From a virus, in IMG/VR virus record IMGVR_UViG_3300044971_003230, positions 1 through 41,810 of that record: a stretch of 41,810 bases of DNA; one strand, given 5' to 3'. Positions within the stretch are counted from its first letter, which is position 1; the number at the start of each line of letters is the position of its first letter. A program made the translations under genes and the position numbers. The notes beneath the pieces are model-generated. The model did not search any database. It was not told the DNA's origin and was given only the letters and a program-made list of their open reading frames with translations. Shown piece by piece: positions 1 through 41,810 of the stretch.

Positions 1-1407
1 AACATCGAGCAGAGCAGGCTCTACGCCGAAATATGGATCCGCTACGACCTCAACAAAGACCGGCACCGGGAGGATCTGTGCCTTCTGGTCGACGTGGAAG
101 CCGACTGGCCAATCCGTTACGACCTCGCTCACGAGGTGCTCAACAGCCAGCACCGCCGGCATCCGTTTGGCGTTCTGGCCCAGAACCAGGAGGACAAACG
201 CTGGTATGGGCAGGGCCACTACGACAAGTACAACGACCTGGCCGAGGAAATCGACGCCGACGTGTGCCGCATCAGCATCGAGAAAGGCAAATCCGGCAAT
301 TTGATCTTCGAGAAGCGTAACGCGACCGAAGAAGGCCGCGCTGGCCTGCCGCTCGAATTCCGCAGCCCCCGCACATTCAAGCTCACCGACCAAAACACAG
401 CCGCAAAGGCCGTCGAGGTGGTGACTATCCAGGCGCAGACGCAACCCATCGAAACCAGCCTGAGCAACAACCTCACGGCCTACATGTCGCGCACCGGCGG
501 AGTGACCCCTGGCGACACGCAAGGCGAGCAGCTGGCAGCGAACACCGCCACCGGCCTGCAGATCCTGCAGGAGGTGCGCAACGACGTCGTCGAGGCCATC
601 CGCGAGCAGTTATTCGACGGCACCACGCTCACTGACGGCATCATCGGGTTGCTGCGGCTGTTCACGGAACTGGAACTCACCGGCATGGATCCTGGCGCCG
701 TAAAGGCACAGTTCGGAAACGCCAGGGTAGCCACCGGCAAGCAGGAACCCCTCATGGAACCCTCTGTCGATCCGGCAACCGGCGCGCCGATGCTGGATGA
801 AACCGGAGCCCAGGTCATGCAGCCAGTCACCGAACCGGAGATCGACCCCGCCACCGGGCAGCCTGCGGTGGACCCATCCACCGGCCTGCCTATCACCAAG
901 CCCGTGCTGGTCGATGTGACCGTGCCCATCGCTGAAACCCTCATCACCTGGGCAAAAAGCCTGAAGCCAGACCAAATCCATCACATGGTGGAAATGGTGG
1001 TGACCCGTTCCCAGAGCACGCAGATCATCCAGACCGGCGACAACATCCGACTGATCTACGACCAGTTCATCAAGATCGGAATGACCCTGGGCGCGGAATT
1101 CCAGCGCATCCTGAAACCCACCTTCGTGCTGCAACTCCTCGCCCTGGACGAAAAAAACCCGGACCAAACCCTCGACGAAATCGTCGAGCAGTTCGCCGCC
1201 AACCCGCAGCTGCAGGCGTCGCTGCTCAACACCGAGGACGACCCCAAGCAGGCAACCCAGCCGAGCGCTCCACAGAACGGCCTCAAAAGCCCCGTGCCGC
1301 CGGCGGCCGCGCCAGCCTCCGCTGAACAGCCTCGCATCACCGGCCGCCCAAAACCGACCGGACAGCCCGCGCCACGCCCTGAACAACTGATAGCCCCAAG
1401 CATCTGA
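1..1407 (+). CDS. Portal protein, C-terminal part (5' end outside window)
   Basis: The frame is open from base 1, so the start lies upstream and 468 residues are visible. The first ~130 residues look like the core of a podovirus-type portal: an HPFGVLAQNQ / WYGQGHYDKYNDLAEE stretch resembles the conserved 'small/short path - GxG - main helix' region, followed by a long helical segment with a QLAANTATGLQILQEVRND helix comparable to portal stem and crown helices. Residues ~250-300 hold imperfect DPATGxP repeats, and the last ~60 residues are a Pro/Ala/Gln-rich disordered tail. Portal proteins form the dodecameric DNA gate at one capsid vertex. The assignment rests on pattern and on the capsid, adaptor and terminase genes elsewhere in the window. 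Some other large structural protein remains possible. Confidence 0.6.
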   Translation, partial: NIEQSRLYAEIWIRYDLNKDRHREDLCLLVDVEADWPIRYDLAHEVLNSQHRRHPFGVLAQNQEDKRWYGQGHYDKYNDLAEEIDADVCRISIEKGKSGNLIFEKRNATEEGRAGLPLEFRSPRTFKLTDQNTAAKAVEVVTIQAQTQPIETSLSNNLTAYMSRTGGVTPGDTQGEQLAANTATGLQILQEVRNDVVEAIREQLFDGTTLTDGIIGLLRLFTELELTGMDPGAVKAQFGNARVATGKQEPLMEPSVDPATGAPMLDETGAQVMQPVTEPEIDPATGQPAVDPSTGLPITKPVLVDVTVPIAETLITWAKSLKPDQIHHMVEMVVTRSQSTQIIQTGDNIRLIYDQFIKIGMTLGAEFQRILKPTFVLQLLALDEKNPDQTLDEIVEQFAANPQLQASLLNTEDDPKQATQPSAPQNGLKSPVPPAAAPASAEQPRITGRPKPTGQPAPRPEQLIAPSI

Positions 1408-1430
1408 TCACCCAAACCCACACCTCCCCC

Positions 1431-1754
1431 ATGGACACCCCAGAAATACCCGCAGACCTTTCGGATCCCGCAGCCTGGCACAAAGAGCAGGCCGCAGAGC
1501 AACGCATCGCACAGGAGGAACGCCAGCGACTGGCTGAACTCCGCAGGCTGGAAGCCAGCCTCAATTCCCTGCGGAGCAACCCGGACTTCGCTGCCTGGAT
1601 CAACGATTTTTTTGGGAAGGACGTCAACAACAAGCTCGAGCAGTTGCGCACCTGCCATGCCGACAACCTGCCGCTGGCAAGACAGCGCTGGCTGGACGCC
1701 GAAGGCATGCTCACTGCGCTGCGACAAATTCTTGACCAGCCCGCCGCTGGTTGA
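1431..1754 (+). CDS. Small helical protein downstream of portal
   Basis: 107 residues, unrecognised. Residues ~15-50 are rich in Glu, Gln, Arg, Ala and Leu with heptad-like spacing, so a coiled coil is likely, followed by an acidic-aromatic patch and another helix. The start is the ATG after a CACCTCCCCC leader; there is no Shine-Dalgarno. It lies 23 nt after the portal gene, in the same transcription unit, so a head-assembly or accessory role is plausible but not shown. Confidence 0.6.
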   Translation: MDTPEIPADLSDPAAWHKEQAAEQRIAQEERQRLAELRRLEASLNSLRSNPDFAAWINDFFGKDVNNKLEQLRTCHADNLPLARQRWLDAEGMLTALRQILDQPAAG

Positions 1755-1756
1755 TA

Positions 1757-1777
1757 GGTTCGACCACACGTCAAACC
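1757..1777 (+). promoter_or_regulatory. Recurrent palindromic control site, copy 1
   Basis: GGTT-CGAC-CACAC-GTCA-AACC, ending 11 nt before the ATG of the 1789 gene. This is a member of the repeated GGTTTGAC-N5-GTCAAACC family; one arm position (C in CGAC) departs from perfect symmetry. Confidence 0.55.
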
Positions 1778-1788
1778 GCCTCACGCCT

Positions 1789-2190
1789 ATGATTCCACGA
1801 CTCGGACTTCAATACAACGCTCATGGGCAGAAATGCGCCGTGCAGACCGCGTTCGGCAACATCGCCGCTGGCACCACCGATGGCACGCTGTCCCTTGCGA
1901 ACGGAGGGACGCTGGCGGCCGTCAGCGGCAAATGCTACGTCGTGCTCGCCGTGTTCGCTCACCTTGCAGGTTCCACCAGCACCAACGTGACCCTGAACTC
2001 CAAGGGTTCAGGCGCCGGGACCGCGATCTCCAGCACCAAGCAGGTCGTCGCAAACGGCGGCTGGGTGCAATCCCGAGGATGCCCGACCGATTTTCTCTAC
2101 AAGACCAAAGCTGGCGAGGCCCTGACCGTCACCACCGGCGCAGGCAGCACTGTCGGCCTCGACGTCGTGTTTGTCCTCGACGACCCGTAA
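1789..2190 (+). CDS. Small beta-rich virion-type protein
   Basis: 133 residues, no recognised family. The sequence is Gly/Ala/Thr/Ser/Val-rich with alternating hydrophobic residues (e.g. KCYVVLAVFAHLAG, EALTVTTGAGSTVGLDVVFV), typical of a single beta-sandwich as found in capsid decoration or tail-tip proteins. The ATG at 1789 is chosen because the longer frame upstream overlaps the previous gene in a nonsense register and because the palindromic control site ends just before this ATG. It sits between portal and the fibre-like genes, which favours a virion role. Confidence 0.6.
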   Translation: MIPRLGLQYNAHGQKCAVQTAFGNIAAGTTDGTLSLANGGTLAAVSGKCYVVLAVFAHLAGSTSTNVTLNSKGSGAGTAISSTKQVVANGGWVQSRGCPTDFLYKTKAGEALTVTTGAGSTVGLDVVFVLDDP

Positions 2191-2202
2191 ACCATCACCG
2201 CG

Positions 2203-2646
2203 ATGCTGCCGCTCCTCAGAACGCCACCACAGATGCTGCTGACCGGAGCCGGACCAGCAGGTGGAGGAGCGCTTACTCCACCGACCGTCGCGCCGGTGCT
2301 GACCGTGGAAGCAGCTGCGGGCAGCACCACAGCAAACCTGTCCTGGACCGCCAGTGACAAGACCGCCAGCGCCGGGTTTGTTTATGATGTCTATCGCTCG
2401 ATAGACGGGGCCGGGCCAACATTGATTGCAACACGTTCAGCGGCTCAGTTAACCTACAACGATTCCAATCCAGGGGCCGCCGGTGAAACTTACGAGTACA
2501 CCATCACCCCAAAAAACGACACCGGGGAGGGGCCGAGCAGCAATGCAGCTAGTGTCGTGCTGCCGGGGGAGTCTAACCGCCTCCTGCTGAATGCCGGAGG
2601 CCACCTTGAACTGAATTCCGGAGGATACCTCTTGATCAATGGCTGA
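2203..2646 (+). CDS. Fibronectin type III domain protein
   Basis: 147 residues. After a short Pro-rich N-terminus, residues ~28-120 form a recognisable FN3 domain: NLSWTAS on strand B, YDVYRSIDG on strand C, and YEYTITPKNDTGEGPSSNAA at strands F-G. FN3 domains in phages usually decorate tails or capsids and bind glycans or other virion proteins. The last ~25 residues (NRLLLNAGGHLELNSGGYLLI) repeat a short LxLNxGG unit, a common ending of small phage tail proteins. The stop overlaps the next start by 8 nt, so the two are translationally linked. Confidence 0.7.
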   Translation: MLPLLRTPPQMLLTGAGPAGGGALTPPTVAPVLTVEAAAGSTTANLSWTASDKTASAGFVYDVYRSIDGAGPTLIATRSAAQLTYNDSNPGAAGETYEYTITPKNDTGEGPSSNAASVVLPGESNRLLLNAGGHLELNSGGYLLING

Positions 2647-3853
2647 TTCACTTATCACAAACCTAACACTTCGCTCCACCCTGACAGGGACGGAGGAAGT
2701 GCCCTTAAACGTCCCTGGATCGCCAGCACTGGACCGCAAAACGACGCTGGCTATCCTGAAAGCGTTCATCAAAGAGGCTGTTGTCGAAACCGTGCCTGCC
2801 GTTGCGCAGGTCACTGACGTTGAGTTTGGTGGTGCCGTTCCGTCCAACCTTTTCGGGAATTACATCGACATTCCATACGACACAGACGACCACCTGCTGC
2901 GCGTTTGGTTCGACGATGACACCGCGCCAGGAACCCCTCCAGCCACGCCAACAGGCGGCCGCATCACGCGCATCGGGTTGACGGGCACTGAGACAGAAGG
3001 CGACATGGCTACTGCATTTGCGGCGGCCGTGAATGCAGACGCCGACCTTGCAGCTTCGGCAGCCGGAACTGTGGCGACTGTGACGCAGCCCGCAGGTGCA
3101 ATGTCGACATTCGTCAACACCTCCGGACTGACATTGACGGTTGTGACGACAGGCGCCGATGCGAGGGACAGGCTGCTCGCCGTGAGCGGCGAACTTGTCA
3201 CCCTGCTGAATTCCCTGGCCGTGCAATTCAGTGCATCCAGTAAAATCCTGGCACGGATTACAAATGGAGCAGGTGCTGCCGAAGAAGCGACCATCGGACA
3301 AGTGCTGGACTTCTTGTCGAGAACGACAGGAGCGGTGCCATATCGTAGCGCTATTGATTGGCAGGTGCTGACTGGCGATGGCGCAATCAAGCTCCGCACG
3401 AACGATTCTCCAGTCCTTCAATGGAGCGACTCCGTAAGCCTGACGTTAGGAGTCACAAGCTCCAGCACAAACATGGCAAACGTCACGGGCATGACCGTTA
3501 CGCTGCCAGGGGCTGGAACGTATGCCATCGAAGTCAGCGGCAGCTTCATCGCCAACGCCACCACAGAGGGCATCGGTCTTGCAATGAACGGTCCAACTGC
3601 CACGCTGGTCGCGCTGTGTTTTGCCTACGGTGTCACCACCACATACGCGTCTGGATTCGCACGTTATACCTCATGGGACAGTGGTCCGCTTGTGACTGCC
3701 TCAGGCGGCGCGACTTCTCGAGAATTTCGCGTTTCCGGCGTGGTGACCGTGTCCCAAGGCGGCACTTTGGCTCTCAGATTTCGAGCTGAAACCGGCGGTG
3801 CCAACAGCGTAACCGTCGAGCCTGGAACTAACATGCATGTCAACAAGCTATGA
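2639..3853 (+). CDS. Tail fibre/spike-like structural protein
   Basis: 404 residues. The N-terminus (LITNLTLRSTLTGTEEVPLNVPGSPALDRKTT) resembles phage fibre attachment segments in which a short 'value/threshold' motif precedes a trimerising shaft. The centre is Ala/Thr/Val-rich. The last ~135 residues (from about SVSLTLGVTSSSTNMANVTG) look like a jelly-roll or C1q/TNF-like receptor-binding head, with regular strands and small-residue loops. It is linked to the FN3 gene by an 8-nt overlap and to the next gene by ATGA. Fibre function is inferred from composition and position; receptor specificity cannot be read. Confidence 0.55.
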   Translation: MADSLITNLTLRSTLTGTEEVPLNVPGSPALDRKTTLAILKAFIKEAVVETVPAVAQVTDVEFGGAVPSNLFGNYIDIPYDTDDHLLRVWFDDDTAPGTPPATPTGGRITRIGLTGTETEGDMATAFAAAVNADADLAASAAGTVATVTQPAGAMSTFVNTSGLTLTVVTTGADARDRLLAVSGELVTLLNSLAVQFSASSKILARITNGAGAAEEATIGQVLDFLSRTTGAVPYRSAIDWQVLTGDGAIKLRTNDSPVLQWSDSVSLTLGVTSSSTNMANVTGMTVTLPGAGTYAIEVSGSFIANATTEGIGLAMNGPTATLVALCFAYGVTTTYASGFARYTSWDSGPLVTASGGATSREFRVSGVVTVSQGGTLALRFRAETGGANSVTVEPGTNMHVNKL

Positions 3854-4251
3854 CGCTATCTGACCACATTCGCCTGACTTGGGCTCGACCACACGTCAGT
3901 GGTCTAACGATCGAAGATTTCATCTTTGACGACGGCCTTCCTCCACCAACCGAAGAGGATCTGGCAGCCACCTACGACGCTGCCTTGGCCGCATGGGAAG
4001 CGGAACGAAACGCGCCGCAGCCCAAAACCTGGCCAAGCGTCGAAGAGTTCACCGAAGAATTTACCCTGGAGGAGTGCTCAGCCATTGAGCTGTCCGAAGA
4101 TCCGCAGATCGCGGCGCTCCGGTTTAAGCTCAAGACCTGGCGCTCCGCAGTCCACTCAAATCACCCGCTCGTCGCTGCTGGCTTCGCGGCCCTCCTTGCG
4201 TCGGGGATTATCAGCGAAGCGCGCAAAAACGAAATCCTGAGTGTGCAATGA
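3850..4251 (+). CDS. Conserved-looking small protein of the fibre cassette
   Basis: 133 residues, start overlapping the fibre gene stop as ATGA. An acidic N-terminal half contains PTEEDLAATYDAALAAWEAER, a pattern common in small proteins encoded directly after phage fibre genes; the rest is helical with several Trp and Leu. It could be a fibre chaperone or a minor tail component. No catalytic motif is visible. The 3' end overlaps the next gene by ATGA, so four genes from 2203 onward form a tightly coupled series. Confidence 0.55.
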   Translation: MTLSDHIRLTWARPHVSGLTIEDFIFDDGLPPPTEEDLAATYDAALAAWEAERNAPQPKTWPSVEEFTEEFTLEECSAIELSEDPQIAALRFKLKTWRSAVHSNHPLVAAGFAALLASGIISEARKNEILSVQ

Positions 4252-4556
4252 CCGAGATCGAACAACTCAGCGCCGCGCTCGGCAAAGCAGAGCGAATCAC
4301 CAAAATGCTCTTCTGGTGTCTTGGCCTTATTCTCACCGGCTGGGGGTGGGCAGCCCGCACGGAACTGCGTCTCAACGACTTGGTTGAATGGAAATCCTCC
4401 GCGACCGCAGACATCAAAGATCACGCCAAAGCCCTCGAAAACATAAAGGGCCGAATGGGCATCGCAGCAACACGGCCCCCTGAACGGCCGCCCGAACAAT
4501 CTCCCGTCCTCGTCTGGAAGCATGACGATGGCGGCGACGAACAACCCACCCATTAA
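4248..4556 (+). CDS. Membrane-anchored coiled-coil protein (holin or inner-membrane spanin candidate)
   Basis: 102 residues. A short helical N-terminus is followed by one membrane segment (~residues 20-36, MLFWCLGLILTGWGWAA). Next comes an amphipathic helix (ELRLNDLVEWKSSATADIKDHAKALENIK) and a Pro/Asp-rich tail. One N-terminal transmembrane helix plus a coiled coil fits an i-spanin or a class III-like holin. The next three genes (lipoprotein, esterase-like protein, Cys peptidoglycan enzyme candidate) make a lysis cassette likely. Which lysis role it plays cannot be decided from the sequence alone. Confidence 0.55.
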   Translation: MTEIEQLSAALGKAERITKMLFWCLGLILTGWGWAARTELRLNDLVEWKSSATADIKDHAKALENIKGRMGIAATRPPERPPEQSPVLVWKHDDGGDEQPTH

Positions 4557-4568
4557 CCAGCCACCACC

Positions 4569-4952
4569 ATGAAAAACACCATCGCCATCGCCCGAAGCCT
4601 CCTCATGTTTATCGCCGTCCTCATCGGCGTCACCATCCTGACCTCCTGCGCCAATGACAAGGCGAGCCTCGCGGCCAGCGCAAGCCGCGCCCTCATTGTG
4701 GCCGAAGCGTTCGGCGCTGTGAAGCCCGCCGAAGCCGCCGCCATCCGCAAAGGCGGGAAACTGCTGCTCGACCTGGACACCGCAGGCACCCAGGACGCGA
4801 AGCTGGCCGTCCTTTCGGATGCCGTCGTAGACTTCGCAGAAGAACGCGGCGCCATCAGCGACACCGAGGCGGACGCGATGCGCCAAGCCAATGTTGTCGA
4901 GCTCGGCACGAGTCCGCCGTCCCCGCCTGCCAGCACCACCGCCACCAAGTGA
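4569..4952 (+). CDS. Small lipoprotein (outer-membrane spanin candidate)
   Basis: 127 residues with a classical lipoprotein signal: basic N-terminus MKNTIAIAR, hydrophobic core, and lipobox LTSC placing the lipid-modified Cys at about residue 28, followed by Ala-Asn. The mature protein is short, Ala-rich and helical, with a Pro/Thr-rich C-terminus. Paired with the membrane-anchored coiled-coil protein immediately upstream, it could be an o-spanin. Phage o-spanins are usually shorter and more Pro-rich, so a different envelope role remains possible. The signal peptide and lipobox are read directly. Confidence 0.65.
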   Translation: MKNTIAIARSLLMFIAVLIGVTILTSCANDKASLAASASRALIVAEAFGAVKPAEAAAIRKGGKLLLDLDTAGTQDAKLAVLSDAVVDFAEERGAISDTEADAMRQANVVELGTSPPSPPASTTATK

Positions 4953-4955
4953 CTC

Positions 4956-5612
4956 ATGAGCCGGCGCGCATTTATTTTTATCAACGGGATTCTGACTGAT
5001 CCTCGCCGTCCGGATGCCTGGACGGACGAGGCCGTCGATTGGGTCAACCGTAAACTGCCAGATGCGTGCGTCGGCACAAGTTACGAGTACAACGCGACTC
5101 CCCTGCTCCGGCGCCTGGGACAAAGAGCGCGTGCTGAACACATCAGCGCCCGGGCAAATCGATACCGCCGGAGCGGCTACCGCGTCCACCTCGTCGGACA
5201 CAGTAACGGATGCGACCTGATCGCCCGAGTCATTGGAGGCATGTCCACCGAGGTGGAGAGCGTCCACCTGATCGCGCCGGCCACCGATGAGGAGGCCCTC
5301 GAGCCAGCCATTGAGGCTGGCAGCGTCAGCCGCATCCACATCTACGGTTCACGGAAAGACCGCGCGCTTGGCATCGGCGCCCGCCTGTCACGCATTCTTT
5401 CGCTCGGCCTGCTTGGCTACGGCAGCCTCGGGCTGAGGGGCAGGGAATTCGCCGCTACCCATCCGTCCGTAGTCCGCGACCACAGCCGCGATGACTACGG
5501 ACACAGCGATTGGTTCCAACCCCGAAGCAACTTCCTGGAAACCATGAAGCTGATCGCCATCAACGAATCCCTTCCCGTCATCTCCCAACCGCTCCAACCC
5601 ATCGCCCCATGA
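4956..5612 (+). CDS. Alpha/beta hydrolase (esterase/lipase-like) in the lysis cassette
   Basis: 218 residues. A nucleophile elbow GHSNG (Ser83) follows the strand YRVHLV. The N-terminal strand AFIFINGI supplies an oxyanion-hole-like loop. Asp135 (YGSRKD) and His183 (YGHSDW) are in the order and spacing expected for a Ser-Asp-His triad. No signal peptide is visible, so export would need lysis-gene help. It lies 3 nt after the lipoprotein gene and overlaps the next gene by ATGA. Its neighbours suggest an envelope target (ester-linked polymer, lipoprotein or lipid), in broad analogy to mycobacteriophage LysB, but no sequence similarity to LysB is claimed. Confidence 0.7.
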   Translation: MSRRAFIFINGILTDPRRPDAWTDEAVDWVNRKLPDACVGTSYEYNATPLLRRLGQRARAEHISARANRYRRSGYRVHLVGHSNGCDLIARVIGGMSTEVESVHLIAPATDEEALEPAIEAGSVSRIHIYGSRKDRALGIGARLSRILSLGLLGYGSLGLRGREFAATHPSVVRDHSRDDYGHSDWFQPRSNFLETMKLIAINESLPVISQPLQPIAP

Positions 5613-6172
5613 AAATGCTCCCAGCCTCCACCCCGAAAGCCACCTTGGACCGCGTTACCAAGTCGATCAAGGCAGCCAAAATCACCGACACCGTCGTGCT
5701 CGTCGGTGTGCGAGGCTACTACCGCGACACCATGGGCGAGCCCGGCAAGAATGACCGCGGCATCTACGACGACGCGCTGTTCATCGTTTCGCCGACTCAT
5801 TTTTCCGCCTGGAACGCCAACACGGATCCCAGCGTCCACCGCCCTGGCATTGCCACTCTGGTGCCCGGCGTGCATCGCTACCGGCCAGGCAAGCACGGAA
5901 TCAGCAGGCCAGGTGGAGGATACCCTGCTTTCCGACCGGCCACCAAGGACGAAGCACTCCCCGTCATGCGCGACGGCGACACCAACCCTCGCCCAGGCGT
6001 TGCCATCAACATCCACCGAGGAAGCAACAGCACCACCAGCAGCGAAGGCTGTCAGACGGTGCCTCCTGCGCAGTGGGAGGCGTTCCATGCTGCCATGATG
6101 GGCGAACTGAAGCGCCATGGCGCCAAGGACTTCCCGTATCTTCTGGTGACCGTCGATAATTTTCCCTTGTAA
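5609..6172 (+). CDS. YkuD-like Cys enzyme, candidate endolysin
   Basis: 187 residues starting at the ATGA overlap with the hydrolase gene. The core reads GVAINIHRG (His136), then SSEGC (Cys148) QTVP. This resembles the L,D-transpeptidase (YkuD) catalytic arrangement, in which a His precedes a Ser/Thr-x-Gly-Cys motif by a short loop. The rest is beta-rich with conserved-looking Trp and Pro-Gly turns. No export signal is seen. As the last gene of a holin/spanin/hydrolase series it is the best endolysin candidate here; no classical lysozyme, amidase or transglycosylase gene is visible nearby. The family assignment is motif-level only. Confidence 0.6.
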   Translation: MKMLPASTPKATLDRVTKSIKAAKITDTVVLVGVRGYYRDTMGEPGKNDRGIYDDALFIVSPTHFSAWNANTDPSVHRPGIATLVPGVHRYRPGKHGISRPGGGYPAFRPATKDEALPVMRDGDTNPRPGVAINIHRGSNSTTSSEGCQTVPPAQWEAFHAAMMGELKRHGAKDFPYLLVTVDNFPL

Positions 6173-6193
6173 GGTTTGACGAGTAGTCATACC
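6173..6193 (+). promoter_or_regulatory. Recurrent palindromic control site, copy 2
   Basis: GGTTTGAC-GAGTA-GTCATACC, beginning directly after the stop of the candidate endolysin gene and ending 26 nt before the scaffold-like gene. The right arm ATACC mirrors the left arm GGTAT of the copy at 34081. Confidence 0.55.
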
Positions 6194-6219
6194 ATCATAG
6201 CAATTCCTCCCCCAAACCC

Positions 6220-7473
6220 ATGGACATCGACGCAGAACTGGCAGGTCTCGAAAACTCCTCAGCGACCGAAATGACGGCCGCTCCAGCCACTTCTGCCGAA
6301 GGCCCTCAGCCACAGGCCGACCCTGTGCCCGGCAGCGTCGTCACACTTGAGGTGACCAACTTCATGCAGCCGCAGCCGCAGCCAGCTGCTAACCCTGCCC
6401 CAACCGAGCCCAATCCAGAGCCAGCCCCTGCACAGCAAACACCACCTCCGGCAGCACCGTCGCCGACCGAACCACAAGTCGTGATCCCATCGGACACCCC
6501 GCGCCGCGTCTACACCCACGCAGGCATGTCCGAGGACAACAAGCTCTTGCTCAAACTCATCGAGGCCAACCCAGGCCTGAAGCTTGAAACTGTCGTGGCG
6601 GCCGCATCTGCCGAGCTCGGACGCCCGCTTAACCTGCCAGGAGTCCAGCAGCAGACATCCGCAACTGAACCCACCCCTGGACAGCAGCAGCCGCAACCAG
6701 GCGCAGACCCGGCGCCGCTGACCCTGACCGCCGCAGAATCCCGTCTTGACGAGATTGCCGCAGAACTGGAAAGCCTCGACCCCGTCATCAACGCTGAGGA
6801 GTGGAAGCGGCTCACCATCGAGCAGGGAAACCTGTCCCGCAAACTGCCGCACCTGATCGCCACCCAGCAGCAGCAGCAACAGACCGCCGCGCAGACCAAC
6901 GACGCAGTCATTGAGCAGGTCCGGGCCGAAGTGGCGCAGGCATACCCTGCGATCCAGCCCGCCCTTTTTGACGCAGCGTTTGACGCGTCCCGACCCCTTT
7001 CCGGCATCCAGGACCCTCTCGCGTTGGCGGTTGCCACGCGTGTGCGCCAGGACATGGCCACGAACAGTCCGCTGCTCGACACTCCGGACTACGAACTCCT
7101 GGTGACCGCGGCAGCCGCCCAGTCCCTGGGGATTCTCCCGCGAAACCGGCAGGCGCAGCCGCCGGCAGCACCTCAACCTCCCGCCGCGCCAGCTGCTTCG
7201 CAGCCAGGCACGCAGGCACCGGCAGCAGGCCATCAGCCGCTGTCCGTCATGCCCGCCGTCCCTGGCAGCCAGCACACCAGCGCGGATCGCGTCACAACAC
7301 TGCCAGCGGCGCCACAGGCCGACCTCGAGGCACAGTACCAGCAGGCCGTCGCCGCTGGAGACTTTGCCGCCATGGAGGCCGTTACCGCCCAAATGGCAGC
7401 CGGACCGCAGGCCAACCAGCCTGCCTACCCCGGACAAATCGTCTCCATCAGCTACTCAGGCCGAGCCGCATAA
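6220..7473 (+). CDS. Scaffolding-like protein upstream of the major capsid gene
   Basis: 417 residues, dominated by low-complexity Pro/Ala/Gln/Glu stretches (a run of six Gln near residue 215 and many PAP/QPQ units). Helical islands lie at ~110-135 (NKLLLKLIEANPG), ~165-205 (AESRLDEIAAELESLD) and ~230-290, with a helical C-terminus (LEAQYQQAVAAGDFAAMEAV). Extended helical, disordered proteins directly before the major capsid gene are typically scaffolds that leave the maturing head. There is no protease motif. The last residues GQIVSISYSGRAA could be the capsid-contact tail. Function is inferred from composition and position. Confidence 0.6.
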   Translation: MDIDAELAGLENSSATEMTAAPATSAEGPQPQADPVPGSVVTLEVTNFMQPQPQPAANPAPTEPNPEPAPAQQTPPPAAPSPTEPQVVIPSDTPRRVYTHAGMSEDNKLLLKLIEANPGLKLETVVAAASAELGRPLNLPGVQQQTSATEPTPGQQQPQPGADPAPLTLTAAESRLDEIAAELESLDPVINAEEWKRLTIEQGNLSRKLPHLIATQQQQQQTAAQTNDAVIEQVRAEVAQAYPAIQPALFDAAFDASRPLSGIQDPLALAVATRVRQDMATNSPLLDTPDYELLVTAAAAQSLGILPRNRQAQPPAAPQPPAAPAASQPGTQAPAAGHQPLSVMPAVPGSQHTSADRVTTLPAAPQADLEAQYQQAVAAGDFAAMEAVTAQMAAGPQANQPAYPGQIVSISYSGRAA

Positions 7474-7679
7474 CCGGCCGTCGAGGCGACCGCCCGACCC
7501 TGACTGACCAGACATACCCTGACGCACGCCCGCAGGCCGCACGACCGGCCTGACATCGGGCAAAACAACCCAGCACCCACATAGCGCCGCATGCCCGCCA
7601 AACGCGGGATGTCCGTGCGTGCGCGCCCATCCGAGCCAGCCGGAGCCTGGCACCGCCAATCACACACACCACCACCACT
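7474..7679 (+). other. Structured 206-nt leader of the major capsid gene
   Basis: Non-coding gap between scaffold and capsid genes. It holds two hairpins. The first is 7528-7561: GCCCG plus CAGGCCG pairing with CGGCCTG plus CGGGC, 12 bp in all, with loop CACGAC and a 4-nt 3' bulge. The second is 7594-7608: CCCGC-CAAAC-GCGGG. Neither has a U-tract, so they are not obvious terminators. They could stabilise the capsid mRNA, mark a processing site, or attenuate read-through. Confidence 0.5.
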
Positions 7680-9176
7680 ATGGCTAACCCATCCGCACCG
7701 ACGACCGCGCAAATCATCGCGTCGCTTGGCACCAAATCCCAGGAACAGTCCTGGGTCCGCAACGTTGTCGCCGGTCACCTGGCGAAGAACCCCTTCACCC
7801 GCCTTTCCAAGGGCCTGCTCGGCGGCATGCCGATCATGACCCACGGCGACTTCAAGAACCTGCGTGGGCAGACCGTCAACATCACGGTCGAAGCCCCGCT
7901 CGGCGGCCCCGGCCGTCAGGGCGCCGGTCAGGCTCGCTCCGGTTACGGTGAGAACATCAAGCGTTACGTGTTCTCCGTCTCCATGGGCAACCACTGGAAC
8001 GGCGTCTCGCAGAACAACATCACCGCCGCGCAGACCATCATGGGCCTGGGCAGCTTCGACCTCAACGTCCGCGAGAAACTGAAGCCTTGGTTCGCCCAAG
8101 CGCACGCGTGGATGACCGAGGCCGAGATCCGCGCCAACGCCGCCACCAACGCGGCTCGCCTGCGGCTCTTCGGCGGCGGCCGCATCTCCACAGCCACCCT
8201 CACCGGCGCCGACACTGCGGACCAAAACCTGTTCCGCAAGATCAGCGACCGCCTGACGGAAAACCAGGCCATGCCCTTTGCTGTTGCGAAGAAAGGCAGC
8301 CAGGAGATCGAGAAGTTCCTCATCATCGCGCCCCACCAGGCCCTTGAGGACCTGCACGCTTCCGGCGGCTGGCAGACGCTTATGGCCCAATCCGGGCTGC
8401 GCGGCGCCGACAACTACCTGTTCACCGGCGAAATGCCCGAATGGGCCGGATCCGTGATCCTGCCGTGGCAGGTCCAGAACTCCACCGCCGACGGCCCCCA
8501 GGGCTCGTTCTCCGCTCCGGTGCTCTACCTTGGCGAAACCATCGCTGCAGGCACGGCTGCCTTCGACGTCAAAGGCGGAGGCAACACCACCGCTGCAGCG
8601 CTGACCGACCGCCTGTACACGCTGTTCTTCCCTGGTGCGGAGTTCACGATGTTCGAGCAGACCAAGATCGCGTCCGAAACCTCGACCAAGTACCTGCTTG
8701 GCCGTGACATCACGACCGGCAAGTTCGCGTTCATGTCCTACACGACCAACAACGGCAACAAGATCACCGGCGTCAAAAAGCTCGGCAACGGCTCCGGCGG
8801 CACCGTCATCAACACGCTCGGCGACATCAGTTGGGCTTCCCCAGGCGTCTGGGCCAACAAGTTGCTCGACATGAACACCGAGGCCCTGACCGTGGGCTCT
8901 CCCGTGTGGCCGTGCAACTCGAAGGGCCAGTGCTACCGCGACGTCTACGGCATCGCCCAGCACTGCCTGACGCAGATGTGGGGCTCGGTCGACGGAACCA
9001 CCGCCATGGGCCGGCGCACCAAAAACAACGACGACGACCACCAGCGCTTCGCCGAAATCGGCTTCGAGGAGCAGTGGGGCATCAACGGTGTACGCGACGC
9101 CAACGGCCTCTACAGCGGCATTGTCATGGCCACCGTCGCCTGGAATCCGGACGGCGCGCCGACCAACATCAGCTAA
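7680..9176 (+). CDS. Major capsid protein, N4 gp56 (DUF4043)-like
   Basis: 498 residues. The N-terminal third carries LRGQTVNITVEAPLGGPG and a YVFSVSMGNHWNGVSQNNI strand-turn pattern like the E-loop/beta region of N4 gp56-type HK97-fold capsid proteins. Then come a long helix (LNVREKLKPWFAQAHAWMTEAEIRA) and a beta-rich C-terminal half containing YTLFFPGAEFTMFEQ. Length matches the family (about 350-500 residues). Position after the scaffold-like gene and before adaptor/tail genes agrees, and codon choice is strongly C/G-ending as expected for a highly expressed virion gene. The start ATG follows a CACCACCACT leader with no Shine-Dalgarno. Confidence 0.75.
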   Translation: MANPSAPTTAQIIASLGTKSQEQSWVRNVVAGHLAKNPFTRLSKGLLGGMPIMTHGDFKNLRGQTVNITVEAPLGGPGRQGAGQARSGYGENIKRYVFSVSMGNHWNGVSQNNITAAQTIMGLGSFDLNVREKLKPWFAQAHAWMTEAEIRANAATNAARLRLFGGGRISTATLTGADTADQNLFRKISDRLTENQAMPFAVAKKGSQEIEKFLIIAPHQALEDLHASGGWQTLMAQSGLRGADNYLFTGEMPEWAGSVILPWQVQNSTADGPQGSFSAPVLYLGETIAAGTAAFDVKGGGNTTAAALTDRLYTLFFPGAEFTMFEQTKIASETSTKYLLGRDITTGKFAFMSYTTNNGNKITGVKKLGNGSGGTVINTLGDISWASPGVWANKLLDMNTEALTVGSPVWPCNSKGQCYRDVYGIAQHCLTQMWGSVDGTTAMGRRTKNNDDDHQRFAEIGFEEQWGINGVRDANGLYSGIVMATVAWNPDGAPTNIS

Positions 9177-9208
9177 GGGTTTGACTACACGTCAGTAACC
9201 CTGATAAT
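9177..9208 (+). promoter_or_regulatory. Recurrent control site copy 3 with a promoter-like -10
   Basis: GGGTTTGAC-TACAC-GTCA-GTAACCC at 9177-9201. The TTGACT inside it (9181-9186) lies 16 nt before GATAAT (9203-9208), giving a good sigma70-type promoter. This is the clearest case in which the palindrome overlaps a -35 box. It would drive the 9262 gene and the tail genes. Confidence 0.6.
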
Positions 9209-9210
9209 CT

Positions 9211-9238
9211 GACCCGGCTCCCGAAATGGAGTCGGGTC
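9211..9238 (+). terminator. Strong hairpin after the capsid gene
   Basis: GACCCGGCTCC and GGAGTCGGGTC pair over 11 bp (one G-U) around loop CGAAAT, followed by AATTCTTT. It is terminator-like for the capsid transcript. Because it starts at the predicted start site of the promoter just upstream, it may instead cap the 5' end of the tail mRNA. Confidence 0.5.
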
Positions 9239-9261
9239 AATTCTTTCCAGCACGCACCACC

Positions 9262-9858
9262 ATGTACCAGCTTCGCTTTCTTATCGGATCCCCCAGGCGC
9301 AACGCTCCGCACATTTTCAACCACCGCGACTACCGAGGGCAGCGCACGCAGCCGGATCCGATGCACCCGGATTACATGACCTACGTCTGCGAGCCGACAC
9401 CAAGCCTGTCCAGTCACGGTGTCATGCTGCTGCTCATGGAAAACGCCATTCAGCACCAGCCCAACAGCCGCCTGCTCCCCATCGTAGAGCTCTACAACGA
9501 GCAGACCGGCGACCGCCTGCCGCTTCAGGGCAACGAAATCGTCCTGCGCCGCGAGGACCTTGAAGCCGCCAAACGTGCGCTGGAAGCGAATCAGACAACG
9601 ACGACAGAAGTCGAAACAAAACAGCCTGCACAGCCCCAGGAGCAGCCCGAACTGCCCGAGCCGAGCACGCCCCAGGAACCACCGGCTCCGACCTTGCTGG
9701 ACCGCATCAAGGAAGCCATCGCCGCAGGCAACAAGACCGCCGTCATGCTCTCCAACGAGCTCGGTGTGAGCAGTGACGCCATCAAGGACGCCGTCGCGGC
9801 CGAAGGCTCCGGACTGCAAAACAAAGGCGGCTGGATTAAGCCGCTGGCGACCGAGTAA
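9262..9858 (+). CDS. Head-tail region protein with C-terminal helical/winged-helix-like domain
   Basis: 198 residues, unrecognised. The first ~110 residues are a compact domain with several His/Tyr/Pro (HIFNHRDYRGQ, PDYMTYVCEP) and a QGNEIVLRREDLEAAKRALE helix. A Gln/Pro/Glu-rich linker follows. The last ~50 residues (LLDRIKEAIAAGNKTAVMLSNELGVSSDAIKDAV ... GGWIKPL) look like a small helix-turn-helix fold. The ATG at 9262 is preferred over an upstream in-frame ATG because the latter lies inside the hairpin. It sits between capsid and adaptor genes; a structural role is likely. Confidence 0.55.
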   Translation: MYQLRFLIGSPRRNAPHIFNHRDYRGQRTQPDPMHPDYMTYVCEPTPSLSSHGVMLLLMENAIQHQPNSRLLPIVELYNEQTGDRLPLQGNEIVLRREDLEAAKRALEANQTTTTEVETKQPAQPQEQPELPEPSTPQEPPAPTLLDRIKEAIAAGNKTAVMLSNELGVSSDAIKDAVAAEGSGLQNKGGWIKPLATE

Positions 9859-9882
9859 CCACAGCACCAGCACAGCACTACC

Positions 9883-10767
9883 ATGGGCGCCGCATCCGAC
9901 TTCCGCAGCTACGCCATGCCATACATCGGCATCGGCAACGTGAACCTCATCGGCACCCAGGCGTCAGCGCGCATGATGCAGGACCTCAACAAGGCCCTGA
10001 CCGAACTGTTCGCCAACGAGCAGCGCGAAAAACTCAGCCTGCAGGTGCGCGGCCCAACAAGCGTCACGATCGACCAGGTCACCAACGGGTCCACGGCAAT
10101 CACCTTCACCGGCATGCAATCCTGGATGGTTGGCTGCACGATCGTCATCACCGGCGACGCCCTGCAGAACCAACTGGAAAAGCGTGTGTCGGCCTCCGTC
10201 GCCCTGAACGCGCCCTACCAAGGCGCCACGCAGAGCAACGTCAGCGCCGTCGTCTATCAAGACGTCCTCAACCTGACCACCGAGGCCAAGGCGATCTACC
10301 CGCCGGCGCTGCTCAATAACCAGTACTTCGTTGAGCCGCTCAATTCCCGCGCGGCCCTGGAAAACCAGCGGACGGTCTGGCGCGACGAGTACAACGCCGT
10401 GCCCAAGATCAGCAGACGCCCGCAGTGGTCCATCCTGGAGGACAACCTACAGTTCGAGCAGACCCCGACCTCACGCATCGTCTTTGACTCGCTGCCGGAC
10501 ATTTTCTACGTTTGGAGCGCTGAGGCCGAACTTGCCGCACCAAGGGTCACTTCCTGGAGCGACGCCAGGGACTTCTTCATGCCTGGCCGGGAGGACGAGC
10601 TGATCCTGTTCCCGATCGCCCTGGCTCACTTTGCCTCCTGGCCAAACTTCCTCGCCGACTCACAGACGCGCCAGATGGTGCTCTCACAGGCCAACGACGC
10701 CCGAGCCCGCTGGAGCGGCCGAACCAAGGGATTCACGCACACGGCTGTCGACGTCGACTCCTGGTAA
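9883..10767 (+). CDS. Head-tail adaptor / tail tubular A-like protein
   Basis: 294 residues. Mixed alpha/beta, with an N-terminal helix set (ASARMMQDLNKALTELFANEQREK), a beta-rich middle (STAITFTGMQSWMVGCTIVITG) and a C-terminal region with WxDE, SLPDIFYVWSAEAEL and helices ending in SDARDFF and LADSQTRQMVLSQANDARARW. Size and position between the capsid gene and the 909-residue tail gene match the adaptor/gatekeeper (gp11-like or tail tubular A) slot of podovirus maps. This is placement-based; no signature motif is claimed. Confidence 0.5.
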   Translation: MGAASDFRSYAMPYIGIGNVNLIGTQASARMMQDLNKALTELFANEQREKLSLQVRGPTSVTIDQVTNGSTAITFTGMQSWMVGCTIVITGDALQNQLEKRVSASVALNAPYQGATQSNVSAVVYQDVLNLTTEAKAIYPPALLNNQYFVEPLNSRAALENQRTVWRDEYNAVPKISRRPQWSILEDNLQFEQTPTSRIVFDSLPDIFYVWSAEAELAAPRVTSWSDARDFFMPGREDELILFPIALAHFASWPNFLADSQTRQMVLSQANDARARWSGRTKGFTHTAVDVDSW

Positions 10768-10781
10768 CACCAGCACCTACC

Positions 10782-13511
10782 ATGCCCACCACCCCGATCA
10801 AAGCCTTCGGCCCCGTCTCGAGCCTCACCGAAAGCACGGAGATCGGCAGGTACACCACCCGCGCCACCAACATCCTCCTGCGGCCGGATAAAGGGTTTCG
10901 CGGCATTCCCATTTATCATCGGCTGTTCGGCAGCAACAGCGTCACCAGCGTCCAGGACACCATCCGCAACCTCACGTTCGGAGGCACGCCCATCGGCGAC
11001 ACCTCCGGCCGCCGAGCCGCAAACAAGACGGTCGCCGTGCAGGTCGAGTGCCAGGCCAACCACTGGCTGCTGTTCTACGACCTGACAGCCACCAGCAAGC
11101 CCGCCCGCGGCTGGTTCTACCTGGGCGAAAAAGGCACCGTGCCAGCCACCCTGAACCTCGATGCAGGCACGATCACTTACACAGTACTGGCTGTGGGACT
11201 GGACGCCCGCGCCCGCTGGTATGGCACCCGCACGTTTTCGCAGTGGATGCTCGGCAACGGAGTCGATGACAACGCCATCGTCCAACTCAACCGCACGGCC
11301 ACCCCAGGCATCTGGCGCAAGGCAGCCAGCAATGCGCGCCCAGCAGCCCCGGTCATCTCGCTTGTGCCACCGTCGAGCTCCGGGCTGGTGCAGGCATCCT
11401 GGACGGTGGACACCAGACTGAAGATCACCGCCAACGACGAAAACTACGCCGGCGCCGCTGGCAACGACCGCATCAGGGTCACCATCAACCCAACCGTCGC
11501 AGCCATTACATCCACCCTGACCGGCACCGGCTCGCCGTTGGTTGACCCATACAACTACACTGTGACCGGCGGTGCCACGGCCGCCGGAACCACCATTACC
11601 TACCCGAACGCCAGCGCGATCCGCGACTATATCAACGCTGACACCAAGGTGCTCACCATCCTCGAGGCCCTGCTGACCGGCAGCGACGCCCCGATTTCCA
11701 CGCTCCAGGGTCCAACCTACCTGTCCGGCGGATCCGGCAGTGGATCCTCGACCGGATTCTCCGACCGCACCGCGACCGTCATCGCACGCTACTGGGACCC
11801 CGGGCAAGAACAACTTGGCTACGAAGGCATATCGAGCGACGAGAGCAACACCCTGGTCATCAGCGCATCTCAAAACTACGACATCCGCGTGCGGCTTACT
11901 CCGGACGCCAGCGCCGAAGGCGGCCGCTTCCCGTTCATCCGCATCTACCTCAACTTCACGGATGCGGACGGAAACGAAATCTGGTCGCTCATGAACCCGA
12001 ACGACCCGATCCCGAACAGCACTGCCGCGACACAGACGTTCTCTGCCAACACGACCACAGATCGCCTGACCACCTCGACTGCTCACGGGCTGTCCGTAAA
12101 TGACATAGTGCGCCTGACCACAACAGGCACGCTGCCCGCACCCCTGGCTGCATCTACCGACTACGTCGTCGTCGCTGTGCCCACCTCGACCACCCTGCAG
12201 CTGGCAACAACAGTCGGAGGCACCGTCATCAACGTCACCACCACAGGAACCGGCACCCACAGCCTGCAGCAGCAACGCATAGTGCAGCTGGGCACCAACA
12301 GCGAGATTGGCAGCGCCATGAGCGAGGACCAGAACAGGCCCCTGCCGCACACGCACCACTCCATGGCCAACAACCAGGTCTGGCGCGCCGGCGTCACCGG
12401 CTACCAGGAACGACTGTACGCAAGCAAGGCCGCCACGGTGGACGAAATCGCCCCGGAAGGCTGCAACACCGAGGACTACACCACCGTTCAGAGCACGTCG
12501 AGTGCCGCAGGCAGCAACCGCATCTCCGCTGTCTACACCGACGGCCAATGGCTGCACCTGCACACCCCGGCAGGGATCCTGCTGGTCGACCCCACCAACC
12601 CACTGGCACCGCCGCGCGAGCCGCAGGTCGGCACCGGCGCCATCAACGGCGCCACCATGGTCGCCATGCCTGACCGCCGCATCTTCTACATCGGCGCCGA
12701 CGTGTCGCTCATGGCTTTTGACGCCAGCATCCAGTTGCAAGAGATCGTCGGCAACGCCAGCACCGCATCCGCCCAGGCGACGGCCTACCTGCGCGCCAGA
12801 GTCGACACCAATGCCCTCGCCGCCAATGCCGATCGCGCCCACGCCTACCTGGACGCGCCCGGGCAGCTGCTGTGGTTTTACCTCCCCGGCACGGCCGGCG
12901 ACCTGGTCGGCTTCGCCTACGACCTGATCAACGACGGACTGGTCGGCGAATTCACCTTCCCGCGAGTCTACGCCAGCGCCATGATGCAAAAGACGCGGCC
13001 GGAGATCACCTTTGTCGACGAGGACGGCAACATGTTTTACACCGACCCAACGACCCAGCCGGACGCGTCCGACAACTACGGAGCCCAGGGCGCATTCACC
13101 CCGCAGGCCACCGGCGCGGCCGTGCCGGTCGCTGACAATGGCTACGGCAACGTCATCTACGATGCCGGATCCGGGAACCAACGCTACCTGCGCGCGGCGT
13201 GGAGCTACCTGGAAACCGGCTTCTTCGACCTGGGCGACCCGGCCACCCGCAAAGCCTTCCAAGCCTTCATTTGGCGCGTTACCGCCGGATCCCGCGCCAT
13301 CGTGCAGGTCACCTTCGAGGACATGTCCGGCAACACGGAGTCCTTCACCTACGGCGACGTCGGCGACTACGGAAGCAACCACCGGATCAACCTCATGATG
13401 AGCGACAGCGCAGTAAAAATGAAGATCGCCGTGCTCCAAGCCCAGCAAAAGAAATGGGCCGTGCGCGACTGCGCCTTCGCCTGGACCCCCCAGGCATTTG
13501 CCAACATCTAA
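10782..13511 (+). CDS. Large tail protein (nozzle/tail tubular B-like)
   Basis: 909 residues, beta-rich throughout. The N-terminus (IPIYHRLFGSNSVTSVQD) and repeated ARYWDPGQEQLGYEG, QNYDIRVRLTPD and FIRIYLNFTDADG segments suggest a propeller or stacked beta-sandwich tail nozzle. Residues ~418-500 (TDRLTTSTAHGLSVNDIVRL ... TDYVVVAVPTSTTLQL ... TGTGTHSL) match the small inserted beta domain found in many phage virion proteins. A Gly/Ser linker (GGSGSGSS) lies near residue 320. It follows the adaptor gene by 14 nt and is the longest virion gene of the 5' half. It most likely forms the distal tail tube or nozzle. Confidence 0.55.
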   Translation: MPTTPIKAFGPVSSLTESTEIGRYTTRATNILLRPDKGFRGIPIYHRLFGSNSVTSVQDTIRNLTFGGTPIGDTSGRRAANKTVAVQVECQANHWLLFYDLTATSKPARGWFYLGEKGTVPATLNLDAGTITYTVLAVGLDARARWYGTRTFSQWMLGNGVDDNAIVQLNRTATPGIWRKAASNARPAAPVISLVPPSSSGLVQASWTVDTRLKITANDENYAGAAGNDRIRVTINPTVAAITSTLTGTGSPLVDPYNYTVTGGATAAGTTITYPNASAIRDYINADTKVLTILEALLTGSDAPISTLQGPTYLSGGSGSGSSTGFSDRTATVIARYWDPGQEQLGYEGISSDESNTLVISASQNYDIRVRLTPDASAEGGRFPFIRIYLNFTDADGNEIWSLMNPNDPIPNSTAATQTFSANTTTDRLTTSTAHGLSVNDIVRLTTTGTLPAPLAASTDYVVVAVPTSTTLQLATTVGGTVINVTTTGTGTHSLQQQRIVQLGTNSEIGSAMSEDQNRPLPHTHHSMANNQVWRAGVTGYQERLYASKAATVDEIAPEGCNTEDYTTVQSTSSAAGSNRISAVYTDGQWLHLHTPAGILLVDPTNPLAPPREPQVGTGAINGATMVAMPDRRIFYIGADVSLMAFDASIQLQEIVGNASTASAQATAYLRARVDTNALAANADRAHAYLDAPGQLLWFYLPGTAGDLVGFAYDLINDGLVGEFTFPRVYASAMMQKTRPEITFVDEDGNMFYTDPTTQPDASDNYGAQGAFTPQATGAAVPVADNGYGNVIYDAGSGNQRYLRAAWSYLETGFFDLGDPATRKAFQAFIWRVTAGSRAIVQVTFEDMSGNTESFTYGDVGDYGSNHRINLMMSDSAVKMKIAVLQAQQKKWAVRDCAFAWTPQAFANI

Positions 13512-13522
13512 GCCCGCGTTTA

Positions 13523-13545
13523 GGGTTTGACTGCCTGTCAAACCC
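13523..13545 (+). promoter_or_regulatory. Recurrent palindromic control site, copy 4 (perfect arms)
   Basis: GGGTTTGAC-TGCCT-GTCAAACCC: 9-bp perfect arms, 5-nt centre, 23 nt before the ATG of the 13569 gene. GAATAA follows about 8 nt downstream. It separates the tail genes from the next block. Confidence 0.6.
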
Positions 13546-13568
13546 AGGGGAGAATAAACAACCTCCCC

Positions 13569-13934
13569 ATGATTTACGAAGGAAAACTCTACGGCAAAAT
13601 CGGCTCGCGCTACATCCCGCTGAAAATGACCAGCGATGATGTCGATGAACTGAAACAACGCCACACCGAGATCTGCACCCGCCTGCAAGAATGCGTCCAA
13701 AAGCACCAGATCGGCCTGGGAGGCGAAAAGATAGATCAACTGGTCTGCGATCACATCGAGGCCCAGGCCTCCCAGATCGAAGCCATGCTGGAGGCGATCC
13801 AGGAAGCTCACAAGATCATTGAGGTGCTCAACATGGACGCCCTGGATAACCACAAAGAAAACTGGCCGCGAGCCAACGAGTGGCTGCAAAAGCACGCCGC
13901 CTTTGCCAACCGTAAACTCACCCCACAGGAATAG
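13569..13934 (+). CDS. Small helical protein
   Basis: 121 residues, not recognised. A short beta start (MIYEGKLYGKIGSRYIPLKM) is followed by long amphipathic helices (DDVDELKQRHTEICTRLQE; DHIEAQASQIEAMLEAIQEAHKIIEVLNM), suggesting a coiled-coil dimer. It is the first gene after the perfect palindrome and 4 nt before the winged-helix gene. It could be a virion or regulatory accessory protein. Confidence 0.55.
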   Translation: MIYEGKLYGKIGSRYIPLKMTSDDVDELKQRHTEICTRLQECVQKHQIGLGGEKIDQLVCDHIEAQASQIEAMLEAIQEAHKIIEVLNMDALDNHKENWPRANEWLQKHAAFANRKLTPQE

Positions 13935-13938
13935 CCCC

Positions 13939-14427
13939 ATGTTTCTGACCGATCAACGGCGCGTGTTTGGTGACATCCTGCCTCCAAATCTTTCCGAGGA
14001 GCAGCGCAACCAGCTGTGGCACTTTTTCCGGGCTGGCGTCGAACTTGGAGCCATTCAGCGAGTGACCGCCGACACCGCCGACATCTGCCGTCAACCCGCC
14101 CCATCGCTATTGAGCCCGACCGCAGTCTGGCAATCCTGGCGCAGGATCAGCAAGGTATTCGCTGGCAAGGTCGACGCCTGGATGCACCTCGTCCGCATCG
14201 CCGCCGCTGGCGACCAGGGAGTGACGCACGGCGACCTGTTCCCAACCACCAACTGCTGGTCCCAGCTGAACAAATACAAAGCGGCCGGGCTGATCACCAC
14301 CACCCCTCGTCCGGCTGCGCGCACAGGCAGCGCCACCGGCGGCCGCCATCGCCTGGTCATCACCATCACCGCAAAAGGACTCGACTTCCTGCGCATGGCT
14401 CACCCAATCCACGACACCAACCCATGA
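13939..14427 (+). CDS. Winged-helix protein, candidate transcription regulator
   Basis: 162 residues. The C-terminal ~85 residues (LVRIAAAGDQGVTHGDLF ... CWSQLNKYKAAGLITTTPRP ... RHRLVITITAKGLDFLR) have the helix-helix-wing order of MarR-like winged-helix folds: a recognition helix followed by a basic beta-hairpin. The N-terminal half is helical with Trp and Arg. It is one of few DNA-binding candidates in the window apart from the XRE repressor, so it is a possible reader of the repeated palindrome or a late-gene activator; this is inference. The stop overlaps the next start as ATGA. Confidence 0.5.
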   Translation: MFLTDQRRVFGDILPPNLSEEQRNQLWHFFRAGVELGAIQRVTADTADICRQPAPSLLSPTAVWQSWRRISKVFAGKVDAWMHLVRIAAAGDQGVTHGDLFPTTNCWSQLNKYKAAGLITTTPRPAARTGSATGGRHRLVITITAKGLDFLRMAHPIHDTNP

Positions 14428-15157
14428 CCCTATGGCTTCCAAAACACCTCACCCCAAGCCTGAACACACTGATGGGCGCGCACTGGTCGGTCTACCGTCG
14501 GCAGAAGCAGGAAACCGCCAGAGCCATCGCGTCCGCATTGAACGCCGATCCGTCGCTCCGCTCGATGCCGACAACTTCGCAGGCGGTTGCAAAGCTCTCA
14601 TCGATTGCCTGCGGCAGTCGGGCATCATCGAGGACGACGACCCCGAAAGCCTCGAAGTCACATTTGCCCAGGTTCGAGTCCGCCACAAACGCGAGGAAGG
14701 CACCCTCATTGAGGTCCAAGGCCCGGATCACAGACTGCAGACCGAAGGAGGAGCAATCGCCTTCACCAGCACCAAAGACAGCCAAGCCAAAGCCACCGCC
14801 GCGCTACGGTTTGCGGCCGAAAATGGCCTGGTGAAGTTTCCAGCGTCTTTTGACAGCGTGATCAGCCAAGCACGCCAGGCTGCACACAAAGCCATCGATA
14901 CTCACCTGCGCACCATTATCATGAACCTGGAAGGCGGCAAAATGCCACCGCAGGACGACATTGCAGCCCACGCATCTCGTATTATCCATGCCCGGACCTC
15001 GGCCAACATCGGCGAAGAATACCGCTGGCGAGGCTGCCCAATCCTGAAAGTGATTTGGTGGCCAGAATGCGAGCCTGGCACCCCGCAAAAGCTGGTCGAG
15101 ATCCAGCCGCTGGTCAAAATTCCAGGTTTGACACCGGCGTTCAAACCCGCAGAATAA
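14424..15157 (+). CDS. rusA: RusA-like Holliday junction resolvase, split by an apparent -1 frameshift
   Basis: The N-terminal RusA pattern (LPKHLTPSLNTLMGAHW, an analogue of PPSxNxxW) is read from the ATG at 14424. The catalytic core RVRIERRSVAPLDADNF ... CLRQSGIIEDDDPE, with Asp-x-Asp-Asn and the DDD cluster that binds metal in RusA, is only found in the frame beginning nominally at 14432. The switch must fall near 14512-14535. No classic slippery heptamer is visible there, so an indel (real or sequencing) is the simplest reading. Downstream of the core are ~140 extra residues, longer than ordinary RusA (~120). RusA resolves branched recombination or replication intermediates before packaging. 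Confidence 0.6.
15125..15147 (+). promoter_or_regulatory. Variant palindromic control site, copy 5
   Basis: GGTTTGA and TCAAACC are separated by 9 nt rather than by the family spacing. The site lies inside the 3' end of the RusA-like gene and 24 nt before the next ATG, so it matches the family position but not its spacing. Confidence 0.35.
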
Positions 15158-15171
15158 CTGCGACCTCCCCC

Positions 15172-15501
15172 ATGGCATTCAAAGACCCAGAGCAGCAACG
15201 GCTGTACCTCGCGGAATACTACCGCAAAAACCGCGACCGGATCATCCGTGAGCGGCTCAAGCGCCGTGAGCAAAACCTCGCCGGAGAACGCGCCCGGGAT
15301 GCCGAGAACAACAGCAAACGAGGCCACCAAAAACGCCCACGCGGCGCATACGCTCGCCCGGAGCTGCACGTGACCCCGAAGAGGGGATGGCACCTGCTGG
15401 AAGGTTTCCTCTACTTCTCCACCCGCAAGGGGTTTACCCTGGCCGACGTCGAAGCGATCCTCGCCACGGCCAGAAAGCTCGAGAAAAAACAGCAACCATG
15501 A
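15172..15501 (+). CDS. Small basic protein
   Basis: 109 residues, strongly basic (KDPEQQRLYLAEYYRKNRD ... RERLKRREQN), with an N-terminal helix rich in Arg/Lys/Tyr of the kind seen before HNH or zinc modules, though no HNH residues follow. The C-terminal ~45 residues contain WHLLEGFLYFSTRKGFTLADVEAIL. Nucleic-acid binding is plausible. The ATG follows GACCTCCCCC and the stop overlaps the next gene as ATGA. Confidence 0.5.
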   Translation: MAFKDPEQQRLYLAEYYRKNRDRIIRERLKRREQNLAGERARDAENNSKRGHQKRPRGAYARPELHVTPKRGWHLLEGFLYFSTRKGFTLADVEAILATARKLEKKQQP

Positions 15502-16007
15502 AACACACACTGCTCACCATTCTGGCGGTCCTCGTCACCGCCGGCGCCACAACTGGCCAGCAACCCTGGAATTCCAGGTCCGGACAGCCCTGGAAGGGCA
15601 CCCTGCGCATGCTGGACGGATCCACCCTGTCCAACTGCACCGTCGAAAAGGTCGTCGGCAGCAAACTGCAGGTCAACCACGGTGGCACCCTCTACGGCAT
15701 CCCGATCACCAGTCTGACGCCAGCCTCCAAAGGCGCTTTGGGTCTTGGGTCACCCTATGAAGCACAGGCCTACGCCGAGCAACAGGCAGCGGACGCGGCC
15801 GCACGCAAGGCAGCCTTGGCCGCCGAAATCGACCAGCACCTCGCCAAGGCCCAGGCACTCAAAGAGGAACGGCTCGCCCGCGAGGCGAAAGCCGCCAAAC
15901 GGGAGGCCGAAATGCAGCGCATGCGAGAGCAGGCGCAGCGCGAGCGCGAGATTGAAGCTATCGAAGCCGTCGCCCGCGCCTTGCAGCAGCGACAAACCAA
16001 ACGCTGA
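15498..16007 (+). CDS. Secreted SHD1-like protein with C-terminal coiled coil
   Basis: 169 residues. The Sec-type signal peptide is MKHTLLTILAVLVTAGATTG, with cleavage likely after residue ~20. A short beta domain follows (KGTLRMLDGSTLSNCTVEKVVGSKLQVNHGG). It resembles the SHD1-like 'effect of hydroxyl/amino-acid' modules common in Verrucomicrobiota and Planctomycetes exported proteins. Then comes a long charged helix (residues ~100-165, EAEMQRMREQAQREREIEAI). It would act in the periplasm or at the surface of the infected cell. It is the main hint to host lineage. A terminator follows, ending this unit. Confidence 0.55.
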   Translation: MKHTLLTILAVLVTAGATTGQQPWNSRSGQPWKGTLRMLDGSTLSNCTVEKVVGSKLQVNHGGTLYGIPITSLTPASKGALGLGSPYEAQAYAEQQAADAAARKAALAAEIDQHLAKAQALKEERLAREAKAAKREAEMQRMREQAQREREIEAIEAVARALQQRQTKR

Positions 16008-16020
16008 AAATCACCCTCGG

Positions 16021-16048
16021 AAAGCCCGGTAATCACCCGGGTTTTCTT
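16021..16048 (+). terminator. Rho-independent terminator
   Basis: AAAGCCCGG pairs with CCGGGTTTT (one G-U) around loop TAATCAC and is followed by CTT. It closes the transcript after the secreted-protein gene; the next control site starts 10 nt later. Confidence 0.75.
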
Positions 16049-16058
16049 GAGCCTCAAA

Positions 16059-16079
16059 GGTTCGACCACACGTCCATCC
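16059..16079 (+). promoter_or_regulatory. Recurrent palindromic control site, copy 6
   Basis: GGTT-CGAC-CACAC-GTCC-ATCC, between the terminator and the terminase small subunit candidate, 7 nt before its ATG. The right arm is degraded, while the CGACCACACGTC core is identical to copy 1. Confidence 0.5.
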
Positions 16080-16086
16080 GATCGCC

Positions 16087-16794
16087 ATGCCACGCCCCAA
16101 ACGCAAACCCGCTCCAGTGGTCGCTCCACCCACCAGGGATGTCGTGGGCAGGCGCCCAAAGCCCAAAAAACGCCTGACCGCTCAGGACAAACTCGACCTA
16201 ATGGAAGCCTTCGCCAGGCTGCTCTTCACCGGCCAGCACACCGATGCCGATGCCTGGCGGATGGTCTACGAGGCCGGCATCCAGCGAAAAAAAGCCAGCG
16301 CGACCGTGGCCAAAGCGAGCGCCAACGCACGGAAACGACACCCGCACGTGCAGGCAGAGCTCAAACGGCTGCAGGAACTGCACGCGGCCCAGCAGGCCAA
16401 AGAGGAGGAGGAGCGCAAAAAAGCGGCTGCGATCGCCGAGGCGGCCGCGATCGCCACCCGCGACGAAGTGTTGAAATTCCACTCCAGGGTCATGCGCTGC
16501 CCGAGCAATGCCCTGACCGCAGAGCACGCCGATCTGGTCCTGGTCGTCGAAACCAAACGACTGGCACCACCCAAATACGACAAAGAAGGCAACGAAATCC
16601 CGCACCCGGACGCCGACGCTGACGGCTACGTCACGGATGTGACCCGCAGGCCCCCGGACATCAAGGAGCGGCAGAAGTCCGCCGAAAGCCTAGCTGCCAT
16701 GCAGGGCTGGAACAAAGGCGATCCAAACCTGAAAAACGCCGCCGACGCCCTGACCGAACTGCTCATGGACATTCGCGGCGGCGGCAAAAGCTGA
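16087..16794 (+). CDS. Terminase small subunit candidate
   Basis: 235 residues. A basic Pro-rich N-terminus precedes a helical domain (LTAQDKLDLMEAFARLLFTGQHTDADAWRMVYEAG), then a long coiled coil (HVQAELKRLQELHAAQQAKEEEE). The C-terminal part has TRDEVLKFHSRVM ... PDIKERQKSAESLAAMQGW, which closely resembles the common end of Terminase_2-type small subunits ('treevl ... rlkAlelLgkh.G'). Small terminases bind pac/cos DNA as rings and feed the large subunit. Here it is ~17 kb away from the large subunit gene, which is unusual, so confirmation is needed before using it as a map anchor. Confidence 0.55.
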   Translation: MPRPKRKPAPVVAPPTRDVVGRRPKPKKRLTAQDKLDLMEAFARLLFTGQHTDADAWRMVYEAGIQRKKASATVAKASANARKRHPHVQAELKRLQELHAAQQAKEEEERKKAAAIAEAAAIATRDEVLKFHSRVMRCPSNALTAEHADLVLVVETKRLAPPKYDKEGNEIPHPDADADGYVTDVTRRPPDIKERQKSAESLAAMQGWNKGDPNLKNAADALTELLMDIRGGGKS

Positions 16795-16803
16795 TCCAAC
16801 ATC

Positions 16804-17085
16804 ATGCAGACCTGGCTTACCATTCCGATTAACAAGCACTGGCTGATTTTACCAATCCAGGAGCAATCGCCAACCACGGTTGCGGATTTTGTCGCCTGCC
16901 TGCTCGCCTTGTTTCTGCTGGCATGCATGTGGATCCTCACAGGTGGACATCGTCTGATCCACATCGCAAAACACCGCCATTGGGGCCGGATCGCCCTGAG
17001 CATCATACTCATCGTCGGGATGATCGATTGCCTGCGCATCCTGCACAACACGGCCTCCTACCTCTCCAAAATCGCCAAACACTAA
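16804..17085 (+). CDS. Two-helix inner membrane protein
   Basis: 93 residues. Two hydrophobic stretches (~residues 26-46, VADFVACLLALFLLACMWIL; ~64-80, ALSIILIVGMIDCLRI) are separated by a basic loop (HRLIHIAKHRHWGR), predicting a hairpin with a basic cytoplasmic loop. Small two-helix phage proteins include holins and superinfection-exclusion factors. Its position between the small terminase and glycosyltransferase genes, rather than next to the endolysin, makes exclusion or modification accessory functions as likely as lysis. Confidence 0.5.
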   Translation: MQTWLTIPINKHWLILPIQEQSPTTVADFVACLLALFLLACMWILTGGHRLIHIAKHRHWGRIALSIILIVGMIDCLRILHNTASYLSKIAKH

Positions 17086-17096
17086 GTCTCCCTCAA

Positions 17097-18284
17097 ATGC
17101 ACCTTTTCACGCCATGCCGCGACCTCTTCGACGGCCAACTGCGCGCCGGCACCACCTACCTCATGGACACGCAGATGGCTGACCAACTGTCGGCCCTTGG
17201 ACATTGCGCACACTCCAGTCCATTCACCAACCAGCAGCCAGGCATCAATGCCAAACCCGACAACACCACGCGCTCAATCCTGATCCTGCGCGCCGGAGGC
17301 TACGGAGACATGCTGTTCCTCACCCCGTGTCTGGCCGAACTGCGCCGGCGCTTCCCGTCCCTCGAGATCACCGTTGCCACGGGCAGCACGCGTGATGCGC
17401 TACACCATCCAGCCTTACAGGACATTCAGGTCATCGATTACCCGGTTCCTCTGCCGCTGACCAAATGGGACATCATCAGCAGCGCGGAACGCATCGCGTC
17501 GGAGGACATGACCTACGACGCCAGCGCTTATTTTGCGAACCACCTGGGCCTTATCAGCCAGGAACAACTCGAGAGCACCGGGTTGATCACACGGCAAACC
17601 GAGGCCCCCAAAATACCGTTTGATTTGCGGCCGCTGTACCACGTCAGCGACGAGGACCGGTACAATGCTTGGAAGGCGTTCCCTCGGCATGAAGGCCGCG
17701 CCAGGATCGGCATCCAGACGGAGAGTTCCGTAAAAAACCGCACCTATCCCGTCGACCTTACCGGCCTACTGATCCACGACCTCATCGAAAAGGACGGCTG
17801 TGACGTCTACACATTCGGTTACCCAGACCCGAAGAATGTCGAACTGCCGCACTTCTACCCTCTCCAATGTCTGCCGGAGCCGCCCAGCTTCCAGCAATCA
17901 GCGGCGGTGCTCTCGACCATGGACGCCATGATCGCCCCGGACTCCAGCCTATGCCATATCGCCGGTGCCCTGGAAATCCCCACCATCGCTCTTTACGGCC
18001 CGTTCCACTGGCGACAGCGAGTCGGCAACATGCCGACGGTCAAAGCTCTCCAGGGGCACGCACGCTGCGCGCCCTGTCAGTGGCATTGGAAACACGGGCT
18101 GCACTACCCACCGCACATGTCCTGCGCCGACCTGGTCGGCCCGCCAGGGCAGCAACGGCAGCGCGGTTGCTCCGCCCTCGCCCAGATCACTCCCGAGCGA
18201 ATCCGGTCCACCCTTTGGTCCTGGCTCAGCGAATGCACCCGCAAAACCGAAGTGTTTTCCCCCCATGTGGCACACGTTGAATAA
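17097..18284 (+). CDS. Family 9 glycosyltransferase (ADP-heptosyltransferase-like)
   Basis: 395 residues. Residues 60-90 (SILILRAGGYGDMLFLTPCLAELRRRFP) are the N-terminal Rossmann loop of GT9 heptosyltransferases. Around residues 278-304, MIAPDSSLCHIAGALEIPTIALYGPF is the C-terminal nucleotide-sugar-binding signature (D-S-x-x-H-x-A-x-x-x-x-P-x-x-x-L-x-G). The N-terminal ~58 residues are extra, and several Cys/His cluster near the C-terminus (ARCAPCQWHWKH, and CADL). GT9 enzymes add heptose-like sugars to lipopolysaccharide or other glycans. In a temperate phage this suggests surface-glycan change (receptor masking) or virion glycosylation. It overlaps the next gene by 20 nt. Confidence 0.75.
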   Translation: MHLFTPCRDLFDGQLRAGTTYLMDTQMADQLSALGHCAHSSPFTNQQPGINAKPDNTTRSILILRAGGYGDMLFLTPCLAELRRRFPSLEITVATGSTRDALHHPALQDIQVIDYPVPLPLTKWDIISSAERIASEDMTYDASAYFANHLGLISQEQLESTGLITRQTEAPKIPFDLRPLYHVSDEDRYNAWKAFPRHEGRARIGIQTESSVKNRTYPVDLTGLLIHDLIEKDGCDVYTFGYPDPKNVELPHFYPLQCLPEPPSFQQSAAVLSTMDAMIAPDSSLCHIAGALEIPTIALYGPFHWRQRVGNMPTVKALQGHARCAPCQWHWKHGLHYPPHMSCADLVGPPGQQRQRGCSALAQITPERIRSTLWSWLSECTRKTEVFSPHVAHVE

Positions 18285-18867
18285 CTCCGCCGCCGGCACC
18301 CAGGCAATCATCATCGGCAAAGGGCCCAGCCTCGACGCATGGATCCAAGCCGGAATGCCCAAAAAAGAAGGATCCGTGATGATCGGAATTAACCACGCGG
18401 CATTCATTGGCCCATGCGATTACGGAATCACGACGCACGGCGACGCCCCTGAGTACGCAGATATCCCGACGCGGTGGATCATCGGCCTACCCCTTGCGGG
18501 AGATCCGCGTGACGCCCGTCGGTGGCATCGTGCGCCCTGGGTGCATTCCTGGTTCGTCCACACACACGCGCAAAACGACCACGTCCTCCAACAAACCCGC
18601 GACGAGATCGCCGAAAGCCGCATGCTCTGGGGACGAAACAACAGCGGCAACAACGCGGTCCACTTTGCTTGGTACCTGGGCGCCACCAGCCTCATGTTCG
18701 TAGGCTGCGACGGCACACCGGAATACGCACAGGCCTGCAAAAATATGCCAGGCATCCGACCGCTCCAATCCGCCGCAGCCTACCACTACCCAAACTACCG
18801 CCTGGCAAACGACCAAATCGCAAGCGTCCTGTTCGACACCCGCTGGTCCCACTGGGGCAGCCCATAA
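18265..18867 (+). CDS. MptE/DUF115-like Rossmann protein, glycan partner of the GT9 gene
   Basis: 200 residues. IIIGKGPSLDAW near the N-terminus, then VMIGINHAAF ... YGITTHGD, and SGNNAVHFAWYLGATSLMFVGCDG form the G-x-G-P-S/L ... N ... D pattern of MptE-like/DUF115 Rossmann proteins. These often accompany glycosyltransferases (Maf-type flagellin glycosylation, O-antigen synthesis). A substrate cannot be inferred. It overlaps the GT9 gene by 20 nt, so the two are co-translated and probably act on one glycan. Confidence 0.6.
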   Translation: MWHTLNNSAAGTQAIIIGKGPSLDAWIQAGMPKKEGSVMIGINHAAFIGPCDYGITTHGDAPEYADIPTRWIIGLPLAGDPRDARRWHRAPWVHSWFVHTHAQNDHVLQQTRDEIAESRMLWGRNNSGNNAVHFAWYLGATSLMFVGCDGTPEYAQACKNMPGIRPLQSAAAYHYPNYRLANDQIASVLFDTRWSHWGSP

Positions 18868-18881
18868 GGTCAATCCAGGTA

Positions 18882-18966
18882 AACAATCAGAGCCGTGAAA
18901 TGAGCGGAATTGATTGTTGCGAGCAGAAATCAAACGTGCTTGTGTGCGGCGTCGGTAGCAGCCGAC
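18882..18966 (+). other. Intergenic hairpins before the 18991 gene
   Basis: Two stems: AACAATCA (18882-18889) with TGATTGTT (18911-18918) across a 21-nt loop, and GTCGG-TAGCAG-CCGAC (18951-18966). The second shares the ten bases GGTAGCAGCC with the hairpin at 19264-19289, on the other side of the small gene between them. Confidence 0.4.
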
Positions 18967-18990
18967 ACAACATCCAAACTCAATCCGCAC

Positions 18991-19254
18991 ATGAAAATCA
19001 CGATCAACCACAACGGGTTCCACGGTCACACATCCGCAGTTCTCAACGTCCCCGGCAAGCCTGGAGATAAGGTCATTCTTACCCCACACCAAATCCGCAA
19101 ACTGCGCGTCATTCCATGCGGCTGCGACAGCTGCTCCTGTGGGGAATCCATGCTAAGGGCGTTGTCGGATTACGGACAACGCTTTGATCCGTGCAAACTC
19201 ACCATTCCGGCGAGTGGAGAAATCAACATTCGCGGCAACTATCCCCAGCAATAG
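18991..19254 (+). CDS. Small Cys-rich protein
   Basis: 87 residues, not recognised. The centre reads IPCGCDSCSCGES with four Cys in eight residues plus one later, a compact metal-site or disulfide candidate; the rest is beta-like (VILTPHQIRKLRV, KLTIPASGEINIRG). The ATG at 18991 is chosen. The same frame is open further upstream to a TTG at 18910, but that stretch is inside the hairpins and has poor coding character. Confidence 0.45.
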   Translation: MKITINHNGFHGHTSAVLNVPGKPGDKVILTPHQIRKLRVIPCGCDSCSCGESMLRALSDYGQRFDPCKLTIPASGEINIRGNYPQQ

Positions 19255-19263
19255 CAACAAAAA

Positions 19264-19289
19264 GCCCCGGAGGTAGCAGCCTCCGGGGC
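19264..19289 (-). terminator. Terminator for the leftward repressor transcript
   Basis: GCCCCGGAGG-TAGCAG-CCTCCGGGGC: perfect 10-bp stem. On the - strand it is followed by TTTTTGTTG, a proper U-tract; on the + strand it is followed by AAAACCC, so it terminates leftward transcription best. It would end the repressor mRNA after crossing the 19328 gene. Confidence 0.65.
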
Positions 19290-19327
19290 AAAACCCATTT
19301 CTGAGTTCAATTCGTTTCAATCCGCGC

Positions 19328-19597
19328 ATGAACAAGCCCACGCGACCGACCAACACAGCAGCAAAAAAGGCAGTTGTCACCGAAAAAAAACGAGGTGGGC
19401 GAAGGCCTCGCGCAGGCCGCCCAACAGTTGGCCGCACTTGCCAGCCACCCAGGATCAAACCTGAAGCCATGGCAATATTCCGTGAAATCGCGGAATTCCG
19501 CAGATGCTCGGTCGCGGCCGCCATTGAACTCGCCGCTACTATCGCCATCGACGCCATCGAAGGGCGCCCGATACGCCAGGACCTGCTGCGCTATTGA
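19328..19597 (+). CDS. Small basic DNA-binding-like protein convergent with the repressor
   Basis: 89 residues. The first ~40 residues are basic and disordered (KKRGGRRPRAGRPTVG). The second half (PEAMAIFREIAEFRRCSVAAAIELAATIAIDAIEG) resembles a ribbon-helix-helix or short helix-turn-helix domain. It overlaps the 3' end of the repressor gene by 7 nt, tail to tail. The repressor transcript, if it runs to the terminator at 19264, is fully antisense to it. Confidence 0.5.
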   Translation: MNKPTRPTNTAAKKAVVTEKKRGGRRPRAGRPTVGRTCQPPRIKPEAMAIFREIAEFRRCSVAAAIELAATIAIDAIEGRPIRQDLLRY

Positions 19598-19989
19598 ATC
19601 AAGCGCAGGCTTTCCTGCAGCCAGTCACGCACGTCAGGCCGTGATTCGGCGAGGTGCCTCAGCGCAGCAAACAAAGCATCCATGCTGAGATCGGACGACC
19701 CGGCCACCATCGGATCAACCCCTACCTGCTCTCGTAACTCAATGATGAGATCACCGCGCGCGGACGACGGACACTCATCGAGCAGATGAGCAAGGATCAG
19801 AGGACCACGCTCAGTAGATGCAAGAGCGTTGGACAGCGCAGCAAGCGCCTCAACCGAGGGCCGCGAGCGCCCTGATGCGTAATGACCAAGAGTAGCCCGC
19901 TGAATCCCGCACAGTTTGGCCAATCCCTGCATGGTATGCGACTCCGCAACCCTGCGCAGCGCAGTCTGAAACATGGTGATTTTACTCAT
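19591..19989 (-). CDS. XRE-family phage repressor (CI/C2-like)
   Basis: 132 residues, the only convincing leftward gene. A helix-turn-helix at ~residues 20-55 (QGLAKLCGIQRATLGHYASGRSRPSVEALAALSNAL) is standard XRE, with the recognition helix around IQRATLGHYASG. The C-terminal ~75 residues are helical and acidic, with no LexA/CI-type Ser-Lys autoprotease pair, so inactivation would need an antirepressor or other signal. It faces the rightward early genes across 82 nt with mirrored operators. Its ATG lies about 7 nt after a predicted -10 box, so its mRNA may be nearly leaderless, as lambda cI from PRM is. Confidence 0.8.
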   Translation of the reverse strand: MSKITMFQTALRRVAESHTMQGLAKLCGIQRATLGHYASGRSRPSVEALAALSNALASTERGPLILAHLLDECPSSARGDLIIELREQVGVDPMVAGSSDLSMDALFAALRHLAESRPDVRDWLQESLRLIQ

Positions 19990-20065
19990 GCTCCATTATG
20001 TAGCATGAAACAAAAAAAACAAAAACTATTTGGCTGCATAATTGGAGCGTGCTACATTTTGGAGC
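19990..20065. promoter_or_regulatory. Divergent promoter region with mirrored operators (immunity switch)
   Basis: GCTCCATTATGTAGCATG (19990-20007) and, inverted, CGTGCTACATTTTGGAGC (20048-20065) agree at ~14 of 18 positions. The rightward promoter is TTGGCT (20030-20035), 17 nt, TACATT (20053-20058). The leftward promoter on the - strand is TTTTTG (20025-20020), 17 nt, TACATA (20002-19997). Each -10 box lies inside an operator, so the bound repressor could block both. A poly-A stretch (20008-20025) lies between. Confidence 0.7.
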
Positions 20066-20071
20066 CTCACC

Positions 20072-20251
20072 ATGCCACCCACCACCCCTCCACAGGAAAA
20101 AATCGCCGCAGCCCTCGCTGCATTTTTCCGGTCACTCAGCGCGAGCCACGACCGCGAACTTGCCGGAATCGCCATCTCACTTGAACCCAAGGTCCTCGAC
20201 CTCGTCCGGAAAAGTGAGCGCAACCCGCGCGCCAGCAGCCGCGCCAGCTGA
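20072..20251 (+). CDS. First rightward early gene, small protein
   Basis: 59 residues, not recognised: helical, ending in a basic Ser/Arg-rich tail. The ATG is 13 nt after the predicted rightward -10, so the leader is only ~7 nt. The position is that of cro in lambda-like switches, but no helix-turn-helix is convincing. Confidence 0.5.
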   Translation: MPPTTPPQEKIAAALAAFFRSLSASHDRELAGIAISLEPKVLDLVRKSERNPRASSRAS

Positions 20252-20279
20252 CACACCAACAAATGGCACACCTCCCCCG

Positions 20280-20513
20280 ATGAATCTGCCACAAACCCAA
20301 GCACTACCGGCAACCGTCCACAGCCTTGCGCAGGTCACTCAGCAGGCCAGGACCAGGACCGGCAAACAAATCGCCACGCGGATCCAGGCAGGAACCGTGC
20401 AGGTCGGTCTGCCGAAACCAATCGGCACAAGGGGCGCCATCCACTTTGAGCCGCTCAGCCAATGGATGAGCATCGAGAAGGCCATTCAATACCTCAACAA
20501 TTATGCAGGCTGA
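20280..20513 (+). CDS. Small early protein
   Basis: 77 residues. Mid-region TRTGKQIATRIQAGTVQVGLPKP followed by IHFEPLSQWMSIEKAIQYLNNY. No family recognised. The ATG at 20280 is preferred because upstream codons overlap the 20072 gene in another frame. The last 11 nt overlap the next gene. Confidence 0.45.
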   Translation: MNLPQTQALPATVHSLAQVTQQARTRTGKQIATRIQAGTVQVGLPKPIGTRGAIHFEPLSQWMSIEKAIQYLNNYAG

Positions 20514-20694
20514 CAACCACACCATCGACGCCATCGCCCGCGCTGCCTACTCGTTCGGCCGTGCCAAAGAACGTGCTTTGACCTACCGCGCCTACCGCAC
20601 AAAAAGCAGCATCAATATGGCTCGCCACTGGGGCGCAGAAGCCCGCGCGGAATGGCAACGCCTGCAAGAACTCCGCAGCAACATCACCCACTGA
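20503..20694 (+). CDS. Small early protein
   Basis: 63 residues, basic and helical (DAIARAAYSFGRAKERALTYRAYR; AEWQRLQELRSN). No family recognised. It overlaps the preceding gene by 11 nt and is followed 4 nt later by the 20699 gene. Confidence 0.45.
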   Translation: MQADNHTIDAIARAAYSFGRAKERALTYRAYRTKSSINMARHWGAEARAEWQRLQELRSNITH

Positions 20695-20698
20695 TCCC

Positions 20699-21124
20699 AT
20701 GACACCAAAAGCACTTCTCCACACCAGCGCAGATCAAAACCGGATCGCGCCCGAGCAGCACGCACACAACATCCTCCTGCTCCTGCTCGATCGCCTGCCC
20801 ATCACCACCATGAGCGACATCGTGGCCCACATGATCGCCACCGATGAGGACGGCGACAGCGAAGCCGCCAGCGATTTGGTTCACGCGACCGGCAAGCAGC
20901 GCTGGGGCACGAATGAATGGGAGGCTGCGATGCAGCTTGCCCGGCACCGCTACGACCCCGAGTACACTCCTGACGCTTACACCCTCGGCTACAACCAGGG
21001 CCAGCATGCCGCACGAAGCGCAGGGGGAAGCCGTGGGGCAGAGTGGCATGCCGACCAACAGCAACTGGAAGGCGTGAAGCGAGCCGATTACATCCAAGGC
21101 TACAACGACGGACAATCCGAATGA
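20699..21124 (+). CDS. Early protein, unrecognised
   Basis: 141 residues. The N-terminal half is helical (EQHAHNILLLLLDRLPITTMSDIVAHMI). The C-terminal half has repeated Tyr/Gly-Gln units (YTLGYNQGQH and YIQGYNDGQSE), a short duplicated motif. It overlaps the next gene by ATGA. Function unknown. Confidence 0.5.
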   Translation: MTPKALLHTSADQNRIAPEQHAHNILLLLLDRLPITTMSDIVAHMIATDEDGDSEAASDLVHATGKQRWGTNEWEAAMQLARHRYDPEYTPDAYTLGYNQGQHAARSAGGSRGAEWHADQQQLEGVKRADYIQGYNDGQSE

Positions 21125-21420
21125 TGCCGCCCACCGTCCAACAGCTGGCTCGTGAGTTCGCGCGACACTTGCGCGCCGCCATCCTGTCAAAACATACCTG
21201 GACGCACATTGAGGCCGCAAACCGCGGCAGGTACACCCAGGACGGACAGGATGCAGTGCATGAACACGTCGACCCATGGGCTGTCATGCACGACGCCTGG
21301 ACCCACACCGGCGCACCACCCATGCGGATCGACGACCACACGCAGACAGCGACGATCGAAGCCGCCATGAGATTGTCCAAGGCGCATAACCACAACCCCG
21401 ATCAGATACCGCTGCAGTAG
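21121..21420 (+). CDS. Early protein, unrecognised
   Basis: 99 residues starting at the ATGATG overlap. Rich in His, Trp and Thr (HTWTHIEAANRGRYTQ; HDAWTHTG), with a helical N-terminus. No metal site or catalytic pattern is clear. Confidence 0.45.
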   Translation: MMPPTVQQLAREFARHLRAAILSKHTWTHIEAANRGRYTQDGQDAVHEHVDPWAVMHDAWTHTGAPPMRIDDHTQTATIEAAMRLSKAHNHNPDQIPLQ

Positions 21421-21442
21421 TTCGATTTCACACCAAACCCTC

Positions 21443-21676
21443 ATGAAACCGACACACGCAACCTGGCTGCTGCTCAACCTCCTGCACTGGATCGGCCACG
21501 CTGTCTACGCCGCCAGGACGCAGACGCAGGCCCGGCACCGTCGCCAGGACCTACTCGAAGAATGGTGGCGCGATCGCAAGCTCGCCAACAGCCGACACGC
21601 TCGAGCCGCCGCCCGCGAATACCTGCGGATCCGCCGCAGGGAAACCACTCCCACAGACATCATTATCGACCCATGA
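21443..21676 (+). CDS. Small basic membrane-associated protein
   Basis: 77 residues. The N-terminus (WLLLNLLHWIGHAVYAA) is hydrophobic enough for a membrane or interface helix; the remainder is strongly basic and helical (RHRRQDLLEEWWRDRKLANSRHARAAAREYL). It overlaps the next gene by ATGA. Unknown function. Confidence 0.45.
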   Translation: MKPTHATWLLLNLLHWIGHAVYAARTQTQARHRRQDLLEEWWRDRKLANSRHARAAAREYLRIRRRETTPTDIIIDP

Positions 21677-21843
21677 AACTCCGGCACAAACCCGTCCGCA
21701 TGCTCGACCTCACACGCAGCATGCCCAATCTGCACGCAAGCCTGACGCCCGAGCCACCGCCACCGATCTGGCTGGAAATCGCCCAGGGGATTGCACTCGC
21801 CGTGCTCGCCCTGGTCGGCATCTACATCGTCTTCGGCCTGTAA
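21673..21843 (+). CDS. Tail-anchored small membrane protein
   Basis: 56 residues: basic N-terminus, Pro-rich centre (TPEPPPPIW), then one C-terminal membrane segment (~residues 36-55, LEIAQGIALAVLALVGIYIV). It would be a tail-anchored inner-membrane protein. It is short enough to be missed by routine gene calling. Confidence 0.45.
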   Translation: MKLRHKPVRMLDLTRSMPNLHASLTPEPPPPIWLEIAQGIALAVLALVGIYIVFGL

Positions 21844-21848
21844 CATTT

Positions 21849-22040
21849 ATGCCCAACTACCTGATCATCCCCGCCCGCAGGGGCATCAAGCCGGAGAAGG
21901 CCAAAAACTGGCAGGAAGCGCTCGAACGGGCGACCGCCATGTCCATCCGGCACACCGGCGTCGAGGTGCAGCTGTACGAACTGCATACGAAGTTCCGGTA
22001 CACCCCACCAGAAACCCAACCCCAAACGGACGCCCGGTGA
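21849..22040 (+). CDS. Small early protein
   Basis: 63 residues, a mixed alpha/beta start (MPNYLIIPARRGIKPEKAKNW) and a beta-like segment (VEVQLYELHTKFRYTPP). Not recognised. Its stop overlaps the GTG start of the next gene. Confidence 0.4.
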   Translation: MPNYLIIPARRGIKPEKAKNWQEALERATAMSIRHTGVEVQLYELHTKFRYTPPETQPQTDAR

Positions 22041-22318
22041 ACTACAGCAACTTCATCGCCCGGGTGCAGGCCTGCAAGACAAGTCGCACCGCTTATCCGC
22101 CGGCGCTCATGGAGGCTGTCGAGACGCTGCATTTCGAACACGGCATCCCAGCCAAAACCATCGCGCAGCAGCTGCAGGCAGAACCTGAATACCAGGACAA
22201 AAGCTTGGACAGCCTGCACGCCGCCATCTGCCGACACATACGCCGTGCCACCCTCCGCCGTGGGCACACCCCACGCCGCAAACCCAAGACCCCAAAAAAG
22301 GCATGTACATCACCCTGA
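22037..22318 (+). CDS. Small basic helix-turn-helix-like protein (GTG start)
   Basis: 93 residues from a GTG that overlaps the previous stop as GTGA; no suitable ATG is available in the frame. The middle (HGIPAKTIAQQLQAEPEYQDKSLDSLHAAICRHIRR) looks like a helix-turn-helix and the C-terminus is basic (RRKPKTPKK). DNA binding is plausible. It overlaps the next gene by 16 nt. Confidence 0.4.
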   Translation: MNYSNFIARVQACKTSRTAYPPALMEAVETLHFEHGIPAKTIAQQLQAEPEYQDKSLDSLHAAICRHIRRATLRRGHTPRRKPKTPKKACTSP

Positions 22319-22629
22319 TCCTGCTGGCGTCCGCCTTGGCGATCACCGAAACCATTCACCTGTATCACAAAATGCGCTCCAGGGCGCAGGTCACAAAGCT
22401 GCCTGAAAATGGCAGCGATGACTTCGATGACATCATCGACGGTCCCGCCATGCATGTCACGCTTTACGGCGGACCACTCGACGGCCGCGATATCCTGGTT
22501 GGCAAGGACACCATCGGCTACGGCGACGACCAAACCGGTTCCCTTTACTACTTCTGCCCGGAAGTAACAGCCAGGCTTGGACGCTACGCATTCGCCCACC
22601 AGACCCACCCCATTTCCGCCCTGTCATAA
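22303..22629 (+). CDS. Membrane-anchored protein with GGPLDGR motif
   Basis: 108 residues. An N-terminal membrane helix (~1-20, MYITLILLASALAITETIHL) is followed by an acidic linker and a small beta domain opening with VTLYGGPLDGRDILV. This GGPLDG pattern recurs in many small phage and actinobacterial proteins of unknown role. The domain would sit on one side of the inner membrane. It ends the early small-gene series. Confidence 0.5.
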   Translation: MYITLILLASALAITETIHLYHKMRSRAQVTKLPENGSDDFDDIIDGPAMHVTLYGGPLDGRDILVGKDTIGYGDDQTGSLYYFCPEVTARLGRYAFAHQTHPISALS

Positions 22630-22634
22630 CGGCA

Positions 22635-22655
22635 GGTCGACCACACAGCAAACCC
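22635..22655 (+). promoter_or_regulatory. Recurrent palindromic control site, copy 7
   Basis: GGT-CGAC-CACAC-AGCA-AACCC, 9 nt before the ATG of the 22665 gene. The left core CGACCACAC is shared with copies 1 and 6. Confidence 0.5.
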
Positions 22656-22664
22656 AACTGACCC

Positions 22665-23129
22665 ATGAGCAAACCCAAGACCGCCGAATTCCAGGAGGCA
22701 CAGGTCATCCACCTGCCGACCGCCAACACCATCAATCTACCCTATCCGGAACCTGGATACCATTACGTCCAGGTCCCGAAGGACATCACCCAGAGCACGA
22801 TCCGGCAGCCCATCGTCGCCAGCCTGTGCCGCATTTCCAACGGCGATCTGCTCGCAGGCATGGACGAGGACCTGAGCGAGCTCATCAAGAGCGTCCAGAC
22901 GCTCGGCGAGAAGGGGCACATCACCCTGAAACTGACCGTGGCACCCGGCGGCATGAAGAAGGTCAAGATCGACCCGACGCTCACGAAGAAGATCCCGACC
23001 GAGAAGGCCGAGTCCTCAATCCTCTACGCCAGCAGCGAAGGACAACTGCTCCTGCGCGACCCCGACCAGCCCGAACTTGACCTGCGCATCATCGAGGACG
23101 CCGCGCCGGCCCCACGCCGCGTCATCTAA
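22665..23129 (+). CDS. Recombination-module protein upstream of the DUF2303 gene
   Basis: 154 residues. An N-terminal extended part leads into LISNG-like helices (VASLCRISNGDLLAGMDEDLSELIKSVQTLGEKG) and a compact beta domain (HITLKLTVAPGGMKKVKIDPTLTKKIP ... ASSEGQLLLRDPDQPELDLR). Proteins of this shape are commonly encoded directly before DUF2303 proteins in phages, as here. The function is unknown but is tied to the recombination/replication block. Confidence 0.55.
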   Translation: MSKPKTAEFQEAQVIHLPTANTINLPYPEPGYHYVQVPKDITQSTIRQPIVASLCRISNGDLLAGMDEDLSELIKSVQTLGEKGHITLKLTVAPGGMKKVKIDPTLTKKIPTEKAESSILYASSEGQLLLRDPDQPELDLRIIEDAAPAPRRVI

Positions 23130-23173
23130 CCAATCCCTTCATCAGAGAAACACCACACACCCACATCCCACCC

Positions 23174-24031
23174 ATGGATCCCACCACACCCAACATCGCC
23201 ACCACCATCGCCGAGCTGGCCAGACAGGCCAGCGCGACCAAATCGCTGGGCAGCGACATCGTCGCACTCCCGACCGCCAAGGGCGATTTTCAACTTCACA
23301 ACCTGGAAATCTATCAGCCCCACCCAACTGACATCCGCCAGATCGTCAAAATCGCCACGCTCGCCGACCACGTCGACTACGTGATCCGACAGCGCGCTGC
23401 GGGATCCAACACGGTGCTGTTTGCCAACCGCAAAGCGCTCAAGTTCACGACCATAATGGCCTACCATGGCGCAGAACTCGGCGAATGGTTGCGGCACCGC
23501 GTCCACACGGCCCTCGAGCGCAGCCAGCAGCTGACCACCTGGCTCACCGTTGCCGGCCAGTGGATGACCCAGGAAGCATTCGGCGAGTTCCTCGACATTA
23601 ACCTGAGCGACATCACAACACCCGCACCGGCCACCGTGCTCGATTTTGTCGAGCAGCTGGAGTGCTCCAGGAAGGAATACTTCCGCTCCGCAAAGAACCA
23701 GACGACCGGTGAGGTGCAGTATGCCTGGGGCAAGGAAAACGACGCGGCCGCCACCTCGCAGGCCAAAATTGTGAAGGAATTCACCCTGGGAATTCCAATC
23801 TGGCATCGCGGCGAGGCCGTCCAGGTCAAGGCCCGCCTGCAGCACAACATCAAGGAGCAGGACGGGAAAGCATCCGTCCAGTTCCGCTTCAAGGTCGAGC
23901 ACATCGACCGCATCGAGGACAAGCTCTGGGAGGAGAAGCTGACCGAACTCAAGGAGAAGCTGAAAGGCCACGCCACGATCTACGAGGGCGAGGAACCCGC
24001 CGAACCAGGCCTCGTCACCAGCAGGCTCTGA
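23174..24031 (+). CDS. DUF2303-family phage protein
   Basis: 285 residues. Motifs typical of DUF2303 are seen in order: an N-terminal helix and short beta segment, ATLADHVDYVIRQRA with NTVLFANR, a central FTTIMAYHGA, then QWMTQEAFGEFLDIN, and a C-terminal basic beta region (FTLGIPIWHRGEAVQVKARLQ). The length matches the family. DUF2303 genes are regularly found among phage recombination and replication genes, with no established biochemical role. It is followed 6 nt later by a highly structured non-coding element. Confidence 0.75.
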   Translation: MDPTTPNIATTIAELARQASATKSLGSDIVALPTAKGDFQLHNLEIYQPHPTDIRQIVKIATLADHVDYVIRQRAAGSNTVLFANRKALKFTTIMAYHGAELGEWLRHRVHTALERSQQLTTWLTVAGQWMTQEAFGEFLDINLSDITTPAPATVLDFVEQLECSRKEYFRSAKNQTTGEVQYAWGKENDAAATSQAKIVKEFTLGIPIWHRGEAVQVKARLQHNIKEQDGKASVQFRFKVEHIDRIEDKLWEEKLTELKEKLKGHATIYEGEEPAEPGLVTSRL

Positions 24032-24037
24032 AAATCT

Positions 24038-24132
24038 GCAGGCGGCCGGTGGAGTTCAAAGCCTGGTCAATCCCCCAGGCCTCCGGCTGGCAAAATTCGT
24101 CGCCAACAACGAACCAGCAACCGGCCGCCTGC
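24038..24132 (+). ncRNA. Candidate structured RNA: three-way junction with twin bulged arms
   Basis: A 13-bp perfect outer helix (24038-24050 with 24120-24132) encloses two arms. Arm A: GGAG 24051-24054 with CTCC 24081-24084, 6-nt 5' bulge TTCAAA, GCCTGG 24061-24066 with CCAGGC 24075-24080, 8-nt loop. Arm B: GCTGG 24086-24090 with CCAGC 24114-24118, 5-nt 5' bulge CAAAA, TTCGT 24096-24100 with ACGAA 24109-24113, 8-nt loop. Junction linkers are 0, 1 and 1 nt. In all, 33 bp leave only 29 of 95 nt unpaired. No U-tract follows and it does not fit a tRNA. Folding was done by eye, without energy calculation. The fold is also possible for the - strand. Confidence 0.5.
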
Positions 24133-24146
24133 GCTTTCATCTGATA

Positions 24147-24169
24147 GGGTTTGACAACACGTCAAACCC
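24147..24169 (+). promoter_or_regulatory. Recurrent palindromic control site, copy 8 (perfect arms)
   Basis: GGGTTTGAC-AACAC-GTCAAACCC, 9-bp perfect arms, 31 nt before the replication initiator ATG. TTGACA is contained in it, but the best -10 downstream is only TTAAGA at 18-nt spacing, a weak match. Confidence 0.6.
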
Positions 24170-24200
24170 GCCCGTTAAGACACCACCACCTCCCCCACCG

Positions 24201-25067
24201 ATGGCAACCGAACCCTGGATCAAAGTCCGAGAGAGCATCTTCTCCGACCCCAAGATCCTCAGCATGGCCAAGGCTCTGGCCAGCAACCCGAAAGTCGCAG
24301 GCTACATATTTCGTGACGGCGCGCGTGACATGCTGGGCGTCACACCAACCGTCACGCGTGACGTTATGCGTGACGTCACCGTGACGGGCCTGATACGCGT
24401 ATGGATCGCTGGCAACCGTCACACTGGTGACGGGACCTTCCGTCACGCCGACGTCACACACATCGACGACATCGCCGGAATTCCAGGTTTCGGCGAAGCG
24501 ATGATCAAGGTCGGTTACGCCAGCTACGACCAGGACAACGATGCGATCGTCCTACCTAACTTCCACGAACACAACACATCAGCGCGGAAAACGGCCAGCG
24601 CAAACGAGCGGACGCGCCGCTGGAGAGAGCGTCAAAAACAGCGTCACATGTCACGTCACGGTGACGTCACGGTGACGCATAACGAAACCGTCACAGACGA
24701 GGCAGATAAGACTAGACTAGATAGTACAACAACAACAACGACAACGCGCGATGTGCGCGACAGGGGCTGCAGCCTCGAGGAGGCACTGGCCCACGCTGAG
24801 GCTCACAACAAAATCCCCACCGACGGACTGACGATCACGCCGGAGATCGTCCGAGCATGGCACGACGCCAGGACCGCACAGGGCTGGTGCACCATCCGCG
24901 ACGGCGCGGAGATTCCGATCCGCGACTGGCAGGCCGACCTGCGCAGCTACACGCGCAAATGGGTCAACCGCGAGCGCGCCACGGGCATCGCGCCGGCCCC
25001 AGGATCACGCAGGCCAGCACCCACGCAGCCCGTCAAGACCACCACGGACCCCAAAAACGGCTTCTAA
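24201..25067 (+). CDS. Replication initiator (lambda O / DnaD-like)
   Basis: 288 residues. The N-terminal ~135 residues (WIKVRESIFSDPKILSMAKAL ... TRDVMRDVTVTGLIRVW ... AIVLPNFHEHN) have the 'IxxDPKI ... W/IxG ... GxG' layout of phage replication-initiator winged helices. A basic patch (NERTRRWRERQKQRH) and a Thr-rich linker follow. The C-terminal ~95 residues (EEALAHAEAHNKIP ... ITPEIVRAWHDARTAQGW ... DWQADLRSYTRKWVNRER) match a DnaD-like helicase-contact domain. The DnaC-like loader follows by 3 nt. Its coding sequence contains the origin-like repeat array, as the lambda O gene contains ori. Confidence 0.7.
   Translation: MATEPWIKVRESIFSDPKILSMAKALASNPKVAGYIFRDGARDMLGVTPTVTRDVMRDVTVTGLIRVWIAGNRHTGDGTFRHADVTHIDDIAGIPGFGEAMIKVGYASYDQDNDAIVLPNFHEHNTSARKTASANERTRRWRERQKQRHMSRHGDVTVTHNETVTDEADKTRLDSTTTTTTTRDVRDRGCSLEEALAHAEAHNKIPTDGLTITPEIVRAWHDARTAQGWCTIRDGAEIPIRDWQADLRSYTRKWVNRERATGIAPAPGSRRPAPTQPVKTTTDPKNGF
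24313..24745 (+). repeat. Iteron-like array, candidate origin of replication inside the initiator gene
   Basis: GTGAC or its complement GTCAC occurs 12 times between 24313 and 24457, and 7 times between 24643 and 24694. The second cluster includes GTCACGGTGAC repeated in tandem every 11 bp (24655-24665 and 24666-24676). An AT-richer stretch (24695-24745, with AGACTAG repeats and an AAC microsatellite) follows, as expected for a melting region. Confidence 0.55.
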
Positions 25068-25070
25068 CCC

Positions 25071-25784
25071 ATGAGCACCGCCATCTGCCCACCCGCCAAA
25101 CGCTGCCGCCAATGCAGCACGGAAATGGATCCGGAAAGCATCTGGACCATCTGCCCTGACTGCTTGGACGCCGCCCAGGCCACCGCCGCGGCTCACGCCG
25201 ACCAGGTCGCCAAACAGGAGCGACAGGCTGCCAAGCGAAACGACTGGCAGCGCATCGTGCCGCTGGACTACCGAAAAACCGACTGGACCCACCCCGGGCT
25301 GCATCCAGTCTGCCAGAAGCTCGCCAAGGACTGGAACCCAGCGTGGAACACCGAGGAACGCGGCCTGGGCATCGTCGGCCCGACTGGAGTTGGAAAAACA
25401 CGCGCCGCCTACGCCATCCTGACCCGGCTGCACTTCGCCGGAATCCCATGCGCCGCCATCGACGCCGTCGACTTTGCCAATGCGGCATCGAGCCAGCACG
25501 ATGACGACCGATCCGCCAGAAACGCAGCCAGGCACCTTCTCGACAAGGCCAAGACCATCAAGGTGCTGCTGCTCGACGACATCGGCAAAGAACCCGCCAC
25601 CCCCAGGACCGTCTCCGCCCTGCACGACCTGCTGGAGAAACGGAACCAAAACCGCCTGCCACTGATCTGGACATCCGAGCGGATCGGCGCCGAGCTCGCG
25701 CAGATGTTCGGACACAACTACGCCGACGGCATCCTCCGGCGCCTGCGAGGCAACCACCAGATCCACGTCATCGAGAAGCACTGA
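25071..25784 (+). CDS. DnaC/IstB-like helicase loader ATPase
   Basis: 237 residues. An N-terminal zinc-finger-like motif has Cys12-X2-Cys15 and Cys28-X2-Cys31. The AAA+ core has Walker A GPTGVGKT (103-110), Walker B VLLLDDIGKE (165-174), a sensor-like IWTSER (199-204) and an arginine pair at 223-224. Length and order match DnaC-type loaders that place the replicative helicase at an initiator-bound origin. No phage helicase gene is seen, so the host DnaB is the likely client. The ATG is 3 nt after the initiator stop. Confidence 0.8.
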   Translation: MSTAICPPAKRCRQCSTEMDPESIWTICPDCLDAAQATAAAHADQVAKQERQAAKRNDWQRIVPLDYRKTDWTHPGLHPVCQKLAKDWNPAWNTEERGLGIVGPTGVGKTRAAYAILTRLHFAGIPCAAIDAVDFANAASSQHDDDRSARNAARHLLDKAKTIKVLLLDDIGKEPATPRTVSALHDLLEKRNQNRLPLIWTSERIGAELAQMFGHNYADGILRRLRGNHQIHVIEKH

Positions 25785-25809
25785 CCTCATCACCCCAAAC
25801 CCACCCCAC

Positions 25810-26196
25810 ATGAACGACACCAACACACAGACCCCGCCCCTCAGCCCCGAACTCGCCGCGCCGGCGCCGAGCAGCAAATCCGCCAACCGCCTGACCATTC
25901 CGCAGACCCTTAAGCTCGGCGACTGGATTCAGCGCAACCTGGAGAAAACCAAGGAGCACTCCGACGCGCTCTGCGCCAATATCGCCGGTCTCGAACTGCA
26001 GTTCCACATCACCGGCGCAAACTTCGCCACCTGCCGCGTCGCCCTCGGCATCGATAAAAACGAGCCGCCAAAACCACCGACGCTCGAAGAGCAGGTCCAG
26101 GAACTGCGCGAGAAGCTCACCGCCCTGACCGACCGCGTCAACGCATGGCTGGATGGCAGCCAAGTCGAAACCACCGACACAGCCCCAGGCGCATAA
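25810..26196 (+). CDS. Small replication-module protein
   Basis: 128 residues. A Pro/Ser-rich N-terminus precedes a helical domain with Cys residues (IQRNLEKTKEHSDALCANIAG) and a C-terminal coiled coil (LEEQVQELREKLTALTDRVNAWL). No family recognised. It sits between the helicase loader and small accessory genes. Confidence 0.5.
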   Translation: MNDTNTQTPPLSPELAAPAPSSKSANRLTIPQTLKLGDWIQRNLEKTKEHSDALCANIAGLELQFHITGANFATCRVALGIDKNEPPKPPTLEEQVQELREKLTALTDRVNAWLDGSQVETTDTAPGA

Positions 26197-26207
26197 TCTC
26201 CGGGTTT

Positions 26208-26426
26208 ATGTACCACCTGATCACCTACAAGGACTTCCACGGCCGCGTCCACAAGCGCAGCTTGGCCATGAGAAGCTGCCAAGCGCAGACCCGTGTCAAG
26301 GAGCGCGCCGACTGCGCAGCGATCGTGCAGATCGAGCGCATCACCGAAGCCGAGCACGCAAGAAACGTCGCCAAACAGCGCGACATCAAACGATTCATCC
26401 GCAACAACAAAAGCAGCAACCCATGA
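26208..26426 (+). CDS. Small basic protein
   Basis: 72 residues, basic and helical, with a beta start (MYHLITYKDFHGRVHKR). The ATG at 26208 is preferred over an ATG inside the preceding gene. The stop overlaps the next gene as ATGA. Not recognised. Confidence 0.45.
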   Translation: MYHLITYKDFHGRVHKRSLAMRSCQAQTRVKERADCAAIVQIERITEAEHARNVAKQRDIKRFIRNNKSSNP

Positions 26427-27142
26427 GCGAACCCACCACAATCCCCGCCGGAACACAGATCTACCCTTACTCCACGCCTGACGGCATCATTCAACTTGTG
26501 CCTCTCAAAGCGCTGGCGGCTGCCACTGTTAAAAGTGACACACTAGAACACGAGGTCAACCACCTGCGCCAGGCGGTCGCCGAGTTGAACGACAGGCTCA
26601 TCGAGCGCACTCAGGATATGCTGGCGAAGCAGACCGAGCTGATCCAGGAAGCACGGCAGGCAAAGCGAGACGCTCGTGATGCCATCGCCCAGGCCGTCCG
26701 GCGCATGGAGGCCGTGTCGGCAAATGAAATGTGGAAAACATTTCGTCGAACTAATTCGCTGAAAGCAGTTCGCGCCCACCTTATCGCCGCCTTCAAGGGC
26801 GAGGGGCAGGCCCAGGAGGTGCCGCAGGGCGAGGCAAAGGCCGAGCCCGCCACCAAAGAAGCGCCAGTTACTTTCCAGGCCCACGGCAAGATCTGGACCC
26901 GGCACACGCCCGGCGATCCGAGGCCGTGCGATGGGCATAAAGTAATTGAGTGGCTTCTTCCAAGCGAACTGAATGGGAAAGAGCCATTTCAGCCAATGCC
27001 TGACACAGCAAGTAATCCGCATACCTGGCGAGTTGCTATCGGCTGGCGCGAGGCCGACGAGCCAGCCCAAGAGGTGCCGCAGCCGAGCCTGCCGGAACGC
27101 AACCCGTCAATAATGATGCAGGATGGAAGCACTCATGAATAA
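26423..27142 (+). CDS. Coiled-coil protein, unrecognised
   Basis: 239 residues. Residues ~35-100 form a long coiled coil (EVNHLRQAVAELNDRL ... QEARQAKRDARDAIAQAVRRMEA). A linker with repeated EVPQGEA/EVPQPS units follows, and a C-terminal ~90-residue part contains WTRHTPGDPRPCDGHKVIEWLL and HTWRVAIGWREADEPA. The last part reads like the small 'PCDG..v...l' domains seen after DNA-metabolism proteins in phages. The 3' end overlaps the exonuclease gene by 20 nt if that gene starts at 27123. Confidence 0.5.
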   Translation: MSEPTTIPAGTQIYPYSTPDGIIQLVPLKALAAATVKSDTLEHEVNHLRQAVAELNDRLIERTQDMLAKQTELIQEARQAKRDARDAIAQAVRRMEAVSANEMWKTFRRTNSLKAVRAHLIAAFKGEGQAQEVPQGEAKAEPATKEAPVTFQAHGKIWTRHTPGDPRPCDGHKVIEWLLPSELNGKEPFQPMPDTASNPHTWRVAIGWREADEPAQEVPQPSLPERNPSIMMQDGSTHE

Positions 27143-27671
27143 GGAAGCACGACCGAGCAACATCATGCTCGACTTGGAAACTCTCGGCACCAACCCAGGA
27201 TGCGCCATCCTGTCCATTGGCGCGGTCCTGTTTAGCGGCCGCCGCCTGCATGACGAGTTTTACATCCGGATCAGCCTGAAAAGCTCACAAGATTACGGGC
27301 TGACCATCGACGCCGACACGCTGCAATGGTGGACCCAGCAGCCACATGACGTTTTCGCCGAAGCGATGGCAGGAGAATACTCGCTGGACGCCGCAATGTT
27401 TAAATTCAGGCAATGGCTTGAAAACCTGCACCTGCCTCCGAACTGGACCATCTGGAGTAACGGAGCATCCTTCGATGCGCCGGTGCTCGAAGCAGCGTTC
27501 CGGAAGCTACGTATGCAGCCGCCCTGGACACACTCGCAGGAACGCTGTTACCGCACTTTGCGCGCCCTGGATCCAGGCGAACCCAAGATCGAGCCGGCCA
27601 TCAAGCATCATGCGCTCGAGGACGCAAAGGCCCAGGCGCTACACGCTATGAGGATCGCCCCATGGCTGTAA
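27123..27671 (+). CDS. DEDD 3'-5' exonuclease (Rv2179c/RNase T-like)
   Basis: 182 residues. The first exonuclease motif is IMLDLETLGTNPG (Asp17, Glu19). A central WSNGASFDAPVL supplies the second Asp, and HHALEDAKAQA gives the final His-x4-Asp. The arrangement and size match the Rv2179c-like/ExoVIII-type family. It may degrade DNA or RNA 3' ends in the recombination block. The start is uncertain: ATG 27135 is also possible and would avoid most of the overlap. Confidence 0.8.
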   Translation: MEALMNKEARPSNIMLDLETLGTNPGCAILSIGAVLFSGRRLHDEFYIRISLKSSQDYGLTIDADTLQWWTQQPHDVFAEAMAGEYSLDAAMFKFRQWLENLHLPPNWTIWSNGASFDAPVLEAAFRKLRMQPPWTHSQERCYRTLRALDPGEPKIEPAIKHHALEDAKAQALHAMRIAPWL

Positions 27672-27672
27672 C

Positions 27673-27693
27673 GGTTTGACTACACAGCCAACC
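27673..27693 (+). promoter_or_regulatory. Recurrent palindromic control site, copy 9
   Basis: GGTTTGAC-TACAC-AGCCAACC, beginning 1 nt after the exonuclease stop and ending 4 nt before the methyltransferase ATG. A -10 at standard distance would fall inside the gene, so it cannot act as an ordinary -35 box here. Confidence 0.5.
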
Positions 27694-27697
27694 ATCA

Positions 27698-29392
27698 ATG
27701 AAATACCTCTCCATCTGTTCAGGCATCGAAGCCGCGACGGTCGCATGGCATCCGCTTGGATGGCGACCGCTTGGCTTCTCCGAGACCGAACCCTTTCCGT
27801 CTGCCGTGCTCGCCCATCACTGGCCAGACGTCCCAAACCTGGGCGACATGACCCGCTGGCGAGACTGGCCGGAAGAACTCCTGCGCGAGGTGGACATCCT
27901 GGTTGGCGGCACGCCCTGCCAGGCATTCTCCATCGCCGGTCTGCGCGAGTCACTCGACGACGAGCGCGGCAACCTCACCCTCATCCTTGTCCATCTTTAT
28001 GACCACATCACCGCAATCCGCCACGCTGCTGGACGACCTGCCCCTCTTCTCCTCTGGGAAAACGTGCCTGGAGTCCTCAACACCAAGGACAACGCCTTCG
28101 GGTGCTTTCTGGGGGGGCTGGCCGGAGAAGATGGCCCGCTGCGACCTCCAGGGAAAAGATGGACGGACGCTGGTTATGTGCGCGGACCCAGCAGAGCAAT
28201 CGCGTGGCGGATCCTCGACGCCCAACATTTCGGCCTGGCCCAACGACGCCAGCGCGTGTTCGCTCTGGCAAGTCCTGGAGACGGGCCCAGTCCCGAGCAG
28301 GTTCTATTTGAGTTCGACGGCCTGCGCCGGGATTCTCCGCCGCGCCGAGAGGAGGGGGAAGGATTTACCCACTCCCTTGCGCCTTGCCTTACAAGCGGTG
28401 GCCGCGGCACAGAGCGCACAGGAGACACGCGAGGCCAAGATCCAGTGGTCGCTGAAATACGCGCCTACGGAGGCAACAACACCTCCGGCGCCATAGATGC
28501 CGCGCCTGCGCTCAATGCTAACCGAGGATGCCACAACCCCGGAGACTTCGAGGCTGGCACGCTGCTGGTCGATGTCACGCACACCCTGCGAGGTGAGGGC
28601 CACGATGCCAGCGAGGACGGCACAGGCAGAGGTACGCCAATCATACCAACGCTCTGCCCAACGCTGCGCGCGGGCGGGAACAAGACCGGCGGCGATAGGC
28701 CGCCAGGAACAGACGTGGACACCTGCGAGAGCTTGATCCCCGAGGTGCTGCCCTTCGATCGCGCCCAGATCACCAGCCAGCCACATGTCGCCATCGCCTT
28801 CCCGGAATTCCTTTCCGGCACTCAGTGCGCGGCCGCCGAGAACCTGAGCCCGACGCTGCAAAGCGTCAATCCGACAGCCGTGGCGTTCAATCTGCGAGGC
28901 CGCGAAGGCGGCGCGATGCCGGAAGCGGACCCCGACAACCTCGCATGTCAGCTGGCGGCGTCGGGAGGCTCAAGCCGCAGCTATGTCGCCTTCTCAGCCA
29001 GAGCCCGAGGCGACGACGGCAGAGGCTACGACCGCCCACCCCAGGTGTTCGGCGATGTCGTTGGCAGCCTCGACACAATGAAGCCCCACCATGTTGCGCA
29101 GGGTTACGCCGTCCGTCGACTGACGCCCACCGAGTGCGAGCGCCTCCAGGGGTTTCCGGATGACTACACGCGCATCCCAACGTGGAATGGCTGGCGGGCC
29201 ATGGCAGACGATGAGTCGCCAGAGCAATGCCGCGAACAAGGCCTCGAAGTCCGGCAAAACAAAAAGACCGGCAAATGGCGGGTCAAAGACGTCGATGGCC
29301 CCCGCTACAAGGCGCTCGGCAACTCCATGGCCGTCCCCGTCATGCGCTGGATCGGCGGGCGCATCGCCACTCACCTCAACCCGAAAAACTGA
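27698..29392 (+). CDS. dcm: DNA (cytosine-5)-methyltransferase, Dcm type
   Basis: 564 residues. Motif I is SICSGIEAATVAW (5-17), motif IV GGTPCQAFS (catalytic Cys74), motif VI ENVPG (121-125) and motif VIII QRRQRVF (182-188). A long target-recognition region (~210-480) with repeated ALNANRG/HTLRGEGHDASEDGTGRGTP-type units precedes motif IX RRLTPTECERLQGFPDD and motif X KALGNSMAVPVMRWI. The order is canonical and the recognition region is large, as in many phage Dcm enzymes. It would methylate phage DNA and so help evade restriction. No partner endonuclease gene is adjacent. Confidence 0.9.
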   Translation: MKYLSICSGIEAATVAWHPLGWRPLGFSETEPFPSAVLAHHWPDVPNLGDMTRWRDWPEELLREVDILVGGTPCQAFSIAGLRESLDDERGNLTLILVHLYDHITAIRHAAGRPAPLLLWENVPGVLNTKDNAFGCFLGGLAGEDGPLRPPGKRWTDAGYVRGPSRAIAWRILDAQHFGLAQRRQRVFALASPGDGPSPEQVLFEFDGLRRDSPPRREEGEGFTHSLAPCLTSGGRGTERTGDTRGQDPVVAEIRAYGGNNTSGAIDAAPALNANRGCHNPGDFEAGTLLVDVTHTLRGEGHDASEDGTGRGTPIIPTLCPTLRAGGNKTGGDRPPGTDVDTCESLIPEVLPFDRAQITSQPHVAIAFPEFLSGTQCAAAENLSPTLQSVNPTAVAFNLRGREGGAMPEADPDNLACQLAASGGSSRSYVAFSARARGDDGRGYDRPPQVFGDVVGSLDTMKPHHVAQGYAVRRLTPTECERLQGFPDDYTRIPTWNGWRAMADDESPEQCREQGLEVRQNKKTGKWRVKDVDGPRYKALGNSMAVPVMRWIGGRIATHLNPKN

Positions 29393-29393
29393 C

Positions 29394-30152
29394 ATGCCCA
29401 CCCATTGGTCCGAATCCAAGGAAGAACGCCGGAAGTTCCGCTTCTGGAACACGGCGCCACCAGACGCTCGGCGCGACGCCAGGAAACACGGAGGCGCGCA
29501 CTTCGACCGCGTCATGCATGCCGTCCTCATGCCGGACTCCCCGATGCCGGTCGGACCGCACGCGGAAAAGACCATGCGACAGGTGCCGGTTGACTACCTC
29601 GCATGGGTGCAGTCGCAGCCATGGGCCGCCGCATGGGTGCCGTGGCGGCCGGTCGCTGACTACCTCGACCGCCATCCGGTGGGACCAAATCCTGACTGCC
29701 CGCCACACGTCGTTTTTGTCAGCCAGATGCAGGCCTGCACACCAACGGCCGAATGGACCTGGCCTGAGCACGCCCTGCTGACCTGCCATCCGGACATTGA
29801 TCTGCACGGTGACAAGTTCCACACGTTCGCCCAGGGCGCCCTGGGGCTGCGCCCGGCATGGTACAACCACGACCTGCGCGCCTACCGCCTCACTGCGCGC
29901 CGGCGCTGGATGGCAATTCAGGCAGGAGCGTTTGAGATCCCCGGCAGCGCAAAAAGAGCGCCGGCCGAATTCCGCCGGATCCACCCGGACGGCAAGATCA
30001 CATGCACCAAACACTGCTACGCCGACGCCAAAGAGGCACAAACAGTGATCAACGACCGCCTGCGCAGCCGCCATGGCCGACCCGAGCAGCTGCGCTGCTA
30101 CGAATGCCCCAAATGCGGCTTCTGGCACCTCACCCACAAACCTCCCCACTAA
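29394..30152 (+). CDS. DUF3820-like protein fused to a C-terminal zinc ribbon
   Basis: 252 residues. MPVGPHAEKTMRQVPVDYLAWVQSQPW in the first ~70 residues looks like the DUF3820 motif ('MPFGxxKGxxlxxvPxxYLxWl'), though Gly-Lys-His is altered. The central region is His/Trp-rich. The C-terminal ~50 residues carry a KHCYADAKEAQ helix followed by CYECPKCGFWHLTHK, two Cys pairs and two His of a treble-clef or zinc ribbon. It starts 1 nt after the methyltransferase stop. The fusion of two small phage domains is unusual. Confidence 0.6.
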   Translation: MPTHWSESKEERRKFRFWNTAPPDARRDARKHGGAHFDRVMHAVLMPDSPMPVGPHAEKTMRQVPVDYLAWVQSQPWAAAWVPWRPVADYLDRHPVGPNPDCPPHVVFVSQMQACTPTAEWTWPEHALLTCHPDIDLHGDKFHTFAQGALGLRPAWYNHDLRAYRLTARRRWMAIQAGAFEIPGSAKRAPAEFRRIHPDGKITCTKHCYADAKEAQTVINDRLRSRHGRPEQLRCYECPKCGFWHLTHKPPH

Positions 30153-30167
30153 GCTCATTGCCTCACC

Positions 30168-30213
30168 GCTGCCTGCTCTCCGACTGGCCCGGTTACAACG
30201 TCTAGCGGGCAGC
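30168..30213 (+). other. Intergenic stem-loop before the 30266 gene
   Basis: GCTGCCTGC pairs with GCGGGCAGC over 9 bp (one G-U) across a 28-nt loop, in the 113-nt gap before the next gene. TATACT follows at about 30219. It could be an attenuator or promoter-linked hairpin. Confidence 0.35.
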
Positions 30214-30265
30214 TAGTTATACTTCACACCCAACCCCGTGAGCACCCACGAATCCCAATACTACC

Positions 30266-30910
30266 ATGGCACACATCCTCGCCGATCCACCATTACTCGT
30301 GCGCTGCCTCGTCCGCGCCGAGTTCCTGCACAACCTCCAGAGCCACCACGGCCTCTACCACCCAGCCCACATCTTGGGAATCCGTTGCCAGCCGGCAGCC
30401 AGTCTCCAGTTCCAGGTCCGGTTTGACGACCCAGCCCTCGCTGGCGTCATGTTCTGCCTTCCCATCCAAGCTCTCGCCTGGAAGGAATGCCCAATGCCAC
30501 CCCCGGAACTGATCCAGCCCTGGGACACCTTCTCGGCCGACTTCACCGTCCACGAGTTCGCCTTGTGGAGCCGCGGCAACGCCCTCCTGCTCAACACCCG
30601 CCACTGCCCAGGTTACGCCGACCGCTTGCCAGCCCGCTACCTGTTCACGCTCGATTTCAGCGGCAACGCTCTGGCCGACGACTTTGAGCAGCACAAGCAA
30701 CTTCACCTGTTGCAGGTCGATGGAGGCTGGTTTGCCGCCGTGCCCAACAACCGCGTCCTAAGCATCGACGAGGCCTTCGCCAAGCCTTGCCAGGACCTCC
30801 CACGCCTCGAATCCCTCGCCCACCTCATGAGCACCGAATGCCCCGTCGGTCAGCCCACCCTGACAACTCCCCCAACACCCGAGGAATCCCAGGCACCTAC
30901 CATGCCATGA
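30266..30910 (+). CDS. Unrecognised protein of the early/accessory block
   Basis: 214 residues. Conserved-looking segments include AGVMFCLPIQALAWKECPMP and IQPWDTFSADFTVHEFALWSRG. The His content is high in the N-terminus, and the C-terminus is Pro/Thr-rich and disordered. No family can be named. The stop overlaps the nuclease gene start. Confidence 0.5.
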   Translation: MAHILADPPLLVRCLVRAEFLHNLQSHHGLYHPAHILGIRCQPAASLQFQVRFDDPALAGVMFCLPIQALAWKECPMPPPELIQPWDTFSADFTVHEFALWSRGNALLLNTRHCPGYADRLPARYLFTLDFSGNALADDFEQHKQLHLLQVDGGWFAAVPNNRVLSIDEAFAKPCQDLPRLESLAHLMSTECPVGQPTLTTPPTPEESQAPTMP

Positions 30911-31470
30911 CCCACAGCGACCTGATCAAAATTGCCGCCGCCTGGCTCCGCAAAAAGCGGCACTCTGTCATCATCACCGACATGTCGAGCGCCGCACAGG
31001 AAACCCCAGATGCCATTGGCTGGGGTGGAGGAAGCCAAAGCACGCTCATCGAGGCAAAAGCCAGTCGCGCCGATTTCCTGGCCGACAAATGGAAGCCATG
31101 GAAACGCGACCCGGAAAGAGGCATGGGAAACTGCCGCTACTACATCACCAGCCCGGGCATCATCAAAATCGAGGAGCTGCCACCAAAGTGGGGCCTGCTG
31201 GAAGTCACAGGGGAAAAAGTGCGCATCAAAGTGACCGCCGGCCGCCAAAAATCCAACCGCCTGGCAGAAAACCGACTGCTCATTTCCGCCATTCGCAGGG
31301 TGGGCAACAATCCGCCTCCAGGACTGAGCGTGCAATGCTACATCATGGAGACCAAATGCCGGGCCACCATCGGCATCAAACCCGCTCCCTGCTGCCCGCT
31401 CATCGAATCCGAGGATGATAAATGGAGGAAAGGAGAGGATCAGTACACCCTGGAGGGCAGCGAATCATGA
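30907..31470 (+). CDS. PD-(D/E)XK nuclease, MmcB-like
   Basis: 187 residues. PDAIGW (Asp35), then IEAKASRADFLAD (Glu49-Ala-Lys51), gives the D ... ExK signature. The following DKWKPWKRDPERGMGNCRYYITSPG also matches MmcB-type nucleases. The core fills ~residues 10-120; the C-terminal rest is accessory. It may act on single-stranded or damaged DNA in the recombination block. The second of two closely spaced ATGs (30907) is chosen because the first belongs to the preceding frame. Confidence 0.7.
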   Translation: MTHSDLIKIAAAWLRKKRHSVIITDMSSAAQETPDAIGWGGGSQSTLIEAKASRADFLADKWKPWKRDPERGMGNCRYYITSPGIIKIEELPPKWGLLEVTGEKVRIKVTAGRQKSNRLAENRLLISAIRRVGNNPPPGLSVQCYIMETKCRATIGIKPAPCCPLIESEDDKWRKGEDQYTLEGSES

Positions 31471-31685
31471 CCGACACGTTTTTCCCAAATCTGGACAGTC
31501 CGGCACCTCCCCTCGTCCGGCTGCGCGCCGAATATGCCGAGGCCCTGGAGGCATTTGAGCAAGCAGACGCCCACGAAGATGAATCTGGCGAACCGATCCC
31601 GTGGGTGGTGAAAAAAAGGCTGGAAGAAACACGTCTGAAGCTGCGTCAGGAGGAGGCAAAACAAGCCCTGCTGGCCGGTCAGTAA
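31467..31685 (+). CDS. Small acidic helical protein
   Basis: 72 residues starting at the ATGA overlap with the nuclease stop. Helical and charged (EYAEALEAFEQADAHEDESGE; VVKKRLEETRLKLRQEEAKQAL), a likely coiled coil. It is the last gene before the attachment region. Confidence 0.5.
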   Translation: MTDTFFPNLDSPAPPLVRLRAEYAEALEAFEQADAHEDESGEPIPWVVKKRLEETRLKLRQEEAKQALLAGQ

Positions 31686-31971
31686 ATGGATCGCAACTTT
31701 CGTCATTTTCGAAATCTGCTTCAAATTGCGTAAATCAGCGAGTAACCAAGCACCAAAACAACACCTTGAAAAGTTTCTAAATCGAACGCATTCAACGGAA
31801 TGAATAGCTAAAGCAGGCCCCTCTTAGACCATTCCCGGAAGATGGCAGAAGGTGTTTTGCACACACTCAAAACCAGCCTCTTCCCAGGAGAAATGACAAA
31901 AGTGACAAATGCGACGTGGGTAAAACAATGATGACTTTGGGTAACTCCGTGGTTAAGTTTTGCCACCCAAA
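31686..31971 (+). other. AT-rich integrase upstream region, candidate attP
   Basis: 286 nt, the longest gene-free stretch and visibly lower in GC than its flanks. It holds short direct repeats consistent with integrase arm sites: TGACAAA at 31894 and 31903 (9-bp period), TGGGTAA at 31917 and 31938, and a related GTGGTTAAG near 31950. GGTAAAAC and GTTTTGCC form a near-inverted pair. No tRNA-like core is visible, so the crossover site is not identified. Confidence 0.45.
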
Positions 31972-33177
31972 ATGCACCTCCCCTACCTGAAGGCCCGGAT
32001 CCGCCGCCACCCAAACACCCAGTACTGGCAGGCCGTCTTCTACGCCTGGGACCAAGCCGCCCAAAAATGGACGCGGTGCCTGAAATCGACCAAGACGACC
32101 AACAAGACCAAGGCCGCCAGCATTGCCCAGGAACTGCAGACCTTCGCCCTGCGCGTCCAGGAGGGCGCCGACACGTCCATCAGCCGCGACTACGTCCTGG
32201 ACACGCTCAACCACATCCTGCGGCTCGCCGGCCGCGAATACGTGACGCCATCCAAGCCCTGGGACGAATATTCCGCCGCCTGGCTCGAACTGCGCAAGCC
32301 ACGCACAGGCGCGCGCACCATGCTGAACTACAAGGGACACGTCAAAAGCCTGACCAGCTGGCTCGGCAAAAGGGCCTCCACAGACATTGCCACCCTGACA
32401 GCCCAGGACATTCAGGCATGGTACAACCACCTGATCGCCGAAGGCCGAACCCCTGCCACCGCCGACTGCAGCCTGAAAATCATCAAGCAGATATTCAACC
32501 GCGCCCAGGCCGAGGGATTCTGCCAGCGCAACCCGGTCGACCTCGTCGTCCGCCAGCATGGGGAGTCCAACGTGCGCGAACCGTTCACACTCGAGGAAAT
32601 CGCCCAGATCCTGAGCTATCTGCGCGACACCGGCCAAAAAGACTGGCTGACCGTCACGCTCCTGGGCATCTGCACCGGCCAGCGCCTTCGGGACTGCGCC
32701 CTGGCAGACTGGTCGCAGATCACAGAGCACAACAACACCCTCGTCTGGACCCTCAAGCAGGCCAAGACCGGTGCGCAGGTCATCATCCCCATAGTGGATC
32801 CCCTGGCGACAACCCTGCTGGCAGTCCCCAAAGCCGAGAGGAGCGGCGCGCTCGCCCCATCACTCGCCGAGCCTGCCAAACACAAAAGGACAGACCTTTC
32901 GACCCCGTTCTCCGCGATCCTGGACAAGGCTGGAATCACACGCACCACCCAGAACAAAAAAGACGGCGCCAAGGGCCAGAAGTGGACCAACAAGACCTAC
33001 CACAGCCTGCGGCACACCACCAACAGCCTCATGGCAAACGCTGGCATCAGCGACGACGTGCGCCGCAAGATCCTCGGCCACGCCAGCACCGCCATGAATG
33101 CCCGCTACACCCACCTCGATGTCAGCACCACAATGCCGGCGCTCCAGCAGGCCCTGGGAGGGCTGAACAACAGCTGA
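31972..33177 (+). CDS. int: Tyrosine-type integrase
   Basis: 401 residues from the ATG at 31972 (an in-frame TTG 12 nt upstream is less likely). A SAM-like core-binding domain spans ~95-185 (DEYSAAWLELRKPRTGARTMLNYKGHV). The catalytic domain has Arg238 (TGQRLRD), Lys265 (KQAKTG), His344-x2-Arg347 (YHSLRHT), His370 (LGHAS) and Tyr379 (ARYTH), the full active-site set. The N-terminal ~70 residues form the arm-binding part. The gene makes the phage temperate and integrating. No excisionase gene is obvious nearby. Confidence 0.9.
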   Translation: MHLPYLKARIRRHPNTQYWQAVFYAWDQAAQKWTRCLKSTKTTNKTKAASIAQELQTFALRVQEGADTSISRDYVLDTLNHILRLAGREYVTPSKPWDEYSAAWLELRKPRTGARTMLNYKGHVKSLTSWLGKRASTDIATLTAQDIQAWYNHLIAEGRTPATADCSLKIIKQIFNRAQAEGFCQRNPVDLVVRQHGESNVREPFTLEEIAQILSYLRDTGQKDWLTVTLLGICTGQRLRDCALADWSQITEHNNTLVWTLKQAKTGAQVIIPIVDPLATTLLAVPKAERSGALAPSLAEPAKHKRTDLSTPFSAILDKAGITRTTQNKKDGAKGQKWTNKTYHSLRHTTNSLMANAGISDDVRRKILGHASTAMNARYTHLDVSTTMPALQQALGGLNNS

Positions 33178-33211
33178 GAAGTCTCGAAAAAACAGGTTCT
33201 TTCTGCTCGCT

Positions 33212-33231
33212 TATGCGAACTAGCTCGCATA
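33212..33231. promoter_or_regulatory. Palindrome after the integrase gene
   Basis: TATGCGA and TCGCATA are separated by ACTAGC, which contains CTAG, giving a 20-bp near-perfect palindrome. It lies 16 nt before the ATG at 33248 and 34 nt after int. It could be an operator for a dimeric regulator or a weak stem-loop. Confidence 0.4.
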
Positions 33232-33247
33232 TCGTAAAAGCGGCACC

Positions 33248-33499
33248 ATGAAACAACCCTACCGCATCACCCTAACCTACAACGGCAATCGTCGCTTCCG
33301 GCAGCGATACCACGCAGCAGGAGCAAAAGGCAGCATGGATCGCGCTGCCGACCTCGCCCAATACATCACCGACCTGCACGACTCGTGCTGGATCCCAACC
33401 CCCAAAAAAACGATCACCTGCACCATCCGCCACGCGAGCATCATCAAGCGATTCGATCACCTGCCCAGCGCCGACACTATCCTTCAAGCAAAACTCTAA
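33248..33499 (+). CDS. Small basic protein after the integrase
   Basis: 83 residues: RITLTYNGNRRFRQRYH at the start (basic beta-type), then a helix (DRAADLAQYITDLHD) and a basic tail. Excisionase-like size and charge, but without a clear winged-helix pattern; not recognised. Confidence 0.45.
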   Translation: MKQPYRITLTYNGNRRFRQRYHAAGAKGSMDRAADLAQYITDLHDSCWIPTPKKTITCTIRHASIIKRFDHLPSADTILQAKL

Positions 33500-33524
33500 A
33501 CCTTGACACATCTCACTCACCACC

Positions 33525-33884
33525 ATGCACGACCCTGACCACGAACACGAAATCGACGCCGCCCTTGAAGCCATGCGCTTCGAAAAAACCGAGTCCACCA
33601 CCGGCACCCGCTGGCAGATCCAGCCCACCCGGCTGACGTGCGGAGACGCCTGCGTCGGCTCAGCCGCCCTCATTATGGCCGAATGCTACAACGGCCCCGG
33701 CGAGATCGCCGCCTACGAGCCCGTCGGCATCGGCTACCATCTGGACGAAACCCTGCTCCTGATCGCCGAGGACTACCGCCGCCGACGCCCAGAAAACAAC
33801 GACTTTTGCCCCGAAGGCTACGCCATCTACAACCGCGACGCCTACGGACGCTATCGCCGCGACGCTGAAATCACCAAAGCCTGA
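33525..33884 (+). CDS. Unrecognised protein
   Basis: 119 residues. An acidic N-terminus (DPDHEHEIDAALEAM) is followed by LTCGDACVGSAALIMAECY and a Tyr/Arg-rich C-terminus (DYRRRRPE; YAIYNRDAYGRYRRD). No family recognised. A CCTTGACACA upstream resembles a -35 box without a good -10. Confidence 0.45.
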   Translation: MHDPDHEHEIDAALEAMRFEKTESTTGTRWQIQPTRLTCGDACVGSAALIMAECYNGPGEIAAYEPVGIGYHLDETLLLIAEDYRRRRPENNDFCPEGYAIYNRDAYGRYRRDAEITKA

Positions 33885-33903
33885 ACCAGGCACCAGCCCA
33901 AAC

Positions 33904-34065
33904 ATGAAGCACAAATGCAGTAAATGCGGCCACGTCGATGAGATCCAGGCCATAAATCAGGTCAAAGGAGGCAAGGCGCGTTGGAAAGGGACCACCGCTC
34001 AGCAGCGCAGCGAAGCCGCCCGCAAGGCAGCTTTGGCACGACACGCAAAGCCAAAAGAGAAGTGA
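33904..34065 (+). CDS. 53-residue zinc-ribbon protein
   Basis: A short gene, easily missed, starting at ATG 33904. Its N-terminus has CSKCGH, one knuckle of a zinc ribbon. The rest (KGGKARWKGTTAQQRSEAARKAALARHAK) is the basic helical tail shared by many short phage proteins of this kind. It probably binds nucleic acid. A second Cys pair is missing, so zinc binding would need a partner. Confidence 0.55.
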   Translation: MKHKCSKCGHVDEIQAINQVKGGKARWKGTTAQQRSEAARKAALARHAKPKEK

Positions 34066-34080
34066 ATCCTTGACGCGCAT

Positions 34081-34101
34081 GGTATGACTACGCGTCATGC
34101 C
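34081..34101 (+). promoter_or_regulatory. Recurrent palindromic control site, copy 10, overlapping the terminase start codon
   Basis: GGTATGAC-TACGC-GTCATGCC; its GTCATG includes the ATG of the terminase gene (34097-34099). The arms pair completely if one G-U is allowed. A regulator bound here could block initiation directly. Confidence 0.6.
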
Positions 34102-35917
34102 CTCCCCCAAAACAGCCGCCGAGCAAGCGCCGACCGAAATGCCCGTCATTCTGCCGACCGCCGAGCAGATTGAGATCGGCGACGCCCTGTTCAACGAGGC
34201 GATGGCAAAGCGTCTCCTGAGCGACAAACGCTGGCGGCTGGCAAACCTCTACTGGATCAAGCCGGAGGGCGGCGGTGACCCCATCAGGTTCGTCCCCAGG
34301 GACATCCAGTGGGAAATCTACAACCACCTGATCGACACCCCGCACATACCGGCCTACATCATCAAAAGCCGCCGCCTGGGGTTTTCGACGGCCCTGAGCG
34401 TGTTCTCCGGCGACCAGGTCGCGTTCGAGGCAGGCCGGAACCTGAACCTCGTCGACCTCACACAGCCCGACGCTCACAAGAAGATGCGTGAGCAGGTGCG
34501 TTACGCCATCGACTCTCTCCCCAGAGCGATCCTCAGCCGCCAGGAATTCGGCGCCAGGAACGAAGGCCACCTCTCGATGCGGATCAAAGGGCAGCCCGAG
34601 TCCGCCCTGTCCAACCTCTTCGCAGGCATGAACGCCCGAGGTGGCGACTGCTCCGGCCTGTGGGTCTCGGAATGGGGGCCGCTGGCTGCCCAGGACCCAT
34701 ACCGATCCGGGAAAATCCTGGCCGGAGCCTTCCCGGCAGCACGTAAAGGCTGGCGCTGTGTGGAAACCACCTGGATGGGAGGCAAGAACGGCGACCTGTG
34801 GAACCTGATTGAGCCGATCTACAGCGGTAGCCCAAACGCCGATGGCAAGATTTACTTCTTCCCCTGGCACGGAGATCCCGTGTGCGTGTCGCTCACCGGC
34901 GAGATCACCGACGACGTGCGCGACTACTTCCGCGACCTCGAGGAGCAGCTGGGCCGAAAGTTCTCGGAGGAGCAAAAGAAATGGTGGGCGATCGAAAAGA
35001 CCAGGCTGCAGATCAAGATGCCGCAGGAATTCCCGTCCACGCTCGAGGAAGCCCTGTCCGCCCCAGGCAACGCACCAAGGTTCAGCGAACGCGGCTGCAA
35101 CCGCATTGAGAAAGCCCTGAAAGACCTGCGATGCCAGTACGGCACGATCATCGAGAAGAACGACCGCGCCATCTGGGAGGAACTTGGAGAGCGCGAAGGA
35201 TCCGCATGGTGCCGCATCTGGGAGCACCCTCAGCCAGGCCGGACCTACATCATCGGAGCTGACTGGTGTACCGGCCAGAAAACCGTCACCGAGGATCCGG
35301 ACTTCCACGCCGTCCCATTGATCCGCGCCGGTTACATGACCGACACAGGGTTGTCCGTCCCGGCGGCCGTCGTCGCCGCCATCAAACCCAAGGTCAGGCT
35401 CGACCTGGATGTGCTGTGCAAGCAGATCCGCGCCATGCAGCTGTATTACGGCGACTGCATGGTCGTGCCCGAAATCAACAACATGCACGGAGTGATCGCC
35501 CTCCTGCAGCAGGCAGGCGTCACCAACATTTTCGAGCGCCAGCTGCACCCCGACTCCAAGGAGGACAAAAGGTTGCTGACCGAACTCGGCTGGAACACCA
35601 CCAAGACCACCAAGCCGCTCATCATCGACAACCTGGCCACCATCATCCGCGAAGAAGGGCTGCTGGTCTACTGTCCGCACATCCTGAGCGAACTGCGAGC
35701 ATTCCAGACCAACAACATGGCCCTGGTCGGCCATCATGACGACTGGGTTATGGCCCTGGCCATCGGCATGCACGCCCTGCCGCTTGCCTCCCCCATGGCC
35801 GCCCGACCCGTGGCCGTCAGCCGAGCGCCGAGCGACCACAACCCCGACTACTACAACGCCACCCCGGCCGAACTCCTCTTCGGTCCAGAAAATTTCCGTG
35901 ACAGCATTCTGTCATGA
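34097..35917 (+). CDS. terL: Terminase large subunit
   Basis: 606 residues. The ATPase has Walker A-like IIKSRRLGFST (88-98) and Walker B LWVSEWG (188-194) with Glu192 as the catalytic acid. The RNase H-like nuclease has IIGADW (Asp389), VVPEIN (Glu459) and HHDDWVMALAIG (Asp548/549). This is the normal order for TerL, the motor and nuclease that packages DNA through the portal. It starts within a palindromic control site and is followed by two helical virion-type genes. The candidate small subunit lies far away (16087). Confidence 0.9.
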   Translation: MPSPKTAAEQAPTEMPVILPTAEQIEIGDALFNEAMAKRLLSDKRWRLANLYWIKPEGGGDPIRFVPRDIQWEIYNHLIDTPHIPAYIIKSRRLGFSTALSVFSGDQVAFEAGRNLNLVDLTQPDAHKKMREQVRYAIDSLPRAILSRQEFGARNEGHLSMRIKGQPESALSNLFAGMNARGGDCSGLWVSEWGPLAAQDPYRSGKILAGAFPAARKGWRCVETTWMGGKNGDLWNLIEPIYSGSPNADGKIYFFPWHGDPVCVSLTGEITDDVRDYFRDLEEQLGRKFSEEQKKWWAIEKTRLQIKMPQEFPSTLEEALSAPGNAPRFSERGCNRIEKALKDLRCQYGTIIEKNDRAIWEELGEREGSAWCRIWEHPQPGRTYIIGADWCTGQKTVTEDPDFHAVPLIRAGYMTDTGLSVPAAVVAAIKPKVRLDLDVLCKQIRAMQLYYGDCMVVPEINNMHGVIALLQQAGVTNIFERQLHPDSKEDKRLLTELGWNTTKTTKPLIIDNLATIIREEGLLVYCPHILSELRAFQTNNMALVGHHDDWVMALAIGMHALPLASPMAARPVAVSRAPSDHNPDYYNATPAELLFGPENFRDSILS

Positions 35918-35918
35918 T

Positions 35919-35939
35919 AGTATGACTACACGGCAAACC
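35919..35939 (+). promoter_or_regulatory. Recurrent palindromic control site, copy 11
   Basis: AGTATGAC-TACAC-GGCAAACC, 2 nt after the terminase stop and 10 nt before the ATG at 35950. The arms are imperfect but the TATGACTACAC core matches copies 9 and 10. Confidence 0.5.
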
Positions 35940-35949
35940 TTCGCATACC

Positions 35950-36486
35950 ATGGGTGATCTTTCCAAATGGCGCCGCACAGCGGCAACCCGCACAGCGGCC
36001 AACATGCCGAATCTCATGGCTGGTGCCACCACACACGCCAACGGGCAGGTGCTCACCAAAGACGGCCTCAACATCACCGAGCAGGTCCGAGCTTATCAGG
36101 ACGCGCAAGGCGCCCAGACTGCCAAGAAGTTCACGGATGCGCAGAATGCCGCTGATGTCGCCAAGGTTGAGCAGGCGGCCGTCGAGGATGCCATGTCCGA
36201 AAACTCCGCCCGCAACAAAGCGATGACCAACATCGCATTCGGGCAGGCAGCCGGACAAGGGGGCGCGCTTGGCCGAGGCACATTCCGCCGGCGCAACGCC
36301 GCCGTCAAAATCTCCAACGCCCTGGGAAGCCTTGCCAAGTCCAACGCCGGCAGCCTGAAAGACGCCCGACTTAAGACAGTCCGAGCGCAGCAGGCCGCAG
36401 ACATCACCCGCAGCCAACCGCAGCTTGGCTACGACCTCGCCCTGTCTGGCGTGCAGGGCCAGATTCTGAAGAACCGCATGGTCTGA
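35950..36486 (+). CDS. Helical virion-type protein downstream of terminase
   Basis: 178 residues, Ala/Gln/Asn-rich, predicted mostly helical (AAVEDAMSENSARNKAMTNIA; GALGRGTFRRRNAAVKISNAL). Its composition resembles internal or ejection proteins of podoviruses. It is followed 4 nt later by the 36491 gene. No motif identifies it. Confidence 0.5.
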   Translation: MGDLSKWRRTAATRTAANMPNLMAGATTHANGQVLTKDGLNITEQVRAYQDAQGAQTAKKFTDAQNAADVAKVEQAAVEDAMSENSARNKAMTNIAFGQAAGQGGALGRGTFRRRNAAVKISNALGSLAKSNAGSLKDARLKTVRAQQAADITRSQPQLGYDLALSGVQGQILKNRMV

Positions 36487-36490
36487 CATC

Positions 36491-37177
36491 ATGGCCCTTC
36501 GACCCGACACTCCCGAAACCCGCATGGTGCCCGTGGCCGGTCGCCAGTTCGCCGAACGCCGTCTGATGCGTGGCGTGGGCGCAAAGGAACGCGCCGTTGG
36601 AAACGCTTGGAGCCGTCTCACCTCACGAGACCGGCAGCGATACGGCAACCAGCGGAACTTCGCCGACGCCATGCAGCAGGAAGCCAACCGCCGCGCCATC
36701 GCCGCTGAAGAGGATCGCGAGGAGATGCTGCGCAACAAAGGCCGTGAGATGGCCGGCAAGACCAGCCAGCCCACCACCAATTACGACAGCATTGTCATCA
36801 AACCGGAAACCGACCGCTTCATCCAGAACGAGGTGGACAAGGACATGTACCCCGAAGGTCGGCCAGCACCAAAAAATCCAGCCACGTCTCTAGCTGATGC
36901 TATAAGGCAAGGCCGGATCAAGGATCCCAGCAACGTACACGCCATAAGAGGCCTGCATTATACAGACAAAGAAGACAAGCAATCCAGCGACCGTGGATAC
37001 GATAATGCTGACTGGCAAGGCTACGTCGATGAAAACGCAAGCGACGAAGACAAGGAACAAGCCAGGCTTGAAAAAAAACGGGCCAGGCTCCTGACCAAGC
37101 AATACCAGGACGAAAGCCTAGCGCGCGCACGGATGCGTGGGCAACTTGGCAATCGTACCCCAAACCGCATTTACTAA
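36491..37177 (+). CDS. Charged helical virion-type protein
   Basis: 228 residues, highly charged (MALRPDTPETRMV, RDRQRYGNQRNFADAMQQEANRRAI). The segment encoded around 36880-37130 is visibly poorer in GC and uses codons such as ATA, TTA and CTA that are rare in the neighbours. It encodes LHYTDKEDKQSSDRGYDNADW, so a recently acquired or less-constrained part is possible. Position suggests a virion role. Confidence 0.5.
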   Translation: MALRPDTPETRMVPVAGRQFAERRLMRGVGAKERAVGNAWSRLTSRDRQRYGNQRNFADAMQQEANRRAIAAEEDREEMLRNKGREMAGKTSQPTTNYDSIVIKPETDRFIQNEVDKDMYPEGRPAPKNPATSLADAIRQGRIKDPSNVHAIRGLHYTDKEDKQSSDRGYDNADWQGYVDENASDEDKEQARLEKKRARLLTKQYQDESLARARMRGQLGNRTPNRIY

Positions 37178-37247
37178 CACCCTCCCCCGGACTCTTCAGG
37201 CGACGTCGTCGAGGCCGTGAACCGCACACGCTGCTCACCGCCACCCC

Positions 37248-40200
37248 ATGCCAAACGAAATCGACGCCGCCCTTGCCTCCTTCCGCCCCGACCCCGAAGC
37301 CCTGAAAAACAGCCGCCTCCGGCGGCGCAAGTCCGATGAGGAACTCATCCGCGAAGGCTACGAGGAGCAGAGCAAGCTGATCGAGGAGCAGGCCAAGGAA
37401 CAGGCACGCGCCGAGAAAGAAATGGCCCGCAAACGCGAGCGCCGCGCCAAAGAGCAGGCCCGCATGGAGGAAGATCGCGCCAAGGCCGACATCGACGCCG
37501 CCAACGACCAGAACAAACCCATCTACCGCCGCGAAGGCCGCCCGACCTACACCGACAGCGCCGGCCGCGTTCGCCCTGTGCACGACGACGCCACCTGGGC
37601 GGACATGCAAAAGCAGAAAAAGCTCGAAGAGGAGCAGAAAGCCCAGGCAAAAGCGGATGCGGCCTTCCGCAAGGCTGAAAGCGTCCGGCTCAACAAGGAA
37701 AGCAACGCCATCGAGGATGACGTAGCGAGGTTCAAAACCGCCGGACACATTGCCAGCCAGGCGGTGCAGGCGAAAGCGGCCGAAATCACCACGCTGAACA
37801 ACCAAATCAAAAACCTCGAGGATGCGGCCGCTTCAGAAGCCGACCTTGCCCGCCTCGACAGCCTCCGCAGCCGACGCGACACCGCCATCGAGGAGAAGGC
37901 AGCCCTGGAAAACAACGAGCGCACCATCGGCATCGCCCGCACCAACCGCGAGCTCGAGCTCGCCCCGGAACAGCGCAAGATCGAACAGCAGCGCGCAGGA
38001 CTGCCCATCATGACAGCCCCCAGGCTGGACGCCGTCAAGAGCGCCGCGATCGATGTGCCCAACCCATCGCCCGAGCCCGCCAGCGCAGATCCTACCAGGA
38101 CAGCCGCCGTGCTCCGCGATCACATCACACTGCTCCGGGAAAAGGGAGATTTCGAGCGCGCAGACGCCCTGGAGCGCCGCCTCACCGATCCGGAAGGCTG
38201 GAATGCCGAGCAGGCAGCATTCCGCGCCGGCGCCACCGCCGAGCAACTGCAGCAGACCATCGAAAGCCAGGCGACCGAAATCACCGCCCGGGCAGCCTCG
38301 CTGCGGCAAAACTATGACGCTCTCAAGGCCAGCCAGCAGCAGTACGTCACGCTGCTGGACAAGGCCCGCTCCGACAATGAGCAGCTGCTGGCAGGCACTT
38401 ACAGCGACGGCGACGTCGTCGAGGTGCAGACCGTCGACGGACAGACCGAACGCTGGCACAAAGGCGCCCTGGGCACCTATCAGCAGGCCGCAGAAGGCCT
38501 CCGTCGATGGGAAGCCGAGAACCGCGGCAAGATCGACCTGCTCGACGTCGATCGCCAACAGCTGCAGATCGACGCCAGCAACCTGGACAAACACCAGAAA
38601 GCCCTGGCCTACAAGGGCCGCGAGCAGCAGCGCAACCTCGATGCCGAGCGCGCCACCGCCCTGAACAAACTGCGCTCCGAACCGGGCATGGCGCCGTTCG
38701 CCGACGAAATCGACGCCGAAGTGACCAGCATCCGGCAACGGACGGCGGACATCAGCCGGAAATACAGCGATCCGGCTCTCCGGAGCAGCGCCATGAAGGC
38801 CCTCGATGAGGAGCTGCGCGCCACCCGCACCGACCGCCAGCAGCGCATGCAGGCCGTCCAGGACTCCGCCAAGGATCTGTACGAGTCATTCGGCAAGAAC
38901 CTCAACATCACCGACTGGGCAAACGACGAATCCGTTGGAAAAGGCGGATCCATTGATCTGGCCGGTGAAGCCCGTCGCCGTGGATTCACCGAGGAGGAAG
39001 GCCGCCGCATCCTCGACATGGCGCGCAAGTCCGACTGGACCCGCCCCATGGTCGGCGAGGCTGCCAAAGGCAACGACTACGGCCCCGACATCGCCACCGG
39101 CATCGGCAATGCCCTGGCCTACCTCACAGGCAACGACACTGTGGCCGAACCGAGCCGCAACCTGCCGGACGGCAGCCTGAGCATCAACCCTGCCCTCTGG
39201 CTCGACGAGAAAGCCTACATGAAGGCCGCCTCGGAAGCCGCGACCGGCAAGGATGCCAAAGACCAGGCCCGGAAGGTGTTCCCCAAACTCCAGGAAATGG
39301 CAGCCGCTGCGATGGTTTCCCAGCTGGAAACCGAGCTCAAACTGCCCGGGCTGCCCGACTTCAACACCTGGCGCACCGAGTTTTTGCAGGCCAACCAGGA
39401 GAATGCCCGCAAGCCGCTCGCCCAGCAGGCCCTGGCCTACCTGAAGGACATGAAGGCCAGGAACCCTGGCAGCCAGGCCGTGGACAGCCTTGCCCGCAAT
39501 CTGACCAAGGGACTCCTCGACCTTGGCAGCACCCTCTACGGCGCCGCCCTGCTGGCGACTGGATCAGAATCCGTCGGCAGGCTCGCTCAGGATTCCAACG
39601 CCCTGGCGCAGAGCGCGATCGCGGCCGGCGACCAGAAAACCAGCATCGACGGCACCCTGCTGCGTGCTGGCAACCTGACCGCCCAGCTGATCCCCCAGCT
39701 GGCCCCGATCATGATCGGTGGCGGACTCCTGGCAGCTACCGGCAGGATTTCGCCCATGCTGGGCGCCAGCATCCTGTCTGGCACGCAGACCGCTGGACTC
39801 CAGGAAGGCAGCAGTTACACCGCCCTGCGTGCCAAGGGACTGACCCACAAACAGGCCTATGAACGCACCTGGGCACCAGCGCTGACATCCGGCATCATGA
39901 CCGGGCTGCTCACTTTCCTGGGAGGCAAGACCGGCGGCGAAGCTGCGCTGGCCGGACTCATGAACAAGGCAGGCCGCGAGGCCGCCCGGAATGCCCTGCG
40001 GAAATCCGTGTCGTCCGTCGGCGGCTTGCTCAAAACCATCGGAGCTAACGCCGCCGGTGAAATCGCCGAGGAAGTCCCCGACGAACTGTTCTCCCAGATC
40101 TCCGAAGCCATCGCCACCGAAGGCCCACGCGCCAACCTGGCGCCCGTCATCGACTCATTCGTGCGGTCGCTGCCCGAACTCGCGCTGTCCGTCGGTGCGA

Positions 40201-41810
40201 TCGGCGGAGGCACCGCCCTGGCGACCGAAGCGCTCAACAGGTCCAGCATGCGCGAAGCGCTGCTCGCCGAGGATGTCGCCGCAGCCGAGGGGGAAATCGA
40301 CCTCTACAGCGACGACCGATACGACGAGGCAACCAACGACCAGATCCGCAACCGCGCCTCCTTGGCCCTCGCCATTGCCCGCGGAGTCGACCTCAACACC
40401 ATCGACGAATCCATCCTCAACGCAGCTGGATGGACGCGCCGTGACACGTCCGGAGTCACCAGGGCTGACGGCAGCCTGACCAAGCTGAAAGACTACACCG
40501 GCCCCAACATGCTGGATGTGGACAGCAACGGCCGCATCAAACTGGACGCCAAATATGCCGAGAAGCTCAAGGAGCACATGCCCGTGCTGGCTGGCCTGGT
40601 CAGCAAAAAGCACACCGACTGGCACACGCCCGGCAAGATTGAGGACACCGAGCAGTCCTCGACAAACATTTCCCCAGCATCGCCCGCCACCGGACCAACC
40701 GCCGCTTCCTCGGGGGAGGTAAGCGCGGCAAAACCGGTGCCAGGCACCCGTGGAACATCCGGCCAGGGACCGGTGAAGGCGGCGGAGAGCGCCCGAAGGA
40801 CAGTACAGACGCCGGTGACGGCGCCTGCTCCCAAGGCTGGGGGGTCGGCTTCGCCTGCCGCCCCTCCGGCCGCTCCCATCGACCCTGCCACACAGCAGAA
40901 GGAGCGCATCCGGGCCCAGATGCCGTGGGCCGCCGACCCCACAGACCCACGCCCGCAACGCGCATGGGAAGTGGCAAATCACCTCGAAATGGCAGGTCTC
41001 CCACGCGACCAAGCCGAAGCCGTGGCCATCGAGCACGTCAAAAAGAACGGCATCATCGGGAAATCGGTTAACGAACAGGTCACCAGCGATCAGTTCACAT
41101 CCACGCTGGATGAACTTGGCGCCACAGGTGACCGCACGACCCGCGCCGGCACCGAACCGCTGAAAATTACCAAGGCTCCAGCAAACCAGCAATCAGCCAA
41201 AAACACCCAGGAATCAACGCCTGCCACCGACCACCCCGTGCTCGCGCTATTTGCCACGGTTGCTCATGGCAAACAGGAAACCACTCTCAGGCAGCACGGA
41301 GCCAGCATCCAGGTCGTGGAGACTGAGGCACAAGCCGAAGCCATACTGGGCTCGCCGCTCAAGAAAAAAGGCCGCAAAGCCGTCACCGCCTTAGTCGACG
41401 GCAAGCCTGTGGTGATTTTCATTGCCACCAATATCCAGCAGCTGCCAGGCGGTGATATGAAATCCGTGATGAGCGAGGAATTCCATCACGCCGCTGCTTT
41501 ACTGGTCCTACAGAACAACCCAGAACTGCTGGCACAGGCGCAGGCAGAAGCAGCCAACCTGCCCAAGGGTAATGCAATCTACAACGGCTGGGACAATCTG
41601 AGCCCGACGGCCAAAGTCATTGAGGCAGCCGCAGCGTATGCGGCCGGTAAATGGACCCCAGGTCAAAGCTCCGCCATCCGTCGCCTCATGGACAGTATCA
41701 TCCAATACCTCGGCGAGGTGTTCGGCATGAATGCCACTGAGGCTCAGACAGCGGCCGCAGATGCCATCCGTCGTCTGGCTGACAACGCCAGCGCCCTGCT
41801 TTCCAGCAGC
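37248..41810 (+). CDS. Giant virion-associated/ejection-type protein (3' end outside window)
   Basis: At least 1521 residues without a stop. Residues ~1-300 and ~420-620 are charged coiled coils (EEQAKEQARAEKEMARKRERR). Residues ~757-885 and ~918-988 are Gly/Ala-rich and hydrophobic (LIPQLAPIMIGGGLLAATG; ALSVGAIGGGTALATEAL), the type of membrane-active stretch found in internal ejection proteins. A Pro/Ser/Thr-rich linker (~1150-1230) follows. Near residue 1408, MSEEFHH (Glu1410-Glu-Phe-His-His1414) resembles a reversed zincin/metalloprotease site of large polyvalent phage proteins; this is a weak call. If it ends just past the window, the portal gene may follow on a circular map. Confidence 0.6.
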   Translation, partial: MPNEIDAALASFRPDPEALKNSRLRRRKSDEELIREGYEEQSKLIEEQAKEQARAEKEMARKRERRAKEQARMEEDRAKADIDAANDQNKPIYRREGRPTYTDSAGRVRPVHDDATWADMQKQKKLEEEQKAQAKADAAFRKAESVRLNKESNAIEDDVARFKTAGHIASQAVQAKAAEITTLNNQIKNLEDAAASEADLARLDSLRSRRDTAIEEKAALENNERTIGIARTNRELELAPEQRKIEQQRAGLPIMTAPRLDAVKSAAIDVPNPSPEPASADPTRTAAVLRDHITLLREKGDFERADALERRLTDPEGWNAEQAAFRAGATAEQLQQTIESQATEITARAASLRQNYDALKASQQQYVTLLDKARSDNEQLLAGTYSDGDVVEVQTVDGQTERWHKGALGTYQQAAEGLRRWEAENRGKIDLLDVDRQQLQIDASNLDKHQKALAYKGREQQRNLDAERATALNKLRSEPGMAPFADEIDAEVTSIRQRTADISRKYSDPALRSSAMKALDEELRATRTDRQQRMQAVQDSAKDLYESFGKNLNITDWANDESVGKGGSIDLAGEARRRGFTEEEGRRILDMARKSDWTRPMVGEAAKGNDYGPDIATGIGNALAYLTGNDTVAEPSRNLPDGSLSINPALWLDEKAYMKAASEAATGKDAKDQARKVFPKLQEMAAAAMVSQLETELKLPGLPDFNTWRTEFLQANQENARKPLAQQALAYLKDMKARNPGSQAVDSLARNLTKGLLDLGSTLYGAALLATGSESVGRLAQDSNALAQSAIAAGDQKTSIDGTLLRAGNLTAQLIPQLAPIMIGGGLLAATGRISPMLGASILSGTQTAGLQEGSSYTALRAKGLTHKQAYERTWAPALTSGIMTGLLTFLGGKTGGEAALAGLMNKAGREAARNALRKSVSSVGGLLKTIGANAAGEIAEEVPDELFSQISEAIATEGPRANLAPVIDSFVRSLPELALSVGAIGGGTALATEALNRSSMREALLAEDVAAAEGEIDLYSDDRYDEATNDQIRNRASLALAIARGVDLNTIDESILNAAGWTRRDTSGVTRADGSLTKLKDYTGPNMLDVDSNGRIKLDAKYAEKLKEHMPVLAGLVSKKHTDWHTPGKIEDTEQSSTNISPASPATGPTAASSGEVSAAKPVPGTRGTSGQGPVKAAESARRTVQTPVTAPAPKAGGSASPAAPPAAPIDPATQQKERIRAQMPWAADPTDPRPQRAWEVANHLEMAGLPRDQAEAVAIEHVKKNGIIGKSVNEQVTSDQFTSTLDELGATGDRTTRAGTEPLKITKAPANQQSAKNTQESTPATDHPVLALFATVAHGKQETTLRQHGASIQVVETEAQAEAILGSPLKKKGRKAVTALVDGKPVVIFIATNIQQLPGGDMKSVMSEEFHHAAALLVLQNNPELLAQAQAEAANLPKGNAIYNGWDNLSPTAKVIEAAAAYAAGKWTPGQSSAIRRLMDSIIQYLGEVFGMNATEAQTAAADAIRRLADNASALLSSS

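Follow-up and report, generated by a model that had tools for sequence, protein, structure and literature searches.

An over-stable three-way-junction fold between the DUF2303 and replication initiator genes of an uncultured phage

Which function is served by a 95-nt segment that folds into a three-way junction between two genes of an uncultured phage, and does it act as RNA or as DNA? This question is raised by an intergenic region of an IMG/VR virus record of 41,810 bases, which was analysed over its whole length and is referred to here as the window. The gene upstream of the junction (23174-24031, plus strand) encodes a member of the DUF2303 (YfdQ) family (Pfam PF10065, E 7.6e-36; phrog_210, E 2.1e-44). 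Downstream, on the same strand, follow a gene for a phage replication initiation protein (24201-25067; phrog_2509, E 1.4e-29), whose N-terminus resembles those of the phiPSA1 and epsilon15 initiators, and a gene for a DnaC-like helicase loader (25071-25784; phrog_50, E 4.4e-28). Within the initiator gene, CGTGACG/CGTCACG repeats are clustered at 24312-24675 and probably represent the iterons of a lambda-like origin: eight of the 15 copies of CGTGACG in the window fall within the 550 bases from 24201 to 24750, where 0.2 are expected by length. Between the junction and the initiator gene sits the palindromic element GGGTTTGACAACACGTCAAACCC (24147-24169), one copy of an intergenic repeat and a probable operator or stoperator.

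The first-pass annotation had placed the junction at 24038-24132, directly after the DUF2303 gene, and this position was confirmed: the stop codon ends at 24031 and the helix starts 6 nt further on. The minimum-free-energy fold of the plus strand (-53.6 kcal/mol) reproduced the annotated architecture. An outer helix, formed by a perfect 13-bp inverted repeat (GCAGGCGGCCGGT, 24038-24050, and ACCGGCCGCCTGC, 24120-24132), closes the junction and is joined to arm 1 by a linker of 0 nt. Arm 1 (24051-24084) consists of a 4-bp basal helix (GGAG/CTCC), a 6-nt bulge on the 5' side (TTCAAA, 24055-24060), a 6-bp apical helix (GCCTGG/CCAGGC) and the 8-nt loop TCAATCCC (24067-24074). A single nucleotide (G24085) separates it from arm 2 (24086-24118), which is composed of a 5-bp basal helix (GCTGG/CCAGC), a 5-nt 5' bulge (CAAAA, 24091-24095), a 5-bp apical helix (TTCGT/ACGAA) and the 8-nt loop CGCCAACA (24101-24108); another single nucleotide (A24119) leads back to the outer helix. 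All 33 pairs are of the Watson-Crick type with no G-U pair among them, and 66 of the 95 bases are paired (69.5%), in line with the 70% or so estimated earlier. The trinucleotide CAA occurs in all four unpaired arm segments. The fold can be extended by pairing of TGAAA (24029-24033), the first three bases of which are the DUF2303 stop codon, with TTTCA (24135-24139).

Folding of both strands and comparison with shuffled sequences, as proposed along with the first description, placed the energy of the junction outside the shuffled range, a property expected of a structured noncoding RNA. Shuffles of the plus strand gave -31.7 +/- 3.4 kcal/mol, which corresponds to a z-score of about -6.3 to -6.4 (0 of 200 shuffles as stable); the same segment of the minus strand reached -58.6 kcal/mol (z -5.64), and with the flanking TGAAA/TTTCA pairing included the z-score was -8.04. 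When both strands of the whole window were scanned with correction for composition, the two strands of the junction took ranks 1 and 2 of 5564 segments, a ranking that is flattered by the exact junction coordinates having been put into the scan. The outer helix is the only perfect 13-bp inverted repeat within 120 nt in the window, compared with 0.12 expected from dinucleotide shuffles. The 69-nt interior, and with it both arms, is over-stable as well (z -3.6; 1 of 1000 shuffles as good). A 5'-only bulge of at least 3 nt in both arms was found once in 18,000 shuffles, and never in 18,000 when sizes had to match, under a same-side-bulge criterion that was defined post hoc, with the structure already seen. 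The arms share this architecture but not their sequence, a local alignment between them being no better than that of shuffled sequences; an origin by tandem duplication was ruled out by the absence of similarity. A chance origin of the fold is very unlikely, and because the z-scores are extreme, same-side bulges are rare in shuffles and the arms are alike in architecture rather than sequence, a specific, selected structure is well supported over random GC pairing. The proposal that the segment is a specific RNA held in its first part, the z-scores and arm design speaking for a selected structure, while nothing found backs its RNA nature or any particular kind of RNA.

The assertion that no reading frame accounts for the segment proved too strong, as all three plus-strand frames are open through the junction. 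A GTG-started ORF of 31 codons (24049-24144) ends 2 nt short of the palindromic element. The frame shared with the initiator encounters no stop over the junction (24039-24138) and is coding-like in its codon use, with 10.5 bits over 31 codons in mid-element against an off-frame 99th percentile of 7.3. From these two frames the segment could be read as part of a short or decaying gene, its base pairing being a by-product. This reading is nevertheless very improbable: the best-scoring frame lacks a start codon and its coding score collapses upstream of the initiator start, the peptides of neither frame matched any PHROG, and constraint on coding does not give rise to two arms nested within a perfect 13-bp inverted repeat. 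The frame that continues DUF2303 is clearly non-coding over the element (-13.95), for which reason stop-codon readthrough was dismissed. A frameshift fusion to the initiator was likewise discarded, since the frame in question loses its coding character before the start and crosses the palindromic element.

Searches for relatives left the junction an orphan. ARAGORN and Rfam returned no match, in agreement with the earlier statement that it is not a tRNA, and no Rfam family was assigned at the gathering score or, chance matches apart, up to E 10. DNA similarity searches of phage and plasmid records gave nothing beyond chance-level matches of 26 nt, and the junction is single-copy in the window. 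The covariance-model search that had been suggested earlier, run with a single-sequence model, detected no homologue in 11 related virus records and no other junction in phage loci, related or DUF2303-bearing, that totalled 331 kb. Single-sequence searches with the DUF2303 protein, the initiator, the helicase loader and a phrog_204 neighbour in IMG/VR, and with the DUF2303 protein in GTDB genomes, yielded no relatives; aligned DUF2303 proteins proved too divergent to serve as a query. A DNA pattern of the outer helix hit 120 stretches in IMG/VR, which were set aside as GC-rich chance matches; they included a 91-nt family that is coding-like and unrelated. DUF2303 was present in none of the TerL relatives (L002-L005, L131-L139), those of their records that were examined further contained neither initiator nor junction, and the regions upstream of initiator homologues held no comparable junction. 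Being an orphan, the junction can be rated as no more than a further case of a structured element between phage genes.

Our best reading, a tentative one and in essence a guess, is that the junction acts in cis on the DUF2303 mRNA, as a 3'-end structure or an insulator. An early polycistronic mRNA would fold into the three-way junction, closed by its 13-bp helix, right after the DUF2303 stop. The junction would mark the upstream message at its 3' end and protect it there, either by blocking 3'-to-5' decay or by aiding pausing or termination of RNA polymerase, and would act as an insulator between the cistrons of DUF2303 and the replication initiator. The latter would keep its own control through the palindromic element and the unstructured leader just downstream. 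When the gap is folded as a whole, the last 31 leader bases of the initiator (24170-24200) are unpaired, so that the junction stands apart and leaves the initiator start exposed. Elsewhere in the phage the recurrent palindromic elements mostly lie 0-11 nt behind a stop codon; here 115 nt separate the stop from the palindrome and are filled by the junction. This arrangement is what a discrete added module would show.

The position of the junction, between the DUF2303 stop and the palindrome of the next gene, is where a 3'-end structure would usually be located. In other phages checked, all 11 DUF2303 gaps of at least 50 nt contained a strong stem-loop; several of these are terminator-like, and the one in BcepIL02 is annotated as a terminator on the opposite strand. 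The stem-loops or terminators at DUF2303 3' ends in Pm86, Vibrio 5P1a, BcepIL02, RcapNL and others share with the junction a strong gap structure after the stop, but most of them are plain hairpins, a U-tract being present in some, whereas the junction is branched and has none. The median z-score was -2.7 in DUF2303 gaps and -2.0 in other gaps of the phage records fetched for DUF2303 or initiator genes (p 0.03), a statistically weak link between strong gap structure and DUF2303. Post-DUF2303 stem-loops were seen in unrelated phages, among them Pm86, Vibrio 5P1a, Vibrio 34E29.1, RcapNL, Mwe-JY05, where the structure is a very long hairpin, and Caulobacter W2.

Several observations count against a 3'-end structure. 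As described earlier, a terminator U-tract is absent: the stem is GC-rich but is followed by GCGCTTTCATCTGA rather than a U-rich tract, and the site was not listed by a terminator scan, although terminator-like stem-loops occur elsewhere in the phage. One of them, a 12-bp stem with a T-rich tail, follows the major capsid gene (9210-9239). A simple hairpin would suffice for the proposed role, which leaves the elaborate two-arm design unaccounted for. A terminating ribosome would partly open a helix 6 nt past the stop, and in E. coli proximity of a stop codon represses terminators (PMC4824070). Simple intrinsic termination is not claimed, given the missing U-tract and the hindrance of the helix by the ribosome near the stop. 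Finally, DUF2303 abuts or overlaps the next gene in most actinophages examined, with Judy as an exception, and the lack of G-U pairs together with the equal stability of both strands leaves room for a role at the DNA level.

If the junction acts as RNA, its two arms might instead be two copies of one recognition design that is bound by a protein of the phage or the host (the initiator or the DUF2303 protein itself, for instance), and so control expression of the replication genes. A protein-binding RNA of this kind would fit the common architecture of two arms of unrelated sequence, so rare among the shuffles, the CAA in the unpaired segments and the position directly ahead of the initiator and helicase loader genes. 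We nevertheless consider it doubtful: the arm comparison was defined after the structure had been seen, A-rich unpaired segments make CAA likely, covariation is lacking for want of a homologue, and the unpaired initiator leader offers no obvious switch. That the arms represent a new class of autoregulatory phage RNA, coupling DUF2303 or initiator levels to replication-gene expression through two protein-binding sites of the same design, is quite improbable. Basal helix, 5' bulge, apical helix and loop also make up HBV epsilon and coat-protein operator hairpins, and each arm of the junction is alike in that respect, a mere resemblance; the junction differs in having two arms and shares with them no known sequence relation or binding protein. 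A separate trans-acting small RNA of the phage, read from the plus strand or as an OOP-like antisense RNA from the minus strand, is unlikely. The lambda OOP RNA is an antisense RNA with its own promoter and terminator, located directly upstream of the replication initiator gene. The junction recalls it by its place ahead of an initiator gene, and as the most over-stable segment of the window on both strands it is compact and self-contained. OOP has its own promoter, however, whereas a consensus scan of 22500-25500 on both strands revealed no promoter-like site of the sigma-70 type, the only type scanned and perhaps not that of the host; the missing Rfam match and the lack of conservation also weigh against a small RNA. 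A packaging RNA, suggested in the first-pass annotation alongside a nuclease-resistant 3' end, is unlikely and ranks below that other suggestion, since the terminase of the phage groups with conventional large terminases of tailed phages, which need no RNA; neither suggestion gained support here. The phi29 packaging RNA (Rfam Phage_pRNA) is a phage-encoded three-way junction of about 100 nt, and to that extent the junction resembles it. The Phage_pRNA model did not match the junction at the gathering score or up to E 10, and whereas the phi29 loops are complementary for intermolecular pairing, no complementary stretch between the two junction loops was apparent by eye.

At the DNA level, the segment could be an element of the replication module, one strand of which extrudes as a branched hairpin for primosome loading or initiator binding. 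Such a cruciform or single-strand initiation site would be well placed beside the initiator gene and its iterons, with the first iteron-like repeats 180 nt downstream and the DnaC-like loader nearby, and would agree with strands that fold equally well through Watson-Crick pairs. Still, it is rather unlikely. Origins of the lambda type, which lie within the initiator gene, function without an upstream hairpin of this kind. The regions upstream of initiator homologues (phiPSA1, epsilon15, SPN1S and others) are mostly coding and contain no such element, and branching together with asymmetric bulges would be atypical of an extruded cruciform. A DNA role is favoured by a finding from E. coli, where extra copies of the gene cluster to which yfdQ, a DUF2303 gene, belongs inhibit the initiation of replication (PMC4776307). 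A MITE- or REP-like origin, as a small palindromic element that is mobile or was inserted, with the 13-bp repeats as its termini, is extremely improbable. The junction does separate, as one unit, the stop codon from a palindrome that at its other sites comes immediately after the stop, but it is present once in the window, phage and plasmid records gave only the chance-level 26-nt matches, and no target-site duplication is seen at its borders. The junction may work as RNA or as DNA: both strands fold, none of the 33 pairs is G-U, and protein, DNA and covariance-model searches found no homologue.

If transcribed and functional, the junction would be a structured element that controls the replication module in an uncultured phage lineage, a group whose gene regulation is almost unknown. 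The structure, although an orphan, is well defined and will become testable once one relative with the same early region has been sequenced.

The palindromic element downstream of the junction belongs to a set that may be a more useful discovery than the junction itself. The element GGTTTGACNNCACGTCAAACC occupies about ten intergenic sites in the window (1756, 6172, 9177, 13523, 21418, 22633, 24147, 27672, 34080 and 35918) and about ten in a relative, G005 (L142-L144; copies at 1513, 2583, 4409, 27815, 30633, 31160, 35231, 38226 and 42897), whose terminase is 74% identical to that of the window phage. An exact-pattern scan of IMG/VR with the palindrome core matched G005 alone. Several copies share gene borders between the two phages, and copies often touch stop or start codons; the ATG of the terminase gene lies inside one. 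The right half, CACGTCAAACC, is kept in G005, while the left half varies in several copies and pairing is broken, which made an RNA stem formed by the GGGTTTGAC hairpin seem unlikely. This unequal conservation of the halves makes a DNA site bound by a protein, probably an operator or stoperator, more likely than an RNA hairpin. Stoperators of L5-type mycobacteriophages overlap start and stop codons. The palindrome resembles them, by likeness only, in this overlap, in its intergenic placement and in copy number, the L5-type repressors having stoperators at some 26 sites per genome (PMC9283540), and its copies have the look of a set of stoperators or operators beyond the actinophages.

In G005 a strong stem-loop is found at the same place after the capsid gene (near 38260), beside a palindrome copy in both phages. 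The same relative carries a single open frame of 3914 codons (16054-27798; L143 54-11798), located where the window phage has no corresponding region. At most gene starts in the window (e.g. 1431, 6220, 7680, 23174 and 24201) Shine-Dalgarno sequences are almost absent, and C/A-rich leaders such as CACCACCACTATGG or CCTCCCCCACCGATGG precede the start codons; together these features suggest that the host initiates translation without Shine-Dalgarno pairing.
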